A stretch of DNA of 64,000 nt. Origin: Polaromonas sp. (GTDB taxonomy: Bacteria > Pseudomonadota > Gammaproteobacteria > Burkholderiales > Burkholderiaceae_C). Below, in pieces: positions 1-64,000 of this stretch (positions are counted from its first letter, which is position 1; each line of letters starts with the position of its first letter). A program made the position numbers and the translations under genes. Location: assembly GCF_029945685.1 (NCBI RefSeq), contig NZ_JAQSDA010000003.1, positions 186,001 through 250,000 of the forward strand. Reading direction: 5' to 3'. The notes beneath the pieces are model-generated. The model did not search any database and was not told where the DNA came from. It saw nothing but the letters and a program-made list of their open reading frames with translations.

Positions 1-392
1 CACAGGGCTGTCGCCGCCAGGCCGGGGAGCATGATGCTGCGTCGCAGGAATTCGCCATAGGCCGGCACCATCAGCCAGGCGGGGTCGAACACCTCGGAGG
101 CCTGGTGGTCGTTTTCAATGAAAGCGGCACACAGCTCGCGTGGTGTCATGCCGTTGGCCAGGCCAGCCGCGATAAAACCACCGGCCGATACGCCCACGTA
201 GTGATGCAATTTGGTCAGCGCCAGTCCCTGCAGCGATTCATCGAGCGCACACAGTGCACCGATTTCATAAATCGCGCCCAACGGCCCGCCGCCGGCCAGG
301 GCCAGAGCGATACGCGGCGCGGCGGCGGTCCGTGCCGCTCTATTCACCTTGGAGGCTGGTTGACGCTGTCTGGGAGGCCTGGCTGAAGTCAT
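1..392 (-). CDS. Patatin-like phospholipase family protein (partial, C-terminus outside window)
   Basis: The minus strand reads an open frame from an ATG at 392 to the window edge (about 130 codons). It contains a glycine-rich oxyanion-hole motif AGGGPLGA followed about 40 residues later by the nucleophile elbow GVSAG, which together define the patatin/RssA serine-hydrolase fold (Ser/Asp dyad); the Asp part lies beyond the window. The ORF track misses it because no stop is present. An internal GTG at residue 16 is an alternative start. It follows the phasin gene in the same orientation, so a lipase or PHA-depolymerase-like role in storage-lipid turnover is possible, but substrate cannot be read from this fragment. 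Confidence 0.8.
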   Translation of the reverse strand, partial: MTSARPPRQRQPASKVNRAARTAAAPRIALALAGGGPLGAIYEIGALCALDESLQGLALTKLHHYVGVSAGGFIAAGLANGMTPRELCAAFIENDHQASEVFDPAWLMVPAYGEFLRRSIMLPGLAATAL

Positions 393-464
393 GGATCGGA
401 AGTGTAGACCGCGGGCCCTCACGAATTTGCTGCTATGCAGCAATCCCTGGGGCGGGCGTGGGCG

Positions 465-489
465 AAAAAAAAGGACGCATCAACGTCCT
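465..489 (-). terminator. Rho-independent terminator downstream of the phasin gene
   Basis: Read on the minus strand the sequence is AGGACG-TTGATG-CGTCC followed by a run of eight T. This is a 6 bp GC-rich stem with a short loop and a U-tract, about 30 bases after the phasin stop codon, so it should end phasin transcription before the patatin-like gene. Confidence 0.8.
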
Positions 490-520
490 GTGGGGGTCAA
501 GGCGTCAGGCGCCCCCGGCG

Positions 521-1042
521 TCAGGCCGATTTGCGAGCCGGCGCACGTTTGGCGGCCGGTTTGCGCGCTGCGGACTTTCCGGCGGCGGCTTTGGCTGCGG
601 CGCGTGGCGCTGGCTTGGGGGCGGCCGACCTGGCGCCCATCTGCTGTACATTCTTGTTGAGCTCATCGATCCGCGCGATCAGTGCATCCACATCCTTGGC
701 AGAGGGCACGCCCAACTTGTTCAAGGCCTTCGCGACACGCTCTTCAAAAATGTTTTCCAGCTTGTCCCACTGGGTGCCGGCTTTCGAGGTGATGTCCGTC
801 GCCATGGATGCCATCTTGTTGGTGGCGGTGGAAATCTTCTCTTCGGCAACAGCCTGCGTCTTGCGCTGGATGGACAGGCCTTCCTTGACCAGGGTCTCGA
901 AAACCTTGCCACCTTCTTCCTGAGCCTTGGAGAAAGCACCCAGGCCGGCCAGCCAGATCTGCTGGGCGGACTCCTTTACCGCGCCCGAGAGTTGGGGGCC
1001 GGATTTTTTGTCGGCGCTCATTTTTTGCAGTTTCTTGACCAT
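521..1042 (-). CDS. Phasin / polyhydroxyalkanoate granule-associated protein
   Basis: A 173-residue protein from the ATG at 1042, chosen over the longer ORF-track start because AGGAG lies about 6 bases upstream of it (ACAGGAGTCCCCCATG). Residues about 15-120 are a hydrophilic, helical phasin region (LAGLGAFSKAQEEGG, then VFETLVKEG), matching the PhaF/PhaI-like phasin family that coats PHA granules. The last roughly 40 residues are a low-complexity Ala/Lys/Pro tail with AAAK and KPAAK repeats, like the histone-H1-like DNA-binding tail of PhaF. That combination suggests a protein that binds both the granule surface and nucleoid DNA. A strong terminator follows it. The family call is firm; DNA binding is inferred from the tail. 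Confidence 0.88.
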   Translation of the reverse strand: MVKKLQKMSADKKSGPQLSGAVKESAQQIWLAGLGAFSKAQEEGGKVFETLVKEGLSIQRKTQAVAEEKISTATNKMASMATDITSKAGTQWDKLENIFEERVAKALNKLGVPSAKDVDALIARIDELNKNVQQMGARSAAPKPAPRAAAKAAAGKSAARKPAAKRAPARKSA

Positions 1043-1274
1043 GGGGGACTCCTGTCGATAGGTGGATGGCGGGGGTGTCGCCATCGGCGACGGGTAGAGC
1101 AAAATATAAGCGTTGCAGGCGTACAGGTTTAGGTGTTCGCTCCTAAAACGCTAGTGATCCGCCCCTACGGAAAAGCGCTGCCGAACGGGTCGAGCACGGG
1201 TTTCTGCTGACCGGCAGGCAGCAGGGTTTGGGCAAGAATCAACGCTGGTCCAAAGTTGTCTTGCGGAGAACACA

Positions 1275-3272
1275 ATGCAGTATTTCGTCACCGGAGCCAC
1301 CGGCTTCATCGGTAAACGGCTGGTCAAAAAGCTTCTGGCGCGCAAGGGTGCGACGGTGTATTTCCTCATCCGCAAGGAAAGTGCCGGCAAGGTCGAAGCC
1401 TTGCGTGACTACTGGGGTGTCAGCGCCGCCAGGGCCGTGGCTGTTCATGGCGACCTCACGGTGAAGAAACTGGGCGTTTCGAGCGAGGACGTCAAAAAAC
1501 TCAAAGGCCAGATTGACCATTTCTACCACCTCGCGGCTGTTTACGATCTGAGCGCCGACGAGGAAAGCCAGATTGCCGTCAATGTGGACGGCACCCGCCA
1601 CACGGTCGAGTTCGCCAAGGCCATCGAGGCCGGGCATTTCCACCATGTGAGCTCCATCGCCGCAGCCGGCTTGTACGAAGGCGTGTTCCGCGAGGACATG
1701 TTCGAGGAGGCCGAGAACTACGAGCACCCGTATTTCATGACCAAACATGAGAGCGAGAAGATCGTGCGCAAGGAGTGCAAGGTGCCCTGGACTGTGTTCA
1801 GGCCCGCTATGGTGGTGGGCGACAGTACCACCGGCGAGATGGACAAGATCGACGGTCCTTATTATTTCTTCAAGCTGATCCAGCGCATGCGCCAGCTGCT
1901 GCCGCCGTGGATGCCGGCTGTCGGCCTGGAAGGCGGCCGCATCAACATCGTGCCGGTCGATTTTGTCGTCGATGCACTGGACGTCATCAGCCACAAGACC
2001 AGCATTGCCAAGAAGTGCTTCCACCTTGTCGATCCGGTGGGCTACCGTGTCGGTGATGTGCTCGACATCTTCAGTCGGGCTGCGCATGCGCCCAAGATGA
2101 ACCTGTTCGTCAATGCGGCCCTGCTAGGCTTTATCCCGCGCAGCGTCAAGAAAAGCCTGATGGCCCTGGCGCCGGTGCGTCGCGTGCGCAATGCCATCAT
2201 GGCCGACCTCGGCCTGCCCGAGGACATGCTGACCTTTGTGAACTACCCCACGCGTTTTGACTGCCGCGAAACGCTTGCCGCTCTCAAGGGCTCAGGCGTT
2301 GAATGCCCCAACCTGAAAGACTACGCCTGGCGCGTGTGGGACTATTGGGAGCGTCATCTCGACCCCGACCTGCACATCGACCGCTCGCTCAAGGGCACCG
2401 TCAGCGGCAAGGTGGTGCTGATCACCGGGGGGTCCTCCGGCATTGGGCTCGCGGCGGCCCACAAGTTTGCAGAAGCCGGCGCCGTCACCATCATCTGCGG
2501 CCGCGACCAGGACAAGCTCGACGAGGCTTGCAAGGAGGCCCGGGCCAAGGGCTACCACTTCATCGCCTACCCGGCCGATATTGCCGACATGGCCGACTGC
2601 GACCGCTTTGTGCAGACGCTGATCGAGAAACACGGTGGCGTTGATTTCCTCATCAACAATGCGGGCCGATCGATTCGCCGCGCCATCGAGGCCAGTTATG
2701 ACCGGTTTCATGATTTTGAGCGCACCATGCAGCTCAACTACTTCGGCTGCCTGCGCGTCACCATGGGCTTTTTGCCCGGCATGGTCGCCAGACACAAGGG
2801 CCATGTGGTCAATATCAGCTCGATCGGTGTGTTGACCAATGCGCCGCGCTTTTCGGCCTACGTGGCCTCCAAGTCGGCTCTGGACGCCTGGACACGCTGC
2901 GCTTCCAGCGAGTTTGCCGATCAGGGCATCACCTTCACCACCATCAACATGCCACTGGTGCGCACGCCCATGATCGCTCCGACCAATCTCTACAACAACG
3001 TGCCGACCTTGAGCCCGGAAGAAGCCGCCGACCTGGTGGCCCAGGCCTGCATCTTCAAGCCGGTGCGAATTGCCACCCGCCTGGGCATTGCCGGCCAGGT
3101 GCTGCATGCGCTGCTGCCGCGCGTGGCGCAGATCGCCATGAACACCAGCTTTCGCATGTTTCCCGATTCATCGGCGGCCAAGGGGGGCAAGCCGGGGGAC
3201 AAGCCGGTCAAGCAGACGCTGTCACCGGAAGCTGTAGCGCTGCAGCAGATGATGCGTGGGATTCATTTCTGA
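1275..3272 (+). CDS. Two-domain SDR protein, fatty acyl-CoA reductase-like
   Basis: A 665-residue protein with two Rossmann domains. The N-terminal half is an extended-SDR/NAD-binding type with GATGFIG near residue 7 and an active-site YFMTK motif near residue 155. The C-terminal half, from about residue 375, is a classical SDR with GGSSGIG, NNAG, ISSIG and YVASK. This arrangement and length match the bacterial fatty acyl-CoA reductases of the Marinobacter Maqu_2507 type and related mycobacterial proteins, in which one domain reduces acyl-CoA to aldehyde and the other aldehyde to alcohol. The start is supported by GGAG seven bases before the ATG. It stands alone, with a terminator after it. 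Acyl-chain specificity and wax-ester formation are inference; no wax synthase is in the window. Confidence 0.75.
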   Translation: MQYFVTGATGFIGKRLVKKLLARKGATVYFLIRKESAGKVEALRDYWGVSAARAVAVHGDLTVKKLGVSSEDVKKLKGQIDHFYHLAAVYDLSADEESQIAVNVDGTRHTVEFAKAIEAGHFHHVSSIAAAGLYEGVFREDMFEEAENYEHPYFMTKHESEKIVRKECKVPWTVFRPAMVVGDSTTGEMDKIDGPYYFFKLIQRMRQLLPPWMPAVGLEGGRINIVPVDFVVDALDVISHKTSIAKKCFHLVDPVGYRVGDVLDIFSRAAHAPKMNLFVNAALLGFIPRSVKKSLMALAPVRRVRNAIMADLGLPEDMLTFVNYPTRFDCRETLAALKGSGVECPNLKDYAWRVWDYWERHLDPDLHIDRSLKGTVSGKVVLITGGSSGIGLAAAHKFAEAGAVTIICGRDQDKLDEACKEARAKGYHFIAYPADIADMADCDRFVQTLIEKHGGVDFLINNAGRSIRRAIEASYDRFHDFERTMQLNYFGCLRVTMGFLPGMVARHKGHVVNISSIGVLTNAPRFSAYVASKSALDAWTRCASSEFADQGITFTTINMPLVRTPMIAPTNLYNNVPTLSPEEAADLVAQACIFKPVRIATRLGIAGQVLHALLPRVAQIAMNTSFRMFPDSSAAKGGKPGDKPVKQTLSPEAVALQQMMRGIHF

Positions 3273-3293
3273 GCGTTCTTGCGGCCTATCCAG

Positions 3294-3325
3294 AAAATCG
3301 CTCCCAGGGGGCGATTTTTTGTTTT
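3294..3325 (+). terminator. Rho-independent terminator after the fatty acyl reductase gene
   Basis: AAAATCGC and GCGATTTT form an 8 bp stem around a C/G-rich centre (TCCCAGGG), followed by further T residues. It starts about 20 bases after the stop codon and separates the lipid gene from the polysaccharide locus. Confidence 0.8.
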
Positions 3326-3426
3326 TGCTGCTGGCAACCATGATGAATGCTGGCATGAGCGCCAAAGGCATAATGCAGGCGGGCGTCAAGCGGCGCAGGT
3401 TTATAGAGACATAGAGGGACAGGCTC

Positions 3427-4497
3427 ATGATTGTGGTTACCGGCGGCGCGGGTTTCATTGGTGCCAATTTTGTTCTTGACTGGCTGGCCGAGCATGACGA
3501 GCCGGTCGTCAATCTGGACAAACTCACTTACGCTGGCAACATGGAAACCCTGGCGACATTGCAGGACGATCGGCGGCATGTTTTCATCAAGGGCGACATT
3601 GGTGACAGCGCTCTTGTCGGCGAACTGCTGGCCCGGCACCGGCCGCGCGCCATCATCAATTTTGCGGCCGAATCCCATGTCGACCGCTCCATCTCAAGCC
3701 CGGAAGATTTCATCCAGACCAACATCGTTGGCACCTTCCGGCTGTTGGAGGCCGTACGGGCCTACTGGAATGGCTTGGGCACTGAAGCCAAGGCCGGCTT
3801 TCGCTTCCTGCATGTGTCAACCGACGAGGTTTACGGCTCACTTGCTCCCACGGAAGCCGCCTTCACGGAAACACACCGGTACGAGCCCAACAGCCCGTAT
3901 TCAGCTAGCAAGGCCGCCAGCGATCATCTCGTGCGTGCCTACCACCACACCTATGGCTTGCCGGTGCTCACCACCAACTGCAGCAACAACTACGGCCCCT
4001 ACCACTTCCCGGAAAAGCTGATTCCGCTGATGATTGTCAATGCACTGGCTGGAAAACCGCTGCCGGTCTACGGCGACGGCATGCAGGTGCGCGATTGGCT
4101 TTATGTGAAAGACCATTGCAGCGCGATCCGCCGTGTACTCGAAGCCGGCAGGGCAGGCGAGGTCTACAACGTGGGCGGCTGGAACGAAAAGCCCAACATC
4201 GCTATTGTGAACATCGTCTGCGACCTGCTCGACGAACTTCGGCCGCACTCTGATGGAAAACATTACCGCGAGCAGATCAGCTATATCAAGGACCGCCCGG
4301 GGCATGACCGCCGTTACGCCATCGACGCCGGAAAAATCCAGCGCGAGTTGGGCTGGAAACCTGCCGAGACGTTCGAAACCGGCATACGCAAGACGGTGCA
4401 ATGGTACCTGGCCCATGCGGAGTGGGTGGCACATGTTCAAAGCGGGGCGTACAAGGACTGGGTGGACGCACACTATTCCGGCGTGATCGCTGCATGA
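3427..4497 (+). CDS. rfbB: dTDP-glucose 4,6-dehydratase
   Basis: A 356-residue extended SDR that converts dTDP-D-glucose to dTDP-4-keto-6-deoxy-D-glucose, the second step of dTDP-L-rhamnose synthesis. Visible motifs are [10 protein letters not shown] at the N-terminus, [11 protein letters not shown] near residue 80, the STDEVYGSL catalytic segment near residue 134 and [10 protein letters not shown] with the Tyr/Lys pair. Length is normal for RfbB/RmlB. It is the first gene of a tight rfbBDAC block: its TGA overlaps the ATG of rfbD. The ATG is preceded by GGGACAGG. It is also the first gene of the whole surface polysaccharide locus. Confidence 0.96.
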
Positions 4498-5390
4498 AAA
4501 TCCTGCTTCTTGGAAAAAACGGCCAGGTTGGCTGGGAGTTGCAGCGAAGTCTGGCGCCCCTTGGCGAAGTCATCGCGCTGGATCGGCGCAGCGCGGATTT
4601 GTGCGGTGATCTCGCCGATCTCGCCGGGATCAGCGCGACAGTGCGCCAGGTCCGACCCGATGTGATCGTCAATGCCGCGGCTTACACCGCGGTTGACAAA
4701 GCCGAGAGCGATGCGGCGACCGCACATGTGGTGAATGCCGAAGCGCCGGGCGTACTTGCCGAAGCCGCTAGCGCTGTCGGCGCATGGCTGGTTCATTATT
4801 CGACCGATTATGTTTTCGACGGTAGCGGGAGCAAGCCGTGGGAAGAAAACGACCCTACCGGTCCGCTTAATGTTTATGGTCGGACCAAGCTTGAAGGCGA
4901 GCAGCACATTGTGGCCCGGTGCGCGAAACATCTGATTTTGCGAACCAGTTGGGTGTATGCGGCGCGGGGTGGCAACTTCGCAAAAACCATGCTGCGTATG
5001 GGAAAAGAGCGTGATCGCCTGACGGTGATCGACGACCAGTTCGGATCACCGACTAGTTCAGAGTTGTTGGCTGATGTCACGGCTCACATGGTGCGCAGCG
5101 TACTGACCGGCGCTGCTGGGCGTTTTGCCGGCATTTACCATTTGGCAGCCGCCGGTGAGACCTCCTGGCATGGCTATGCGCGCTTCGTGCTCGATTGCGC
5201 GTCCAAGACCGGCCTCGCCCTTAAGGCATCCGCTTCCACGGTGGACCCGATCCCAACGACGGCCTTTCCCACGCCGGCCATCCGCCCGCGAAATTCCCGC
5301 CTGAACACCGCTAAACTTCAGGATAACTTTAGCCTGTACCTTCCCGCATGGCAGCAGGGCATCGCCCGCATGCTGACCGAAATTACCTGA
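4494..5390 (+). CDS. rfbD: dTDP-4-dehydrorhamnose reductase
   Basis: A 298-residue SDR that makes dTDP-L-rhamnose by NADPH-dependent reduction of the 4-keto group. The start at 4494 ([16 protein letters not shown]) was chosen because it gives the family N-terminus and overlaps the rfbB stop as ATGA; the longer ORF-track start lies inside rfbB. Motifs include [27 protein letters not shown] and YGRTKLEGE, with the Tyr/Lys pair. Length is normal for RfbD/RmlD. It is followed after 10 bases by rfbA, so translation of the block is coupled. Confidence 0.95.
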
Positions 5391-5400
5391 AATCCCATTC

Positions 5401-6288
5401 ATGACTCAACGCAAAGGCATTGTCCTCGCTGGCGGCTCCGGCACCCGCCTGCACCCCGCCACGCTTGCCATCAGCAAGCAACTGCTGCCGGTGTATGACA
5501 AGCCGATGGTGTATTACCCCCTGAGTACCTTGTTGATCGCAGGTATCCGCGAGGTGCTCATCATCAGCACGCCGCAGGATACGCCGCGCTTTGAGCAACT
5601 GCTAGGTGACGGCTCGCAGTGGGGTATGAAACTGCAGTACGCCGTGCAGCCCAGCCCCGACGGATTGGCACAGGCCTTCATCCTTGGCGAAGAGTTCCTG
5701 TCTGGCGCACCCAGTGCGCTCGTGCTCGGCGATAATATTTTTTATGGACACGACCTGCACAAATTGCTGATGGAGGCTGACCTGCAGGAAGTTGGCGCCA
5801 CGGTCTTTGCCTACCACGTACAGGACCCTCAACGCTACGGCGTCGTATCTTTCGATGCGGCCGGAAAGGCGGTTAGCATCGAGGAGAAACCGCTGCGACC
5901 GAAAAGTAATTACGCCGTCACTGGCCTGTATTTCTACGATCACCAGGTTGTCGAGATCGCCAAATCGATTAAACCCAGTGCGCGCGGCGAACTTGAAATC
6001 ACCTCCGTCAATCAGGCCTATCTCGAGCGGGCTCAACTCAAGGTGCAAATCATGCAACGGGGCTACGCGTGGCTGGACACGGGAACCCACGACAGTCTAA
6101 TGGAGGCTGGGCAGTTCATTGCAACGCTGGAGCATCGGCAGGGTCTCAAAATTGCCTGCCTGGAGGAAATAGCCTGGCGCAACGGATTTATTGACAACGC
6201 ACAACTCGAAAGGCTGGCCGAGCCTCTCGTTAAGAGCGGGTATGGGCAATATTTGACCGGGCTGCTTAGGGAGGGTGACCCAGTATGA
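5401..6288 (+). CDS. rfbA: Glucose-1-phosphate thymidylyltransferase
   Basis: A 295-residue nucleotidyltransferase that makes dTDP-glucose from dTTP and glucose-1-phosphate, the first step of dTDP-L-rhamnose synthesis. It has the signature [16 protein letters not shown], followed by [17 protein letters not shown] and the LGDNIFYG nucleotide-binding segment. Length is normal for RfbA/RmlA. Its TGA overlaps the rfbC start (ATGA), continuing the coupled rfbBDAC operon. RmlA is usually inhibited by dTDP-rhamnose, the main known flux control in this pathway. Confidence 0.96.
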
Positions 6289-6830
6289 AAGTGACAGCGA
6301 CCTGTCTCGCAGATGTTCTGATTCTTGAGCCCAAAGTATTTGGTGACGAGCGCGGGTTCTTCTTCGAGAGCTTCAATCAGAAGACATTTGAAGAAGCCAC
6401 GGGGATGGGCGTTCAGTTCGTTCAAGACAATCACTCGCGGTCAGGGAGGGGTGTACTGCGTGGCTTGCACTACCAGATAGAGCAATCACAGGGAAAGTTG
6501 GTGAGGGTTGTAAGCGGCGCTGTGTTCGATGTGGCGGTCGACCTGCGCAGGTCATCGGCCACGTTTGGGCGGTGGGTGGGCGTAGAGCTGTCTGAAGCAA
6601 ATCGACGCCAACTCTGGATTCCTCCAGGCTTTGCGCACGGGTTTTTTACTTTGAGCGACACAGCAGATTTTTTGTATAAAACCAGTGACTACTACAACCC
6701 ACGTCATGAACGCTGCATCGCTTGGAATGATCCTGTTCTGGCTATCGAGTGGCCTTTGGGTGGTAGCCTTCCAAAGCTGTCGATCAAAGATCAGGAAGGC
6801 ACCTCTTTTAGCGGAGTCTCGAGTGTTTGA
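6285..6830 (+). CDS. rfbC: dTDP-4-dehydrorhamnose 3,5-epimerase
   Basis: A 181-residue cupin-fold epimerase, third enzyme of the dTDP-L-rhamnose pathway. Signature segments are [10 protein letters not shown] (catalytic His), [21 protein letters not shown] and FLYKTSDYY with the catalytic Tyr. Length is normal for RfbC/RmlC. The start overlaps the rfbA stop as ATGA. From here downstream the base composition becomes visibly less GC-rich than the rfbB-rfbA stretch, which suggests a mosaic boundary within the locus. Confidence 0.95.
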
Positions 6831-6869
6831 GTGATCTGATTTCCGTAGATAATAAGCAATTAGGGGTGA

Positions 6870-7748
6870 ATGATGGAATTGGATACAGAAAAAGAAGGTC
6901 TGAGCCTGCTTGATCTATTGATCGTGGCATCAAAAAATCTCAAGTTGTTGATTTTGGGGCCTATTGCCGTTGGGCTTTTGACGTTGGGTTTTGGTTACAC
7001 GTTGCCGCAGAGCTTTACCAGTCAGGCGATCTTGTCTCTAGCCACGCCAACAGCAAGCGCGGCAGTGACGGCAGCACAGACTACGCAAGCCGCTGCGCTT
7101 ATGGTTTCGCCGGTAGTATTGGATCCGGTCATTGAGTCGCTTAAGTTATACGCGGGACAACCGCTGCAATTTGCCAGAGCGGACTTGGCGAGTCAAATTA
7201 AGACTACGGTAGGCAAGGATGGATTGCTTCGTCTCGAAGTGACTGCCAATAAACCCAGCGGCGCGCAAGGCATCGCAAATGCGGTTATTGACAGCTGGCT
7301 TAAAAGTAGCGTGCCAGGGGAGCAGGAGCGCGCTGAGTTGGAGCGGCGACTGGTATTTGCGAACGAGTCGCTGAAGTCGGTCAACAACCTTCTCGGTAGG
7401 CTAACTGCGCAGGGGGCTGCCGCCTTGAATAAACCTCTGACGTTTGGTGAGGCCGGGCTCGGCATGGTGGCGGTGGGTGAGTTGCAGGCACGTTATCAAG
7501 CAGATGTGCTCACCTTTACCCGGTCTCTCAAGGGGTTTACGCGTGACACGGTGGTACAGCCGCCTACATTACCCACCCATCCTGTCGCACCGAAAAAGAG
7601 CGTGATGGCAGTGCTCGCGGCGCTTGGCAGCGGCGTTGCCTTGTTGCTGTGGGTTTTCTTGCTTCAGGCTTGGCGTGAAGCCGGAAAAGATCCGGAGGTG
7701 GCAAGAAAACAAAAGCGCCTTTTGGCTGCATTAGGGCTGAACAAATAA
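6870..7748 (+). CDS. Wzz-type chain-length determinant / polysaccharide co-polymerase
   Basis: A 292-residue inner-membrane protein of polysaccharide co-polymerase design. There is a transmembrane helix near residues 32-52 (LILGPIAVGLLTLGFGYTL), a long polar periplasmic region, and a second helix near 245-265 preceded by the proline-rich PPTLPTHPVAPKK typical of Wzz proteins. No cytoplasmic tyrosine-kinase domain is present. It probably controls the number of repeat units added by the Wzy-type protein encoded at 36.3 kb. An ATG-ATG pair makes the start ambiguous by one codon; TAGGGGTGA lies just upstream. Confidence 0.78.
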   Translation: MMELDTEKEGLSLLDLLIVASKNLKLLILGPIAVGLLTLGFGYTLPQSFTSQAILSLATPTASAAVTAAQTTQAAALMVSPVVLDPVIESLKLYAGQPLQFARADLASQIKTTVGKDGLLRLEVTANKPSGAQGIANAVIDSWLKSSVPGEQERAELERRLVFANESLKSVNNLLGRLTAQGAAALNKPLTFGEAGLGMVAVGELQARYQADVLTFTRSLKGFTRDTVVQPPTLPTHPVAPKKSVMAVLAALGSGVALLLWVFLLQAWREAGKDPEVARKQKRLLAALGLNK

Positions 7749-8177
7749 ATTCATGAAGTGGGGACTGTCGTTTTCATGATGATGCGCATGTGTCATGTCG
7801 GTGTGCACTGTCAGGTAAAGCCGCTTCGATTGCGTTGTCTATCCAGTAGCTCCAGTCCTCATCTGCGTTGCCCCTTATCCGTCGCTGTGGAGGCTGGAAG
7901 CCAAAAGTGCCGCTGACCTATGAGCCGGTAATTTGGTGAGCGACGTGACTGTTTTCTCGGGCAGTCCCGGCGCCCGAGGGGTGGATCACTCGAGCCGTGG
8001 CGCGATATCACTCGCACTGGAATCAGTAATACCGGGCGGTGTGCGGGATCCGGGTCAGTATGCGGCAGCTACCGATCCGCGTCAAACACCTGACTTTGGA
8101 ATCATTCACGGAAATCGAAATTTTGACCCAGGTGGATTGCGCAAACCTATTTGGCGACCCCAAACAAAGAATCAAAT
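7749..8177 (+). other. 429-base stretch without a convincing gene
   Basis: The two short open frames here (82 and 79 codons) overlap each other and run into the next gene; neither resembles a known family and neither has a clear ribosome binding site. There is a perfect 7 bp inverted repeat, CTCGGGC and GCCCGAG with a 9-base loop, at 7956-7978, but no T-tract follows on either strand. It may hold a promoter for the downstream ugd-manC-gmd group or be a decayed gene remnant; the sequence does not decide. Confidence 0.4.
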
Positions 8178-9347
8178 ATGAAAATCGCCATTGCTGGAAC
8201 CGGTTACGTTGGATTGGCCAATGCTGTTTTATTGGCTCAGCACAACGAAGTTGTTGCACTGGACATTGTTGCGTCTAAAGTGGATTTGCTCAATCGGAAG
8301 TTGTCGCCGATTGAGGACGCGGAAATTGAAAGCTACCTGCAAAACCATGCTCTCAATCTTCGCGCCACGCTCGACAAAAATGACGCTTATGAGGGCGCCG
8401 ATTTTGTAGTTATTGCAACTCCTACTGACTACGATCCCGAGACCAATTACTTCAATACCGAATCCATCGAATCAGTTATCCGGGATGTGATGGCTATCAA
8501 TCCGACTGCAGTGATGATCGTGAAATCGACGGTGCCTGTCGGTTACACCTCTGGTGTCAAGGTTCGCTTGAAGTGTGACAACATAATTTTCTCCCCCGAA
8601 TTTCTTCGCGAAGGCACCGCCTTGTACGACAACTTATATCCGTCGCGCATTGTGGTGGGGGAAAAGTCCGAAAGGGCTGAGACCTTTGCAGGCTTGCTGA
8701 GGCAGGGAGCGCTAAAACCCGATATTGCAGTGTTATTGACAGACAGTACGGAGGCGGAGGCAATCAAACTGTTTGCCAACACTTTCCTGGCCATGCGTGT
8801 TGCCTACTTTAACGAACTGGATACCTATGCGGCGACACACGGGCTGGACACGCGACAGATTATTGACGGAGTGGGCCTGGATCCGCGCATTGGTACTCAC
8901 TACAACAACCCATCGTTCGGTTACGGGGGTTACTGCTTGCCCAAAGATACCAAGCAGCTTTTGGCAAACTACCGCGATGTGCCGCAGAGTCTGATCCATG
9001 CCATCGTTGAGTCGAATACCACGCGAAAAGACTTCATCGCCGATTCGATTCTCCGGAAAAATCCGAAAACGGTTGGCATATATCGCCTGACCATGAAGTC
9101 GGGCTCTGACAACTTCCGGTCCTCCAGCATCCAGGGCGTCATGAAGCGAATCAAGGCCAAGGGCGTTGAGGTCATCGTGCATGAGCCCGTACTCAAGCAA
9201 ACCGAGTTCTTTCATTCCCGCGTGGTAAATGATCTGGAGGCTTTCAAGCGCGAGTCGGATGTAATAATCGCTAACCGGATGACGCCTATGCTCTCGGATG
9301 TGGAAGCTAAAGTTTTTACCCGCGACTTGTTTGGGAGCGATTCATGA
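8178..9347 (+). CDS. ugd: UDP-glucose 6-dehydrogenase
   Basis: A 389-residue enzyme that oxidises UDP-glucose to UDP-glucuronate with NAD. The start at 8178 gives the family N-terminus [18 protein letters not shown]; the ORF-track start adds nine unsupported residues. The nucleotide-binding GTGYVG, the STVPVGYT segment, FSPEFLREG and the catalytic cysteine in [14 protein letters not shown] are all present. The length matches the short E. coli-type Ugd. UDP-glucuronate is the substrate of the UDP-xylose synthase encoded at 28.6 kb, so the two genes form one branch of the sugar-nucleotide supply. Confidence 0.94.
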
Positions 9348-9386
9348 CAATTTTTACAAGCGAAGCTGGCCGATCAGACGAGTGCG

Positions 9387-9400
9387 CACCGGCGCCGGTG
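9387..9400. repeat. Perfect 14-base palindrome between ugd and manC
   Basis: CACCGGCGCCGGTG is its own reverse complement and sits in the 100-base gap between ugd and manC, about 50 bases before the manC start, within a GC-rich patch unlike its surroundings. It could form an mRNA hairpin or be a protein-binding site; no T-tract follows. Confidence 0.45.
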
Positions 9401-9447
9401 GGCGCTCGGGGAGGGCGTCCGGGCGCCGAGCTGGAAAAATTGGCCCT

Positions 9448-10896
9448 ATGACAGTTCTTTCAGTAAGGCCGGTTGTACTCTGTGGTGGTTCGGGTACTCG
9501 TCTTTGGCCTTTATCGCGCGCAGGCTTTCCCAAACAGTTCCTGGTCCTCTCGGGGACTCACAGCCTGTTTCAGCAGGCACTTTTGCGTATCAACGAACTG
9601 GGTGCGGACGATATCCGCCTGGGGCAAGCGTTGGTTGTCACCAATGAGGAGCACCGATTTCTGGCGCTGGATCAATTGCGCGACATTGAGCAAAATGACG
9701 CCACCTTGTTGCTTGAGCCAGCGGGAAGAAATACTGCCCCCGCGTTAGCGCTAGCCGCCTTAGAGGCTTCTCAAAATGGACACGATCCCATTTTGGTGGT
9801 GAGCCCGGCCGATCAAGCCGTCACTGACATGGTTGCCTTTACGACTGCATTGCAGCAGGGCATCCGTGCCGCTGCCGATGGCGCTATGGTCGTGCTTGGC
9901 GTTACACCGGATGCACCCGAAACCGGGTACGGCTATATCCAGCATGAAGAAGTGGCAAGCACTCAGGGTGGATATCGGGTGGCCAAATTTGTGGAAAAGC
10001 CAGATATCGAAACTGCCATCAGCTATCTGGCGAGTGGCAATTTCTTCTGGAACAGTGGCATGTTTGTGCTGAGAGCGAGTGTCTGGCTCAAGGCGCTGAC
10101 GCATTTCCGGCCAGATATTGCCGAGTCAACCCAGATGGCGTGGTCAGGCAGAACGATAGACTCGCCTTTTATTCGCCCGGACAAATCCCTTTTCACGGCA
10201 GTTCCCGGTGATTCAATCGACTACGCGGTGATGGAGAAATGCCCTGGCTCGGCCTTTCCGGTGCACATGGTTCCGCTCAATGCCGGCTGGAGCGATCTGG
10301 GGGCCTGGAATGCCGTTTGGCAAGTCGGTCCCCAGGATGCACATGGCAATGTAACGCAAGGGGATACGCTGCTGGTAGATACCAGCAACACGCTTGTCCA
10401 TGCCAGCAACCGGCTGGTGAGCGCAGTCGGTGTCAGCGACCTCGTCATTATCGAAACTGCCGACGCTGTGCTGGTGGCAGATCGCAAACAGAGCCAGGAT
10501 GTCAAGAAAATTGTGGGACTGCTGGATGCGCAAAAACGTGCTGAACTTGGCCTGCATCGAAAGGTTCACCGCCCTTGGGGTTGGTATGACAGCATCGACG
10601 AAGCCCAGCGCTTTAAAGTCAAACGCATCATGGTCAAGCCGGGTGCAAGTCTGAGCTTGCAAAAACACCACCATCGGGCTGAGCACTGGATTGTGGTCAA
10701 GGGAACTGCAGAGGTGACCTGCGGCAACAAGGTCGTTCTCCTCACGGAGAACCAGTCGACCTATATCCCCCTCGGTGAGATTCACAGGTTGGTCAACCCC
10801 GGGAGTATCCCTTTGGAAATAATCGAAGTTCAGTCCGGCAGTTATTTGGGTGAGGATGATATTTTGCGGTTTGAAGATACTTACGGACGAAACTAA
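9448..10896 (+). CDS. manC: Mannose-1-phosphate guanylyltransferase / mannose-6-phosphate isomerase
   Basis: A 482-residue bifunctional enzyme. The N-terminal nucleotidyltransferase domain has VVLCGGSGTRLWPLSR and the FVEKP segment and makes GDP-mannose from GTP and mannose-1-phosphate. The C-terminal cupin domain (type II phosphomannose isomerase) has the RPWGWYD signature near residue 375 and the metal-site segment LQKHHHRAEHW. The start at 9448 gives the normal family length of about 480; the ORF-track start adds 50 low-complexity residues. It feeds the adjacent gmd and probably the second gmd-like gene. A separate phosphomannomutase gene is not in the window. Confidence 0.94.
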   Translation: MTVLSVRPVVLCGGSGTRLWPLSRAGFPKQFLVLSGTHSLFQQALLRINELGADDIRLGQALVVTNEEHRFLALDQLRDIEQNDATLLLEPAGRNTAPALALAALEASQNGHDPILVVSPADQAVTDMVAFTTALQQGIRAAADGAMVVLGVTPDAPETGYGYIQHEEVASTQGGYRVAKFVEKPDIETAISYLASGNFFWNSGMFVLRASVWLKALTHFRPDIAESTQMAWSGRTIDSPFIRPDKSLFTAVPGDSIDYAVMEKCPGSAFPVHMVPLNAGWSDLGAWNAVWQVGPQDAHGNVTQGDTLLVDTSNTLVHASNRLVSAVGVSDLVIIETADAVLVADRKQSQDVKKIVGLLDAQKRAELGLHRKVHRPWGWYDSIDEAQRFKVKRIMVKPGASLSLQKHHHRAEHWIVVKGTAEVTCGNKVVLLTENQSTYIPLGEIHRLVNPGSIPLEIIEVQSGSYLGEDDILRFEDTYGRN

Positions 10897-10908
10897 AAGG
10901 TGAATGAT

Positions 10909-11997
10909 ATGAAACCAAAGATCGCGCTGATCACGGGCATCACCGGGCAGGACGGATCGTATCTGACGGAATTTCTTCTGGAGAAGGGCTATATCGTGCA
11001 CGGCATCAAGCGCCGGGCCTCGTCCTTCAATACAGCGCGTATAGATCATCTATATCGGGATCCTCACACGCAAGGGGTGCGCCTGTTTCTGCATCATGGT
11101 GATCTGACTGACTCGTCCAACTTGATCCGGATTATTCAGCAGACTCAGCCCGATGAAATCTACAACCTCGCCGCGCAAAGTCATGTGGCCGTGAGCTTTG
11201 AAAGTCCTGAATACACGGCAGATGTCGACGGAATTGGCACGCTTCGCATTCTTGAGGCGATTCGCATTCTGGGCCTGGAGCGTAAAACGCGTTTTTACCA
11301 AGCTTCCACTTCAGAACTGTACGGCTTGGTTCAGGAGATTCCGCAGCGTGAGACGACGCCGTTTTATCCGCGCAGCCCCTATGCGGTTGCCAAACTCTAT
11401 GCCTACTGGATTACCGTCAATTACCGCGAAGCTTATGGAATGTACGCGTGCAACGGAATCCTTTTCAACCATGAATCACCGGTACGTGGCGAAAATTTCG
11501 TTACCCGGAAAATCACGCGAGCCATGGCCCGCATCAAGCTGGGTTTGCAGGACCGGATATATCTGGGAAACCTCGATGCAAAGCGGGATTGGGGGCACGC
11601 AAAGGATTACATAGAAATGCAGTGGCTGATGTTGCAGCAGGATACGCCTGAGGACTTCGTCATAGCTACCGGCATGCAGTACAGCGTGCGGGATTTTGTG
11701 AATTTTGCAGCCGAGGAACTTGGTATCAATGTGCGTTGGGAGGGGGGGGGTGTGGAGGAAAAGGGCTACGACGCCACTGGAAAGTGCATCGTGGCGGTGG
11801 ACCCCCGTTACTTCCGGCCTACCGAGGTGGAAACTTTGCTTGGTGATGCCTCCAAAGCAAAAGAAAAGCTCGGCTGGACACCCAAAATCACATTCAAAGA
11901 ACTTGTAGCAGAGATGGTCAGGGAAGATCTCAAATCGGCAGAACGGGACGAACTGGTCAAGCGTCACGGCTATCAGTCGCTGGACTACCATGAATAA
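10909..11997 (+). CDS. gmd: GDP-mannose 4,6-dehydratase
   Basis: A 362-residue extended SDR converting GDP-D-mannose to GDP-4-keto-6-deoxy-D-mannose. Typical Gmd segments are [12 protein letters not shown], the [12 protein letters not shown] segment, [22 protein letters not shown] and the [10 protein letters not shown] Tyr/Lys pair. The ATG at 10909 was preferred to the GTG at 10900 because AAAAGGTG then sits at normal ribosome-binding distance. A run of nine G residues at 11742-11750 lies within the coding region. The next gene is a C-methyltransferase, suggesting that the 4-keto sugar is methylated. GDP-fucose or GDP-rhamnose synthase genes were not seen nearby. Confidence 0.94.
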
Positions 11998-12034
11998 ATC
12001 ATCTTCTGCTGCCCTCAATTTTAGGAATTAAGCG

Positions 12035-13273
12035 ATGTTCAAAACCATTTCAAAATGCCGTATCTGTGGCGGCGCGCAATTAACGACAGTGATGGCTTTG
12101 GGGGAGCAAGCCTTGACTGGCGTGTTTCCCAATTCCCGCTCTGAGAAAGTTACATCTGGTCCGGTGGAACTGGTCAAGTGCTCCTCCGTGGATGGATGCG
12201 GCCTGGTGCAGCTCAAACAAAGCTACGATCTCAGCGAGATGTATGGCCTCAATTACGGCTATCGCTCGGGATTGAATGCAAGCATGGTTCGCCACCTGCA
12301 CTCAAAGGTTAAAAAAATTCTCGCCATGGGAGTCCTGGAACCCGGTGACATGGTCGTTGATATCGGCAGCAACGATGCCACAACCCTGCTCGCCTATCCG
12401 CAGGATCAATACCGTCTCATCGGAGTGGACCCGACGGGCATCAAGTTCGCTTCGTATTACCCCGCTGAAATAACACTCATCGCCGATTTCTTTTCCGCCA
12501 AGGCAATCGCTGCCAAACTGGCTGACAAAAAGGCCAAAGTCATTACTTCATTTTCCATGTTTTATGACCTGGAGGATCCCATTGCTTTTGCTCGTGAAAT
12601 TGAAGGGTCGCTTGCCGACGAGGGAGTCTGGATCTTCGAGCAAAGCTACCTGCCGGCGATGCTCCGAACCAACTCTTTCGACACCATTTGCCACGAACAC
12701 CTTGAGTTTTATGCTCTGAAGCAGATCAACTGGATAGCCGACAAAGCGGGTCTTAAGGTTCTGGATGTTGAGTTCAATGAGGTCAACGGCGGCAGCTTTT
12801 CCATCGTGGCAGCCAAGCGTGATTCCCAACGCCCGGTCAATGCTGAGTGGCTCAACAAGATTCTGGCGGATGAAGTGGCTCTGGGACTTGACAGCACCCA
12901 GGCGTTTGATGCGTTCAAGATTCGTGTGGAGGAGGCACGTGCTGCCCTGATGAGTTTCCTTGAGGAAGCTAAAAGAAGCGAAAAAACCGTGTGTGGATTG
13001 GGTGCGTCCACCAAAGGAAATGTCCTGCTGCAGTATTTTGGAATAGATGAAAACCTGGTCCGCGAAATTGGTGAAGTCAATGAGGACAAGTTCGGGTCTT
13101 TTACTCCCGGGACTCATATTCCGCTGGTGCCGGAGCAGCAGGTGCTGGCATCGAACCCTGATTACCTGCTGGTCCTGCCCTGGCATTTCAGAGCCTTTTT
13201 TGAATCTCTGCCATCGATGAAAGGCAGGAGTCTCGTTTTCCCATTGCCCAAGTTTGAGATTGTTAAAATCTGA
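12035..13273 (+). CDS. Sugar C-methyltransferase (SAM-dependent, TylC3/NovU-like)
   Basis: A 412-residue protein with three parts. An N-terminal zinc-binding region has CRICGG and a second cluster around VKCSSVDGCGLVQL; a central Rossmann methyltransferase domain has VVDIGSNDATTL; a C-terminal domain has the GLGASTKGNVLLQY segment. This matches the three-domain C-methyltransferases acting at C-3 of nucleotide-linked 4-keto-6-deoxy sugars. Its position directly after gmd suggests GDP-4-keto-6-deoxymannose as acceptor, giving a branched sugar. A related gmd plus C-methyltransferase pair has been linked to virenose in Coxiella LPS; that parallel is inference. AGGAATTAAGCG precedes the ATG. Confidence 0.82.
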   Translation: MFKTISKCRICGGAQLTTVMALGEQALTGVFPNSRSEKVTSGPVELVKCSSVDGCGLVQLKQSYDLSEMYGLNYGYRSGLNASMVRHLHSKVKKILAMGVLEPGDMVVDIGSNDATTLLAYPQDQYRLIGVDPTGIKFASYYPAEITLIADFFSAKAIAAKLADKKAKVITSFSMFYDLEDPIAFAREIEGSLADEGVWIFEQSYLPAMLRTNSFDTICHEHLEFYALKQINWIADKAGLKVLDVEFNEVNGGSFSIVAAKRDSQRPVNAEWLNKILADEVALGLDSTQAFDAFKIRVEEARAALMSFLEEAKRSEKTVCGLGASTKGNVLLQYFGIDENLVREIGEVNEDKFGSFTPGTHIPLVPEQQVLASNPDYLLVLPWHFRAFFESLPSMKGRSLVFPLPKFEIVKI

Positions 13274-13318
13274 TGGCGGCACAGGCTTGCTTCGTATGGG
13301 TCTTGGCGCGTCAGAGCA

Positions 13319-15166
13319 GTGCGTCCTGACGGAGTCAGACTAATCTACATCTCCTTCCTAATTAACTTGCAGCACTTTCACCCCATTCCCGCGTTGCTCC
13401 GTCGCCTTTGGCATCACATCGATCCGCGGCGTCGGGTGCAATTCGGCTTATTGTTTTTGCTCATGATCCTGGCGTCCTTTGCCGAGGCCGTGAGCATCGG
13501 TGCTGTGCTGCCCTTTTTGGGGGTGCTCACAGCACCGGAGAGGGTGTTCGCTCACCCGCTTACCCAACCGTTTATCCAGGCCCTGGGCCTTACCGAGCCA
13601 AAACAACTGCTGCTGCCCCTGACCATCGCTTTTGCCATGGGAGCACTTTTTTCAGGTGTCATACGACTGGTTTTGTTGTGGGCTCAAATCCGGCTGGGTC
13701 ATGCCGTCGGGGCAGACTTCAGTATCAGCATTTACCGAAGAACCTTGTATCAACCCTATGCGGTGCACGTCGCACGCAATAGCAGTGAGGTCATCGCAGG
13801 GATTACCAACAAGGCAAACATCGTCGTGCATCAGATGGTGCTTCCCGCACTCACCATCCTCAGCTCCAGTTTGATGCTCTTCACCATTTTGGTTGCCTTG
13901 CTTGCAATTGAACCGCTGATTGCTTTTGCCGCCTTTGTGGGTTTTGGCGCCATTTATGCCTTGGTGATTCTTGTCACCAAGAAACGCCTCATGCGAGATG
14001 GACAACGCATCAGCCGTGAGCAGAATCAGGTTGTCAAGGCTTTGCAGGAAGGCTTGGGTGGAATTCGTGACGTTCTTATCGACGGCACGCAAGCTGCATA
14101 TTGCAGTATTTACCGTAGCGCGGACTTGCCGCTACGCCGCGCCACTGCAAACGTGCAAATCATAAGCAGCAGTCCTCGCTTCGCCATCGAAGCGTTGGGG
14201 ATGGTTCTCATTTCTGCACTTGCCTTGTCGATGGTTGGCCGGCCGGGCGGTATTGCCAATGCCATCCCTGTTCTTGGCGCACTCGCGCTTGGCGCGCAGC
14301 GCCTGTTGCCTGTATTGCAACAAGCCTATTCCAGTTGGACTTCCATGCTTGGTGCCCAGGCTTCGCTGAGTGATGCGCTGGACTTGCTTGATCAACCGCT
14401 TCCCGAGCATGCCGACGCACCGCCAGTTGCGCCCCTTGCATTCAAGGACAGAATTACGCTGAACCAGCTGGCCTTTCGTTATACGCCGGGGACGCCGTGG
14501 GTATTGCAGGGCGTTGATCTCGATATCCCGAAAGGAAGTCGCATTGGATTCATGGGGACTACGGGAAGTGGGAAAAGCACCTTGCTGGATCTCATCATGG
14601 GTTTGCTCCATCCTGTCGCGGGCAGCCTGGCCGTCGACGGTGTGAATATAACCCCTCAAAATCACCGCGCCTGGCAGTCGCATATTGCGCATGTGCCTCA
14701 GGCCATCTTTCTGGCTGACGCCACTATTGCGGAGAATATTGCCTTTGGGATGCCGCTGGATCAAATTGATCACGCCCGAGTTAGGCAAGCAGCGCAGAAA
14801 GCCCAGATTGCCCAGGACATCGATTCCTGGAGCCAGCAATACAACACGGTCGTCGGTGAGCGCGGCGTGCGTCTGTCAGGAGGGCAGCGGCAGCGCATAG
14901 GCATTGCCCGTGCACTCTACAAGAAGGCTGACGTTATAGTGTTTGACGAGGCTACGAGTGCGCTTGACAACGAGACCGAATTGGCGGTTATGGAAGCAAT
15001 CGAGAATCTGGGTGAAGAAATCACGGTGCTCATCGTTGCCCATCGCCTTACAACTCTCCAGAACTGCACCCATGTCGTCGACTTGAGCGACGGCCAAATC
15101 AAGCGCAGTGGCAGTTATCAGGATATTGTCGAGCAGACAGTAAGTACAAATGAACATCCAGTCTAA
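13319..15166 (+). CDS. ABC transporter, PglK-like lipid-linked oligosaccharide flippase (fused TMD-NBD)
   Basis: A 615-residue fused ABC exporter half. About six transmembrane helices occupy the first 330 residues, beginning with GLLFLLMILASFAEAVSIG, which resembles the PglK/lipid-linked-oligosaccharide flippase N-terminus. The ATPase domain has Walker A GTTGSGKST, signature LSGGQRQRIGIARALY, Walker B VIVFDEATSALD and an H-loop VAHRLTT. No Wzx-like flippase was recognised in the window, so this protein probably moves undecaprenyl-linked units to the periplasm using ATP. The GTG start has no strong ribosome binding site and the true start may be up to 27 codons later. The end overlaps legB by 17 bases. 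Confidence 0.82.
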   Translation: MRPDGVRLIYISFLINLQHFHPIPALLRRLWHHIDPRRRVQFGLLFLLMILASFAEAVSIGAVLPFLGVLTAPERVFAHPLTQPFIQALGLTEPKQLLLPLTIAFAMGALFSGVIRLVLLWAQIRLGHAVGADFSISIYRRTLYQPYAVHVARNSSEVIAGITNKANIVVHQMVLPALTILSSSLMLFTILVALLAIEPLIAFAAFVGFGAIYALVILVTKKRLMRDGQRISREQNQVVKALQEGLGGIRDVLIDGTQAAYCSIYRSADLPLRRATANVQIISSSPRFAIEALGMVLISALALSMVGRPGGIANAIPVLGALALGAQRLLPVLQQAYSSWTSMLGAQASLSDALDLLDQPLPEHADAPPVAPLAFKDRITLNQLAFRYTPGTPWVLQGVDLDIPKGSRIGFMGTTGSGKSTLLDLIMGLLHPVAGSLAVDGVNITPQNHRAWQSHIAHVPQAIFLADATIAENIAFGMPLDQIDHARVRQAAQKAQIAQDIDSWSQQYNTVVGERGVRLSGGQRQRIGIARALYKKADVIVFDEATSALDNETELAVMEAIENLGEEITVLIVAHRLTTLQNCTHVVDLSDGQIKRSGSYQDIVEQTVSTNEHPV

Positions 15167-16166
15167 AACATCAAGAATTCTCGTCACCGGCGCGGACGGT
15201 TTCATCGGATCCCACCTGACCGAGGAGCTGGTGCGGCAGGGACATACGGTGCGCGCTTTCGTTCTCTATAACTCCTTCAATTCCTGGGGCTGGCTTGATC
15301 AGTGCGCGCAGGATGTAAAAGACAAGATCGAAGTTTTTTCCGGTGATATTCGTGACCCGCACGGCGTCAAAATGGCAATGACGGATTGTGACGTGGTACT
15401 TCATCTGGCAGCCCTTATCGCGATCCCTTATTCCTATCACTCGCCTGACACCTATGTGGATACCAATATCAAGGGAACTCTGAACGTGCTGCAGGCGGCG
15501 CGCGAGCTTGGCGTCAAAAGAGTGGTCCATACATCAACCAGCGAAGTCTATGGCACGGCACGTTTTGTACCCATCACCGAGGAGCATCCACTGCAAGGTC
15601 AGTCGCCGTACTCTGCCACCAAGATAGCAGCAGATCAGCTGGCGTATTCGTTCTACGCATCCTTCGGGCTGCCCGTGGTTATTGCGCGGCCCTTCAACAC
15701 GTATGGACCGCGCCAGTCCGCGCGCGCCGTAATTCCGACAATCATTACTCAGATCGCCAAAGGGCAACGGCAGATCAAGCTGGGTGCGGTGTCTCCCACG
15801 CGCGATTTCAATTTCGTGCAGGACACGGTCGCGGGTTTTATCGCCATACTCAATTCAGATCAGGGCTTGGGCGAGGTTGTCAACCTCGGCAGTAATTTCG
15901 AAATCTCTATTGGTGAGACCGCCCGGCTAATCGCCGAAGTCATGAATGCGGAGATCGAGATTCTGACTGACGAAGCCCGCTTGCGCCCCGAAAACTCGGA
16001 AGTCGAGCGACTATGGGCCGGCAATGCCAAGGCAAAGGAACTCTTTGGCTGGCAACCTGAATACGGAGGGCGTGAGGGATTCAAGCGCGGTCTGGCTGAG
16101 ACTGCCGTCTGGTTCACAAAGCCAGACAATCTGCGTGCTTACAAGACGGACATTTACAACCTTTGA
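15150..16166 (+). CDS. legB: NAD-dependent 4,6-dehydratase LegB
   Basis: A 338-residue extended SDR with VTGADGFIGSHL, HLAALIAIPYSYHSP, STSEVYG and the YSATKIAADQLA Tyr/Lys pair. The unusual AIPYSY segment and the overall sequence match LegB, which removes water from GDP-GlcNAc to give the 4-keto-6-deoxy intermediate of legionaminic acid synthesis (established in Campylobacter jejuni). It starts inside the end of the flippase gene and is followed immediately by legC, legH, legI and legG, which supports the call more strongly than sequence alone. No ribosome binding site could be separated from the upstream coding sequence. Confidence 0.88.
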   Translation: MNIQSKTSRILVTGADGFIGSHLTEELVRQGHTVRAFVLYNSFNSWGWLDQCAQDVKDKIEVFSGDIRDPHGVKMAMTDCDVVLHLAALIAIPYSYHSPDTYVDTNIKGTLNVLQAARELGVKRVVHTSTSEVYGTARFVPITEEHPLQGQSPYSATKIAADQLAYSFYASFGLPVVIARPFNTYGPRQSARAVIPTIITQIAKGQRQIKLGAVSPTRDFNFVQDTVAGFIAILNSDQGLGEVVNLGSNFEISIGETARLIAEVMNAEIEILTDEARLRPENSEVERLWAGNAKAKELFGWQPEYGGREGFKRGLAETAVWFTKPDNLRAYKTDIYNL

Positions 16167-16171
16167 ATGAT

Positions 16172-17350
16172 ATGAGCACATCGCCGCTTCTTGCTGAGAA
16201 AATTGTTGCTGCCATTAGGAGCGTTGTCGGAACTCGGCCTGCGGTCCTGCACGAGCCCAGCTTTTCTGGAAACGAATGGCAATATCTCAAGGAGTGTCTC
16301 GATTCCACATTCGTTTCCTCGGTGGGAAAGTTTGTTGACCGATTTGAGGTTGAGCTGGCGGCGTTTACAGGCGCCAAGCACGCGGTCGCGGTTGTCAACG
16401 GGACCGCGGCTCTGCATATCGCCTTGAAGCTGGCGGGTGTCAAAGCCGACGATGAGGTCCTGATCCCGGCTCTTACCTTTGCAGCTACTGCCAACGCGGT
16501 GACCTATTGTGGGGCCACCCCCCATTTGATCGATAGCGATGTCCGAAACCTGGGCGTAGATGCCGCAAAACTCAGAGAGTACCTTCGCAATCGTACCGAT
16601 CAACGCCTCGGCCAATGCGTAAATCGTGCTACTGGTCGCATCATCAGGGCGTTGGTGCCAATGCACACTTTTGGTCATCCGGTTGACCTGGATGGCGTTC
16701 TTTCCGTTGCATCTGACTTCAATCTTGCACTGGTGGAAGATGCAGCCGAGTCGCTGGGAAGTTATTACCACGGAAAACATACCGGGACGTTTGGAAAATT
16801 GGGAACCTTGAGCTTTAACGGCAACAAGACGATCACTACCGGCGGAGGAGGCGCGATTCTGACCAACGACGCAGAACTCGCGGTTCGTGCCAAGCACCTG
16901 ACCACAACTGCCAAGGTGCCGCACGCGTGGGAGTATCGGCATGACGAGGTGGGGTACAACTACCGAATGCCCAACCTGAACGCGGCCCTGGGTTGTGCGC
17001 AGTTGGAAAAATTGCCCGACATGCTTTCTTCAAAGAGGGCATTGTTTGAAAGGTACCACGCCGCTTTTTCGCAGGTGCCCGGTGTCGAGCTGGTGAAGGA
17101 GCCTGAACAATGTCGTAGCAACTACTGGTTGCAGGCCTTGTTGCTGGACGTGGCGCAATCGGATCAACGCGATCTGATATTGAAGGCAACCAATGACGCG
17201 GGTCTCATGACGCGCCCGGTCTGGATTCTCATGCATGAGTTGACGCCGTTCAAGGATAGCCAGCGTATGGATCTGTCTGGTGCCCTTTCGCTGGCACAGC
17301 GCCTGATCAACATTCCGAGCAGCGCGGGTCTGGTGCCCGTCGGTCCATGA
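16172..17350 (+). CDS. legC: LegC-family PLP-dependent sugar aminotransferase
   Basis: A 392-residue DegT/DnrJ/EryC1 family aminotransferase. It adds an amino group at C-4 of the 4-keto product of LegB, using pyridoxal phosphate. The PLP lysine is in SFNGNKTITTGGGG, with NGTAALHIALKL and LVEDAAESLGSYY as further family segments. The ATG at 16172 was preferred to a TTG nine bases earlier. Its stop overlaps the legH start as ATGA, consistent with coupled translation of enzymes catalysing consecutive steps. Confidence 0.9.
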   Translation: MSTSPLLAEKIVAAIRSVVGTRPAVLHEPSFSGNEWQYLKECLDSTFVSSVGKFVDRFEVELAAFTGAKHAVAVVNGTAALHIALKLAGVKADDEVLIPALTFAATANAVTYCGATPHLIDSDVRNLGVDAAKLREYLRNRTDQRLGQCVNRATGRIIRALVPMHTFGHPVDLDGVLSVASDFNLALVEDAAESLGSYYHGKHTGTFGKLGTLSFNGNKTITTGGGGAILTNDAELAVRAKHLTTTAKVPHAWEYRHDEVGYNYRMPNLNAALGCAQLEKLPDMLSSKRALFERYHAAFSQVPGVELVKEPEQCRSNYWLQALLLDVAQSDQRDLILKATNDAGLMTRPVWILMHELTPFKDSQRMDLSGALSLAQRLINIPSSAGLVPVGP

Positions 17351-17964
17351 GCAAGCCCGGCCTCATCCTCGTTGGTGCGGGTGGGCACGCGCACGCGTGC
17401 ATTGACGTCATCGAGCAGCAGGGGCGTTACCAGATCGCGGGATTGGTCGGCATGCCCGACGAAGTGGATGCCTTGCATATTGGGTATTCTGTTATCGCAA
17501 CTGACGCCGATCTGCATGAACTGGCCGGGCAATATCGGCATGCCTTTATCAGCGTTGGCCAGATTCGGTCCCCCGATGTCCGAATCAGACTTTATTTCCG
17601 GCTCCTTGAATTGGGCTTTCAACTGCCGACCGTCATTTCGCCAGCGGCTTATGTCTCTCGTCATGCCACTATTGGCGTGGGCAGCATCGTTATGCACGGT
17701 GCAGTCGTCAATGCCGGCGCCGAGGTGGGGGACAACTGCATCATCAACTCCCGGGCGCTTGTTGAGCATGACGCGATAGTGGAGGCCAACTGCCATATCT
17801 CGACCGGTGCCATTCTTAATGGCAATACCCGCGTTGGCGCAGGGAGCTATGTTGGCAGTGGCAGCGTCATCAGGGAGGGCATTGCGCTGGGCGAGGGTTG
17901 CATGGTCGGCATGGGGCTGTCCGTGCGGCACAGTCAAGCAAGTGGAACCCGCTTCGTAGGATAG
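17347..17964 (+). CDS. legH: LegH/NeuD-family sugar O/N-acetyltransferase
   Basis: A 205-residue protein with an N-terminal Rossmann-like subdomain (LVGAGGHAHACIDVI) followed by a left-handed beta-helix of hexapeptide repeats, visible as regular I/V-G spacing from about residue 105 to 190 (ATIGVGSIV, AEVGDNCII, TRVGAGSYVG). This is the NeuD/PglD/LegH type. In this context it should transfer acetyl from acetyl-CoA to the 4-amino group made by LegC. The likely catalytic His lies in ALVEHDAIVE. It overlaps legC by four bases and ends 7 bases before legI. Confidence 0.88.
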   Translation: MSKPGLILVGAGGHAHACIDVIEQQGRYQIAGLVGMPDEVDALHIGYSVIATDADLHELAGQYRHAFISVGQIRSPDVRIRLYFRLLELGFQLPTVISPAAYVSRHATIGVGSIVMHGAVVNAGAEVGDNCIINSRALVEHDAIVEANCHISTGAILNGNTRVGAGSYVGSGSVIREGIALGEGCMVGMGLSVRHSQASGTRFVG

Positions 17965-17971
17965 ACAGATC

Positions 17972-18979
17972 ATGAAACAACGAACTCTCATCATTGCTGA
18001 AGCGGGCGTGAATCACAACGGCGACCTCGATCTGGCCAGGCAGCTGATTGAGGCTGCTGCGGCAGCCGGCGCCGACCTGGTGAAGTTCCAGACCTTCAAT
18101 GCAAACCGCTTGGTCACGCGTGGTGCGAAAAAAGCCGACTACCAGAACAAGACCACCGACAGTCAGGAGTCACAGCATGAAATGCTGCGCCGTTTGGAAC
18201 TCAGTCCTGAAATGCACCAGGAGCTCGTCGCACACTGTGCCAAGTCCCATATCGGTTTCTTTTCTACCGGATTCGACAATGAGAGCATCGACCTGCTTTT
18301 GAGTTTGGGGCAGGATCACTTCAAGATCCCCTCCGGGGAAATTACCAATTTGCCATATTTGCGCCACGTCGGCCGCCTTGGCAAGGCGGTTATTCTTTCG
18401 ACTGGCATGGCAACTTTGGGTGATATCGAGGCCGCTATCGCCGTGCTCGAACAGGCCGGAACGCCGCGTGCCAACATCACGGTGTTGCATTGCACCACGG
18501 AATACCCTACGCCCATGGCCGAAGTGAACCTGCGCGCCATGCAGAGTATTCAAGCTGCGTTTGGTGTGGCGGTCGGGTATTCAGACCATACGGCCGGCAT
18601 CGAGGTGGCTATTGCCGCGGTCGCCATGGGTGCGCTCGTCATCGAAAAGCACTTGACCCTGGACCATCATCTGCCAGGTCCTGATCACAAGGCCAGCCTG
18701 GAGCCCGGCGAATTCAAGGCGATGGTCACGGCGATTCGCAAGATCGAGGTGGCGTTGGGTGACGGGATAAAACGGCTGACTTCCAGCGAACTCAGAAACA
18801 AGCCCATCGCACGCAAATCGCTGGTGAGCAACCGGTCCATCAAGGCAGGTGAGTTGTTCAGCGCAGAAAATATCACTGCAAAGCGACCCGGTACCGGCAT
18901 ATCACCCATGCGCTGGGATGAGGTCATCGGGCGCCGCGCGGCGCGTGATTATTCCGCAGACGAATTGATCGAGTTATGA
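17972..18979 (+). CDS. legI: N,N'-diacetyllegionaminate synthase (NeuB family)
   Basis: A 335-residue nonulosonate synthase that condenses phosphoenolpyruvate with a 6-carbon diacetamido sugar. The NeuB barrel begins IIAEAGVNHNGDLDLA, with LVKFQTF, FKIPSGEITNLP, STGMATL and GYSDHTAGIEVA; the C-terminal 60 residues form the antifreeze-like SAF domain (KSLVSNRSIKAGE). It could belong to the sialate, legionaminate or pseudaminate branch, but legB, legC and legH upstream and an NeuC-type epimerase (not PseG) downstream point to legionaminate. The TGA overlaps the next ATG. Confidence 0.9.
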   Translation: MKQRTLIIAEAGVNHNGDLDLARQLIEAAAAAGADLVKFQTFNANRLVTRGAKKADYQNKTTDSQESQHEMLRRLELSPEMHQELVAHCAKSHIGFFSTGFDNESIDLLLSLGQDHFKIPSGEITNLPYLRHVGRLGKAVILSTGMATLGDIEAAIAVLEQAGTPRANITVLHCTTEYPTPMAEVNLRAMQSIQAAFGVAVGYSDHTAGIEVAIAAVAMGALVIEKHLTLDHHLPGPDHKASLEPGEFKAMVTAIRKIEVALGDGIKRLTSSELRNKPIARKSLVSNRSIKAGELFSAENITAKRPGTGISPMRWDEVIGRRAARDYSADELIEL

Positions 18980-20148
18980 GCCGCAAAATCTGTGTCATTA
19001 CCGGCACCCGGGCCGAATACGGCTTGCTGCGCTGGGTAATGCAAGGCATCAAGGACGATCCTGATCTGGTGCTTCAGGTCGTCGCAACGGGTACGCACCT
19101 GTCTCCCGAGTTCGGCCTCACCTATCTAGAGATCGAGCAACATGGATTCCAGATTGATCGCAAGATCGAGATCCTTGTGGGCGCCGATACGCCGGCTGCG
19201 ATTGCCAAGTCCATGGGCCTCGGCTTGATCGGGTTCGGTCAGGCGCTGAGCGAATTGCGGCCCGATTTGATCGTGGTGCTCGGCGATCGGTTTGAGATTT
19301 TTGCTGCGGTAGCCGCTGCCCTGGTTGCGCGCGTGCCGGTTGCACATTTGCATGGCGGCGAACTCACCGAGGGCGCTTTTGACGAAGCCCTTCGCCATTC
19401 CATCACCAAGATGTCTCATTTGCATTTTGTGGCAGCGGAAGAGTACAGGCAACGAGTGATTCAGCTGGGGGAACAGCCAGACCGCGTGTTTCTGGTCGGC
19501 GGTCTTGGCGTCGACAGCATCAAACGAATCCATCTTCTGGACAGAGCTGCACTTGAAGCATCGCTCGAGTTCAGCCTTGGCGAGAAGAGCTTGCTCATCA
19601 CCTTTCATCCAGCCACTCTTGAGACCCACGCGGCGGCCGATCAAATGGCGGAACTGTTGGCCTCACTGGATGAACTGCACGATACCCAGCTTGTTTTTAC
19701 CTTGCCAAATGCAGATACCGAGGGCCGGATTCTTATCCAGATGGTGACGCAATTTGTTGAACGGCACGCCAATGCTCGCCTATATGCATCGCTTGGCCAA
19801 TTGCGGTATTTATCTTGCGTTGCCCAGGTTGATGGTGTGGTGGGCAACTCATCCAGCGGCTTGGCGGAGGTTCCCAGTTTCAAAAAGGGGACAGTCAACA
19901 TTGGCGACCGCCAGCGCGGGAGGCTGCAGGCGGCGAGCATCATCAACTGCGCACCTGAGCGAGGGGACATTACGGCCGCGCTGGAGCGGCTGTATTCCGC
20001 AGGCTTCCAAACGAGCTTGAGGCAGGTACGCAATCCCTACGGGGAGGGTGGCGCCACCGAGAAGGTGCTCAGAATTCTCAAGGAGCATCCCATCGGGCAC
20101 ATTGCAAAGAAGTTTTTTCATGATCTGCAGCAACCAAGCAAGGTGTGA
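18976..20148 (+). CDS. legG: Hydrolysing sugar-nucleotide 2-epimerase, NeuC/LegG type
   Basis: A 390-residue GT-B-like epimerase beginning VITGTRAEYGLLRWVM, with VATGTHLSPEFG, LVVLGDRFE-type segment DLIVVLGDRFEIFA, LHGGELTEG and VVGNSSSGLAEVP, all typical of NeuC. In the legionaminate route it inverts C-2 and removes the nucleotide, giving 2,4-diacetamido-2,4,6-trideoxymannose for LegI. Whether it uses GDP- or UDP-sugar is not directly visible; the guanylyltransferase-type ptmE gene next door favours GDP. The start overlaps the legI stop as ATGA. Confidence 0.9.
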   Translation: MSRKICVITGTRAEYGLLRWVMQGIKDDPDLVLQVVATGTHLSPEFGLTYLEIEQHGFQIDRKIEILVGADTPAAIAKSMGLGLIGFGQALSELRPDLIVVLGDRFEIFAAVAAALVARVPVAHLHGGELTEGAFDEALRHSITKMSHLHFVAAEEYRQRVIQLGEQPDRVFLVGGLGVDSIKRIHLLDRAALEASLEFSLGEKSLLITFHPATLETHAAADQMAELLASLDELHDTQLVFTLPNADTEGRILIQMVTQFVERHANARLYASLGQLRYLSCVAQVDGVVGNSSSGLAEVPSFKKGTVNIGDRQRGRLQAASIINCAPERGDITAALERLYSAGFQTSLRQVRNPYGEGGATEKVLRILKEHPIGHIAKKFFHDLQQPSKV

Positions 20149-20151
20149 CAA

Positions 20152-21204
20152 GTGAGCCCCACTGAAGAACGCTGGCGCCAAGCCATTCTCCCTGTCAAAA
20201 CCTCCATACAGCATGCGATACGCAGCCTTGACCAGGCGTCCATCAAAATTGTCATGGTTGTTAATGAGGCCGGCGAACTGGAAGGTACGATTTCCGATGG
20301 CGACATAAGGCGCGGTTTGCTCAAGGGGCTTGACCTCAGCAGTCCTATTGCCAGCGTCATCCATCGGAATGCCCTGGTGGTTACTCCAGAAATGGGGCGC
20401 GATGTGGTGCTCCAGCTTATGGGTGCCAACAAGATACAGCAGATACCTATCGTGAATGAGTTGCGTCAGGTAGTGGGTGTGCACCTTTGGGATGAGATCA
20501 CCACGTTGCCGGCGCGCTCCAATCTGATGATCATCATGGCGGGCGGCATGGGCACACGTCTGCGTCCCTACACGGAGACCTGCCCAAAGCCGTTATTGCC
20601 CGTAGCGGGCAAACCGATGCTCGAACATATCATCGAGCGAGCCAAGCTCGAGGGTTTTAGTCATTTCGTGCTCGCTGTTCATTACCTGGGGCATATGATT
20701 CAGAGTCATTTTGGCAATGGAGGGCAGCTGGGGGTACAGATAGACTATCTGAACGAGAAATCGCCGTTGGGAACCGCCGGTGCACTGGGTCTTCTGAGTC
20801 CGCGGCCAGGTGCCCCTTTTGTTGTGACAAATGGGGATGTCATTACCGATATCCACTATGGTGAATTGCTGGACTTCCACATCCGTCATAACGCCATGGC
20901 GACCATGGCGGTTCGCATGCACGAATGGCAGCACCCTTTTGGTGTTGTGCAGACTCGGGGTATCGAAATTGTAGGATTCGAGGAAAAACCGGTGGCCCGC
21001 AGCCACATCAATGCAGGCGTTTATGCACTCGAGCCGGACGCGTTAAATCTGCTGAGCCAAGACGCACACTGCGACATGCCTACCCTGTTTGAACGCCTTC
21101 AGGCGAAGGCCATGCGCACAGTTGCATACCCCATGCACGAACCCTGGCTGGATGTAGGCCGCCCGGACGATTTGAATCGCGCAAACACCGAAAATAGTAA
21201 TTAA
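20152..21204 (+). CDS. ptmE: CBS-domain sugar-1-phosphate nucleotidyltransferase (PtmE/LegX-like)
   Basis: A 350-residue protein with a pair of CBS domains (about residues 10-120; TISDGDIRRGLL, QIPIVNELRQVVGVH) followed by a nucleotidyltransferase domain with IIMAGGMGTRLRPYT, CPKPLLPVAGKP and VVTNGDVITDI. This domain order is the PtmE type, reported in Campylobacter to make GDP-GlcN/GDP-GlcNAc and so prime the GDP-linked legionaminic acid pathway. CBS domains suggest adenine-nucleotide control. It uses a GTG start with AAGGTG upstream. Presence of this gene argues against a simple UDP-linked route. Confidence 0.84.
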   Translation: MSPTEERWRQAILPVKTSIQHAIRSLDQASIKIVMVVNEAGELEGTISDGDIRRGLLKGLDLSSPIASVIHRNALVVTPEMGRDVVLQLMGANKIQQIPIVNELRQVVGVHLWDEITTLPARSNLMIIMAGGMGTRLRPYTETCPKPLLPVAGKPMLEHIIERAKLEGFSHFVLAVHYLGHMIQSHFGNGGQLGVQIDYLNEKSPLGTAGALGLLSPRPGAPFVVTNGDVITDIHYGELLDFHIRHNAMATMAVRMHEWQHPFGVVQTRGIEIVGFEEKPVARSHINAGVYALEPDALNLLSQDAHCDMPTLFERLQAKAMRTVAYPMHEPWLDVGRPDDLNRANTENSN

Positions 21205-21212
21205 ACCTAAAC

Positions 21213-22547
21213 ATGGATTCCGAAATGGAAAAAATAAAGTATCCCCAGCCTGTCGATTTGAGCCTGTTCGCAAAAGATGCAAAAAGTCCGAGCGCTCGTT
21301 ATGGACTGCCGGAAACGGTTAGTTACTGCAAGAAGTGCGTCATTTCCAACCAGCGTCCAAACTCTGCAGTGGAGTACAAGCACACCAAAGACACCAAGAA
21401 GGCGACCATCCATTTTGACGAAAATGGTGTTTGCGACGCCTGTAACTTTGCCGAGCGCAAGCATCACGGCATTGATTGGGCTGAACGCGAAAAGCAACTA
21501 CGGGACCTTTGTGACAAGCATCGCAAAAATGACGGTTCCTATGATTGCATCGTCCCCGGTTCAGGGGGAAAGGACAGCTTTTACGCATCCCATATCCTGA
21601 AGACTAAATACGGCATGCACCCGCTCACTGTCACTTGGGCGCCCCACGTCTACACCGAATGGGGCTGGAAGAACTTCCAGTCCTGGCTCCATGCTGGACA
21701 CGACAATTATCTGATGACGCCCAATGGCCGCGTGCACAGGTTGTTAACGCGGCTCTCGACGGAACTGCTTTTCCATCCCTTCCAGGCGTTCATGTTTGGG
21801 CAAAAGGCACTTGCCCCCAAAATGGCGCTGCTGTTTAACATTCCCCTGGTCTTCTACGGCGAAAATGAAGCGGAATACGGTAACCCGATCGGGGACACGG
21901 ATACCGCAAAACGTGACTGGTCTTATTTCGCGGCAGAAGATCAGTCGAAAATCTATCTCGGCGGTGTTTCCGTCGCAGATTTGAAAGAGAATTTTGGATT
22001 GGATCAGAATGACTTGCAGCCTTATCTGCCAGCCGACCCCAACCAGATCTCCGAAAAGAATATTGAGGTGCATTATCTTGGCTACTATCTGAAATGGCAC
22101 CCGCAGTCCTGTTATTACTATGCGGTCGAACACGGAGGTTTTCAGGCCTCCCCTGAACGGACACCCGGAACTTACTCGAAGTACAACAGCATTGATGACC
22201 GCATTGATGATCTTCATTACTACACCACGGGAACGAAATTCGGTATTGGACGGGCCAGCTATGATGCGGCACAGGAGATCCGCTCAAGGGACATCAATCG
22301 CGAGGAAGGGGTTGCCTTGGTCAAGCGCTTTGACCATGAGTACCCCGAACGATTTATTGAGGAAATGTTTCAATATTTGAGCTTGCCGGAGAAGGAGTTC
22401 CCGGAAGCCAGCAAGATGTTCGAAAAGCCGTTGATGGATCGTGAGTATTTCCGCCTGCTGACGGATCAGTTTCGGTCCCCCCATCTTTGGTATCAGGAAA
22501 ATGGCGAATGGAAGTTGCGCCACCCGGTTTCAAACGAAAAAGAATAA
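21213..22547 (+). CDS. N-acetyl sugar amidotransferase (WbuX/PseA/PtmG-like)
   Basis: A 444-residue PP-loop ATPase with N-terminal cysteines (YCKKCVISNQRP, then CDACNFAE) that suggest a metal site, the ATP pyrophosphatase motif PGSGGKDSFYASH near residue 118, and FYGENEAEYGNP. This matches the N-acetyl-sugar amidotransferases that turn an N-acetyl into an N-acetimidoyl (acetamidino) group, as WbpG in Pseudomonas and PseA/PtmG in Campylobacter. These enzymes take ammonia from a HisH/HisF pair, and such a pair follows immediately. The substrate here is probably the legionaminic acid or its CMP form. Two ATGs twelve bases apart make the exact start uncertain. Confidence 0.87.
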   Translation: MDSEMEKIKYPQPVDLSLFAKDAKSPSARYGLPETVSYCKKCVISNQRPNSAVEYKHTKDTKKATIHFDENGVCDACNFAERKHHGIDWAEREKQLRDLCDKHRKNDGSYDCIVPGSGGKDSFYASHILKTKYGMHPLTVTWAPHVYTEWGWKNFQSWLHAGHDNYLMTPNGRVHRLLTRLSTELLFHPFQAFMFGQKALAPKMALLFNIPLVFYGENEAEYGNPIGDTDTAKRDWSYFAAEDQSKIYLGGVSVADLKENFGLDQNDLQPYLPADPNQISEKNIEVHYLGYYLKWHPQSCYYYAVEHGGFQASPERTPGTYSKYNSIDDRIDDLHYYTTGTKFGIGRASYDAAQEIRSRDINREEGVALVKRFDHEYPERFIEEMFQYLSLPEKEFPEASKMFEKPLMDREYFRLLTDQFRSPHLWYQENGEWKLRHPVSNEKE

Positions 22548-22556
22548 GAGGATACG

Positions 22557-23327
22557 GTGAGGAACGTTCGCATCATTGCTCGTCTGGATATCAAAGGTCC
22601 AAACCTGATCAAAGGCATCCATCTCGAAGGTTTGCGGGTTATCGGATCGCCGGGCGAGCATGCCTTACGCTATTACCTGCAAGGTATTGATGAGTTGATT
22701 TATATGGATTGCGTGGCGAGCCTTTATGGACGTAACCACCTGGGAAGCATAGTCAGCGCCGCAGCCAAGGATATCTTTGTGCCGATGACTGTAGGTGGTG
22801 GAATTCGTTCGGTGGAAGATGCCACACAGATTCTGCGGGCTGGGGCGGACAAAGTCGCCATCAATACCGCAGCAGTCAGCAATCCCCAACTCGTTACGGA
22901 CATAGCTCGCCGTTTTGGGAGCCAGTGCATGGTGCTCTCGGTGGAGGCCAAGCAGGTGGGCCATGAGCGCTGGGAGGTTTACACCGACAATGGCCGCGAG
23001 CGCACAGGACTTGATGTGGTCGAGTGGGTAAAACGTGGCGTGGCCTTGGGAGCTGGGGAGGTTTTGCTCACATCAGTCGACCGTGAAGGCACTCGCAAAG
23101 GTTTTGATATATCGCTGGTACGAGCTGTTGCGGCGGAGGTGTCTGTCCCGCTCATTGCGAGCGGAGGCATGGGCAAGCCGGAGGACTTGGCGGACGTTGT
23201 TCGAGAGGGCGGCGCAGATGCTGTGGCCATGGCGGACATCCTGCATTACAAGCGCTCGGAAGTTGGGATTATCAGGGCTGTGGCCATGGCAGAGGGCTTG
23301 GGAGTGAGAAATTATGAGCGCACCTGA
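22557..23327 (+). CDS. HisF-like ammonia-channel partner of the sugar amidotransferase
   Basis: A 256-residue TIM barrel of the HisF family, with [14 protein letters not shown] at the N-terminus, [22 protein letters not shown] and [12 protein letters not shown]. Its active site departs from biosynthetic HisF: the usual CLDVKDGRVVKG is [13 protein letters not shown], and the IDAK segment carrying the second catalytic Asp is VEAK. It is therefore unlikely to make imidazole glycerol phosphate; it more likely passes ammonia from the HisH-like glutaminase to the amidotransferase upstream. The GTG start has AGAGGA upstream. It overlaps the HisH-like gene by 14 bases. Confidence 0.85.
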
Positions 23328-23961
23328 AGTCATCGTCATTGATTACGGTGTGGGTAACTTGTTGAGCGTGCAGCGCGGGCTTGAGCATTGCGGCGCCAAA
23401 GTCACATTGACTGCAGATCCGGAGCGAATTCTTTCTGCCAAGCGGGTCGTATTGCCTGGGGTGGGGGCGTTTGAAAATGCCATGATGGCGCTGGGCGCGC
23501 TCGATCTGGTTGGCGTGATCAAGGAGGTTGGCCGGCGAGAGACCCCTCTGCTTGGTATTTGCCTGGGGATGCAACTCCTGCTTGATGAAAGCGATGAGTT
23601 TGGAATTACTGCCGGACTGGGTCTGATTCCAGGGCGTGTCGTCGCTGTTCCGGTTCAATCGACATCAGGCGATGTTCAAAAGGTCCCTCACATCGGCTGG
23701 AACGCATTGTTGCCATCGAGTACACGCCTTGATTGGAATGGGACCTTGCTGCAGGATAACCGTCCGGGTGACGCTGCCTATTTCGTGCATTCCTTTATGG
23801 CCGTCCCCACCGATCCTGTGCATCGCATTGCCGATTGCATGTATGGCGGGCATGGAATTCCAGCCGTGATTGGCCGCGACCATATAACAGGCTGCCAGTT
23901 TCACCCTGAAAAGAGCGGCGAAGTGGGCTTGAAGATCCTTCGAAGGTTCTGTGTCAGTTAG
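23314..23961 (+). CDS. HisH-like glutamine amidotransferase subunit
   Basis: A 215-residue class I glutaminase. The nucleophile Cys is in GICLGMQLL and the His/Glu pair is in QFHPEKSGEVG, so the catalytic triad is complete; IDYGVGNLLSV and VLPGVGAFE are HisH signatures. It should release ammonia from glutamine when bound to the HisF-like protein. Its location inside a sugar locus, between an amidotransferase and a legF gene, means it is a locus-specific paralogue rather than the histidine-pathway enzyme. The reading frame overlaps both neighbours (14 and 11 bases), suggesting stoichiometric production. Confidence 0.88.
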   Translation: MSAPEVIVIDYGVGNLLSVQRGLEHCGAKVTLTADPERILSAKRVVLPGVGAFENAMMALGALDLVGVIKEVGRRETPLLGICLGMQLLLDESDEFGITAGLGLIPGRVVAVPVQSTSGDVQKVPHIGWNALLPSSTRLDWNGTLLQDNRPGDAAYFVHSFMAVPTDPVHRIADCMYGGHGIPAVIGRDHITGCQFHPEKSGEVGLKILRRFCVS

Positions 23962-24985
23962 TCGTGTCCTTGTCGTAGGTTTGGGGAGCATTGGCAAGCT
24001 TCATTTGCGCTTGGCCAGGGAATTTCTTCCCCATGCGGATATAAGGGTCCTGCGCCGTGAAGATGGGGCGGTGCCTCCGGAGCAGGCCAATGGAGGCTTT
24101 TCCAGAATGGATCAGGCCATTGCTTTTCGGCCGCAAATAGCGGTCATCGCCAATCCGGCTCCATTTCACCTCAGTGCGGCCCATTCACTGGCAGATGCAG
24201 GCGTGCATCTGATGGTCGAGAAACCTTTGTCAATTGCCGCTGAAGGAGTGCAGCGCCTGATTGAATCCTGTCGCTCGCGTGAGCTGGTCCTGCTGACCGG
24301 CTACAACCTGCGCTTCCTGCCTTCCTTGCAACGTTTTCGCGATCTCTTAAAGCAGAATGTGATCGGAAAGGTTCTCTCCGTGCGTTGTGAGATCGGGCAA
24401 TATCTGCCGTCTTGGCGCCCCGGTGTTGACTACAGGCAGGGAGTGTCGGCACGGCATGATCTGGGTGGCGGCGCATTGCTTGAGCTCAGCCATGAACTGG
24501 ATTATCTCCGCTGGATTTTTGGTGAGGTCGATTGGGTGGACGCTTGTCTGTCTCGACAGAGTCGCCTGGAAATTGATGTCGAAGACACGGCCCATCTGAT
24601 GCTGGGTTTTACGCCGGAGGCAGACAGTCATCGACTGATCGGAACCTTGAGCATGGATCTGTTGCGCCACGATACAACACGGCTGTGTACCGCCATCGGA
24701 GAACTGGGCAGCCTGCGCTGGGACGGATTGACAGGTGCGGTGGAGCTGTTTGAAGCAGGTGCGAAGAACTGGCGTGAGCTTTTCCGCTATCAGCATCAAC
24801 GCGAGGACAGCTATCGCGCGGAGTGGGGAAATTTTTTAGCCTGCATAGAAGGAAAATCGAAACCGTTGGTCAGTGGGGAAGACGGGCTCAAGGTGATGCA
24901 GATCATTGACGCCGTTCGCCAGGCTTCGGTGAGGGGTGGCCGAGTTGTTATCAAGGACCATGCAGCAACGGGGAGGAAAGCTTGA
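23951..24985 (+). CDS. Gfo/Idh/MocA family oxidoreductase (possibly PtmF-like)
   Basis: A 344-residue NAD(P)-dependent sugar oxidoreductase with an N-terminal Rossmann fold (VLVVGLGSIGKLHLRL), the family motif VEKPLS near residue 90, and a C-terminal alpha/beta substrate domain with GGGALLELSHELDYL holding a likely catalytic His. In Campylobacter a gene in the same position between leg genes (ptmF) is needed for legionaminic acid production; equivalence is inferred from context and I cannot align the two. It may act on the hexosamine precursor or on the finished sugar. GTG start, overlapping the HisH-like gene; stop overlaps legF. Confidence 0.78.
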   Translation: MSVSRVLVVGLGSIGKLHLRLAREFLPHADIRVLRREDGAVPPEQANGGFSRMDQAIAFRPQIAVIANPAPFHLSAAHSLADAGVHLMVEKPLSIAAEGVQRLIESCRSRELVLLTGYNLRFLPSLQRFRDLLKQNVIGKVLSVRCEIGQYLPSWRPGVDYRQGVSARHDLGGGALLELSHELDYLRWIFGEVDWVDACLSRQSRLEIDVEDTAHLMLGFTPEADSHRLIGTLSMDLLRHDTTRLCTAIGELGSLRWDGLTGAVELFEAGAKNWRELFRYQHQREDSYRAEWGNFLACIEGKSKPLVSGEDGLKVMQIIDAVRQASVRGGRVVIKDHAATGRKA

Positions 24986-25674
24986 AAGCGGTAGCCTTCA
25001 TTTTTGCCCGGGGCGGCTCCAAGGGCTTGCCCGGGAAGAACATCCGGTCTCTCGGCGGGAAACCTCTGATGGCCTGGGCGATTGAACACGCGCTGGCTGT
25101 CAAACGCATAACGCGGGTGATCGTGTCAACCGACTCCATTGAAATAGCCGAAGTGGCTCGTGCGCATGGCGCAGAAGTGCCCTTTATCAGACCAGCCGAG
25201 CTGGCAGGCGATGACAGTCCGGAATGGTTGGCCTGGCGACATGGGCTCAATTACCTGTTGGACAGCGATGGGGTGTTGCCTGATGCAATGGTGTCTGTGC
25301 CCACCACGGCACCTTTGAGGCAGCCCGAAGACATCGAAAATTGCCTGGATGAATACGAGAAGGGCGATGTGGACATAGTCATCACCGTGACCGATGCGCA
25401 TCGCAGTCCGTATTTCAATATGGTGAAAATTCATCCTGACGGAACAGTCGGCCTGGTCATCCCGCCGGAGTCGGCGGTGGCGCGCCGGCAGGATGCACCA
25501 CAAGTTTTCGACATGACCACCGTGGCATATGTCGCCCGACCGGAGTTTGTCCTCGCGCGCAGTGCCGCCTTTGAGGGAAGGGTGCGTCAAGTCCACGTTC
25601 CAGTGGAACGCGCACTGGATATCGACACACTTCTGGACTTCCGAATTGCGGAGTGCCTTTTGGCTTTACGTTGA
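24982..25674 (+). CDS. legF: CMP-legionaminic acid synthetase (NeuA/LegF family cytidylyltransferase)
   Basis: A 230-residue CTP:acylneuraminate cytidylyltransferase with FIFARGGSKGLPGKNIRSLGG, VSTDSIEIAEVA and VPTTAPLR. It activates the nonulosonic acid as a CMP-sugar for transfer. The start codon is TTG, overlapping the preceding stop as TTGA; it is convincing because GGGGAGGAAAGC immediately precedes it and the next residues are the family N-terminus. The CMP-sugar product has no obvious GT42 or GT52 transferase in the window, so the transferase must be one of the less typical glycosyltransferases downstream. Confidence 0.9.
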   Translation: MKAVAFIFARGGSKGLPGKNIRSLGGKPLMAWAIEHALAVKRITRVIVSTDSIEIAEVARAHGAEVPFIRPAELAGDDSPEWLAWRHGLNYLLDSDGVLPDAMVSVPTTAPLRQPEDIENCLDEYEKGDVDIVITVTDAHRSPYFNMVKIHPDGTVGLVIPPESAVARRQDAPQVFDMTTVAYVARPEFVLARSAAFEGRVRQVHVPVERALDIDTLLDFRIAECLLALR

Positions 25675-25700
25675 TCCCTTTGAGAATTACTGGAAAAAAA

Positions 25701-26870
25701 GTGCTTGAGATATCCCTTGAACCACGTTCGTGCGAGTGTTGCGGCGGCAACAATCTGGAACCTGTCTGGTCCAGCCAGAGCATCGTGACCCGCGCCACGA
25801 ATACGTGGAAATTTCCTTTTAATGTTTCGGTATGCCGCAACTGCGGTTTTTGCTTCGCATCCCCCGGGCCCAAGCGCGATGATCTTGCGCGTTACCACGC
25901 AGATGGACTGGCCGGTCACAAGGAAATCGGGCTTCCGTACTCTGTGGATGCACGAATGGCGGTACTTGAGCGCTATAGCGCGCCGGACGGCGTATTCGCA
26001 GAAATTGGTGGTGACCAGCCGGGTGAATTTCACCGGCGTTGTTCGCCGCTTTTCGGAAAACAGCTTGTCGTCGAAATTTCAGAAGATACACCAGCGGAAC
26101 TCCGCAGTGTGCATGACCTGCCTGAAAACTCCGTCGATGTATTGGCGCACTACGACGTGCTGGAACATGTATCCGAGGTTACGGAATTCCTGGTCGCTTG
26201 CTGTCGCGCATTGCGTCCGGGCGGCGTCATGATCTGTGAAGTGCCAGATCTCCGGTTGTATCCGCGTAATCTGCTGTTGCTTGAGTTTGAACACGTCAAT
26301 CACTTTTCAGCGGCAACTCTCAATGCAATTGCCGGAAAAGCGGGCCTCAGGCTCATAGAACTAGGTCATGTTTGCAGTCGGCCCTACGGATTTCTTTCGG
26401 TATTTCGCAAGGAGGCTTTGGACGTCGTGCCCGAGACCGGTGGCCGCTGTGAATTTATTGATGCTCTGGCGTGCGTTCGCGGCGGTCTGGAGCAGATCCG
26501 GCGTGCAGAGCTGCAGATTGAGATCGTGAGGCAGCAACTTGCCATCATGGGAAAAAGCGGGAAAAAAGTGACCTTGTGGGCGGTGACGGATTTTCTTCGC
26601 CGTCTGCTGGCCGGCTTCACCCTGCCGGAGTCGGTGACGGTGGTTGACTCCGATCCGCGCCGTCAAAACCATCTTGAGAACGATGGGTTGGGGGTGTTGG
26701 AGCCCAAAAATTCCATTGAGCACATCAGGAACAGCGAGTTGCTGGTCATTTGTGCGCCGCGCTACAAAGCTGAAATTATCGAGTGGATAAGGCAACAAAC
26801 AGGAAAGACATTTTCCGGGTCTGAACTGGTGGTTCTGGGATCTGGCCCTTCCGGGGAGACGCTGACGTGA
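25701..26870 (+). CDS. SAM-dependent methyltransferase with N-terminal zinc-finger-like cysteines
   Basis: About 389 residues from a GTG with GGAAAAAAA upstream; the ORF track starts 16 codons earlier inside legF. The N-terminus has CECCGG and CRNCGFCF cysteine pairs as in sugar C-methyltransferases. The central domain has a methyltransferase core (VDVLAHYDVLEHV, LRPGGVMICEVPDL), although the usual glycine-rich SAM loop reads AEIGGDQPGEF and is atypical. The C-terminal 100 residues look like the third domain of that family. It follows legF, so it may methylate the nonulosonic acid or its acetamidino group, as reported for a methyltransferase in Campylobacter; this is inference. Confidence 0.72.
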   Translation: MLEISLEPRSCECCGGNNLEPVWSSQSIVTRATNTWKFPFNVSVCRNCGFCFASPGPKRDDLARYHADGLAGHKEIGLPYSVDARMAVLERYSAPDGVFAEIGGDQPGEFHRRCSPLFGKQLVVEISEDTPAELRSVHDLPENSVDVLAHYDVLEHVSEVTEFLVACCRALRPGGVMICEVPDLRLYPRNLLLLEFEHVNHFSAATLNAIAGKAGLRLIELGHVCSRPYGFLSVFRKEALDVVPETGGRCEFIDALACVRGGLEQIRRAELQIEIVRQQLAIMGKSGKKVTLWAVTDFLRRLLAGFTLPESVTVVDSDPRRQNHLENDGLGVLEPKNSIEHIRNSELLVICAPRYKAEIIEWIRQQTGKTFSGSELVVLGSGPSGETLT

Positions 26871-27574
26871 GCTCGGGCGAAATGGAGACGGTTGTCATTG
26901 TTGGGGCGTCCTCAAGCATTGGCCGGGCGATATCTTCACGGTTTTCATCAGCGGATCGCGTCATTACGACGTATACCTCCCGAATGCCCGAAGGGTCGGA
27001 CCAGCACAATGCCTTGCACTTGGACTTGCGTGAAGATTTGAGCATCGAGCGGTTCGTAGAGCAACTCAAGAAAATCTCTCGGCGGATCGATGTTGTTATT
27101 TTCTTGTCTGGAATACTGCCAGGCAAGGACTTGAAAGGATATGCGTTTGAGGAGGTGGATGAAGTGATGGCCGTGAATTTCAGCGGACAGGCCAAAGTGC
27201 TGATGAGAATGCTGCCCCTCCTGACGGAACGCTCGCGCTTACTGATGTTTTCCTCAATCTCTGCCCAGCGCGGCAGTTTTGATCCAATTTATGCGGCCTC
27301 GAAGGGGGCATTGCTTTCATTCGTGAAGTCCGTGTGTACCCAATTACCCGCTGGCGCACGCGTCAATGCGGTTGCTCCGGGATTGATACAAGACAGTGCC
27401 ATGTTCGTCGAGATGGCAGTGCAAAGGCAGGAGTTTCATCGAAAACAAGTGCCCTCACAACAGTTGCTCGGCCAGCAGGCCCTGGCCGACATTGTTTTCG
27501 ACATATGTCAGCCTCACTGGGCGCATCTCAACGGAGCCTGCATCGACCTGAATGGAGGGCAATATGTCCGATAG
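26867..27574 (+). CDS. Short-chain dehydrogenase/reductase
   Basis: A 235-residue classical SDR. The cofactor motif reads VGASSSIGRAIS, close to the usual GxxxGIG; the catalytic Ser is in MFSSISAQRG and the Tyr/Lys pair in YAASKGAL, followed by VNAVAPGLI. The C-terminus HLNGACIDLNGGQYV is typical of SDRs. It starts at a GTG overlapping the methyltransferase stop (GTGA) and overlaps the next glycosyltransferase gene by 11 bases, so it belongs to the same transcript. The sugar substrate is not known; a ketoreductase acting on a keto-sugar or on a nonulosonic acid derivative is plausible. Confidence 0.8.
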   Translation: MSSGEMETVVIVGASSSIGRAISSRFSSADRVITTYTSRMPEGSDQHNALHLDLREDLSIERFVEQLKKISRRIDVVIFLSGILPGKDLKGYAFEEVDEVMAVNFSGQAKVLMRMLPLLTERSRLLMFSSISAQRGSFDPIYAASKGALLSFVKSVCTQLPAGARVNAVAPGLIQDSAMFVEMAVQRQEFHRKQVPSQQLLGQQALADIVFDICQPHWAHLNGACIDLNGGQYVR

Positions 27575-28463
27575 CCCGCCAACCCATGCGCGAACGATGG
27601 AAGATCGCTTCATCGCGGGATTTAACAGCAGCAGATTCGCCCTGATTGAGCCCGTGCAACTGCAGATTGCGCGCTTGAAACACGCGCGAGAATACGATGA
27701 CCGCCATCAGGAGCCGCTGGTCACGGTTTGCGTGCCAACTTACAATCGTGGTCCCTTGCTGATAGAGCGGGCGGTTGCTTCGGTGCTGTCGCAAACTTAC
27801 ACCAATCTTGAATTGATGATAGTTGGTGATCACTGCAGCGACAATACGGCGGAGTTGCTTGCCGAAATCAGAGATCCGCGGCTGCGTTTTTACAATCTGC
27901 CAAGTCGCAGCAGGAATTACCGGCAGACGGTGGAAAACCACTGGTTTGTCGGAGGCGCCACGCCCGCAAACAAGGCCATGGAGCTTGCGCGCGGTCAGTG
28001 GATTGCCCGTGTGGACGACGACGACACTTGGTCGCCGGATCATATCGGGAAGCTTCTCCGCTTCGCCCGGCAGGGACAGTATGAGTTCGTGTCGGGCTTG
28101 TACGAGGAGGAGCGATTTGGAGAGCGAAAAGTTGTGGATGGCGTCAGAGCGCTCGACCCTTACTACACCCGCCGACCCGTGGCCGGTGTAGATGACAGCC
28201 CAAAGATTGGCGGCGTGTCCACCTGGTTGTATCGATCCTACTTGCGCTTCATGCGTTACAACGTCAATTGCTGGCGCAAGGAATGGAACAGGGTTTGGGA
28301 TGTGGATTTATCCCTGCGCATTCACGGCGCAGGCGTTCGGATGGGTTTTTTGGACGAGGTTGTCGCCTATGTCTTGCCGCGTCCCGGAGAGACTTCCGTG
28401 GGACTGGAAGCCTACAAACTGACCGAATCTGAAAAACTTGAAATGTACAAGTTTGAAAAATGA
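27564..28463 (+). CDS. Family 2 glycosyltransferase
   Basis: A 299-residue GT-A enzyme. The start at 27564 has GGAGGGCAAT directly upstream and was preferred to the ATG twelve bases earlier. The GT2 core is visible: VTVCVPTYNRGPLLIE, VLSQTYTNLELMIVGDH and the metal-binding DDDD in IARVDDDDTWSPDH. The C-terminal part has FLDEVVAYVLPRPGETS. No membrane segment is obvious, so it should act at the cytoplasmic face of the inner membrane. Donor and acceptor are unknown; xylose is a possibility because the UDP-xylose synthase gene follows. Confidence 0.85.
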   Translation: MSDSPPTHARTMEDRFIAGFNSSRFALIEPVQLQIARLKHAREYDDRHQEPLVTVCVPTYNRGPLLIERAVASVLSQTYTNLELMIVGDHCSDNTAELLAEIRDPRLRFYNLPSRSRNYRQTVENHWFVGGATPANKAMELARGQWIARVDDDDTWSPDHIGKLLRFARQGQYEFVSGLYEEERFGERKVVDGVRALDPYYTRRPVAGVDDSPKIGGVSTWLYRSYLRFMRYNVNCWRKEWNRVWDVDLSLRIHGAGVRMGFLDEVVAYVLPRPGETSVGLEAYKLTESEKLEMYKFEK

Positions 28464-28563
28464 ATTCCCCTGGCCTGTCAATAAGGGCTTGGGCTGGTAT
28501 TGTTGTCGTCGACCTTTGATCCCATCGTGGGCCTTGGCTCACCAAAGATCTGAAAAATAAAGA

Positions 28564-29511
28564 ATGGTGATTATGAAAAAGCGGATTCTGGTGACTGGCG
28601 GTGCCGGCTTTGTTGGGTCACATTTGTGTGAGCGGCTGCTGCGGGAGGAGAATGATGTCGTTTGTGTCGACAACTATTTCACAGGCAGCAAGGAAAATAT
28701 AGCGCACCTCCTCAGTAACCCATACTTTGAGGCGGTTCGTCACGAGATAACTTTTCCGCTATATGTCGAAGTCGATCAAATCTACAACCTGGCATGTCCG
28801 GCCAGTCCTGTCCATTATCAAATGGATCCCGTACAGACTACAAAAACGTCGGTGATCGGAGCAATAAATATGCTTGGACTTGCCAAGCGGACCAAAGCCC
28901 GTATTCTCCAGGCGTCCACCTCCGAGGTCTACGGTGATCCTGAAGTCCACCCTCAAACCGAGGACTATTGGGGCCGGGTCAACCCCATCGGCATAAGAAG
29001 TTGTTATGACGAGGGCAAGCGCTGTGCCGAAACCCTATTTTTTGATTACTACCGTCAATATCAGCTCCCGATCAAGGTAGTGCGTATTTTCAACACATAT
29101 GGCCCGCGCATGCATCCCAATGATGGCAGGGTGGTCAGCAACTTCATTGTCCAGGCGCTGAGGGGCGAGGACATCACCATCTACGGTAGTGGCCAGCAAA
29201 CACGTAGTTTCTGTTACGTGGATGATCTGGTAGACGGTCTGATCCGAATGATGAACTCAGCCGCAGAAACCACCGGACCCCTGAATCTGGGAAACCCCGG
29301 TGAATTTACTATGCTGGAACTGGCTGAAAAAGTGCTTCACTTTACACGTTCAACTTCCAAGCTTGTTTTTCTGCCCTTGCCTCAGGATGACCCCAGGCAA
29401 CGTCAGCCGGATATATCGAGGACCCGGGCGAAACTTGACTGGTCCCCGAAAGTGGAACTCGATGAAGGCTTGCAGAAAACCATTGCCTACTTCAAGAATA
29501 TTGTCGGTTAG
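28564..29511 (+). CDS. UDP-glucuronate decarboxylase (UDP-xylose synthase)
   Basis: A 315-residue extended SDR with [41 protein letters not shown] and the diagnostic [12 protein letters not shown] segment in which the catalytic Tyr/Lys pair is YDEGK. These identify UXS-type enzymes, which oxidise, decarboxylate and reduce UDP-glucuronate to UDP-xylose. The substrate is made by the Ugd encoded at 8.2 kb. The [11 protein letters not shown] tail is typical. An in-frame ATG nine bases later is an alternative start. The gene sits between a GT2 and ptmA, with a 100-base gap before it that may carry an internal promoter. Confidence 0.9.
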
Positions 29512-29513
29512 AA

Positions 29514-30284
29514 ATGATGCTTGATGAAACCGTTGTCGTTGTGACCGGTGGGGCCGGACTGCTCGGGCGCGTTTTTGTACGCGATATTGTGCAGCACGGA
29601 GGAATCGCAGTTGTAGCCGACATCGATATGGCCGCTGCCGCAAAGTTTGTAAGCGAGCTGCCTGAGCAATACGCGGCTCATGCGTATGCCATGCAGCTGG
29701 ATATAACCGATACGGCATCCGTAGCCGCGCTTATATCCGCCGCCTTTGAACGGTTTGGCCGGATTGATGCCGTGGTGAACAATGCCTATCCGCGCAATCC
29801 CCACTATGGGCGCAAGCTGGAAAATGTGACCTATGAGGATTTCTGCCAGAACCTCTCGCTTCATTTAGGTGGTTATTTTCTTGTAGCACAGCAGTTCGGG
29901 TTGTTTTTCAGGAGCCAGCAGAAGGGAAATATCATTAATATGGCTTCCATTTATGGCGTCATGGCACCGCGCTTCGAGATATATTCCGACACCCAAATGA
30001 CCATGCCCGTAGAGTATGCGGCGATAAAGTCAGCGGTCATTCATTTGACGCGCTATTTCGCGCAATACTTCAAGAACGATCACGTCCGGGTGAATAGCCT
30101 GAGCCCGGGAGGCGTGCTGGATCAGCAGCCGGAGTCATTTCTTCGGAATTACAGGGCGTTTTGCAGTTCAAAGGGAATGCTGGAGGGTAAAGATATTTCC
30201 AGCGTGTTGTTGTTTCTGTTGTCAGATGCCTCAAAATATTTAACCGGACAAAATCTTGTCGTAGATGACGGATTTTCCATATAG
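29514..30284 (+). CDS. ptmA: PtmA-like short-chain oxidoreductase
   Basis: A 256-residue SDR with VTGGAGLLGRVFVRD, NNAYPRNPHYGRKLENVTY, NMASIYGVMAPRFEIY, an MPVEYAAIKSAVIHLTRY Tyr/Lys segment, and SPGGVLDQQPESF. The NAYPRN and YGRK segments and the RFEIY motif are characteristic of Campylobacter PtmA, a flagellin-modification protein required for legionaminic acid synthesis, where its exact chemical step is not settled for me. It is 4 kb from legF here, with a GT2 and UXS between, but supports the legionaminate assignment independently. It starts 2 bases after the UXS stop. Confidence 0.82.
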   Translation: MMLDETVVVVTGGAGLLGRVFVRDIVQHGGIAVVADIDMAAAAKFVSELPEQYAAHAYAMQLDITDTASVAALISAAFERFGRIDAVVNNAYPRNPHYGRKLENVTYEDFCQNLSLHLGGYFLVAQQFGLFFRSQQKGNIINMASIYGVMAPRFEIYSDTQMTMPVEYAAIKSAVIHLTRYFAQYFKNDHVRVNSLSPGGVLDQQPESFLRNYRAFCSSKGMLEGKDISSVLLFLLSDASKYLTGQNLVVDDGFSI

Positions 30285-30292
30285 CGCTATTC

Positions 30293-31402
30293 ATGACTAA
30301 CGTTTTCAATGTGGCCGTGATCGGCTGTGGCATATTTGGCGCAGAAATTGCACTCAAGGCAAGCGCATGCGGGTTGAGCGTCAAGGTTCTGGAGGCGAGA
30401 TCCGATGTCTTGTCCGGCGCTTCTATGAACAATCAAAACCGGCTGCACTTGGGATTTCATTATCCCCGTGATCTGGAAACCGGGCGGCAATCCATACGGG
30501 GGTTTGATGCTTTCAGGCAGAACTATGCAGAGTGCATTCAAAGTGATTTTCTGAATGCTTATTTCATAGCCAACAGCGGATCGCTGACTACTCCGGCTTC
30601 CTATTTGCAATTTTGCGAAGAACTCGGTGTCCCCTTCCAGAAAATCGATGCCAAGAGTTTTTCTGTCGCCATCCGCGGAGCGGATACCGGCATTTTGTGC
30701 GAAGAAGTCGTTTATGACTGCGCCATATTGCGTGAGCTGGTGAAGCAGAAACTCCGGCAAAAACATGTTGAGGTGTCTCTGGGAGAAAGAGTCACCAAAC
30801 TTTCCAGGCAGGGCGGGCGTTATCGGCTGGAAACCCTCGCCCAATCAACCATTTTTGCCGATGTTGTGATCAACGCATCCTACGGCGACATCAATCGTTT
30901 GACCGAAGGGCTCGGTCATGTGGTGGTCGAAAATCTCTATGAATACACTGCGGTGCCGATCATCAAAATGGATATGCCGCGGGTTGGAGTAACCATCATG
31001 GATGGCCCGTTCATGACGGTTCTCCCGCATGGAAAATCCGAAAATTTCCTCCTTTACAACGTTGCTCAAAGCGTCGTCGCCAGCAGTGTTGCCAGACTTA
31101 TGGATTCAAGGTGGCTTTCGCCCGAAACGGCGCCATTTTCCGGGATGGACAAGAGTGCTTTTTTCAGGAAGATGGTGCGCATGTGCAGTGAGTACATGCC
31201 GTCCCTTGGCAATGCGGAACTTGTGGGGTTTCTCGAGGGCCCGAGAATGGTCCTGGCAAAAAAAGATGCGTCTGATGCCCGCCCTTCGATGGTGACGAAT
31301 TATGATGATGGCTATTTCTCGGTGTTTGCAGGAAAGATTGATCACAGCATTTGGGTGGCTGAGGATCTCATGGGCCTGCTGAAAAAGCGGTTTTCCTTGT
31401 AA
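30293..31402 (+). CDS. FAD-dependent oxidoreductase (DAO superfamily)
   Basis: A 369-residue flavoprotein. The N-terminal dinucleotide-binding segment is VAVIGCGIFGAEIALKA with a following acidic LEAR; the next conserved stretch is NNQNRLHLGFHYPRD, and VVINASYGDINRL fits the FAD-contact segment of the D-amino-acid oxidase/GlpD superfamily. No membrane helix or signal peptide is evident. Such flavoproteins are uncommon in polysaccharide loci; it could oxidise an amino group or hydroxyl on a sugar or on a sugar side chain. The start is 8 bases after ptmA and the next gene is a methyltransferase, so the three may act together. Confidence 0.75.
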   Translation: MTNVFNVAVIGCGIFGAEIALKASACGLSVKVLEARSDVLSGASMNNQNRLHLGFHYPRDLETGRQSIRGFDAFRQNYAECIQSDFLNAYFIANSGSLTTPASYLQFCEELGVPFQKIDAKSFSVAIRGADTGILCEEVVYDCAILRELVKQKLRQKHVEVSLGERVTKLSRQGGRYRLETLAQSTIFADVVINASYGDINRLTEGLGHVVVENLYEYTAVPIIKMDMPRVGVTIMDGPFMTVLPHGKSENFLLYNVAQSVVASSVARLMDSRWLSPETAPFSGMDKSAFFRKMVRMCSEYMPSLGNAELVGFLEGPRMVLAKKDASDARPSMVTNYDDGYFSVFAGKIDHSIWVAEDLMGLLKKRFSL

Positions 31403-31478
31403 AACCGGGTCATGAGAGAAATAAGCGGGCTTTTTTTGAAGACAAAATTGATACGTAAATTAGATGGGGAATGGATAT

Positions 31479-32423
31479 ATGCAACAAGACAACCTTGACC
31501 AATTGAAAAAGGCTGAAGCCGATTTTTTCGACCAAATTGCCGATATACGCACGTCAAAATCCGAGCAGATTGCGATGGAAGCGGACATCCGCCGCGCCAC
31601 GAAGTACATTCCCCAGCGTGGCGAAAAGAGATTCCTCATCGATCCCAAAATGACGGAAATACTCGAAGGCGGAGCCCGTGACCAATATATCAAATGGGTA
31701 TCGCACAAACCGGGTTCGCGGGTACTCGATATAGGTTGCGGATCAGGCTGGCTGGCGCTGGAACTGGCCCGGAATGGATGCCATGTCGATGCCTACGACA
31801 TATCGCCAAAAGCCATTGCGCTTGCGAGAAAAATGCTTGAAGAAAATCCGTACAAGGAAGGATTTGGATCGGTAACTTATCACCTGCAGGATGTTAGCGA
31901 ACTGGATCTGGGCGTGGACAAGTATGACGCGGTATCCGGATGGTCGGCGTTCCATCATATGCCTGACGTTCCTGTCTTCATGGACAGGGTTTTTCACGCC
32001 TTGAAGCCAGGTGGCATTGTGGCCACCATGGATGACATGCCGCGAGGCCGGCTGGAGCAGGGGCTGGAATATTTCTTCGAATTTATTTTGCCGACGTACT
32101 CGCTTTCTTACCCGCAAAAAATAGGCACGGTTTTTAATTTGCTGACGGGTAAAAGAAAATATCGGGAAGAGATTTTTAGTCCCATGGAAGAGGCAAAACA
32201 TTCTGCGGTGGATGAAATTGCAGACGTGTTCAATAACAAATTCGAAGTCATTTTGAGTTTGCGCCACAATGCATTTGCCGGTACGCCGGTCATGAGGATA
32301 AGCGGCTCGGACGGATTTCGCTACGCGGCTGCCAGGGTGGTTGTGGGAATTGACAGATTCTTGTGCAAGCTCGGTATCGTCAAGGGATTTGAACGGGTCA
32401 TGGTGGCCCACAAGACGGCGTAG
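31479..32423 (+). CDS. Class I SAM-dependent methyltransferase
   Basis: A 314-residue methyltransferase starting at the ATG at 31479, chosen over the ATG at 31464 because GGGGAATGG then lies at ribosome-binding distance. The SAM-binding motif I is VLDIGCGSGWLALELA, followed by VDAYDISPKAIALA, and motif post-II region SGWSAFHHMPDVP, then LKPGGIVATMDDM. The last third has no recognised domain and may bind substrate. The base composition is visibly AT-richer than the flanking housekeeping genes. It probably methylates a sugar or sugar precursor; O- versus N-methylation cannot be told from sequence. Confidence 0.82.
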   Translation: MQQDNLDQLKKAEADFFDQIADIRTSKSEQIAMEADIRRATKYIPQRGEKRFLIDPKMTEILEGGARDQYIKWVSHKPGSRVLDIGCGSGWLALELARNGCHVDAYDISPKAIALARKMLEENPYKEGFGSVTYHLQDVSELDLGVDKYDAVSGWSAFHHMPDVPVFMDRVFHALKPGGIVATMDDMPRGRLEQGLEYFFEFILPTYSLSYPQKIGTVFNLLTGKRKYREEIFSPMEEAKHSAVDEIADVFNNKFEVILSLRHNAFAGTPVMRISGSDGFRYAAARVVVGIDRFLCKLGIVKGFERVMVAHKTA

Positions 32424-32524
32424 CAAGTCCTTTCCCCCAGATTCATTATTCTGGCTGCCTTCTGGCCATGGTCCGGGCGGGCCATGGGTGTATTTATTTG
32501 TTGGCGCTGGTGCCGTGGTGGGTG

Positions 32525-33496
32525 ATGAAGACGGTCTGTATTACTGGAATAACCGGCCAAGACGGCTCGTATTTGGCAGAACTCGCGCTTTCGGAAGGCT
32601 ATCGCGTTGTCGGTGTCGCCAGGGACCTCTCCCGTGCAAGATCGCAATTGCCGGACTTGCTTGAGCGCGGCGTCGAGTTGGCGCACTGGGACCTTGCCGA
32701 TCCGGCGGCCATTCGAGGTATCCTGGAGGCGCATCGACCGGCGAAAATGTTCAACTTCGCAGCTTATTCGACTGGCGGCGGAATGTACGACGACCCGGTA
32801 GGCATCGGAGAGGTCAACGGCCTTGCAGTGGTGAAAATACTGGAGGCTATCCTCGGGGTGGATAAGGCCATTCGCTTTTGCCAGGCGTCGAGCCGTGAAG
32901 TTTTTGGCGAAGCAACTGAAAGTCCCCAAACGGAACTGACCGCGTTAAACCCGCGCAGCCCTTATGGCGCCGCAAAGATGTATGCAGATGCGATGATCCG
33001 CATTTATCGGCAACGGTATGGGCTGTTCGCAAGCTCTGCAATTCTTTTCAACCATGAGAGTCCACGGCGAGGCCTTTCTTTCATCACTCGAAAGATCACG
33101 CACGCCGCGGTCAATATCAAACTCGGGCTGGCGCAGGAACTGGCGCTTGGCAATCTGGATGCGCGCAGGGATTGGGGTCACGCGGCTGACTATGTACGCG
33201 GGATGTGGTTGATGGTGCAGCAACCGCAGCCAGACGATTATGTGCTGGCTTCAGGGACGTCGCATTCTGTGCGGGACGTTTGCAGCGTTGCGTTTGAAGA
33301 ACTGGATCTCGATTACCGGGATTATGTTCGTGAGGATCCGGCCTTGTTTCGCCCCAGTGAGCCCTTGTTGCTTGTGGGCGATGCAGGTAAGGCGCGCAGG
33401 CAACTCGGTTGGATACCGCAGATAACGTTTCGGGAGATGGTCTGCCAGATGGTGGCCCATGACCTGGCACTGGCAACAAATACGTCCCAGCATTAA
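32525..33496 (+). CDS. GDP-mannose 4,6-dehydratase family protein (second Gmd-like)
   Basis: A 323-residue extended SDR starting [19 protein letters not shown], with GGTGGGTG just upstream; the longer ORF-track start adds 19 unsupported residues. It has QASSREVFGEA, YGAAKMYADAM with the Tyr/Lys pair, [13 protein letters not shown] and NLDARRDWGHAADYV, all clear Gmd hallmarks. It is about 40 residues shorter than the gmd at 10.9 kb, lacks the KRRASSFNT cofactor/tetramer segment and has GVARDLSRAR in its place. It may have a different nucleotide sugar or act as a reductase of the Rmd type. Duplicate Gmd-like genes in one locus suggest two 6-deoxyhexoses. Confidence 0.82.
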   Translation: MKTVCITGITGQDGSYLAELALSEGYRVVGVARDLSRARSQLPDLLERGVELAHWDLADPAAIRGILEAHRPAKMFNFAAYSTGGGMYDDPVGIGEVNGLAVVKILEAILGVDKAIRFCQASSREVFGEATESPQTELTALNPRSPYGAAKMYADAMIRIYRQRYGLFASSAILFNHESPRRGLSFITRKITHAAVNIKLGLAQELALGNLDARRDWGHAADYVRGMWLMVQQPQPDDYVLASGTSHSVRDVCSVAFEELDLDYRDYVREDPALFRPSEPLLLVGDAGKARRQLGWIPQITFREMVCQMVAHDLALATNTSQH

Positions 33497-33590
33497 AAGT
33501 CTCCGCATTAAAAAACGACTGTGTTGCGATGGTCAGTGATCAGAACGGGCGTGTTCTGTTTCTGCCGGCAGGAACCGAAAATACTGTGAT

Positions 33591-35174
33591 ATGAATTCCA
33601 AAGGCTCCCCGCCAACATTTACGGAAACCCAGACCGGGTACGCTTCCTTGATCAAAGGTCTCGGCGCGACCATGCTCCCCTGGGGGAAGACACTTTCTGA
33701 GGCCCTGACTGTCGACGATCTGCCCTTTTGGGAAATTTTTGCCACTGAACTGGCTTATCGCCATTTGACGACCGCTGTAGCGTCAGTCGGTCCCCTGGCA
33801 AGAACCAAACAGGGCTTGCGGCCCTACCTTCTCCGGCTGAAGCACTGGATCAAGGCCGCGAGCAGGCGCCGGACGGCCGAGGGCTGCTCAAGCTGGCCTG
33901 CAGGTAACACCGTGCTGTGCCTTGGATTTACCGAGCGCATGTACCGTGATGTACTGGAGCCGGTGGTTGAGCGTGTTATCACACACAACGCTTTCAGTGC
34001 CGTGGTGCTGGCGGAGCTTGCTCAATCCGGAAAGCGTTCCGGTTCGGCGGGTGTACGCGTCTACCAGACTACGTCCCAGCATTGGGATGTGCATGTGGAA
34101 GACCGGCTTCGGCATCTCAAGCGCGCGTTGGCCCAGCTGGAGAAGCGGTTCAAAAGCTCCGGGGCGCTTGCCGGATTGCAAGTGGGCCTGGATCCCAGCC
34201 TGAGCTCTGCAGTGGCGCAGTTGTTCCATCTTCTGTTCAAGGGGTACATTCCCCTGATGGCACCGCAAGCCGTGCTGGCAAGGCATATCCTGGAAAAGCA
34301 TCGGCCGGCCATTGTCCTGTCACCCGATACGGCTGACTCGCGTGCGAGGGTGTATGCATTGCTTTGTGGGCAGATGGGAATCCCTTGTCTGGATGTCCAA
34401 TTCGGATTGACCGGCGATGAGGCCATAGAGTGGCGCTTTTTTGCCGCAAGCCGCGTTGCCGTATGGGGCGACAGTTCGAAGAGATTTCTGAGCAAACATG
34501 GCGTTGCTGAAGAAAAAATCCATGTTACGGGCTCGCCCCGTCACGACAGTCTGGTAAACCCGCCTGCGGCAGTGTTTGACTCTTTTAGGGACACATTTGG
34601 CCAGACAGGGACCCGTAAAATCGTGGTTCTGGCTTCTACCTACACCGACAGCGCTCATGGTGACTACACCGACCCGGGCATTCTTCGGGAAATGAAGCTT
34701 GCGATATTCAGGGCGGCCGACCGCTCGCCTGGGCTGCTGCTTATCGTCAAACCCCATCCACATGAGAACGTCGATGAAACCCGCGCACTGTGCGGGAACT
34801 GTCAAAATGTGGTGTTCGCGGAGCAAACATCGGATATTCGCGCGGTGATTGCCGTTTGCGATGCCTTTGTTTCATTCGGCTCGACGGCAACGATCGATGC
34901 ACTGATCGCTGACAAGCTGACTGTGTGCCCCATTTTTCCCGGCTGGCCCTTCAGCGACGTATTCAGGGATTCCGGTGCGGTTCTGGTGCCACAATCAGGG
35001 GAGGAGCTAATGACACTCTTCAGGAAGCTGGAAACCGGGAATCTGCTGAAGGAAAAAGCCGATCTGGGTGGCGCGCGCAGTGCATATCTCCAGGAGATTT
35101 CCCACCAACCCGATGGCCTGGCTTCTGCGCGTATTGAAAAACTGGTCCTGGAAATGGCCGGAACAGAAAAATAA
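33591..35174 (+). CDS. Putative GT-B glycosyltransferase / CDP-glycerol glycerophosphotransferase-like protein
   Basis: A 527-residue soluble protein. The C-terminal half (from about residue 280) looks like a GT-B nucleotide-binding domain: AVWGDSSKRFLSKHG, HVTGSPRHDSL, LLIVKPHPHEN and VSFGSTATIDALI, similar to CDP-glycerol glycerophosphotransferase and surface-carbohydrate GT families. The N-terminal 250 residues are not recognised. The nearby CMP-nonulosonic acid pathway lacks an obvious dedicated transferase, so this is a candidate for that role; this is speculation from context and from use of cytidine nucleotides by related folds. It ends one base before the next GT2 start. Confidence 0.6.
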   Translation: MNSKGSPPTFTETQTGYASLIKGLGATMLPWGKTLSEALTVDDLPFWEIFATELAYRHLTTAVASVGPLARTKQGLRPYLLRLKHWIKAASRRRTAEGCSSWPAGNTVLCLGFTERMYRDVLEPVVERVITHNAFSAVVLAELAQSGKRSGSAGVRVYQTTSQHWDVHVEDRLRHLKRALAQLEKRFKSSGALAGLQVGLDPSLSSAVAQLFHLLFKGYIPLMAPQAVLARHILEKHRPAIVLSPDTADSRARVYALLCGQMGIPCLDVQFGLTGDEAIEWRFFAASRVAVWGDSSKRFLSKHGVAEEKIHVTGSPRHDSLVNPPAAVFDSFRDTFGQTGTRKIVVLASTYTDSAHGDYTDPGILREMKLAIFRAADRSPGLLLIVKPHPHENVDETRALCGNCQNVVFAEQTSDIRAVIAVCDAFVSFGSTATIDALIADKLTVCPIFPGWPFSDVFRDSGAVLVPQSGEELMTLFRKLETGNLLKEKADLGGARSAYLQEISHQPDGLASARIEKLVLEMAGTEK

Positions 35175-35175
35175 G

Positions 35176-36204
35176 ATGGATTCCATGATCAAGCTGTCGA
35201 TTTGTATAGCGACCTTAAACCGCGGCGCGCTGATAGGACAGACACTCGACAGCATCGTTTCCCAGCTTACCGAGCAGGTGGAAATTGTCATTGTGGATGG
35301 CGCATCCACCGACAACACCGAGGAGGTCGTCCTATCCTACCGGCAACGATATGCCAACGTGCGTTATACGCGCCTTGCGCAGAAGGGTGGGGTGGATCAG
35401 GACTACTCGCGCGCCGTGGAACTGGCAACTGGCGAGTATTGCTGGCTTTTCTCCGATGACGACATCATCAAGCCGGGAGCGATCGACGCCGTTTTAGGCG
35501 TTTTGGAAAACAGCCCGGGGCTGGTGATTGTGAATGCCGAGATTCAAAATTCCGATCTCACGCAAACCCTCAAGCCGGGCAGCCTTGACCTGACGGAAAA
35601 CACCACCTACACCAAAGATGAGGCCGACCGGCTGTTTCGGGACACAGGAAATTTTCTTTCGTTCATTGGTTGTGTGGTTGTCAGGCGTTCCATGTGGGAC
35701 GCCAGGGACAAAAAGTCCTACTACGGCACCCTGTTTGTACACATGGGCGTCATATTCCAGCAGCCCATCGCCGAGGGCGCCATCGTTCTGGCCGCTCCGA
35801 TGATTGCCATCAGATACGGCAATGCCATGTGGACGGACAAGGGGTTTGAGGTGTCACTCTTCAAATGGCCAGAACTGGTATGGTCTTTTGCCGGTATTGC
35901 CGATGCGGCCAAAGCGCAAGTCTGCGAGCGGGAACCGTGGCGCAATAAGGCCAGGCTGATGCTTTACCGCGCCAGGGGCTTGTACTCGGCACGTGAGTAT
36001 CAAAAATTCCTCAAAGGCCGCATGACCACTGCACAGCGCTTGGTCGCCTTCGCGATCGCCAGGATTTCGGCCACGTTTTTCAACCTGTTGTTTTCCATGT
36101 ATTTCTCCTCTCTTGGCAGAAGGCGCCCCAATGCCCGGTTGACCCTCGTTGATCTGGAAAACAGCAAGTTCAACTGGAAGCGTTTTCTTGCAGCGGCCAA
36201 ATAA
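35176..36204 (+). CDS. Family 2 glycosyltransferase
   Basis: A 342-residue GT-A enzyme beginning MIKLSICIATLNRGALIGQ, with IVSQLTEQVEIVIVDGASTDNT and the DxD-type motif LFSDDDIIKPGA. The C-terminal region has a possible membrane-associated hydrophobic stretch near residue 290 (RLVAFAIARISATFFNLLFSMYF). The start is one of two ATGs (35176 or 35185); the ORF-track start lies inside the upstream gene. It is in tandem with the GT-B-like gene and the polymerase. Donor and acceptor unknown. It is similar in type to other SICIATYNR glycosyltransferases of O-antigen clusters. Confidence 0.85.
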   Translation: MDSMIKLSICIATLNRGALIGQTLDSIVSQLTEQVEIVIVDGASTDNTEEVVLSYRQRYANVRYTRLAQKGGVDQDYSRAVELATGEYCWLFSDDDIIKPGAIDAVLGVLENSPGLVIVNAEIQNSDLTQTLKPGSLDLTENTTYTKDEADRLFRDTGNFLSFIGCVVVRRSMWDARDKKSYYGTLFVHMGVIFQQPIAEGAIVLAAPMIAIRYGNAMWTDKGFEVSLFKWPELVWSFAGIADAAKAQVCEREPWRNKARLMLYRARGLYSAREYQKFLKGRMTTAQRLVAFAIARISATFFNLLFSMYFSSLGRRRPNARLTLVDLENSKFNWKRFLAAAK

Positions 36205-36273
36205 ACTTCGCGAATTGGCCAGTGCCATGCCGTCTGCCCGAAACACTCTGCCCTATTGTTATGTGGTAACACC

Positions 36274-37494
36274 ATGAGTCTCGATCAGCAATCACCCACG
36301 GCCTCGCACCCCAAGCAGGGGCATGCCGTAGACCGCACACCGAACAAATTGCTTTTTGGCATGCTGTTTTCCTTCTATCTGGCATTGTCTCTGGCGCGTT
36401 TCGTGTGGCCAGCCCAACTGTTGATGTCATTTTTACTGTCGACCCTGGGTCTGGTTGCCCTTGTGCTGACGAGCAAAACCATCGAGAAAAAATATCTCAA
36501 AATATATTCATTTATTGGTTTGTTCCTTTTTTCGTTTCTGGTCTCATCCCTGCTTGTGTCGGCGAGGACAGACCGCCTGGGTCATGTTGTCCTATTCATT
36601 CTTGCCAATGCGGGAATAGCGCTGCTCCTGGTCAAGGGCTGCGTGCCGCGTGCAGGCGCGTATTTTGTTTTTTATACCCTGGCCCTCTGTTTTGTTGCCC
36701 TGATTGTCACCGGCGTCGATGCGAGGGACGCGCTGACAGCGACCAGCTACAACGGGATTTCCATGATGCTGCTCGCGGCCTGTATCTCTCTGTACATCGT
36801 GCTTGGAGTGGACGGCGGGAAAATTGATCTAAAGCCAGCGCTGGTCACTGCCTTACTCTGCATCTGGGCCATCGGACGCTCTGGCATTCTTTCAAGTGTT
36901 TTTCTGCTGGGAGGACTCGCGCTGATCACTCTGCAGGGACGGATCAGTAGTCGCTACGTCTACATCTTGGTCTTGGGATTGGTGTTCTTTTTTGCATACC
37001 TGTTTTTCGATAATCTGGGATCACTGTCTGAAGACAATGTCCTTCTCGGAAATGCGGTTGACAACTATTCAGCAAGAAGCGCCGATGAAGAATCTCCGCG
37101 ATTGGTGATGTGGGGCAATTACCTGAACAATCTGGATTTTTTCCGGCTTGTTTTCGGGGCAAACATCTTCACGGACCCATGGCCCCAAGGAGAGGAGTTC
37201 GGGTACAACTATCACAACTCCTGGATCAGCCTTCACTCGCAGACCGGACTGATGGGGTTGGTGGTCATTGCCCTGGTCGGGCTTTCGCTGCTCAAATTCT
37301 GGAAAAACAACAAGCTGTTTTTCGTGCTTTTTTCCGCCGTGATCATCCGGTGGTCGACGGACACGGGCATCTTTTTCGAATCATGGGATTTTCTGGTGTA
37401 TTTCTTCATCTTTTATTACCTGAGCGGTAAAGCAGACAAGCCTGACCGCAGGGCCCAGGAAAACGATGCGCGTCCCCTGCAGGATCGCGTGTGA
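36274..37494 (+). CDS. Wzy-type O-antigen polymerase (polytopic membrane protein)
   Basis: A 406-residue protein with about ten hydrophobic helices spread over its length, a short polar N-terminus, and a large periplasmic loop around residues 255-310 containing VFGANIFTDPWPQG and YNYHNSWISLHSQTGLMG. The HNSW segment in a loop before the last helices is typical of Wzy polymerases and O-antigen ligase family proteins. Its place among glycosyltransferases, with a separate ligase-like gene downstream, favours polymerase. The start at 36274 was chosen because the upstream TTG frame lacks a ribosome binding site. It should work with the Wzz-like protein at 6.9 kb. Confidence 0.72.
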   Translation: MSLDQQSPTASHPKQGHAVDRTPNKLLFGMLFSFYLALSLARFVWPAQLLMSFLLSTLGLVALVLTSKTIEKKYLKIYSFIGLFLFSFLVSSLLVSARTDRLGHVVLFILANAGIALLLVKGCVPRAGAYFVFYTLALCFVALIVTGVDARDALTATSYNGISMMLLAACISLYIVLGVDGGKIDLKPALVTALLCIWAIGRSGILSSVFLLGGLALITLQGRISSRYVYILVLGLVFFFAYLFFDNLGSLSEDNVLLGNAVDNYSARSADEESPRLVMWGNYLNNLDFFRLVFGANIFTDPWPQGEEFGYNYHNSWISLHSQTGLMGLVVIALVGLSLLKFWKNNKLFFVLFSAVIIRWSTDTGIFFESWDFLVYFFIFYYLSGKADKPDRRAQENDARPLQDRV

Positions 37495-37525
37495 CCGAGA
37501 TTCCTTTTGCAGTTGAAGGAAGCCC

Positions 37526-38272
37526 ATGAAAATATCCGTGTGCATGGCTACTTATAATGGTGCGGCGCATGTCGAGACCCAGATATCTTCCATTCTCAAA
37601 CAGCTCAATGACGCAGATCAGCTGATTGTTGTGGATGACAAGTCGGCCGATAACACGGTGGAAATCATCGGGAATTTCAGAGATGCACGCATCCAGCTAA
37701 TCATCAATCCGATAAACGTGGGAGCCGCGCTGACGTTTAATCGCGCGTTGCAGGAAGCCGGTGGAGATATTGTTTTTCTCAGTGATCAGGATGATCGCTG
37801 GCACGATGGAAAGGTCGCCACGGTGGTGAAAATGCTGGAAGCCGGCAAGCTGGACCTGGTCGTTCACGATGCGGTGGTGATGCGCGGCGGGCAGGTTCTT
37901 CACGCTTCTCTTTTTGAGATGGCTGGCAGTTCACCGGGCGTTATCAAGAACATCGTCAGCAATACTTTCACCGGGTGTTGCATGGCTTTCAGGCGGGATA
38001 TCCTGCGCGATGTGTTGCCGATCTCACCGCATATCGGAATATTCCACGACGCCTGGATCGGTGTGCTGGCCCAATATTTCGGGTACAGGGTCAGCTTCCT
38101 GCCTGTGCCCTTAATGGACTTCATCAGGCATGGAGGGAATGCTTCGACGCTCCAGAGAAGGAGCATTGTCCCCATAATTTTGGACCGCGTCGCCTTTGTA
38201 GCGGCGCTCACGCTTCAGATTGGCCGCGTTTACTTCAGACGGCTGATGAAACAACCGGGCGTGATCAGGTGA
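37526..38272 (+). CDS. Family 2 glycosyltransferase, rhamnosyltransferase-like
   Basis: A 248-residue GT-A enzyme with MKISVCMATYNGAAHVETQ, LNDADQLIVVDDKSADNT and VFLSDQDDRWHDGKVA; the SDQDDxW motif is common in O-antigen GT2 enzymes that use dTDP-L-rhamnose, the donor made by rfbBDAC. The C-terminus is short and has FLPVPLMDFIRHGGNAST. TGAAGGAAGCCC lies at ribosome-binding distance from the ATG. Donor assignment is inference. Located between the polymerase and the GT4 gene. Confidence 0.85.
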   Translation: MKISVCMATYNGAAHVETQISSILKQLNDADQLIVVDDKSADNTVEIIGNFRDARIQLIINPINVGAALTFNRALQEAGGDIVFLSDQDDRWHDGKVATVVKMLEAGKLDLVVHDAVVMRGGQVLHASLFEMAGSSPGVIKNIVSNTFTGCCMAFRRDILRDVLPISPHIGIFHDAWIGVLAQYFGYRVSFLPVPLMDFIRHGGNASTLQRRSIVPIILDRVAFVAALTLQIGRVYFRRLMKQPGVIR

Positions 38273-38339
38273 TATTGACGTTCAGGCACGCGGGCACCTC
38301 TAGGGGATCAGGTATGGCTCAAAGAAGAAGTTGACCAAC

Positions 38340-39563
38340 ATGCAGTCTCCGTTCCCTCCTGCGAACTTGTCGGCGTTATCGGGCATACGTATTGCCCGGA
38401 TATCGACCGTCCCCTTTTTTGTTGTGACACAGCTCAAGCACCAGATCGCCATGCTTGGGCAATCTGGCGCGCTGGTGACCGTGGTCACCAGTGCCGGCGC
38501 CGGCATGGAGGTACTGAGGGACATGGGTGGCGTCCGTTGCGAAATCATCGACATTCGGCGCGCCATTTCCCCGGGACGTGATGTGCTGGCACTAATGCGC
38601 CTGTTTCTGTTCTTCCGGAAAAACCGCACGCAGATCGCGCATTCGACCACGCCCAAGGCCGGCCTGTTGACGGCCATCGCCGCGTTTCTGGCGGGTGTGC
38701 CGGTTCGCCTGCATACTTTCACGGGGCAGCCCTGGGTGGGCATGGGTGGCGTCAAGGGACGGCTTGCACGCCTGAGCGACATGCTTGTCGGCAGGCTCAA
38801 CACACGGTGTTATGCCGACAGTGCAAGCCAGCGCCAATTTTTGATCGACCAGCAAATTCTTGGCGCAGGGCGGCTGGCTGTCATCGGCGCCGGTTCGCTG
38901 GCAGGCGTTGATATGCAACGTTTCGACCGCGCACGGTTCTCTCCGGCAGACAGGGCCTCTCTGAAACGTTCGCTTGGGATTCCGGAGATCGCCTGCGTGC
39001 TTCTGTTTGTAGGACGCATCAGCCAGGAAAAAGGTGTCAGGGAGCTGTTGCGGGCATTTGGTGCACTCAAGCCCGTGTTTCCCGAGGCCCACCTGGTTCT
39101 TGTTGGTCCTGCGGATGAAGAAAGCGGGGTGGACGGCAGCCTCTCGCATGAGGACCTAACGCGGCTTGACGATGTGCATGGCGTCGGGTACACGGATTGT
39201 CCGGAAAGCTATATGGCCATTGCTGATGTTCTTTGCCTGCCGAGCTACCGGGAGGGCTTCGGAACCGTGGTTATTGAAGCCGCCGCCATGGGGGTACCCA
39301 CGGTCGGAAGTGCTATTTACGGTCTGACAGACGCCGTTGTCCATGAGGAAACGGGATTGCTGGTGACTCCCAAAAATTCCGTGGCGCTCGCGACTGCGCT
39401 CCATCGCATGCTGGAAAGCAAGTCCTTGCGGACCGGCATGGGCGAGGCCGCCAGGCGGCGGGCGCAGGCGCTGTTCGATGCCGAGAAAGTCAATTTGCAG
39501 CTTGCGCAGGAATACGGTGCGCTGTTGCGCAGCAAAAACATGGTCGACACATGCCTTTCCTGA
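38340..39563 (+). CDS. Family 4 glycosyltransferase (GT-B)
   Basis: A 407-residue GT-B enzyme. N-terminal GT4 segments include HSTTPKAGLLTAIAAFLAGVPVRLHTFTGQPW; the C-terminal domain has LLFVGRISQEKGVRELLRAF and the nucleotide-sugar EX7E region CLPSYREGFGTVVIEAAAMGVP. The ATG at 38340 has AAAGAAG upstream and was taken over the TTG three codons earlier. It belongs to the WbpJ/WbnH-like group often found beside a PglC-type phosphoglycosyltransferase, where it adds the second sugar to the lipid-linked residue; that order is inferred. Its end overlaps the next gene by 13 bases. Confidence 0.86.
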   Translation: MQSPFPPANLSALSGIRIARISTVPFFVVTQLKHQIAMLGQSGALVTVVTSAGAGMEVLRDMGGVRCEIIDIRRAISPGRDVLALMRLFLFFRKNRTQIAHSTTPKAGLLTAIAAFLAGVPVRLHTFTGQPWVGMGGVKGRLARLSDMLVGRLNTRCYADSASQRQFLIDQQILGAGRLAVIGAGSLAGVDMQRFDRARFSPADRASLKRSLGIPEIACVLLFVGRISQEKGVRELLRAFGALKPVFPEAHLVLVGPADEESGVDGSLSHEDLTRLDDVHGVGYTDCPESYMAIADVLCLPSYREGFGTVVIEAAAMGVPTVGSAIYGLTDAVVHEETGLLVTPKNSVALATALHRMLESKSLRTGMGEAARRRAQALFDAEKVNLQLAQEYGALLRSKNMVDTCLS

Positions 39564-40513
39564 CAATCACCGGTGCCACAGGATTTGTCGGTCGTGCCGC
39601 GTGCACCGAGGCCGTGGCTCGCAAGCGTGAGGTGCGCGCCGTTACCCGCGCGGCATCTGACATGCCGCCGGGGATGGACCATGTTGCTGTGGGGAATATC
39701 GATGGCGCGACAGACTGGGGGCCAGCCCTGGCGAATTGTGATGTCTTGGTTCACCTGGCCGCCAGGGTCCATGTGATGCGCGAGTCTGCCGCTGATCCTT
39801 TGGGCAGTTTTCGCCGCGTCAACGTGGACGGCACACTGAACCTGGCGCGACAGGCGGCCGCGGCGGGTGTGCGGCGCTTTGTCTTTGTCAGCTCCATCAA
39901 GGTCAACGGGGAGTCCACAGCGCCGGGAAAGCCGTTTTCCGAAAGTGATGCCCCAGCGCCGGCCGACGCCTATGGCGTGTCAAAAATGGAGGCGGAGCAG
40001 GGTTTGCGCGAACTGGCGGCCCGCACCGGGATGGAGGTGGCGATCATCCGCCCTCCACTTGTTTACGGATCGGGGGTGAAAGCCAATTTTGCCGCGCTGT
40101 TGGGCGCCATCCAGAAGGGCTGGCCTCTGCCCCTGGGCGCGGTGCAAAACCTCCGCAGCTTCGTGGCAATTGACAACCTGGTGGATTTTATTTTTACCTG
40201 TGCGGACCATCCGCTGGCCGCCAACGAGACCTTTTTAGTCAGCGACGGGCACGATCTTTCCACCCCCGGGCTGGTCCATGGTCTGGCCAGGGCGGCCGGC
40301 ATGTCTGCGCGGATGCCGCGGGTTCCGCTGTGGGCGCTGCAGGCGGGCGCCGCGCTGCTTGGAAAAGGCGACGCCCTCGGCCGCCTCTGCGGAAATCTGC
40401 AGCTTGATATTTCCAGGGCGCGTGATGTTCTGGATTGGGAGCCTCCGGTAGCGGTGGCGTACGCACTTCAACAAACGGTTGCGGGGAGGCGGGATCGTGA
40501 AACGTCTGTTTGA
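39551..40513 (+). CDS. NAD-dependent epimerase/reductase (WbpV/WbpK-like)
   Basis: A 320-residue extended SDR with TITGATGFVGRAAC, HLAARVHVMRE, FVSSIKVNGE and the YGVSKMEAEQ Tyr/Lys pair. The HLAARVHVM and SSIKVNGE segments are typical of the 4-reductases/epimerases that turn UDP-4-keto-6-deoxy-GlcNAc into UDP-D-FucNAc or UDP-QuiNAc. The matching 4,6-dehydratase is encoded downstream at 42.4 kb and the phosphoglycosyltransferase that would use the product follows directly, overlapping by 17 bases. This gene order (epimerase, transferase, dehydratase) recurs in Pseudomonas-type O-antigen loci. Product stereochemistry cannot be read from sequence. Confidence 0.84.
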   Translation: MPFLTITGATGFVGRAACTEAVARKREVRAVTRAASDMPPGMDHVAVGNIDGATDWGPALANCDVLVHLAARVHVMRESAADPLGSFRRVNVDGTLNLARQAAAAGVRRFVFVSSIKVNGESTAPGKPFSESDAPAPADAYGVSKMEAEQGLRELAARTGMEVAIIRPPLVYGSGVKANFAALLGAIQKGWPLPLGAVQNLRSFVAIDNLVDFIFTCADHPLAANETFLVSDGHDLSTPGLVHGLARAAGMSARMPRVPLWALQAGAALLGKGDALGRLCGNLQLDISRARDVLDWEPPVAVAYALQQTVAGRRDRETSV

Positions 40514-41057
40514 CCTTGTGCTGGGGCTGGCGGCGGGCTTGTGCCTGCTGTTGCCCCTGCTGCTGGTGGCCTTGCTGGTCCGGGCCACGTCCGGCGGGCC
40601 GGTGCTTTATTGGTCTGACCGTTTGGGGCGCCGCAATGTCATTTTCAGGATGCCCAAGTTCCGCACCATGAAACTCGATACACCGGCGGTGGCCACCCAT
40701 TTGCTGGATAACCCGGACAGATTCCTGACCCCGGTGGGCAGCCTGTTGCGCAAAACCAGCCTGGATGAACTGCCGCAACTGTGGAGCATTATCAAGGGCG
40801 ACATGAGTTTTGTCGGCCCGCGCCCCGCGCTTTTCAGTCAACATGACCTGATCGCTCTGCGGACCCAGCATGGTGTGCATGAACTTCTGCCCGGCCTGAC
40901 GGGCTGGGCACAGGTCAATGGCCGTGACGAATTGCCCATCCCCCAGAAAGTCCAGCTGGATGCGGAATATGTTCGACGGCAATCATTCTGGTTTGACTTG
41001 CATATTTTGTGGATCACTTTTGTGAAAGTGCTGCGTCGTGACGGCGTTTCCCATTGA
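40497..41057 (+). CDS. PglC-type phosphoglycosyltransferase (undecaprenyl-phosphate sugar transferase)
   Basis: A 186-residue monotopic phosphoglycosyltransferase. The GTG at 40497 was chosen because GGGGAGGC lies 7-8 bases upstream and the next residues KRLFDLVLGLAAGLCLLLP form the re-entrant membrane helix. It has the conserved PKFRTM, then LRKTSLDELPQLWSI with the catalytic Asp-Glu pair, and FVGPRPAL and PGLTGWAQVNGR. It starts synthesis by moving sugar-1-phosphate (probably FucNAc or QuiNAc) to undecaprenyl phosphate. The small form without the extra N-terminal helices is the PglC rather than the WcaJ type, consistent with the PglK-like flippase in this locus. Confidence 0.9.
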   Translation: MKRLFDLVLGLAAGLCLLLPLLLVALLVRATSGGPVLYWSDRLGRRNVIFRMPKFRTMKLDTPAVATHLLDNPDRFLTPVGSLLRKTSLDELPQLWSIIKGDMSFVGPRPALFSQHDLIALRTQHGVHELLPGLTGWAQVNGRDELPIPQKVQLDAEYVRRQSFWFDLHILWITFVKVLRRDGVSH

Positions 41058-42363
41058 AAGCAACACGTTGATGCTGAAAAATGCCGGAATTCGCGTGACG
41101 CTGGTGTGTCTCGTTGCCGCATCGGTGGGACTGTCTGTTGCCATCATCAGCATCAGCAAAGTCTTGCTTGTAATCACCTTGTCGCTCGTGTTGTTACGGG
41201 GCAATCGGGCTGTCCCCAGTCGTGCAGCCTTGCAAGAGACCCTGACTCCGCTGCTGGCGACGATCATTGCGTTGGTTTTTATAGTTAGTCTTCTTTGGAC
41301 TTCTGCGCCCTTGAACAGCGCGCTCGGTGCCGTGGGAAAATACGGCAAATTTCTGCTTATCCCTGCGCTTTTGGTGTTAGTTCAGTCCCGCCGCGAGGCT
41401 GCATATGCATTGGCCTTCTTTTTGGGAGCGCAATTTTCTTTGTTGCTTGGTTCCTGGGGGTTATATTTCCATGTGCCAGTTCCATGGGCCACTTCAAACA
41501 TGGCTACAACTGCCTATGCTGTTTTTTCCAGCTATCTAGACCAAGGCATCATGAGTGCGGTGGCGGCAGCCGTTTTTTGGCACCTGAGATCGCTTGCGTC
41601 GAATCGTTTTGTTCGTTGGGTAGCCATCTTGGTATCGGTAGTTGCATTGGGATGTGTGTTTGTTGTTTTCACTGGGCGCACCGGACATCTTGTGGGGATA
41701 GCGGTGTTGTCTCTAGCGTTTTTTTTTGCGCTACCCAGAAAGTATCGACTAGCTTCCTTGTTGGTGCCGCCGCTGATGCTGGTGGTGGTTTTTTTCAGCT
41801 TTGAAAAGGTGGCTCAAGGGTTTTTCGCCGTCAAGGCAGAGATATCTTCGCACTCTGCCAAGTTCGATCCACAGAGCTCATCCGGGGTGCGGTTAAATTT
41901 TTGGAAAACTTCTGTCGAAGCGATTGTCGAGCGCCCCCTGATGGGTTCCGGTGCCGGGAGTTGGGTCACGGAGTACAACAGAATCGAGCAACAAAAAAAT
42001 CCCCTTCATCAGAGCCTGGGGCCACAATCACACGGCAACCCTCACCAGGAGTTTCTGTTGTGGGGTGTGCAGCTGGGTGTAGGCGGGATCTTGCTCTTGT
42101 TCGCATTCGGGGGGGCGGTATTGCTTGACTTGCGCAAGATGGAACCACCTATTGCCCGTGCAGGTCAGTCGGTATTGCTGGCTCTCGCCGTGTCTTGCTT
42201 GTTTAATTCATCTCTTTACGATGCATACATTGGTGATTTTTTCTGTGTATCGCTGGGTGTTCTGCTGGCTTATGGCTTTCATAGTCGTGAGGCATCAGGG
42301 GGTAGCGTAGTGGAGGGGGTTGTGCAGCACCTTAAAAATGAAGATCCGTTGATAAAAATATGA
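41038..42363 (+). CDS. O-antigen ligase family protein (WaaL/Wzy superfamily)
   Basis: A 441-residue polytopic membrane protein with about eleven hydrophobic helices and a large periplasmic loop around residues 265-345. That loop has PLMGSGAGSWVTEYNR and SHGNPHQEFLLWGVQLGVGG; the H-x-x-x-H and NPHQEFL segment is typical of the O-antigen ligase family (Wzy_C). Being a second protein of this superfamily in the locus, it is more likely the ligase that moves polymer to lipid A-core, but it could be a polymerase. It overlaps the previous gene by 20 bases (GTG start); an ATG at 41071 is an alternative. A T9 run occurs at 41719-41727. Confidence 0.74.
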   Translation: MTAFPIESNTLMLKNAGIRVTLVCLVAASVGLSVAIISISKVLLVITLSLVLLRGNRAVPSRAALQETLTPLLATIIALVFIVSLLWTSAPLNSALGAVGKYGKFLLIPALLVLVQSRREAAYALAFFLGAQFSLLLGSWGLYFHVPVPWATSNMATTAYAVFSSYLDQGIMSAVAAAVFWHLRSLASNRFVRWVAILVSVVALGCVFVVFTGRTGHLVGIAVLSLAFFFALPRKYRLASLLVPPLMLVVVFFSFEKVAQGFFAVKAEISSHSAKFDPQSSSGVRLNFWKTSVEAIVERPLMGSGAGSWVTEYNRIEQQKNPLHQSLGPQSHGNPHQEFLLWGVQLGVGGILLLFAFGGAVLLDLRKMEPPIARAGQSVLLALAVSCLFNSSLYDAYIGDFFCVSLGVLLAYGFHSREASGGSVVEGVVQHLKNEDPLIKI

Positions 42364-42441
42364 AGTCAGGGAAACGAACTTTGGGATGGGCCCGTGTGGC
42401 GGCGGGGAAAAAGCGCTTCTTTCTCCGACCTTTGTTGGCCA

Positions 42442-44367
42442 ATGTTCATGCGTAGGCAGGTTCTCAGTTGGTCGCGCGTGACCAAATGGTTACTGGTGAT
42501 GTTGCTGGACGTGGTCATGGCCGTGGCGGCGATGTGGATGGCATTTTCGCTGCGGCTGGACACGCTGCACTGGCCCTCCGACATGCAGTGGGCGGCTTAT
42601 GGATTGGCGCCCATGTTGGCCATTCCAGTTTTTATCAAATTTGGGCTTTACCGCGCCATTTTCCGGTACACCGGTCTCGCTGCTCTGGTAGCGACTGCGC
42701 AGGCGATCGCGGTTTATGGTGTCTTGCTCTTTGCCTTGTTGCTGTGGCAACAGTGGCCAGGCATACCGCGCACCATTGGCTTGTTGCAGCCTGTGATCTT
42801 TCTGGTTCTGGTGGGCACCAGCCGCGCGCTGGCTCGGTTCTGGTTGTCGGATCCCGGCCGCATGGCCCGCCAGGTGGAAGGGCGCCTTCTGATTTATGGG
42901 GCAGGCAATGCCGGCGTGCAGACGGCCACCGCCATTGGCATAACAGGCCAATACAAGCTGGTCGGTTTTATTGACGATGATGCCTCGAAGATGAGGCGCA
43001 GCATCAATGGCGTACCGGTATTCGGTCTTATCGATGTGCCGGAGGTTGTGGCCCGGCACCAGGTCACTGACATCTTGCTGGCATTGCCCCGTGCATCGAG
43101 GGAGCGCCGAAATAGCATTATCGAAAGCTTGCGTGGGTTGCCTGTTCATATCCGTACATTGCCAGCCTGGGCCGACCTGGCAAGCGGACGGGTGACGGTA
43201 AGGGATTTTCGTGAGCTGGATGTGGAAGATCTGTTGGGGCGCACCCCCATTCCGCCTGACAGGCAACTACTCGCGCGGGATATCACTGGCAAGGTCGTGT
43301 TAGTAACGGGCGCGGGCGGCAGCATAGGTAGCGAGTTGTGTCGCCAGATTCTTCTGCAGGGACCACGCCAATTGCTGCTGGTGGACCACAGCGAGTACGG
43401 ACTCTACGCGATTCACCAGGAGCTTCAGGTACTTTGCTCCGTCAGAGAGTCCGCGGCTGAACTGCCGGTTGAGCTGGTGCCTTTGCTCGGAAGCGTGGGC
43501 AGCTATGACCGGATGTCGGCCTTGTGCAAGCTTTACCAACCAGCCATTGTTTACCATGCAGCCGCTTACAAGCATGTGCCCATGGTGGAGGGCAATGCCG
43601 GTGAAGGCATTGCAAACAACGTGTTCGGTACGCTCAACATGGCTCGTGCTGCACTGGAGAATTCGGTAGCGCGTTTTGTGCTGATCTCCACCGATAAAGC
43701 CGTGCGGCCCACGAATGTAATGGGTGCCAGCAAACGCATGGGCGAGTTGGTACTGCAGGCGCTGGCGGCTGAAAGAACGCCGGTCTTTCTCGACTCCGGC
43801 CCCGGGTCTGGCAGCGCTCATGCCAACAATACCTGTTTCACCATGGTTCGATTCGGCAATGTGCTTGGCTCAAGCGGCAGCGTTGTCCCGCTTTTTCGCC
43901 GGCAACTTGCCGATGGCGGTCCGCTGACGGTCACTCATGCCGAGGTCACCCGGTATTTCATGACCATTCCCGAAGCGGCGCAGTTGGTCCTGCAAGCTGG
44001 TGCCATGGCTGTGGGGGGTGATGTCTTTGTGCTTGACATGGGCGAACCCGTAAAAATAATGGATCTGGCGCGTCGCATGGTTGAATTGTCAGGTTTAACT
44101 GTGCGGGAAGAAGGTGCGGATACCGGTGATATTGAGATCAAGGTCACAGGTTTGCGCCCCGGAGAAAAACTCTACGAGGAGCTGCTGATCGGCGACAACC
44201 CTGAATCCACGGCGCATCCCCGCATCATGAAGGCCCATGAGCCTTTCCTGTCATGGTCGGAATTGGCTCCAGAATTGCGCGCGTTCCGGCTCGTTGCGCA
44301 AGCTGACGACGTCGAAGCCATCAAGGCCACGCTCAAGTGCCACGTGCAGGGATACCAGCCGAGTTAG
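42442..44367 (+). CDS. WbpM/FlaA1-family UDP-HexNAc 4,6-dehydratase (membrane-anchored)
   Basis: About 641 residues. Four N-terminal transmembrane helices (from about residue 12; VMLLDVVMAVAAMWMAFSLRL) are followed by a CoA-binding-like Rossmann domain (LLIYGAGNAGVQTATAI) and a C-terminal SDR domain with VLVTGAGGSIGSELCRQIL, YHAAAYKHVPMVE and FVLISTDKAVRPTNVMGASKR. In this family the usual catalytic Tyr is replaced by Met (here MGASK), as in WbpM. It makes UDP-4-keto-6-deoxy-GlcNAc at the membrane for the reductase at 39.6 kb. The start is uncertain between 42394, 42442 and 42448. It closes the polysaccharide locus. Confidence 0.9.
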   Translation: MFMRRQVLSWSRVTKWLLVMLLDVVMAVAAMWMAFSLRLDTLHWPSDMQWAAYGLAPMLAIPVFIKFGLYRAIFRYTGLAALVATAQAIAVYGVLLFALLLWQQWPGIPRTIGLLQPVIFLVLVGTSRALARFWLSDPGRMARQVEGRLLIYGAGNAGVQTATAIGITGQYKLVGFIDDDASKMRRSINGVPVFGLIDVPEVVARHQVTDILLALPRASRERRNSIIESLRGLPVHIRTLPAWADLASGRVTVRDFRELDVEDLLGRTPIPPDRQLLARDITGKVVLVTGAGGSIGSELCRQILLQGPRQLLLVDHSEYGLYAIHQELQVLCSVRESAAELPVELVPLLGSVGSYDRMSALCKLYQPAIVYHAAAYKHVPMVEGNAGEGIANNVFGTLNMARAALENSVARFVLISTDKAVRPTNVMGASKRMGELVLQALAAERTPVFLDSGPGSGSAHANNTCFTMVRFGNVLGSSGSVVPLFRRQLADGGPLTVTHAEVTRYFMTIPEAAQLVLQAGAMAVGGDVFVLDMGEPVKIMDLARRMVELSGLTVREEGADTGDIEIKVTGLRPGEKLYEELLIGDNPESTAHPRIMKAHEPFLSWSELAPELRAFRLVAQADDVEAIKATLKCHVQGYQPS

Positions 44368-44436
44368 TGAGGTGGGGGTGTTCCGGCAAGCATGCGGCAC
44401 AATTCACCATTATTTCCCTATCCAAGGCCAGCCGCA

Positions 44437-45348
44437 ATGACGACCACCTCCCACCCCGACCCCGACCTCTCCCACGTAGGCCCGCGCGACAAGGCCGAAA
44501 TTCTGGCGCAGGCACTGCCTTACATTCGCAAGTTCCACGGCAAGACGCTGGTCATCAAGTACGGCGGCAATGCCATGACCGACCCGGCGCTGCAGGCGGA
44601 CTTTGCCGAGGATGTGGTGCTGCTCAAGCTGGTCGGCATGAATCCGGTGGTGGTGCATGGCGGCGGGCCGCAGATCGAGACCGCGCTCAATCGCCTGGGC
44701 AAGAAGGGCGAATTTGTGCAAGGCATGCGCGTGACCGACGAGGAAACCATGGAAGTGGTGGAGTGGGTGCTGGCGGGCCAGGTGCAGCAGGACATCGTGG
44801 GCCTGATCAACCAGGCCGGCGGCAAGGCGGTGGGCCTGACGGGGCGCGACGGCGGCCTGATCCGGGCGCAGAAACTCAAGATGGTCGACAAGGACGACCC
44901 GGCCAAAGAGCACGACATCGGCTTTGTCGGTGACATCCTCAGCATCGACCCCAGCGTCGTCAAGGCGCTGCAGGACGACGCCTTCATTCCCGTGATCAGC
45001 CCGATCGGCTTTGGCGAGCACAACGAGAGCTACAACATCAATGCCGACGTGGTGGCAGGCAAGCTGGCCATTGTGCTGAAGGCCGAAAAGCTGGTGCTGC
45101 TGACGAACACGCCCGGCGTGCTGAACAAGGCCGGCGAACTGCTGACCGACCTCAGTGCCCGCGAAATCGACGACCTGTTTGCCGACGGCACCATCTCCGG
45201 CGGCATGCTGCCCAAGATCGAGGGCGCGCTGGATGCGGCCAAAAGCGGGGTGAACTCGGTGCACATCATCGACGGCCGCGTGCCGCATGCCATGCTGCTG
45301 GAGATCCTGACCGACCAGGCGTACGGCACGATGATCCGCTCGCATTGA
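44437..45348 (+). CDS. argB: Acetylglutamate kinase
   Basis: A 303-residue amino-acid kinase that phosphorylates N-acetylglutamate in arginine synthesis. Family segments are [38 protein letters not shown] and PVISPIGFG, and [15 protein letters not shown] near the C-terminus. The start at 44437 was chosen as it gives the usual short N-terminal extension seen in proteobacterial ArgB; the ORF-track frame begins 15 codons earlier. The extension suggests a hexameric, arginine-inhibited form. The gene is back to high GC and marks the end of the polysaccharide locus. Confidence 0.95.
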
Positions 45349-45453
45349 CGGCCCCCCGGGGCCTGCCCTTGCTGACGCCGGGCTGTCGGATGTGCCGCTG
45401 CTGGTGTAATCCCCCATGAATGTGGTCTGCTGCGGCCCCTATGCTCCTGATCT

Positions 45454-46146
45454 ATGAGACTTCTCCTGGTTGAAGACGACGTCATGCTGGCCAGCGGCAT
45501 CAAGCTGGGGCTTTCGGACGCCGGTTATGCGGTGGACTGGGTCGGCAGTGCCGAGCGTGCCGAGGAGGTGCTGCAGGGCGAGAGTTTTGACGCCGCCATC
45601 ATCGACATCGGCCTGCCCAAAATCGACGGCCTGGAGCTCACGCGTCGGCTGCGCAGCAGGGGGCTGGCCATGCCGGTGCTGATCCTCACGGCGCGCGACG
45701 CCCTGGAGGACCGGGTGCAGGGCCTGGACCTGGGCGCGGATGACTACATGGTCAAACCTTTTGAACTGCCCGAGCTGCTGGCGCGCCTGCGTGCGCTGCT
45801 GCGCCGCTCGCAGGCGGCCACCAGTGCCATCTTGAGTTTCGGTGCGCTGGAGCTCGACTCGGCGAACCGCCAGGCGCGCGCCAACGGGCAGCTGATTGAT
45901 CTGGGGCCGCGGGAATGGACGGTGATGGAGTATTTGCTGATCCACGCACCCAAACCTGCCAGCAAGGACAAACTGCTGGCCGCGCTGACCGGTTGGGACA
46001 AGGAAATCACCCCCAATGCGATCGAGGTCTACGTCTCGCGCCTGCGGGGCAAGCTGGAGCCGCACGGCATCGCACTGCGTTCCATTCGTGGCTTTGGTTA
46101 CCGGCTGGAGCTGGTGGGCGGCGAGTCGCTGGACGCGCCGGCCTAG
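45454..46146 (+). CDS. OmpR-family response regulator (TctD/QseB-like)
   Basis: A 230-residue two-component regulator. The receiver domain starts MRLLLVEDDVMLASGI, with phosphoacceptor Asp in AIIDIGLPKIDG (residue about 51), Thr in LILTARD and Lys in YMVKPFELPELL. A winged-helix DNA-binding domain follows from residue 130 with LGPREWTVMEYLL and IEVYVSRLRGKLEP. The kinase gene starts 9 bases downstream, so the pair forms an operon. The relationship to TctD is by overall similarity; no tricarboxylate transporter lies nearby, so the target genes are unknown. Confidence 0.88.
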   Translation: MRLLLVEDDVMLASGIKLGLSDAGYAVDWVGSAERAEEVLQGESFDAAIIDIGLPKIDGLELTRRLRSRGLAMPVLILTARDALEDRVQGLDLGADDYMVKPFELPELLARLRALLRRSQAATSAILSFGALELDSANRQARANGQLIDLGPREWTVMEYLLIHAPKPASKDKLLAALTGWDKEITPNAIEVYVSRLRGKLEPHGIALRSIRGFGYRLELVGGESLDAPA

Positions 46147-46155
46147 GCTGCCTCG

Positions 46156-47634
46156 ATGCGAGAGAACACCGGCGCTGATCCGGCCACGGCGGCTGTCGCG
46201 GAAAAAGCCGTTGCCTTGAGCGTGCCGGCGGCCATGAAATCAGGGCTTCAGCGCCGCCTGCTGCTGCTGCTGCTGGCGCCCCTGGCCCTGTTTGCCCTGA
46301 TCAGCATCTACTTCGACTACGAAGCGGCGGGCAATGCCGCCCTGCAGCAAGACCAGCAGCTGCGGCGCCTGGCGCCCCTGCTGGCCGACTCGGTACTCGC
46401 GCCCGGCCGCACGGCCGACGACATTCCCGTGATGCTGCTGGCGCCACCGGTCGAGGAGTTCCTCAAGGCGCGTGCCGGCTTTGCCGGTTACCGGGTGTCG
46501 GATGCGGATGGCCGTTTCCTGGGGGGTGACGCCTGGATCAGCATGGTGGTGCCCACCACCCGCGAGCCCGAGTTTCACAGCATGGAGGAAAACGGCGTCA
46601 CCTACCGGGTGGTGGTGCAACGCGTCAAAACCGCGGCGGGCGAGCTGATCCTGCAGCTGGCCGATGGCTCGGATGCGCGCCAGCAGTGGGTGCGCTCGGT
46701 CGTTGTCAAGGTGCTGTTGCCCAACCTGATTCTGGTGCTGGCCGCTGCCCTGGCCGTCAACTGGGCCGTCACCCGGGCCCTGCGGCCGCTGCTGGCGCTC
46801 AAGGAAGCGGTCGAGCGCCGGTCCCCGCGCGACCTCAGCGCGATTGACCCGCAGAGCACGCCAAGCGAAGTGCGGCCGCTGGTCGCCTCACTGAACCGCC
46901 TGTTTGCGCTGGTCAACGACCAGGCCGAGGGCCAGCGCCGCTTTGTGGCCGATGCCGCGCATCAGCTGCGCACCCCGCTGGCGGGGCTGCAAGCCCAGGT
47001 GGAAGCCTGGGCGCAGGCGGCCATGGCGCCCGCGGCAGGCAGGCAACTGACCCTGTCGGCCGACAGGATCATGGCACTGCGCAGCGCCACCCGGCGCACC
47101 TCGCAGCTGGCCAACCAGTTGCTGGCCCTGTCGCGGGCAGATGCCTCCCAGATGGCGGGCCAGCCGGTGCATCGGGTGGACCTCAAGGACCTGTGCGAGT
47201 CGGTGCTGGCCCTTCACCTGGATGCAGCCTCGGCCAAAGGCATTGACCTGGGGCTGGAGGTGCGTTTTGCCCAGGTCTCCGGCCACGAATGGCTGCTGCG
47301 CGAGCTGCTCGGCAACCTGGTGGACAACGCTGTGAAATACACGGCGCCCGGCGGCACGGTCACGATACGCTGCGGCCCGCTGGAGTCCCATGCACAGGTT
47401 TTTCTCGAGGTGGAAGACGATGGGCCGGGCATTCCTGCTGCCGAGTGCGCCCGGGTGCTGGAGCGGTTTTACCGGGTGCCCGGCACCGGCGGGGAGGGCA
47501 ACGGCCTGGGCTTGGCCATTGCCGACGAGATTGCGCGGGCGCACGGGGCGCAGCTGACGCTGGAGGCCGCCGGCAGCCGGAACGACGCCGCCGGCGGCCT
47601 GCGGGTGCGGCTGGTGATGCGTTCGCCGGTCTGA
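46156..47634 (+). CDS. TctE-like sensor histidine kinase
   Basis: A 492-residue membrane kinase. Transmembrane helices lie near residues 32-52 (LLLLLLAPLALFALISIYF) and about 190-210 (VKVLLPNLILVLAAALAVNW), enclosing a periplasmic sensor of the two-CSK-N type found in TctE/QseC relatives. After a HAMP-like linker the phosphoacceptor His is in ADAAHQLRTPLAGLQ, followed by the ATPase N box NLVDNAVKYT, G1 EDDGPGIPAAE and G2 GGEGNGLGLAI. The first about 27 residues are low-complexity and the true start may be the later ATG (MKSGLQRR). It pairs with the regulator upstream. Confidence 0.86.
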   Translation: MRENTGADPATAAVAEKAVALSVPAAMKSGLQRRLLLLLLAPLALFALISIYFDYEAAGNAALQQDQQLRRLAPLLADSVLAPGRTADDIPVMLLAPPVEEFLKARAGFAGYRVSDADGRFLGGDAWISMVVPTTREPEFHSMEENGVTYRVVVQRVKTAAGELILQLADGSDARQQWVRSVVVKVLLPNLILVLAAALAVNWAVTRALRPLLALKEAVERRSPRDLSAIDPQSTPSEVRPLVASLNRLFALVNDQAEGQRRFVADAAHQLRTPLAGLQAQVEAWAQAAMAPAAGRQLTLSADRIMALRSATRRTSQLANQLLALSRADASQMAGQPVHRVDLKDLCESVLALHLDAASAKGIDLGLEVRFAQVSGHEWLLRELLGNLVDNAVKYTAPGGTVTIRCGPLESHAQVFLEVEDDGPGIPAAECARVLERFYRVPGTGGEGNGLGLAIADEIARAHGAQLTLEAAGSRNDAAGGLRVRLVMRSPV

Positions 47635-47778
47635 CCCCCAAAACCATGCTGCTGCAGGGCCGCGTACGCGGGTTTGCCCCTGACTGGCCTCGTTCGAAAG
47701 CCCCCTCGGCCTGTGCGAGAATCCAAAGCGCCGGCCGATTTTTTGAAACATCTCTTACAACAACGCACTGCATGCCCT

Positions 47779-48414
47779 ATGTCCGAGTTTGAGTCCGATG
47801 TGAGTCCCGCGCTCTCCACGCCGGCTGCGCCGCGCAAGCGCCCCAAGCCGGGCGAGCGCCGCGTGCAGATCCTGCAGGCGCTGGCGACCATGCTGGAGCA
47901 GCCCGGCGCGGAGCGCATCACCACCTCGGCCCTGGCGGCCCGGCTTGAAGTCAGCGAGGCGGCGCTGTACCGCCACTTTGCCAGCAAGGCACAGATGTTT
48001 GAGGGGCTGATCGAGTTCATCGAGCAGACCGTGTTCACCCTGGTCAACCAGATCGCCGAACGCGAGACCGACCCGGCGCAGCGCACCCGCCGGCTGGTCG
48101 TCATGCTGCTGCAGTTTGCCGAGAAAAACCCGGGCATGACCCGCGTCATGGCCGGCGACGCCCTGGTGTTCGAAAACGAGCGCCTGCAGGAGCGCATGAA
48201 CCAGTTTTTCGACAAGCTCGAGTCCAGCCTCAAGCAAAACCTGCGCGATGCCGCCGGGGCCGACGGCGCCGCCACACCGACCGTGCAGGCGCAGGTGCAG
48301 GCGTCGGTCATCGTGGCCTTCATGATGGGCCGCCTGCAGCGCTTCTCGCGCTCCGGCTTCAAGCGCCTGCCGACCGAACACCTTGACGCCAGCCTGGCCG
48401 TGGTGCTGGGTTAA
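47779..48414 (+). CDS. slmA: Nucleoid occlusion factor SlmA (TetR family)
   Basis: A 211-residue TetR-fold DNA-binding protein. The start MSEFESDVS was preferred over the ORF-track start 35 codons earlier. The helix-turn-helix region is RRVQILQALATMLEQPGAERITTSALAARLEVSEAALYRHFASKAQMFEGLIEF, of which ALYRHFASKAQMFEGLIEF is the SlmA hallmark. SlmA binds nucleoid sites and blocks FtsZ ring assembly over the chromosome. In beta- and gammaproteobacteria it is often found near argB or dut/pyrE; the argB neighbourhood here fits. Position and sequence agree; function is from family knowledge. Confidence 0.9.
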   Translation: MSEFESDVSPALSTPAAPRKRPKPGERRVQILQALATMLEQPGAERITTSALAARLEVSEAALYRHFASKAQMFEGLIEFIEQTVFTLVNQIAERETDPAQRTRRLVVMLLQFAEKNPGMTRVMAGDALVFENERLQERMNQFFDKLESSLKQNLRDAAGADGAATPTVQAQVQASVIVAFMMGRLQRFSRSGFKRLPTEHLDASLAVVLG

Positions 48415-48512
48415 CAGGCTCTGGCCTCACTCTCAAAAAGATAGCTGCTCGCGCCCGAGGCATAAGGGCTGGCGGCACATTTTGTTCAGAAGATCGGGGT
48501 CCGGCCAGCGGT

Positions 48513-49949
48513 TCAGTCGTCGTTCCCGTCTGCCTGCAGCTGCGCCAGCGCCGCCAGAACTCCGAGCCGCTCGATGCGGTCCAGTTGCCGGCCCACCAGC
48601 GCCAGCCAGTGCGTGTTGTCCGGCAGGGCCTCGCCCCAGATCACCCGCCATGTGCCCAGCGCCTGCACGCTGGCCTCGGCGTCGCCGGCATGCATCTGGG
48701 CCAGCGCCTGCAGTTCCCCGGCCATCGGATCGTTCATCGCATAGGCGTTTCCCTGCTCGTCGCAGCCGCGCACATAACGCATCCAGGCTGCGGCGGCAAA
48801 CGCCAGGCCGTCCACCGGCAGGCCGGCGCGCAGCGCGCCCAGCACTGACGGCGGCCAGCGCTGGGGAATTTTCTGCGAGGAATCGGTGGCGATCTGGTGC
48901 ACGCTGTGTTGCAGCGCGGGGTTGGCAAACCGCGCCAGCAGGGCATCCCGGTAGCCGGCCCAGTCGGGGCGGCTGAGCTGGGGCCCCACCTCGCGGGTCA
49001 TCAGGCCGTGGATGAAGCTGAGCACGGCCGGCTGCGTGATGCATTCGCCGATCACCGGCCAGCCGGCCACCGCACCCAGACAGGCCATGGCCGTGTGGCT
49101 GCCGTTGAGCAGGCGCAGCTTGGCGTCCTCGAACGGCGCCACGTCGTCCACCACCGTCACGCCGGCGCCGGCCAGCAGATCGGCGTCGCCCGGGTCGGCA
49201 AAACGTCGCTCGATCACCCATTCCCAGAAAGCTTCGGTGCCCAGCGCGGCTTGGTCGGCCACGCCGAGCGCCTGCGCGGCGGCAGCCAGGCGTTGCGGCG
49301 TGGCCGCGGGGACGATGCGGTCCACCATGCTGTTGGGGAAGGCGCAGGCGCGCTCAATCCAGTCCGCCAGCGCGGGGCTCAGTGGCCGCGCGGCGTTCAC
49401 ACACAGGGCCTGCAACTGGCGTCCGTTGTGCGCCAGGTTGTCGCAGGACGCCATGGTCAGGCCCGGCAGGCCGGCGGCATGGCGCGCGGCCAGGCCCTGC
49501 GCGATCAGCCGGCCCAGCTCGGGACCGTAGCCCTTCTCGGTGACCGTCAGCGTCAGCCAGCGGGTGGACGGCGCGGCGATGGCCTGGACCACCTGCGCCG
49601 GCTCACGCGCGGCGACGGCGGTCTGCCAGATCGCGCCGCCGACCTGCCACTGGCTGCCGGCGCGGCTTGCCACCTGCACCGCGTACAGGCCGTCCTGCAC
49701 GGTCAAGGCATCGGCCAGCTGCGTGCTGCGCATGGCCACGCCGAACACGCCCCAGCGCGTGTCGCCGCTCTGCAGCAGCGTGTCAAACACCAGCGCCTGG
49801 TGGGCGCGGTGGAAGGCGCCCAGCCCGAGGTGCACGACGCCCGGCGCGCCCTGGCGCGGGTAGGCCGGCACCGCGATGCCGCGCGCGGCGAGGGCGGGCA
49901 GGCAGGCGCTGCCCAGCCGGGTCGCCGCTTCAGCGGGTTTTATAGTCAT
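48513..49949 (-). CDS. Mannitol dehydrogenase family protein, probably fructuronate/tagaturonate reductase-like
   Basis: A 478-residue long-chain polyol dehydrogenase. The N-terminal Rossmann segment is VVHLGLGAFHRAHQA; the family signature KLRLLNGSHTAMA supplies catalytic Lys, Asn and His; TVTEKGYG and FPNSMVDRIVPAAT are further family blocks. Members reduce fructuronate or oxidise mannitol, arabinitol or mannonate. The altronate-dehydratase-family gene and TRAP transporter in the same direction favour a uronate role (UxuB-like), but this is inference. It is the last gene of the minus-strand catabolic group, whose first gene is the GntR regulator. Confidence 0.82.
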   Translation of the reverse strand: MTIKPAEAATRLGSACLPALAARGIAVPAYPRQGAPGVVHLGLGAFHRAHQALVFDTLLQSGDTRWGVFGVAMRSTQLADALTVQDGLYAVQVASRAGSQWQVGGAIWQTAVAAREPAQVVQAIAAPSTRWLTLTVTEKGYGPELGRLIAQGLAARHAAGLPGLTMASCDNLAHNGRQLQALCVNAARPLSPALADWIERACAFPNSMVDRIVPAATPQRLAAAAQALGVADQAALGTEAFWEWVIERRFADPGDADLLAGAGVTVVDDVAPFEDAKLRLLNGSHTAMACLGAVAGWPVIGECITQPAVLSFIHGLMTREVGPQLSRPDWAGYRDALLARFANPALQHSVHQIATDSSQKIPQRWPPSVLGALRAGLPVDGLAFAAAAWMRYVRGCDEQGNAYAMNDPMAGELQALAQMHAGDAEASVQALGTWRVIWGEALPDNTHWLALVGRQLDRIERLGVLAALAQLQADGNDD

Positions 49950-50027
49950 TTTGGCCTTCAGCCCACACCGGACAAGCGCAGGCAGCTATCAATTTAATAG
50001 TGTCATGAGGCGCGGGGACGGGAAACG

Positions 50028-51092
50028 TCAGTCGGGCAGCGACACCCCGACCTTGCGCCCTGCGGCCACAATTTCCTGCCAGGTCTGGGCATCCACCGCG
50101 ATGCCCTGGTCCTGCCGCTGCGCGCGGTAAGCCCGCTCCGGGTCGCCGGCGATCTGCACCGCGTCAAACCCCGGCGCCACCGGCCCGGCCTGCAGCCAGT
50201 CAACAAACGCCAGCGCTTCCTGCTCAAACGTGGCCTGGGTGCCGAGTCTGGCCGGGTCGATCAGGATGGTCAGCATGCCGTTGATCACCGCGCGCACCGC
50301 CGGGTCGGTCGGTTTGTGCCAGGTGCCGCTGCCGGTCAGCGCGCCGCCCAGCAGTTCGCAGGCCACAGCCATGCCGTAACCCTTGTGTTCGCCAAAGGCC
50401 AGCAGCGCGCCGAACAGGCCATTGCTCTGCGGCACCACGACCACGCCGGGGTCGGTGGTGGGCCGGCCGTGTTCGTCGATCAACGTGCCCGGTTCCACGC
50501 GCCGGCCTTCGTTGTGGGCGACGCGCATCTTGCCCTGCGCGACGCGGCTGGTGGCGAAGTCCAACACAAACGGGTCGCGCCCCTGCAGCGGAATGCCGAT
50601 GCAGCAGGGGTTGGTGCCGTAACGCCCATCAGCGCCGCCAAACGGGGCGACCACCGGCCGCGACAACACATTGACGAAGTGCAGCGACACCAGCCCCTGG
50701 GCCACCGCCATTTCGGCGAAGTGTCCGATGCGCCCCAGGTGGTGCGCGTTGGCCAGCGTCATGATGCAGCTGCCATGGGTTTTGGCGCGTTCCATGCCGA
50801 GCGCCATGGCCTGCTGGCCGACGACCTGGCCGTAGCCGCGCTGGCCGTCCAGCGTGAGCAGGGAGCCGGTGTCGAGTACCACCTTCACGCCGGTGTTGGG
50901 ATGCAGCCCGCCCTCGAGCACCGCGTCCACGTAACGCGGCAGCATGCCGATGCCATGCGAGTCGTGGCCACTCAGGTTGGCCAGCACCAGGTTGGCCGCG
51001 ACAGTGGCGGCTTCTTCGGCAGTGCTGCCAGTTGCTATTAAAACAGTAGCTACCTGCGCTTGCAGGGCCTGGGCCGGGAGTGTTTTTTGCAT
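50028..51092 (-). CDS. Malate/L-lactate dehydrogenase family (Ldh2-type) oxidoreductase
   Basis: A 354-residue NAD(P)-dependent oxidoreductase of the MdH/LdH2 fold. The start MQKTLPAQALQ was chosen because the longer ORF-track frame runs into the repeat pair upstream. Signatures include NLSGHDSHGIGMLPRY (catalytic His), IMTLANAHHLGRIGHFAEMA, FGGADGRYGTNP and FGEHKGYGMA. The family includes L-malate, L-sulfolactate, ureidoglycolate and 2,3-diketogulonate dehydrogenases, so the substrate is open; in this operon a 2-keto or 2-hydroxy sugar acid is likely. It lies between a repeat pair and the uxuB-like gene. Confidence 0.83.
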   Translation of the reverse strand: MQKTLPAQALQAQVATVLIATGSTAEEAATVAANLVLANLSGHDSHGIGMLPRYVDAVLEGGLHPNTGVKVVLDTGSLLTLDGQRGYGQVVGQQAMALGMERAKTHGSCIMTLANAHHLGRIGHFAEMAVAQGLVSLHFVNVLSRPVVAPFGGADGRYGTNPCCIGIPLQGRDPFVLDFATSRVAQGKMRVAHNEGRRVEPGTLIDEHGRPTTDPGVVVVPQSNGLFGALLAFGEHKGYGMAVACELLGGALTGSGTWHKPTDPAVRAVINGMLTILIDPARLGTQATFEQEALAFVDWLQAGPVAPGFDAVQIAGDPERAYRAQRQDQGIAVDAQTWQEIVAAGRKVGVSLPD

Positions 51093-51117
51093 GTTGTTGC
51101 AGCTCTGTGGATGTTGT

Positions 51118-51203
51118 TCCCTCTCCCGCTGGGAGAGGGTTAGGGTGAGGGCATCTCGGCGCACAGAGCCCTCACCCCCGCCCTCTCCCAAGGGGAGAGG
51201 GAG
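51118..51203. repeat. Inverted pair of REP-like elements (BIME-like)
   Basis: The left copy CCCTCTCCCGCTGGGAGAGGG followed by TTAGGGTGAGGGC is mirrored by a right copy in reverse orientation (GCCCTCACCCCCGCCCTCTCCC then AAGGGGAGAGGG). The reverse complement of the right copy matches the left at about 31 of 35 positions, and each copy also has an internal stem. This is the layout of paired REP sequences and fills most of the gap between uxaA and ldh, where it could stabilise mRNA ends or reduce read-through. Confidence 0.8.
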
Positions 51204-51215
51204 TGAAAAAAGGGG

Positions 51216-52742
51216 TTACATGACCGCGCCGACTTGCCAGGGCACGAACTCGTTTTGCCCATAGCCGTGTTGCTCGCTTTTGCTTTGTTCGCCCGAGGCG
51301 GTGGCCAGCACCATCTCGAAAATCCGCTGGCCCATCTCCTGGACCGACACACCACCGTCGATGATCTCGCCGCAGTTGATGTCCATGTCCTCTTCCTGGC
51401 GTTGCCACAGGGCCGAGTTGGTGGCGAGCTTGAGCGAAGGCGAGGGCGCGCAACCGTAGGCCGAGCCGCGCCCGGTGGTGAAGCAGATGATGTTGGCGCC
51501 GCCGGCCACCTGGCCGGTGGCGCTGACCGGGTCGTAGCCCGGCGTGTCCATGTAGACAAAGCCGTGTGCGCCCACGGGTTCGGCGTATTCGTACACCGCC
51601 TCGAGGTTGCTGGTGCCGCCCTTGGCCACCGCGCCCAGCGATTTTTCAAGAATTGTGGTCAGGCCGCCGGCCTTGTTGCCGGGCGAGGGGTTGTTGTTCA
51701 TCTCGCCTTCGTTGATGGCGGTGTAGTGCTCCCACCACTTGATGCGAGCGATCAGTTTTTCGGCAATCTCGGGGCGCACGGCGCGGCGTGTCAGCAGGTG
51801 CTCGGCACCGTAGATTTCGGGGGTTTCGCTGAGGATGGCGGTGCCACCATGCGCCACCAGCAGGTCCACCGCCGCGCCCAGCGCAGGGTTGGCGCTGATG
51901 CCCGAATAACCGTCGGAGCCGCCGCACTGCAGGCCGATGGTGATATGGGCTGCGCTGCAGGGTTCGCGTTTCACGGCATTGGCGCGCGGCAGCATCTCCT
52001 TGATCAGCGCGATGCCCTTGTCCACCGTCTTGCGCGTGCCGCCGGTGTCCTGGATGTTGAAGACGCGGAAGTTGTCGCCCTCGCGCAGCGCGCTGTGCGC
52101 CAGCCACGCGTTGATCTGGTTGGCCTCGCAGCCCAGGCCCACAACCAGCACGCCGGCAAAGTTGGCGTGGGTCGCGTACCCGGCCAGCGTGCGCTCCAGG
52201 ATCTGCATGCCCATGCCCTCGGTGGCCATGCCGCAGCCGGTGCCGTGTGTCAGCGCCACCACACCGTCCACATTGGGAAAGTCCTTCAGCGCGGCCGGGT
52301 GGGTTTGGCGCGAAAAATGATCGGCAATGGCGCGCGCGGCGGTGGCCGAGCAGTTGACGCTCGACAGGATGCCGATGTAGTTGCGCGTCGCCACACGGCC
52401 GTCGGCCCGCTTGATGCCCATGAAGGTGGCCTCGCGCCGCGGGGCGGCGGGTTTCACGTCGGCGCCAAAGGCATAGTCGCGCGCAAAGTCGCCCTTGTCG
52501 GGGCCCATGTCGAGGTTGTGCGTGTGCACATGCTCACCGGGTGCAATCGCCTTGCTGGCAAAACCGATGATCTGGTTATAGCGCCGCACCGCCTCGCCGG
52601 CCGCCAGTGCGCGTGTGGCGACCTTGTGGCCGGGCGGGATCAGACCCTTGACGGTGATGTTTTCGACCTGGGTGCCGCCCACCAGCTGGGCGCGGGCAAT
52701 CAGGACGTCGTCGGCGGGGTGTAAGCGAATAAACGGTGTCAT
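51216..52742 (-). CDS. uxaA: Altronate/galactarate dehydratase (UxaA/GarD family)
   Basis: A 508-residue protein starting MTPFIRLHPADDVLIA; AGGA sits about 8 bases before this ATG. Residues about 10-90 form a SAF domain (KGLIPPGHKVATRALAAGE), followed by the UxaA catalytic region with HGTGCGMATEG, VLVVGLGCEANQ, GLQCGGSDGYSGISANPALG and NNPSPGNKAGGLTTI, which carries the cysteine/histidine-rich metal or Fe-S site. UxaA dehydrates D-altronate to 2-keto-3-deoxygluconate; GarD does the same with galactarate. Altronate is favoured by the neighbouring oxidoreductase gene. Minus-strand catabolic operon. Confidence 0.85.
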   Translation of the reverse strand: MTPFIRLHPADDVLIARAQLVGGTQVENITVKGLIPPGHKVATRALAAGEAVRRYNQIIGFASKAIAPGEHVHTHNLDMGPDKGDFARDYAFGADVKPAAPRREATFMGIKRADGRVATRNYIGILSSVNCSATAARAIADHFSRQTHPAALKDFPNVDGVVALTHGTGCGMATEGMGMQILERTLAGYATHANFAGVLVVGLGCEANQINAWLAHSALREGDNFRVFNIQDTGGTRKTVDKGIALIKEMLPRANAVKREPCSAAHITIGLQCGGSDGYSGISANPALGAAVDLLVAHGGTAILSETPEIYGAEHLLTRRAVRPEIAEKLIARIKWWEHYTAINEGEMNNNPSPGNKAGGLTTILEKSLGAVAKGGTSNLEAVYEYAEPVGAHGFVYMDTPGYDPVSATGQVAGGANIICFTTGRGSAYGCAPSPSLKLATNSALWQRQEEDMDINCGEIIDGGVSVQEMGQRIFEMVLATASGEQSKSEQHGYGQNEFVPWQVGAVM

Positions 52743-52767
52743 CGTGGGTCCTGTATTTTCGAGGGCC

Positions 52768-52840
52768 ATCGCGGAACCGGCTTTGCCGGGCCGCTGGTGG
52801 CCCCCCCTTGAGGGGGAGGCGCCGAAGGCGCTTCGGGGGG
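52768..52840. repeat. Intergenic GC-rich repeat, copy A (between dctM and uxaA)
   Basis: The core GCGGAACCGGC-TTTGCCGGGCCGCTGGTG is followed by a C/G hairpin (CCCCCTTGAGGGGG) and GCGCCGAAGGCGCTTCGGGGGG. A near-identical unit occurs 2.1 kb away at 54863-54942. It consists of two or three short stem-loops in a row and contains no coding capacity. Confidence 0.78.
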
Positions 52841-52852
52841 AAAGTTCGTCCT

Positions 52853-54247
52853 TCAGTAAACCATTTTTGGCAGCCAGAGCACCAGTTTCGGAAAATAGGT
52901 GATGACGATCAGCGAGCCGAGCAGGGGCACCAGCCAGGGCAGGATGGCGATGGTGGTGCGCTCGACCGAGAGTTTGGCCACCCGTGCCAGCACAAACAGC
53001 ACCATGCCCATGGGTGGATGCAGCAAACCTATCATCAGGTTGAGAACCATCACCAGGCCGAAGTGGACCAGGTCAATGCCCAGCTGTTGGCAGATAGGCA
53101 CAAGAATCGGTACCAGGATGGTGATGGCGGCGGTGGGCTCGAGAAAGCAGCCGACAAACAGCATCAGCAGGTTGGCCAGCAGCAGGAACACCCAGGGCTC
53201 CTTGGTGAATCCGAGCACCCATTCGGAGATCGCCGCGGTGACACCGGTGGCGGTGAGCATCCAGCCGAAGATGCTGGCCGCCGCCACGATGAACAGCACG
53301 GTGGCGGTGGTCTCCACCGTGTCCAGGCAGACCTTGACGAACATTTTCCAGTTCAGCGTGCGGTACCAGGCCAGACCCAGCACCATGGCCCAGAGGCAGG
53401 CGGCAATGGCGCCTTCGGTGGGCGTGAAGATGCCGGTCGTCATGCCGCCTATCAGCAGCACCGGTGTCATGATGGGCAGCACCGCCTGGAAGTTGAAAAA
53501 TTTGTCGGCGGCAAACAGCACGACCAGACCTGCAAACACGGTGATCTGTGGCGGAAAGCCCGCCTGGGTGATCAGCAGCCAGAGCGCCAGCGGCCAGCCA
53601 ATCACCACCACGGTCTCCGTCAGTGCCTTGATCACGCGGGGCCACTCGAACTTGATGTCGGCGCCCCAGCCGTTCCTGTGGGCAAAGTAAGCCACCGTCA
53701 GCATCATCAGCACGGCCATCAGGATGCCCGGCAGGATGCCGGCCAGAAACAGCGCGCCGACACTGACGTTGGCCATCATCCCGTAAATCACGAACGGCAG
53801 GCTGGGCGGGATGATGGGCCCGAGCGTGGCCGAGGCTGCTGTGACGCCGACGGCGAACTCCTTGCTGTAGCCGTGGTCGGTCATGGCCTTGATCTCGATG
53901 GTGCCCAGGCCGGCGGCATCGGCAATCGCGGTGCCGCTCATGCCGGCGAAGACCACCGAACCCACCACATTCACATGGCCCAGGCCGCCCTTGAGCCAGC
54001 CGACCAGCGCCAGCGCATAGTTGTAGATGCGGTTGGTGATGCCGGCGTTGTTCATCAAATTGCCGGCCAGAATGAAAAACGGAACGGCCAGCAACGGAAA
54101 GCTGTCGATGCCGCTGACCATGCGGTGAATCACCACGAAGGCCGGCAGTGTACCTGTCCACCAGATATACAGCAGGGCGGAACCCGCCATCGCCATGGCC
54201 ACTGGAATGCCGCCACTCATGAGCAGCAGGAAAATGATTTTGAGCAT
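52853..54247 (-). CDS. dctM: TRAP transporter large permease subunit
   Basis: A 464-residue, highly hydrophobic protein with about 12-13 helices, belonging to the DctM family that forms the transport channel and is driven by a sodium or proton gradient. It has GVTAASATLGPIIPPSLPFVIYG and the repeated PPMGMVLFVLARVAKL near the C-terminus, typical of DctM, and VLVPILVPICQQLGIDLVHFGLV. It is about 30 residues longer than the usual 425-435, with an insert in the middle. It is coupled to dctQ by a 12-base gap. With the sugar-acid genes around it, uronates or aldonates are the likely substrates. Confidence 0.92.
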   Translation of the reverse strand: MLKIIFLLLMSGGIPVAMAMAGSALLYIWWTGTLPAFVVIHRMVSGIDSFPLLAVPFFILAGNLMNNAGITNRIYNYALALVGWLKGGLGHVNVVGSVVFAGMSGTAIADAAGLGTIEIKAMTDHGYSKEFAVGVTAASATLGPIIPPSLPFVIYGMMANVSVGALFLAGILPGILMAVLMMLTVAYFAHRNGWGADIKFEWPRVIKALTETVVVIGWPLALWLLITQAGFPPQITVFAGLVVLFAADKFFNFQAVLPIMTPVLLIGGMTTGIFTPTEGAIAACLWAMVLGLAWYRTLNWKMFVKVCLDTVETTATVLFIVAAASIFGWMLTATGVTAAISEWVLGFTKEPWVFLLLANLLMLFVGCFLEPTAAITILVPILVPICQQLGIDLVHFGLVMVLNLMIGLLHPPMGMVLFVLARVAKLSVERTTIAILPWLVPLLGSLIVITYFPKLVLWLPKMVY

Positions 54248-54259
54248 GGTGTGTGGGTG

Positions 54260-54832
54260 TTATTTGTCGTCCATCGAGGACTCGGGGCGTTCGAGGACGG
54301 AGTAGCCGCGCCGGTGGTGGAACAGCGCAATCTGGACGGACCGGAAAGCCATGGCGATGAAACCCAGCAGGCAGATGCCGTAAACCCAGTTCATGGGCAG
54401 GTCGACCATGGTCATGCGCGAATTGCTGCCCAGCTTGAGCATCATCATCACGGTCAACACGGCCGCCGCGGCAAAGAATCCCACGCGCAGCACGTCCACG
54501 ACAGTGGCCATCGCACGTGCCATGGGCGTGGGCATGAACTTGTAGAAAAAGTCCACCTGGATGTGGTTGTTCTTGACCACACCAATGGTGGCCCCGGTGA
54601 AGACCACGGCAATCAGCAGGTAACGCGCGATCTCCTCGGTCCAGGCCGCCGAGTCGTTCATCACATAGCGGGTAAAAAACTGGTAGAACACCGTGGCGCC
54701 CAGGATCCAGAAGAAGCCCAGTGCGACCCAGGCCTCCAGTTTGGTGTCGGACAGGTCCACCGCTTCGTCCTGCGCGTGGAACTGTCCGTCATCGCCCATT
54801 ACTGCGGGCATGTCGTCAATTGATGGGGTCAT
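54260..54832 (-). CDS. dctQ: TRAP transporter small permease subunit
   Basis: A 190-residue membrane protein with four predicted helices (starting at LEAWVALGFFWILGATVFYQFFTRYV) and the family segment WTEEIARYLLIAVVFTGATIGVVKNNHIQVDFF. This is the DctQ fold, which binds DctM in the inner membrane and is essential for solute-binding-protein-dependent uptake. The first about 30 residues are acidic and longer than usual. It precedes dctM on the minus strand and follows dctP after a 110-base gap occupied mainly by repeat copy B. Confidence 0.9.
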   Translation of the reverse strand: MTPSIDDMPAVMGDDGQFHAQDEAVDLSDTKLEAWVALGFFWILGATVFYQFFTRYVMNDSAAWTEEIARYLLIAVVFTGATIGVVKNNHIQVDFFYKFMPTPMARAMATVVDVLRVGFFAAAAVLTVMMMLKLGSNSRMTMVDLPMNWVYGICLLGFIAMAFRSVQIALFHHRRGYSVLERPESSMDDK

Positions 54833-54862
54833 TGGATGTCCTGCGAGTTGAAATCAAGGGAC

Positions 54863-54942
54863 ACCGCGGAACCGGCTCTGCCGGGCCGCTGGTGTCGCCC
54901 CCTGAGGGGAGGCGGCGCACGCCAGTGAGCCGCTTCGGGGGG
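54863..54942. repeat. Intergenic GC-rich repeat, copy B (between dctP and dctQ)
   Basis: CCGCGGAACCGGCTCTGCCGGGCCGCTGGTGTCGCC followed by CCCTGAGGGG and AGCCGCTTCGGGGGG matches copy A closely over its whole length, with a short insertion in the right half (GGCGCACGCCAGTGAG). It directly abuts the dctP stop codon and forms several hairpins, so the dctP mRNA would end in stable stems before dctQM. Confidence 0.78.
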
Positions 54943-55929
54943 TTACTTGATGGCGATGATGCGGTCCCAGTCCTTCTTGTCGAGCTTCATGGACTCGAAA
55001 GTGATGGCTTTGAGCACGCGTTGCTGGAAGTCGGCGCGGTCAACCGTCACCACGTTGTTGCCCTTTTTCTTGAACTCTTCCACCAGTTCGCCTTCACGCT
55101 TGCGAATGTCGTTGGTGGCGTTGACGGCGGCTTCCTGCGTCACGTCGGAGAGGATTTTCTGCTCGGCCGGGGACAGCTTGCCCCACAGGCTGGGCGCAAT
55201 CACCGTGAGCAGCGCGTCGGAAATGTGGCCGGTCAGGATGATGTTCTTCTGCACCTCGAAGAATTTTTTCGCCTCGATGGTGGGCAGCGGATTCTCCTGC
55301 GCATCCACGGTGCCGTTCTGCAGGGCCAGGTAGACCTCGGCAAAGGCGATCGGCGTCGGGTTGGCGCCGCAGGCGCGCGGCAGCGCGGTATAGGCCGGGG
55401 AGTCCGGCACACGCATTTTCAGGCCCTTCATCTGGTCGCAGTTGGTGAACAGCTTGTTGCTGGTGGCATGGCGCGCGCCATAGTAGGTCAGGGCCGTCAC
55501 CGTGTTGCCGGTGGCCTTTTTGTAGCCTTCGGTCAGCTCCTTGAAGACATCACTCTTGCCGTACTTGACCACATGGTCTGCGTCGCGGAAGGTGAAGGGG
55601 TAGTAACTCACGGCCAGCCGCGGATACGAATTGGACGCAAAGGAGGCGCCGGTCAGGATGATGTCCACCGTGCCGAGTTGCAGGCCCTGGTTGATGTCGC
55701 TTTCCTTGCCCAGGCTGGAAGCCGGGAAGACCTGGATCTCGTACTTGCCGTTGGTGCGTTTCTTGAACTCGTCGGCCGCCCAGACCGACCACTTGTGGTA
55801 GGGCTCGGACGTTTCATAGACGTGCGCCCACTTCAGCTTGGTCTGCGCATGGGCCATGCCAAATGTGCCCAAAGTGCCCGCCATGATTGCGCAGCATGCT
55901 ATTGTTTTCAGAGTGAATCGTTTTGTCAT
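54943..55929 (-). CDS. dctP: TRAP transporter substrate-binding protein
   Basis: A 328-residue periplasmic protein with an N-terminal signal peptide (MTKRFTLKTIACCAIMAGTLGTFG then MAHAQT, cleavage after AHA). It has LKWAHVYETSEPYHKW, IQVFPASSLGKESDINQ, YYGARHATSN with a conserved segment near ligand Arg (MKGLKMRVPDSP), and VDAQENPLPTIEAKKF, all typical of the DctP family that binds a carboxylate through an Arg. GAGGAGACAAC precedes the ATG, an excellent ribosome binding site, so it should be the most strongly translated gene of the transporter. Uronate or sugar-acid ligand is inferred from neighbours. Confidence 0.92.
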   Translation of the reverse strand: MTKRFTLKTIACCAIMAGTLGTFGMAHAQTKLKWAHVYETSEPYHKWSVWAADEFKKRTNGKYEIQVFPASSLGKESDINQGLQLGTVDIILTGASFASNSYPRLAVSYYPFTFRDADHVVKYGKSDVFKELTEGYKKATGNTVTALTYYGARHATSNKLFTNCDQMKGLKMRVPDSPAYTALPRACGANPTPIAFAEVYLALQNGTVDAQENPLPTIEAKKFFEVQKNIILTGHISDALLTVIAPSLWGKLSPAEQKILSDVTQEAAVNATNDIRKREGELVEEFKKKGNNVVTVDRADFQQRVLKAITFESMKLDKKDWDRIIAIK

Positions 55930-55982
55930 GTTGTCTCCTCGGTGAAAGGTTGAAAGAAAAGGTGAGTTGCCGGGCGCTTTCT

Positions 55983-56702
55983 TCAGCTGGTCTTCGCGCG
56001 GCGCCAGCTCGCGCTGAATCGGGCATGGGACTTGTCCATGTGGGCATGCATCGCCGTGCGGGCGGCGGGGCCGTCGTGTGCGCAGATGGCGGCAAAAATC
56101 GCTTCATGTTCTGCAATCGCCGATTGCCATGACTTCATCGTCTCGAAATAGCCGGTCAGGCGCGTGAACAGCGGCCCGCGGCGGGAGTCCCAGAAACTCT
56201 GCACGGTTTCGATCAGCACCACGTTGCCGCAAGCTTCGACAATCGCGCTGTGGAAGGCCCGGTCGCCGTCCAGCGGCAACACGCCGCGGTGGGCGTCGGT
56301 GACCATCATGTCAATGGCGGCGCGCATGGCGTCGATGTCCTTGCGCCTGGCCTGGAGAGCGGCCATCGAGGCGATCTCGCCCTCCACCACGCGGCGCGCG
56401 CGTATCAGTTCCAGCGGTCCCCATTCGGTCAGCGCGACCTGCGGCCCCGCGGACCGGCTGGCACGCAGGGACCGGTCCAGCACATACACGCCGGAGCCGG
56501 TGCGCACCTCGACCCAGCCCTCGACTTCCATGGCAATCAGTGCTTCCCGCACCGACGGCCGGCTCACGCCGAGCTGTTTGGCCAGGTCGCGCTCTGCCGG
56601 CAGGCGCGTGCCGGCCGCAAATTCCCCCTTGCTGATCAGCGAGCGCAGCTGCTCGGCAATCTGGCGGTAAAGTCGTTGCGGTTCGACGGCTTGCAGCGGC
56701 AT
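55983..56702 (-). CDS. GntR-family transcriptional regulator, FadR subfamily
   Basis: A 239-residue repressor-type regulator. The N-terminal winged helix has YRQIAEQLRSLISKGEFAAGTRLPAERDLAKQLGVSRPSVREALIAMEVEGW, of which LPAERDLAKQLGVSRPSVREAL is the GntR signature. From about residue 95 the all-helical FCD effector domain has VEGEIASMAALQARR and DRAFHSAIVEACGN, with a likely metal-binding Asp/His set. This type often senses uronates or sugar acids (UxuR/ExuR). It stands at the divergence point between the minus-strand transporter/catabolic group and the plus-strand dehydratase operon, so it is a likely regulator of both. Confidence 0.9.
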   Translation of the reverse strand: MPLQAVEPQRLYRQIAEQLRSLISKGEFAAGTRLPAERDLAKQLGVSRPSVREALIAMEVEGWVEVRTGSGVYVLDRSLRASRSAGPQVALTEWGPLELIRARRVVEGEIASMAALQARRKDIDAMRAAIDMMVTDAHRGVLPLDGDRAFHSAIVEACGNVVLIETVQSFWDSRRGPLFTRLTGYFETMKSWQSAIAEHEAIFAAICAHDGPAARTAMHAHMDKSHARFSASWRRAKTS

Positions 56703-56745
56703 TTTTTCAACAAGGAGAGGTATTAAGGGTTAGCCAGAAGTGGAC

Positions 56746-56762
56746 AAGTGGTAAGGCCAATT
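56746..56762. promoter_or_regulatory. Candidate FadR-subfamily operator
   Basis: AAGTGGTAAGGCCAATT in the 131-base divergent region contains TGGTAAGGCCA, matching the FadR-subfamily pattern TGGT-N3-ACCA except for one position, with an extended AA...TT symmetry. It lies between the GntR gene and the dehydratase gene, where an operator controlling both directions would be expected. Confidence 0.45.
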
Positions 56763-56833
56763 GATAATCCCATGATTCCAGCCTTTGCTGCCATCCGGCT
56801 AAACCCTGTAATGTTCTTTCCCTGCGTCCGCCC

Positions 56834-57949
56834 ATGACAGCGCCTGTCACGATTGAGTCCATCCGCCTGCGGCAGGTCAACCTGCCGCCCAAGGTCGTGC
56901 GCACCGATGCCATCCAGTCTTTTGTGACGCAGGAGACGCTGCTACTGACCCTGCGCTGCAGCGACGGCGTGGAGGGCACCGGTTATGCCTACACCATAGG
57001 CACCGGTGGTTCGTCGGTCATGGCCTTGCTCCACGACCACCTCGCGCCGCGCCTGCTGGGCCGCAACCCGCTGCATGTCGAGGCGATCTGGAAAGACCTG
57101 TTTTTCCACACCCACGCCACCGCCGTGGGGGCCATCACCAGCCTGGCGCTGGCCTGTGTGGACACCGCCTTGTGGGACTGGCGCGCCCGCTGCCAGGGCT
57201 TGCCGCTGTGGCAGTTGCTCGGTGGCGCGCAAACGCGCGTGCCGGTGTACACCACCGAGGGCGGCTGGCTGCATCTGGACGCCGACGAGCTGGTGGCGCA
57301 GACGCTGGCGGCCCAGGCCCAGGGTTTTCGGGGTGCAAAGATCAAGGTCGGCAGGCCGCATGTCAGCGAGGACGTGGCGCGGCTGTCCGCCGTGCGGGAC
57401 GCAGTCGGCCCGGGTTTTGACATCATGGTCGACGCGAACCAGGGCTTCAACCGCCCGGAAGCCCTGCGCCGGGCGGCAGCCTTTGCGGGGCTGGACCTGG
57501 CCTGGCTGGAGGAGCCGATGGCGGCCGAAGACGTGTCGGGGCACACGCAACTGCGCACCCAGACGGCCATCCCGGTGGCCGTGGGTGAGTCGATGTACCA
57601 CCTGAGCCAGTTCCGCGAATACCTGGAGCAGGGCGCCTGCAGCATTGTCCAGCCCGATGTGGCGCGCATAGGCGGCATCACGCCATGGATCAAGGTGGCC
57701 CATCTGGCCGAAGGTTTCGGCGTGCCTGTGTGTCCGCATTTCCTGATGGAACTGCATGTGAGCCTGTGCGCAGCCGTTCCCAATGCGGCGTGGGTTGAAT
57801 ACATCCCGCAACTGGACGACATCACGACCAGCCGGATCCGGGTCGAGGGCGGTTATGCCTGGCCACCCGACACGCCGGGCCTGGGCATCGCGTGGGACTG
57901 GCCGGTCATTGCCAAACGGCAGCTTGCCGACACCACGCTGAATCAATAA
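56834..57949 (+). CDS. Enolase-superfamily sugar-acid dehydratase (mandelate racemase subgroup)
   Basis: A 371-residue protein of the mandelate racemase/muconate-lactonising group. The N-terminal capping domain is followed by a barrel with the KxK motif (AKIKVGRPH), metal ligands in MVDANQG, WLEEP and VGESMY, and the general-base His in VCPHFLMELH. The KxK/His pair is that of sugar-acid dehydratases or cycloisomerases (galactarate/talarate, galactonate, fuconate). It is followed by two SDR genes and an FAH-family hydrolase, which together resemble the L-fuconate-type non-phosphorylative pathway; the exact acid is not determined. No clear ribosome binding site precedes the ATG. Confidence 0.85.
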   Translation: MTAPVTIESIRLRQVNLPPKVVRTDAIQSFVTQETLLLTLRCSDGVEGTGYAYTIGTGGSSVMALLHDHLAPRLLGRNPLHVEAIWKDLFFHTHATAVGAITSLALACVDTALWDWRARCQGLPLWQLLGGAQTRVPVYTTEGGWLHLDADELVAQTLAAQAQGFRGAKIKVGRPHVSEDVARLSAVRDAVGPGFDIMVDANQGFNRPEALRRAAAFAGLDLAWLEEPMAAEDVSGHTQLRTQTAIPVAVGESMYHLSQFREYLEQGACSIVQPDVARIGGITPWIKVAHLAEGFGVPVCPHFLMELHVSLCAAVPNAAWVEYIPQLDDITTSRIRVEGGYAWPPDTPGLGIAWDWPVIAKRQLADTTLNQ

Positions 57950-57967
57950 ACCAACCAAGGAAACCAC

Positions 57968-58711
57968 ATGAGACTTCAAGGGAAAACCGCACTGATCACG
58001 GCCGCCGGCCAGGGCATCGGCAAGGCCAGTGCGCTGGCCATGGCGGCAGAAGGCGCGCAGGTCTGGGCGACCGACGTCAATGCGAAGCTGCTCGACGGTT
58101 ACGCGGGCATGCCCAACATCCGTGCCTTGACGCTGGACGTGCTCGACAAGGCGGCGATTCGCCAGGTCATCGCTGACATGCCCGCGCTCGACGTGTTGTT
58201 CAACTGTGCGGGTTTTGTGCACGCCGGCACCGCCCTGCAGGCCACCGACGAGGAGTGGGAGTTTGCTTTCAATCTCAATGTCCGTTCGCAGTTCTGGACC
58301 ATCCAGGCGGCACTGCCGCGCATGCTTGCCAACAACGGCGGCAAGGGCAGCGGCAGCATCATCAACATGGCCAGTGTGGTCAGCATCAAGGGGCTGCCGA
58401 ACCGCTTTGTCTATGGTGCGTCCAAGGCGGCGGTGATCGGCCTGACCAAAAGTGTGGCGGCCGACTATGTGATGCAGGGCGTGCGCTGCAACTGCATCTG
58501 TCCCGGCACCGTCGATACGCCCTCGCTGCAGGACCGCATCAATGTCTACGAAGATCCGGCGGAGGCCCGCAGGAATTTCATCGCCCGCCAGCCCATGGGC
58601 CGGCTCGCGCAGGCCCACGAGATTGCACCCGTCGTGACCTTTCTGGCCAGCGACGAGGCGGCCTTTGTCACCGGCCAGCACTACAACATCGATGGCGGCA
58701 TGACCATATGA
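57968..58711 (+). CDS. SDR, 2-keto-3-deoxy-L-fuconate dehydrogenase-like (DHRS6-like)
   Basis: A 247-residue classical SDR with ITAAGQGIGKASALAMA (a glycine-motif variant with AAGQGIG), LFNCAGFVHAGT, NMASVVSIKGLPNR, YGASKAAVIGLTKSVAADY and CNCICPGTVDTPSLQDRI. The CPGTVDTPSL and RCNC segments are distinctive for the DHRS6/2-keto-3-deoxy-L-fuconate dehydrogenase group; in Xanthomonas an SDR of this type oxidises 2-keto-3-deoxy-L-fuconate at C-4. Its product would be a substrate for the FAH-family hydrolase two genes downstream. GGAAACC lies before the ATG. Stop overlaps the next start as ATGA. Confidence 0.82.
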   Translation: MRLQGKTALITAAGQGIGKASALAMAAEGAQVWATDVNAKLLDGYAGMPNIRALTLDVLDKAAIRQVIADMPALDVLFNCAGFVHAGTALQATDEEWEFAFNLNVRSQFWTIQAALPRMLANNGGKGSGSIINMASVVSIKGLPNRFVYGASKAAVIGLTKSVAADYVMQGVRCNCICPGTVDTPSLQDRINVYEDPAEARRNFIARQPMGRLAQAHEIAPVVTFLASDEAAFVTGQHYNIDGGMTI

Positions 58712-59454
58712 ACCAGCTCGACTTCCAGGGCCGGCACGCGGTGGTCACCGGTGGCGCCACCGGCCTGGGTTACGCCATTGCGCAGCGGCTGATCCAGTCC
58801 GGCGGCAGTGTCACGTTGTGGGACCGCGACGAAGCGGCGGCAAAGCAGGCGGCGGTCGCGCTGGGTCCGCGGGCCTCGGCGGTGGCGGTGGACGTGTCGC
58901 AGCATGTATCGGTGCAGGCGGCGGTCCAGGCGACATTGCTGATCGCACCACGGGTCGATGCGCTGGTCAACAGCGCCGGCGTGACCGGCCCCAACGTCAA
59001 GCTCTGGGACTACCCTGTGGACGCCTGGGAGCAGGTGATGGCCGTCAACCTCAACGGCCTGTTCCTGTGCTGCCGCGAGTGGGCGCCGCACCTGCGCGCC
59101 AACAACTATGGCCGCATCGTCAACATCGCCTCGGTGGCGGGCAAGGACGGCAACCCGAATGCCAGCGCCTACAGTGCGAGCAAGGCGGCGGTGATTGCGC
59201 TGACCAAGTCGCTGGGCAAGGAACTCGCCGACACGGGCGTGCGCGTCAACTGCGTTACGCCGGCCGCCGTGAAGACCGCCATTTTTGACCAGATGTCGCC
59301 GGAGCATATCGCCTTCATGCTGTCGAAAATACCGATGGGCCGCTTCGGCACACCCGAGGAGGTGGCCGCCATGGTGGGCTGGCTGTGCACCGAAGAGTGT
59401 TCTTTCTCGACCGGCGCCGTGTTCGATCTCTCGGGCGGCCGATCAACTTATTGA
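58708..59454 (+). CDS. SDR family oxidoreductase
   Basis: A 248-residue classical SDR beginning MNQLDFQGRHAVVTGGATGLGYAIAQ, with VNSAGVTGPN, IVNIASVAGKDGN and YSASKAAVIALTKSLGKEL, followed by VNCVTPAAVKTAIF. The ORF-track frame begins far upstream in the previous gene; the start at 58708 overlaps that gene's stop as ATGA. It probably oxidises the aldose or aldonolactone precursor (for example an L-fucose or galactose dehydrogenase step) in the same pathway; that role is inferred from operon order only. Confidence 0.84.
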   Translation: MNQLDFQGRHAVVTGGATGLGYAIAQRLIQSGGSVTLWDRDEAAAKQAAVALGPRASAVAVDVSQHVSVQAAVQATLLIAPRVDALVNSAGVTGPNVKLWDYPVDAWEQVMAVNLNGLFLCCREWAPHLRANNYGRIVNIASVAGKDGNPNASAYSASKAAVIALTKSLGKELADTGVRVNCVTPAAVKTAIFDQMSPEHIAFMLSKIPMGRFGTPEEVAAMVGWLCTEECSFSTGAVFDLSGGRSTY

Positions 59455-59477
59455 TTTGTTCAACTAAAAGGAAAACC

Positions 59478-60326
59478 ATGAAACTCGTTCGTTACGGCCA
59501 ACTCGGCAAGGAAAAACCAGGTCTCATCGATGCCGAGGGCAAGCTGCGCGACCTGAGCGGCGTGGTCAAGGACATCGGCCCCGAGCAGCTCGGTGATGCC
59601 GCACTGGCCAAGCTGCGCAAGCTCAAGACGGCAAACCTGCCGCTCGTCAAGGGCACGCCGCGTCTGGGCAGCCCGGTGGCCGGTGTCGGCAAGTTCATCG
59701 CCATCGGCCTGAACTATGCCGACCACGCGGCCGAATCGGGCCTGCCAATTCCGAAAGAGCCCATCGTGTTCATGAAGGCCACCACCTGCATCCAGGGGGC
59801 CAACGACCCGGTCATGCTGCCCAAGGGGTCGGTCAAGTCCGACTGGGAGGTCGAACTTGGCGTGGTGATAGGCACCCGCGCGCGGTATGTCTCGCAGAAG
59901 GATGCGCTCAATTTTGTGGCCGGCTACTGCACCATCAACGACGTCAGCGAGCGCGAGTACCAGATCGAGCGCGGCGGCACCTGGGACAAGGGCAAGGGCT
60001 GCGACACCTTCGGTCCGATCGGCCCCTGGCTGGTCACGCGCGATGATGTGCCGAACCCGCAGAAGCTGGCGATGTGGCTGGACCTCAACGGACAGCGTGC
60101 GCAGACCGGCAGCACGAAGACCATGATTTTCGGGGTGGCCAAAATCATCAGTTATGTCAGCCAGTTCATGACCTTGATGCCCGGCGACGTGATCACCACC
60201 GGCACACCGCCCGGCGTGGGCATGGGCATGAAGCCGCCCTTGTATCTGAAAAAGGGTGACGTCATGACCCTGGGCATTGAAGGCCTGGGTGAACAGCGCC
60301 AGGTGGTGGTGCCGTTCAAGCTGTGA
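59478..60326 (+). CDS. Fumarylacetoacetate hydrolase family protein
   Basis: A 282-residue protein starting MKLVRYGQLGKEKPGL; GGAAAACC lies at ribosome-binding distance. The FAH C-terminal domain has AIGLNYADHAAESG, the metal-binding segment SDWEVELGVVIGTRARYV and CTINDVSEREYQIERGG, then TGTPPGVGMGMKPP. In L-fuconate-type catabolism the last enzyme, 2,4-diketo-3-deoxy-L-fuconate hydrolase, is of this family and gives pyruvate and lactate. It is the last gene of the plus-strand operon; a similar fold also acts on fumarylpyruvate or acylpyruvates, so the substrate is inferred from the neighbouring dehydratase and SDRs. Confidence 0.86.
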   Translation: MKLVRYGQLGKEKPGLIDAEGKLRDLSGVVKDIGPEQLGDAALAKLRKLKTANLPLVKGTPRLGSPVAGVGKFIAIGLNYADHAAESGLPIPKEPIVFMKATTCIQGANDPVMLPKGSVKSDWEVELGVVIGTRARYVSQKDALNFVAGYCTINDVSEREYQIERGGTWDKGKGCDTFGPIGPWLVTRDDVPNPQKLAMWLDLNGQRAQTGSTKTMIFGVAKIISYVSQFMTLMPGDVITTGTPPGVGMGMKPPLYLKKGDVMTLGIEGLGEQRQVVVPFKL

Positions 60327-60402
60327 CCCTGGTTCAGGCGCAGGCCAAGCGCGGCGCCTGAGCGCTGTCCGCGCTCCTTGACCCGGGGGCTACACTCGAT
60401 CC

Positions 60403-62790
60403 ATGAGTTCCCACCCCCCGCTTGCCTTTCTGGCCGGAGATACTGGTGTTGCCCGGCTGATGCGCGAGCGGGACTGGTCGGGCTCGCCCCTGGGCGCGTC
60501 GGTGCTGTGGCCGCAGTCCTTGCGCTCCGTGGTCAACCTGATGCTGGGCTCGGCCTTTCCGATGTTTGTGGCCTGGGGGCCGAGCCTGTCCCTGCTCTAC
60601 AACGATGCCTATGCCGAGGTTCTGGGCGCCAAACATCCGCAGGCGCTGGGCCATCCTTTTTACGAGGTCTGGCATGAACTTCAGGCCGATCTTGTGCCAC
60701 TGGTGGAGCGTGCGTTGGGTGGGGAAGCCTTTTTTGAAGAAAGCCTGCCGCTTCGCGTGCATCGCCATGGCTACGACGAAGACACCTGGTTCACCTTTTC
60801 CTATTCGCCTGTACTGGACGAGAGCGGCGCCATTGCCGGCCTGTATTGCGCCTGTACCGAAACCACGGCCATGGTGCTGGCTGAACGGCATCAGCGCAGC
60901 GAGCAGGAGCGCCTGCAGACGCTGTTCAGCCAGGCGCCCGGCTTTGTCGCGGTGATGCGCGGGCCGGACCATGTCTTCGAGATTGCCAACCACGCTTACC
61001 TGCAACTGACCGGTTTTCGCGATGTTATCGGCAAACCGGTGGGCGAAGCGCTGCCCGAAGTGGTGGAGCAGGGCTTCGTGGCCTTGCTCGACAAGGTGTT
61101 TGCCACCGGCGAGCCCTATGCCGGCCGCTCGGTACGAGTGATGCTCAACAGCGAACCCGGCGCGCCCCTGACGGAGGCTTACCTTGATTTTGTCTATCAG
61201 CCGCTGCGGGGGCTGACCGGGCAGGTCGAAGGCGTTTTTGTACATGGCCATGAAGTGACCGCGCTGCAGCGCGCGCAGGAGGCCCTGCTGGTTTTTTCCA
61301 ACAGCATTCCCGCGATGGCCTGGGTGGCCAGGGTCGACGGCGGCCTGGAACGTTTCAATTCCCAGTGGTCGGTCTATACCGGTCAGAGCACCGAGGCCGC
61401 GCTCGAGCATGGCTGGACGGGCGCGCTTCACCCCGAAGATCGCGCCGCGCCGCGGCGGGCTTTTGCGGCCGCGCGTGAACAGGGCACCGAATGGCAGGTC
61501 GAGTACCGGCTGCGCCGCCATGACGGGGTCTATCGCTGGTTTCTGACCCGGGCGGTACCGCAGCTCGATGCCTCTGGCCGCGTGTTGCGCTGGTTCGGTA
61601 CCACCACCGACATCGAGGACGCAAAAAAGAACCACCAGGCGCTGTGCGATGCGGACCGGCAGAAAGACGAGTTCCTGGCGACGCTGGCGCACGAACTGCG
61701 CAACCCGCTGGCGCCGATTCGTGCCGCCGTGCAGCTGCTGGGCTCTCCGGCTTCCCGGCCGGCGGCGCGCGAACATGCCGTGGAGGTGATCGGGCGCCAG
61801 GTGGGGCACATGGCCCGCCTGCTGGACGACCTGATTGACGTCGCCCGCATCACCCAGCGCAGGGTGATCCTGAAAAAAGTGCCCCTGGCAGTCGACGATC
61901 TGGTGGAGTCCGTCCTGGAAACCGTGCGTCCCCTGGCGCAGGCCAAGCGGCACGTGCTCGTGGCGACGGTCGGCGGCGTCGGCCTGCAGCTGGTGGCAGA
62001 TCCGCTCAGGCTGGCGCAGGTGCTGTCCAACCTGCTGAACAACGCCGTGAAATACACCGACGAGGGCGGGCGGATCGGGCTCGACGTGCAGGTGGAGGGG
62101 AACTGGCTGAGCTTCACCGTGTCGGACAGCGGGATTGGCCTGAGTCCGGCGGCCATCGATAACATCTTCACCATGTTCGCCCAGGAACAATCGGCGCTGG
62201 ACCGCTCGGAAGGCGGACTGGGCATCGGGCTGGCGCTGGCCAAAGGGCTGGTGGAACTGCACGGCGGCAAGGTCTCGGCCTTCAGCGACGGCCCTGGCTG
62301 CGGCAGTCGCTTTGTCGTGAAGCTCCCTTACCGCACCGACCGGCAGGCGTTCAGCGCCAGCCCTGTTGCGGCCTTGCCGGCCCTGCGTCAGCCCGAGGCC
62401 CGGACCGTGCTGCTCGCCGACGATAACCGCGACGCGGTGCAGGTGCTGGCCGAACTGCTGCGCATGGATGGCTACCTCGTGCACACGGCCTACGACGGGC
62501 GCGAGGCGCTCGACCTGGCGACGAATTTGCGGCCCGATGTGCTGGTGCTCGATATCGGCATGCCCGGCCTCAACGGTTACGAAGTCGCGCGGCTGGTGCG
62601 CGCCCAGCCCTGGGGCGACCGCCCGCTGCTGATTGCGGCCACCGGGTGGGGCCAGGACGATGACCGGCAGAAGGCCCTGACAGCAGGCTTCAATCGCCAC
62701 CTGACCAAGCCCTTCGATCCGCAACAGCTTTCCGACTGGATCGCAGAATTCCCGCTGGCAGCGCCCCAAGTTGATGCGGGTTTACCCTGA
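60403..62790 (+). CDS. Hybrid sensor histidine kinase with PAS domains and a C-terminal receiver
   Basis: A 795-residue cytosolic kinase without obvious membrane helices. Domain order: PAS-like region about 10-155 (SLSLLYNDAYAEVLG), second PAS about 165-290 (FEIANHAYLQLTG), third PAS about 295-410 (FNSQWSVYTGQSTE and YRWFLTRAVPQLD), a HisKA helix with FLATLAHELRNPLAPI, an ATPase domain with NLLNNAVKYTDEGG and SEGGLGIGLAL, and a receiver with LLADDNRDAV, phospho-Asp in VLVLDIGMPGLNG and a Lys in LTKPFDP. No separate response regulator follows, so it may signal through a phosphorelay to a partner elsewhere. Signal unknown. Confidence 0.88.
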   Translation: MSSHPPLAFLAGDTGVARLMRERDWSGSPLGASVLWPQSLRSVVNLMLGSAFPMFVAWGPSLSLLYNDAYAEVLGAKHPQALGHPFYEVWHELQADLVPLVERALGGEAFFEESLPLRVHRHGYDEDTWFTFSYSPVLDESGAIAGLYCACTETTAMVLAERHQRSEQERLQTLFSQAPGFVAVMRGPDHVFEIANHAYLQLTGFRDVIGKPVGEALPEVVEQGFVALLDKVFATGEPYAGRSVRVMLNSEPGAPLTEAYLDFVYQPLRGLTGQVEGVFVHGHEVTALQRAQEALLVFSNSIPAMAWVARVDGGLERFNSQWSVYTGQSTEAALEHGWTGALHPEDRAAPRRAFAAAREQGTEWQVEYRLRRHDGVYRWFLTRAVPQLDASGRVLRWFGTTTDIEDAKKNHQALCDADRQKDEFLATLAHELRNPLAPIRAAVQLLGSPASRPAAREHAVEVIGRQVGHMARLLDDLIDVARITQRRVILKKVPLAVDDLVESVLETVRPLAQAKRHVLVATVGGVGLQLVADPLRLAQVLSNLLNNAVKYTDEGGRIGLDVQVEGNWLSFTVSDSGIGLSPAAIDNIFTMFAQEQSALDRSEGGLGIGLALAKGLVELHGGKVSAFSDGPGCGSRFVVKLPYRTDRQAFSASPVAALPALRQPEARTVLLADDNRDAVQVLAELLRMDGYLVHTAYDGREALDLATNLRPDVLVLDIGMPGLNGYEVARLVRAQPWGDRPLLIAATGWGQDDDRQKALTAGFNRHLTKPFDPQQLSDWIAEFPLAAPQVDAGLP

Positions 62791-62862
62791 TCTGGCCTAG
62801 GGCCTCAACCCTATAAACCGGGATTTCGAGGCTGTCGGCTTGAATGCGGCGGGTTTTGCGGC

Positions 62863-62886
62863 AAAATAGAACGATCGTTCGTTTTT
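62863..62886. promoter_or_regulatory. Palindromic candidate operator of the TetR regulator
   Basis: GAACGATCGTTC is a perfect 12-base palindrome at 62869-62880, with flanking AAAA and TTTT extending the symmetry after two mismatches. It sits 18 bases before the tetR start codon, where an autorepression site would block transcription; AACGATCGTT-type palindromes are bound by several TetR regulators of fatty-acid genes. Confidence 0.6.
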
Positions 62887-62898
62887 GTCTGGCTTTCC

Positions 62899-63663
62899 AT
62901 GTCTGTTACCGAACTTCCTGTCAAGGCAGCCCGCCCGGGACCCCGGGAGAGTGGTCGCGCGGCGCACGCCGGCATGCAAAAAGGGCAGCAGACCAAGGCT
63001 GCGATCGTCGATGCCGCTCTCGGGCTGGCCACGCAGATCGGGCTGGAGGGCCTGAGCATCGGCGCGCTCGCCGAAGTCATGCACATGAGCAAGTCGGGCG
63101 TGTTTGCCCACTTTGGCTCCCGCGAAGAACTGCAGATCTCGGTCATCCGCGAGTATTTCGCGCGGTTCGAAGAAGAGGTTTTTTACCCCGCACTGAAAGA
63201 GCCCAAAGGCCTGCCGCGTGTGCAGGCCCTGTTCGGCAACTGGATGAAACGTGTGGCGGTCGAGCTGCAGTCGGGCTGCATCTTCATCAGTGGCGCCGTC
63301 GAATTCGACGACCGGCCCGGGCCGGTGCGCGACGCGCTGGCCACCTCGGTGCAGACCTGGCTGGCCGCCATGTACCGTGCGGTGGTGCTGGCCAAGGAGG
63401 CTGGCCATTTACGGGCAGACGCCGACGAGCGCCAGATTGCCTTCGAGATCCACGGCCTGATCCTGGCCCTGCATTACGAAGCCCGCTTCCTCAAGACGCC
63501 CGGCTCCATCGAGCGGACACTGCGCGCCTTCCAGAGCATCCTGGCGCGTTATGGCAGCGACGCCGCCGGCGCGCTGGCCCCGCTCATTGACTCGGCATCC
63601 CTGACCGGCGGCAGCGCCCGGCCGGTACCTGATTCCTCAGCTTCCTCCGTTTCTCCCGTTTAA
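62899..63663 (+). CDS. TetR-family transcriptional regulator
   Basis: A 254-residue TetR protein. After about 35 low-complexity residues the DNA-binding helices read KAAIVDAALGLATQIGLEGLSIGALAEVMHMSKSGVFAHFGSREELQISVI, with recognition helix SKSGVFAHFGS. The ligand-binding domain follows, ending in a Pro/Ser-rich tail. The next gene, 25 bases downstream, encodes an acyl-CoA dehydrogenase, so it probably responds to an acyl-CoA and controls fatty-acid degradation genes including itself; the palindrome upstream fits autoregulation. The ligand is inferred. Confidence 0.86.
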   Translation: MSVTELPVKAARPGPRESGRAAHAGMQKGQQTKAAIVDAALGLATQIGLEGLSIGALAEVMHMSKSGVFAHFGSREELQISVIREYFARFEEEVFYPALKEPKGLPRVQALFGNWMKRVAVELQSGCIFISGAVEFDDRPGPVRDALATSVQTWLAAMYRAVVLAKEAGHLRADADERQIAFEIHGLILALHYEARFLKTPGSIERTLRAFQSILARYGSDAAGALAPLIDSASLTGGSARPVPDSSASSVSPV

Positions 63664-63688
63664 TCCCTCCCCATCAAAGGACCCTTCC

Positions 63689-64000
63689 ATGCCTCAATAC
63701 AACCCGCCACTGCGCGACATGCAGTTCGTCATGCACGAAGTGCTCAAGGTCACCGACGAGTTCAAGGCCCTGCCGAAACACGCCGATGTGGACGCGGACA
63801 CCATCAATGCCGTGCTCGAGGAAGCCGGCAAGTTTGCAGTCGAAGTGACCTTCCCGCTGAACATCAGCGGCGACACGGAAGGCTGCAAGCTGGACCAGGC
63901 CACGCACGAGGTGACGCCGCCCAAGGGCTTCAAGGAGGCCTATGCCAGGTACGTCGAGGGTGGCTGGGCAGCGCTGTCCTGCGACCCCGAGTACGGTGGC
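63689..64000 (+). CDS. Acyl-CoA dehydrogenase (partial, N-terminal 104 codons)
   Basis: An open frame starting MPQYNPPLRDMQFVMHEVL runs to the end of the window without a stop, so it is missing from the ORF track. The start has AAAGGACCC about 8 bases upstream. The sequence matches the N-terminal extension and first helical domain of the long acyl-CoA dehydrogenases (C-terminal acyl-CoA dehydrogenase-like FadE type), including LRDMQFVMHEVLK and GGWAALSCDPEYGG. Catalytic Glu and the FAD site are beyond the edge. It is preceded by tetR in the same direction. Confidence 0.82.
   Translation, partial: MPQYNPPLRDMQFVMHEVLKVTDEFKALPKHADVDADTINAVLEEAGKFAVEVTFPLNISGDTEGCKLDQATHEVTPPKGFKEAYARYVEGGWAALSCDPEYGG

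Follow-up and report, generated by a model that had tools for sequence, protein, structure and literature searches.

The window, a 64,000-nucleotide stretch of a Polaromonas contig, contains 11 translationally coupled genes on the + strand between positions 15150 and 25674, in the order legB, legC, legH, legI, legG, ptmE, amidotransferase, hisF-like, hisH-like, Gfo/Idh and legF (Table 1). The initial annotation had presumed a betaproteobacterial host, which Polaromonas bears out, and had described these genes as lying in uninterrupted, mostly overlapping order. All eleven are present at the coordinates and in the order that it gave; neighboring genes overlap by up to 14 bases or are separated by up to 9 (−14 to +9 bases). 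Homologous blocks keep the same gene order in many other genomes, so this order is not due to chance. The operon is flanked by rml, manC/gmd, flippase, glycosyltransferase, Wzy_C, phosphoglycosyltransferase (PGT) and WbpM genes. The list of eleven was correct as far as it went; it left the Gfo/Idh gene without an assignment and missed a ptmA homologue outside its span.

Table 1. Genes of the legionaminic-type operon and its surroundings, with the profile matches and other evidence for each.
Feature	Position	Strand	Evidence
PglK/MsbA-like ABC exporter, candidate flippase, overlapping legB	13319..15166	+	PF00005 + PF00664; PglK 252 bits, below cut-off
legB, NDP-sugar 4,6-dehydratase, C5-retaining LegB family	15150..16166	+	TIGR04180 538 bits, cut-off 475
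legC, PLP-dependent 4-aminotransferase	16163..17350	+	TIGR04181 541 bits, cut-off 420; PF01041
legH, NeuD/PglB-family N-acetyltransferase	17347..17964	+	TIGR03570 175 bits, cut-off 160.8
legI, legionaminic-type nonulosonate synthase	17972..18979	+	TIGR03569 508 bits, cut-off 400; tree
legG, NeuC-type hydrolysing 2-epimerase	18976..20148	+	TIGR03568 about 470 bits, cut-off 236
ptmE, CBS + nucleotidyltransferase, GDP-GlcNAc route	20152..21204	+	PF00571 + PF00483
N-acetyl sugar amidotransferase, WbuX/PtmG type	21213..22547	+	TIGR03573 393 bits, cut-off 203
HisF-like (WbuZ), ammonia-handling partner	22557..23327	+	TIGR03572 280 bits, just under 299.7
HisH-like glutaminase	23314..23961	+	TIGR01855 191 bits, cut-off 105
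Gfo/Idh/MocA oxidoreductase, PtmF/WeiH homologue	23951..24985	+	PF01408/PF02894
legF, CMP-nonulosonate synthetase	24982..25674	+	PF02348; no Leg-specific model for LegF
Methyltransferase-domain protein overlapping legF	25653..26870	+	PF13489
Short-chain dehydrogenase	26867..27574	+	PF13561 95 bits
ptmA, SDR of FlagModPtmA type	29514..30284	+	NF006619 348 bits, over cut-off
GT-B-like transferase, weak candidate nonulosonate transferase	33591..35174	+	PF04464 36 bits
Wzy_C protein (polymerase or ligase)	36256..37494	+	PF04932 33.9 bits, gathering 31.7
Initiating phosphoglycosyltransferase	40479..41057	+	TIGR03025 221 bits, WcaJ-type C-terminal part
Wzy_C protein (ligase or polymerase)	41038..42363	+	PF04932 76.8 bits
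WbpM/PglF-like dehydratase	42394..44367	+	PF02719 388 bits

The PseI model gives LegI 293 bits, under its cut-off of 340, and an alignment places a Gly in LegI at the PseI-specific Phe position. In a tree with PtmE-type synthases, PseI and N. meningitidis NeuB as references, none of them a biochemically proven LegI, LegI groups with the synthases of E. coli O-antigen and PtmE-type loci (support 99/96), and PseI and N. meningitidis NeuB lie outside this clade. Family profiles, tree and Gly/Phe position together rule out a sialic or pseudaminic backbone and support a predicted legionaminic-type one. PtmE, which is 39% identical to an E. coli O-antigen homologue, and LegB are encoded in one cluster, as the GDP-linked Campylobacter route requires, the nucleotide specificity being predicted. 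The initial annotation had read the same backbone from the PtmE/LegB gene set, and this reading holds against curated cut-offs and the LegI tree: by phylogeny and by profile, LegI and LegB fit neither the sialate nor the pseudaminate clades.

The three genes following ptmE encode a predicted amidination module. The amidotransferase shares 72% identity with LpNASAT (8wex), a solved enzyme whose host, Legionella pneumophila, makes Leg5Am7Ac LPS (PMC10607449, PMC3766260). It contains a PP-loop (SGGKDS at 117), and its two CxxC motifs form a tetracysteine zinc motif. In the HisH-like protein the GICLG nucleophile and HPE motif are intact and the Cys-His-Glu triad is kept. The HisF-like protein scores about 270 bits with the HisF model, under the cut-off of 295, and has a Glu at the position of Asp130 in IGPS HisF. 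The canonical HisF lies on another contig (C14), next to a HisA-like match; its score is 368 bits, compared with 269 for the window copy. This rules out that the window pair are the histidine-biosynthesis copies. Judged by its sequence, the HisF-like partner is distinct from histidine biosynthesis, as expected of a NASAT system. The acetamidino module that had been proposed here is upheld by the WbuX-family score, the identity to the L. pneumophila enzyme and the HisF/HisH pair.

We propose, with a probability of about 0.8, that the product of the operon is a CMP-activated 5,7-diamino-nonulosonic acid whose legionaminic-type backbone carries a 5-acetamidino group. PtmE would supply GDP-GlcNAc, from which LegB, LegC and LegH would form a 2,4-diacetamido-2,4,6-trideoxyhexose on GDP. 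LegG would then remove the nucleotide and epimerise C2, LegI would condense the sugar with phosphoenolpyruvate, and LegF would add CMP. The HisH-like subunit is predicted to release ammonia from glutamine and pass it through the HisF-like barrel, and the amidotransferase would use ATP and this ammonia to convert one acetamido group to an acetamidino group, presumably that at C5 by precedent from Legionella and Campylobacter. The Gfo/Idh protein (PtmF) and PtmA are putative oxidoreductases that may act as a set with LegF, either feeding GlcN into the pathway, as in the Campylobacter model, or inverting C8 to yield the 8-epi form. The residue would most likely be joined to the lipid-linked repeat unit of a surface polysaccharide encoded around the operon. 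We infer these chemical steps, the configuration at C8 and the destination from gene identities, order, key motifs, phylogenetic placement and co-occurrence.

The configuration at C8 depends on how the genes around legF are read. By sequence, the Gfo/Idh protein is a PtmF homologue, with 30% identity to the Gfo at the matching position of the E. coli O-antigen locus. PtmA shares 44% identity with the SDR of that E. coli locus and scores 265 bits with NF050062, under the cut-off of 350. LegF is 54% identical to its E. coli O-antigen counterpart and falls in clade II of the LegF tree. The Gfo-LegF-SDR order is conserved across loci; L002 and L004, the two loci nearest to this one, are the only ones with a counterpart of the methyltransferase-domain protein overlapping legF.

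Among 68 LegF sequences (65 sampled loci, the window and E. coli), a Gfo/Idh gene adjoins legF in 31/44 of clade II, which includes the E. coli O-antigen LegF, and in 1/24 of clade I, which includes Legionella (without Gfo). This association comes largely from one deep split; supported branches provide 5 independent pairs, a number with which a sign test could not reach 0.05. No association was found between Gfo/Idh and PtmE (18/36 vs 14/32, Fisher p = 0.63, n = 68). Homologues of both PtmF and PtmA are present in the window, yet across the 65 loci the Gfo/Idh gene and the PtmA-type SDR travel with one LegF clade and not with PtmE.

An oxidoreductase and an SDR accompanying a cytidylyltransferase is the make-up of the C8-epimerising ela/epa modules, a likeness in composition that implies no membership. 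Because of this match to the Acinetobacter modules, the product may be 8eLeg5Am7Ac rather than Leg5Am7Ac, with the Gfo/Idh protein and the SDR inverting C8 around CMP activation as in elaABC/epaAB. The distribution of Gfo/Idh by LegF clade rather than by PtmE favors such a product. In A. baumannii 8eLeg loci, elaABC replaces lgaG and ElaA is a putative oxidoreductase (PMC9676051), and EpaA (CTP_transf_3 + aldo-keto reductase) with EpaB (SDR, PF13561) makes 8ePse, as determined by NMR (PMC12053666). The epimer occurs in E. coli O61 and O108 (PMC3628348) and, as 8eLeg5Am7Ac, in A. salmonicida LPS (PMC7371886), and the PtmF of P. shigelloides shares 52% identity with E. coli WeiH (PMC4481668).

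Against this, Campylobacter with PtmF and PtmA makes Leg, and both proteins are assigned there to GDP-GlcNAc supply, by the account relayed in PMC4481668. The window LegB is of the C5-retaining family, whereas the dehydratase of the E. coli locus L120 is different and has no significant LegB match. Our E. coli DNA search yielded two O-antigen loci (L120, L121) whose serotype is not established, the Ela modules are likened by description and not by sequence, and the clade association, as noted, rests largely on one split. A search of plasmids with the Gfo protein as query returned no labelled 8eLeg reference, and an Acinetobacter record (L125) considered as a possible ela reference proved to be a pseudaminic locus, its genes matching PseB, PseC and PseI (65-83%).

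On balance, the 8-epimer falls somewhat short of even odds. It refines the proposed 5-acetamidino legionaminic-type product, which leaves C8 open, and confidence in the one does not exclude confidence in the other. The gene content is ambiguous, fitting both Leg and 8eLeg. Of the initial call of legionaminic acid, the backbone type stands; legionaminic acid proper is not established, the Gfo-LegF-SDR make-up being common to loci assigned to the 8-epimer. Slightly more tentative still is a broader proposal, in which the Gfo/Idh protein and the SDR are not GlcN suppliers and form, with their distinct LegF clade, a mobile C8-epimerising CMP-activation module found across PtmE-bearing and PtmE-less legionaminic-type loci. 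The locus would then make CMP-8eLeg5Am7Ac, and many loci that could be annotated as legionaminic would make the 8-epimer.

A flippase, glycosyltransferases, Wzy_C proteins, a PGT and WbpM surround the operon, so a polysaccharide is the likely destination of the predicted sugar. Other acceptors are possible because the genome also encodes flagellins and two PglL-type enzymes; the earlier preference for polysaccharide over flagellin thus remains the better guess but loses its exclusivity. Attachment to protein, either flagellin or a pilin-type acceptor served by the two PglL-like O-oligosaccharyltransferases, has in its favor the two flagellin genes carried by contig C16, the two PglL_A + Wzy_C proteins encoded on contig C28, and the PglK-like flippase and short initiating phosphoglycosyltransferase of the locus itself. 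We consider it unlikely, as the locus' own two Wzy_C proteins have no PglL_A match, and its rhamnose, mannose and many glycosyltransferase genes are typical of a polysaccharide. Neither PF01973 nor PF20157 (Maf) matched anywhere in the genome, in a search whose controls gave nothing for PF20157 and archaeal matches only for PF01973, with no usable bacterial positive control, and whose silence therefore does not count as an absence of Maf.

The GT-B-like protein at 33591-35174 is a weak candidate for the nonulosonate transferase. It scores 77 bits with the BFO_1060-family model (cut-off 200) and has full-length homologues in the leg-bearing L002 and L009 genomes, and single-sequence searches within the family gave weak, partial relatives only. 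An iterative profile built from it drifted onto LegG, with its top matches at legG positions, and was discarded.

We found 154 amidotransferase relatives in genome contigs. LegI is encoded in 54 of the 58 well-covered amidotransferase loci, and hisF and hisH together in 56 of the 58. The amidotransferase-HisF-HisH module occurs in legionaminic-type loci of Pseudomonadota, Nitrospirota and others, and the locus is not unusual: its arrangement is not rare, and Polaromonas is a new host for a pathway type already known, with Legionella LPS as the prototype (PMC3766260). That the module instead modifies another repeat-unit sugar, such as an aminouronic acid or FucNAc as with WbpG/WbuX, leaving the nonulosonic acid diacetylated, is very improbable: ManNAc3NAcA-type and L-FucNAc precursors are known substrates of the family (PMC10607449), but here the module lies inside the leg operon, its amidotransferase subfamily keeps company with LegI, and its nearest solved relative comes from an organism with acetamidino-legionaminic LPS.

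These results would add an environmental betaproteobacterium to Legionella and Campylobacter, the known sources of acetamidino-legionaminic-type surface sugars. They also indicate that the kit of three amidination proteins is common among environmental genomes, where it accompanies two different backbone routes. More useful than the locus itself may be the observation that the genes usually called PtmF and PtmA are distributed with one type of CMP-sugar synthetase and not with the GDP-sugar step, a doubt that bears on genome-based prediction of legionaminic versus 8-epi-legionaminic acid.

Among known systems, the LPS O-chain locus of Legionella pneumophila (polylegionaminic acid, Leg5Am7Ac) shares the highly similar amidotransferase and places acetamidino-legionaminic acid in a surface polysaccharide, as is predicted for the Polaromonas sugar. 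L. norrlandica (L037) shares the amt-hisF-hisH-legF-legI-legG-legH-legC gene kit; unlike in Polaromonas, PtmE, Gfo and PtmA were not found in its locus. Legionella is assigned a UDP-linked route (PMC3766260), in contrast to the GDP-type gene set of Polaromonas, and its LegI and LegF fall in other clades. Compared by gene set and not by sequence, the Campylobacter CMP-legionaminic pathway has homologues of LegB, LegC, LegH, LegG, LegI, LegF, PtmE, PtmF, PtmA and PtmG type in Polaromonas. There, by contrast, they are part of a polysaccharide locus that has its own HisF/HisH pair, and the Maf search gave no match.

The E. coli O-antigen leg-type loci (elg-type, as in 8eLeg O61/O108) share the PtmE-Gfo-LegF-SDR order, and their LegI is 53% identical to that of Polaromonas, alongside the LegF and SDR identities given above; the E. 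coli locus has another dehydratase and no amidotransferase module in the stretch seen. Likened by description, Acinetobacter elaABC/epaAB also place an oxidoreductase and an SDR beside CMP activation, and EpaA has the PF02348 domain, fused there to an aldo-keto reductase, whereas Polaromonas has a Gfo/Idh protein instead. The Aliivibrio salmonicida LPS locus, likewise compared by description and not by sequence, has PtmE in its cluster and yields an acetamidino legionaminic-type sugar in LPS (8eLeg5Am7Ac; PMC7371886).

The initial annotation described an eleven-gene legionaminic acid operon with an acetamidino module; its observation is confirmed and its interpretation partly supported. The genes lie on one strand, coupled end to end, and family models identify LegB, LegC, a LegH-type acetyltransferase, the synthase, a NeuC-type epimerase, a CBS/nucleotidyltransferase of PtmE type, a WbuX amidotransferase, HisF-like and HisH-like proteins, a Gfo/Idh protein and a cytidylyltransferase. 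Rhamnose, UDP-glucose dehydrogenase, GDP-mannose and methyltransferase genes are located 5′ of the operon, as is a PglK/MsbA-like ABC exporter gene that overlaps legB. Methyltransferases, SDRs, glycosyltransferases, a PtmA homologue, two Wzy_C proteins, a phosphoglycosyltransferase and a WbpM-like dehydratase are encoded 3′. The polysaccharide region has a G+C content of ~50-62% (mostly 50-57%), compared with ~60-72% past ~45 kb, a difference that would fit a horizontally acquired locus. The host is a Polaromonas: the entire block is present in Polaromonas MAG K-2018 (L004; protein identity 91-100%). The LegB model cut-off is reached in only 5/87 Polaromonas genomes, the patchy pattern expected for a surface-polysaccharide locus.

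Features of the locus and of related genes elsewhere
Feature	Location	Basis
Polysaccharide region of low G+C	window ~6001-44000	G+C content
Legionaminic-type operon	window 15150-25674	family models
PtmA homologue (SDR)	window 29514-30284	
GT-B-like protein, candidate nonulosonate transferase	window 33591-35174	weak matches to PF04464 and the BFO_1060 family
Two adjacent PglL-type proteins (PglL_A and Wzy_C)	window's own genome, contig C28, 405661-407768 (-)	domain matches
Second amidotransferase, locus L003	~14701-15915	44-48% identity to window enzyme
Second amidotransferase, locus L006	~14703-15917	44-48% identity to window enzyme

The synthase scores over the cut-off of the NeuB-family model, of which Leg synthases are also members, and under that of PseI. 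In a tree of 76 synthases it falls within a 37-row clade (support 99/96) of leg-locus synthases from PtmE-bearing loci and E. coli O-antigen synthases; PseI, N. meningitidis NeuB and the Legionella-type synthases lie outside this clade, as do a few additional remote NeuB paralogues of PtmE-bearing loci. The position occupied by a PseI-specific Phe is Gly in the window synthase and in every one of the 63 locus sequences counted, in agreement with PMC7371886, and the LegB route is the one in which the dehydratase leaves the C5 configuration unchanged (PMC8987622). Together, these sequence features argue for the legionaminic-type backbone originally proposed.

The amidotransferase shares 72% identity with its structurally solved L. 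pneumophila counterpart (PMC10607449), whose ATP-binding loop and four cysteines it retains. The catalytic motifs of HisH are intact. HisF keeps Asp11 and carries Glu for Asp130 (catalytic positions in IGPS) and Arg for Cys9, changes that fit a role in channelling ammonia rather than in histidine synthesis; a histidine-pathway HisF is encoded at another place in the genome. Scanning genome contigs with the amidotransferase yielded 154 relatives, of which 80 were fetched, 58 with at least 18 kb of sequence. Among these 58 loci, picked by closeness to the window enzyme and so not a random sample, 54 contain LegI (52 at ≥45% identity, plus L046 and L071 at ~45%) and 56 contain hisF and hisH. Given this co-occurrence with LegI and the 5-acetamidino group assigned to the homologous L. 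pneumophila gene through comparison with PtmG (PMC3766260), the predicted acetamidino module holds up and most probably acts on the nonulosonic acid.

In betaproteobacterial loci L003 and L006, the first amidotransferase gene is followed ~3.5 kb downstream by a second, divergent one, which may point to two amidinated sugars or one doubly amidinated. Two Bradyrhizobium loci (L014, L015) have an additional hisH-hisF pair upstream of the amidotransferase-hisF-hisH set, giving two glutaminase/channel pairs within one locus. The record titles of L081 (Bifidobacterium breve MAG) and L033 (Bordetella parapertussis MAG) look doubtful for loci with leg or amidotransferase genes of this kind, possibly through MAG misnaming or contamination.

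PtmE-bearing loci are separated in the synthase tree from PtmE-less loci, defined as those without PtmE inside the fetched flanks. The amidotransferase tree requires seven changes of this label, only two of them forced by starred branches. The clearest case, L012, combines a LegI 82% identical to the window's with an amidotransferase inside a PtmE-less clade (100/99). Exchange of the amidotransferase between the two routes is therefore likely, though not strongly proven. From Legionella and Bacillus (PMC3766260, PMC7439481), we infer that PtmE-less loci would use UDP.

The surrounding genes speak for the polysaccharide destination that the initial annotation preferred to flagellin. Homologues of the candidate nonulosonate transferase occur in other leg-bearing genomes (L002, 53%; Nitrospinaceae L009, 34%). 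The genome also encodes two flagellins and, on another contig, two PglL-type enzymes that would confer general protein O-glycosylation capacity, so a protein-linked glycan is a less likely alternative; against it, the operon surroundings point to polysaccharide and the PglL_A signature is absent from both Wzy_C proteins of the locus. A genome search run without a bacterial positive control gave no Maf match.

The Gfo/Idh gene, noted initially and left unassigned, occupies the position of PtmF/WeiH in P. shigelloides and E. coli (PMC4481668; E. coli loci inspected here), and the P. shigelloides order recurs in L069, L070 and L075. The Campylobacter model assigns PtmF and PtmA to supplying the GDP-GlcNAc step. 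This model fits our survey poorly, as Gfo adjoins legF in 18/36 LegF rows from PtmE loci and 14/32 rows without PtmE (Fisher p = 0.63). Gfo instead follows LegF clade, in trees and a survey without biochemically proven LegI, LegF, PtmF or Ela sequences: it adjoins legF in 31/44 rows of the clade of the window and E. coli (clade II) versus 1/24 of the Legionella clade, and at the sole exception, L064, the Gfo gene also adjoins a further legF, which belongs to clade II. For this clade split, the Fisher value (8e-8) makes the evidence look stronger than it is because rows are related; supported branches yield five independent pairs, not enough to reach significance.

This side result makes the Gfo-LegF-SDR unit a testable point. 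The window product may be 8eLeg5Am7Ac, the 8-epi form of acetamidino legionaminic acid contained in A. salmonicida LPS (PMC7371886), although Campylobacter has PtmF and PtmA yet makes Leg, and the window LegB is of the retaining type. The suggestion comes from composition: Acinetobacter 8eLeg loci have elaABC in place of lgaG (PMC9676051), EpaA/EpaB turn Pse into 8ePse, by NMR (PMC12053666), and the Acinetobacter C8-epimerising modules, like the window, combine an oxidoreductase, a cytidylyltransferase and an SDR.
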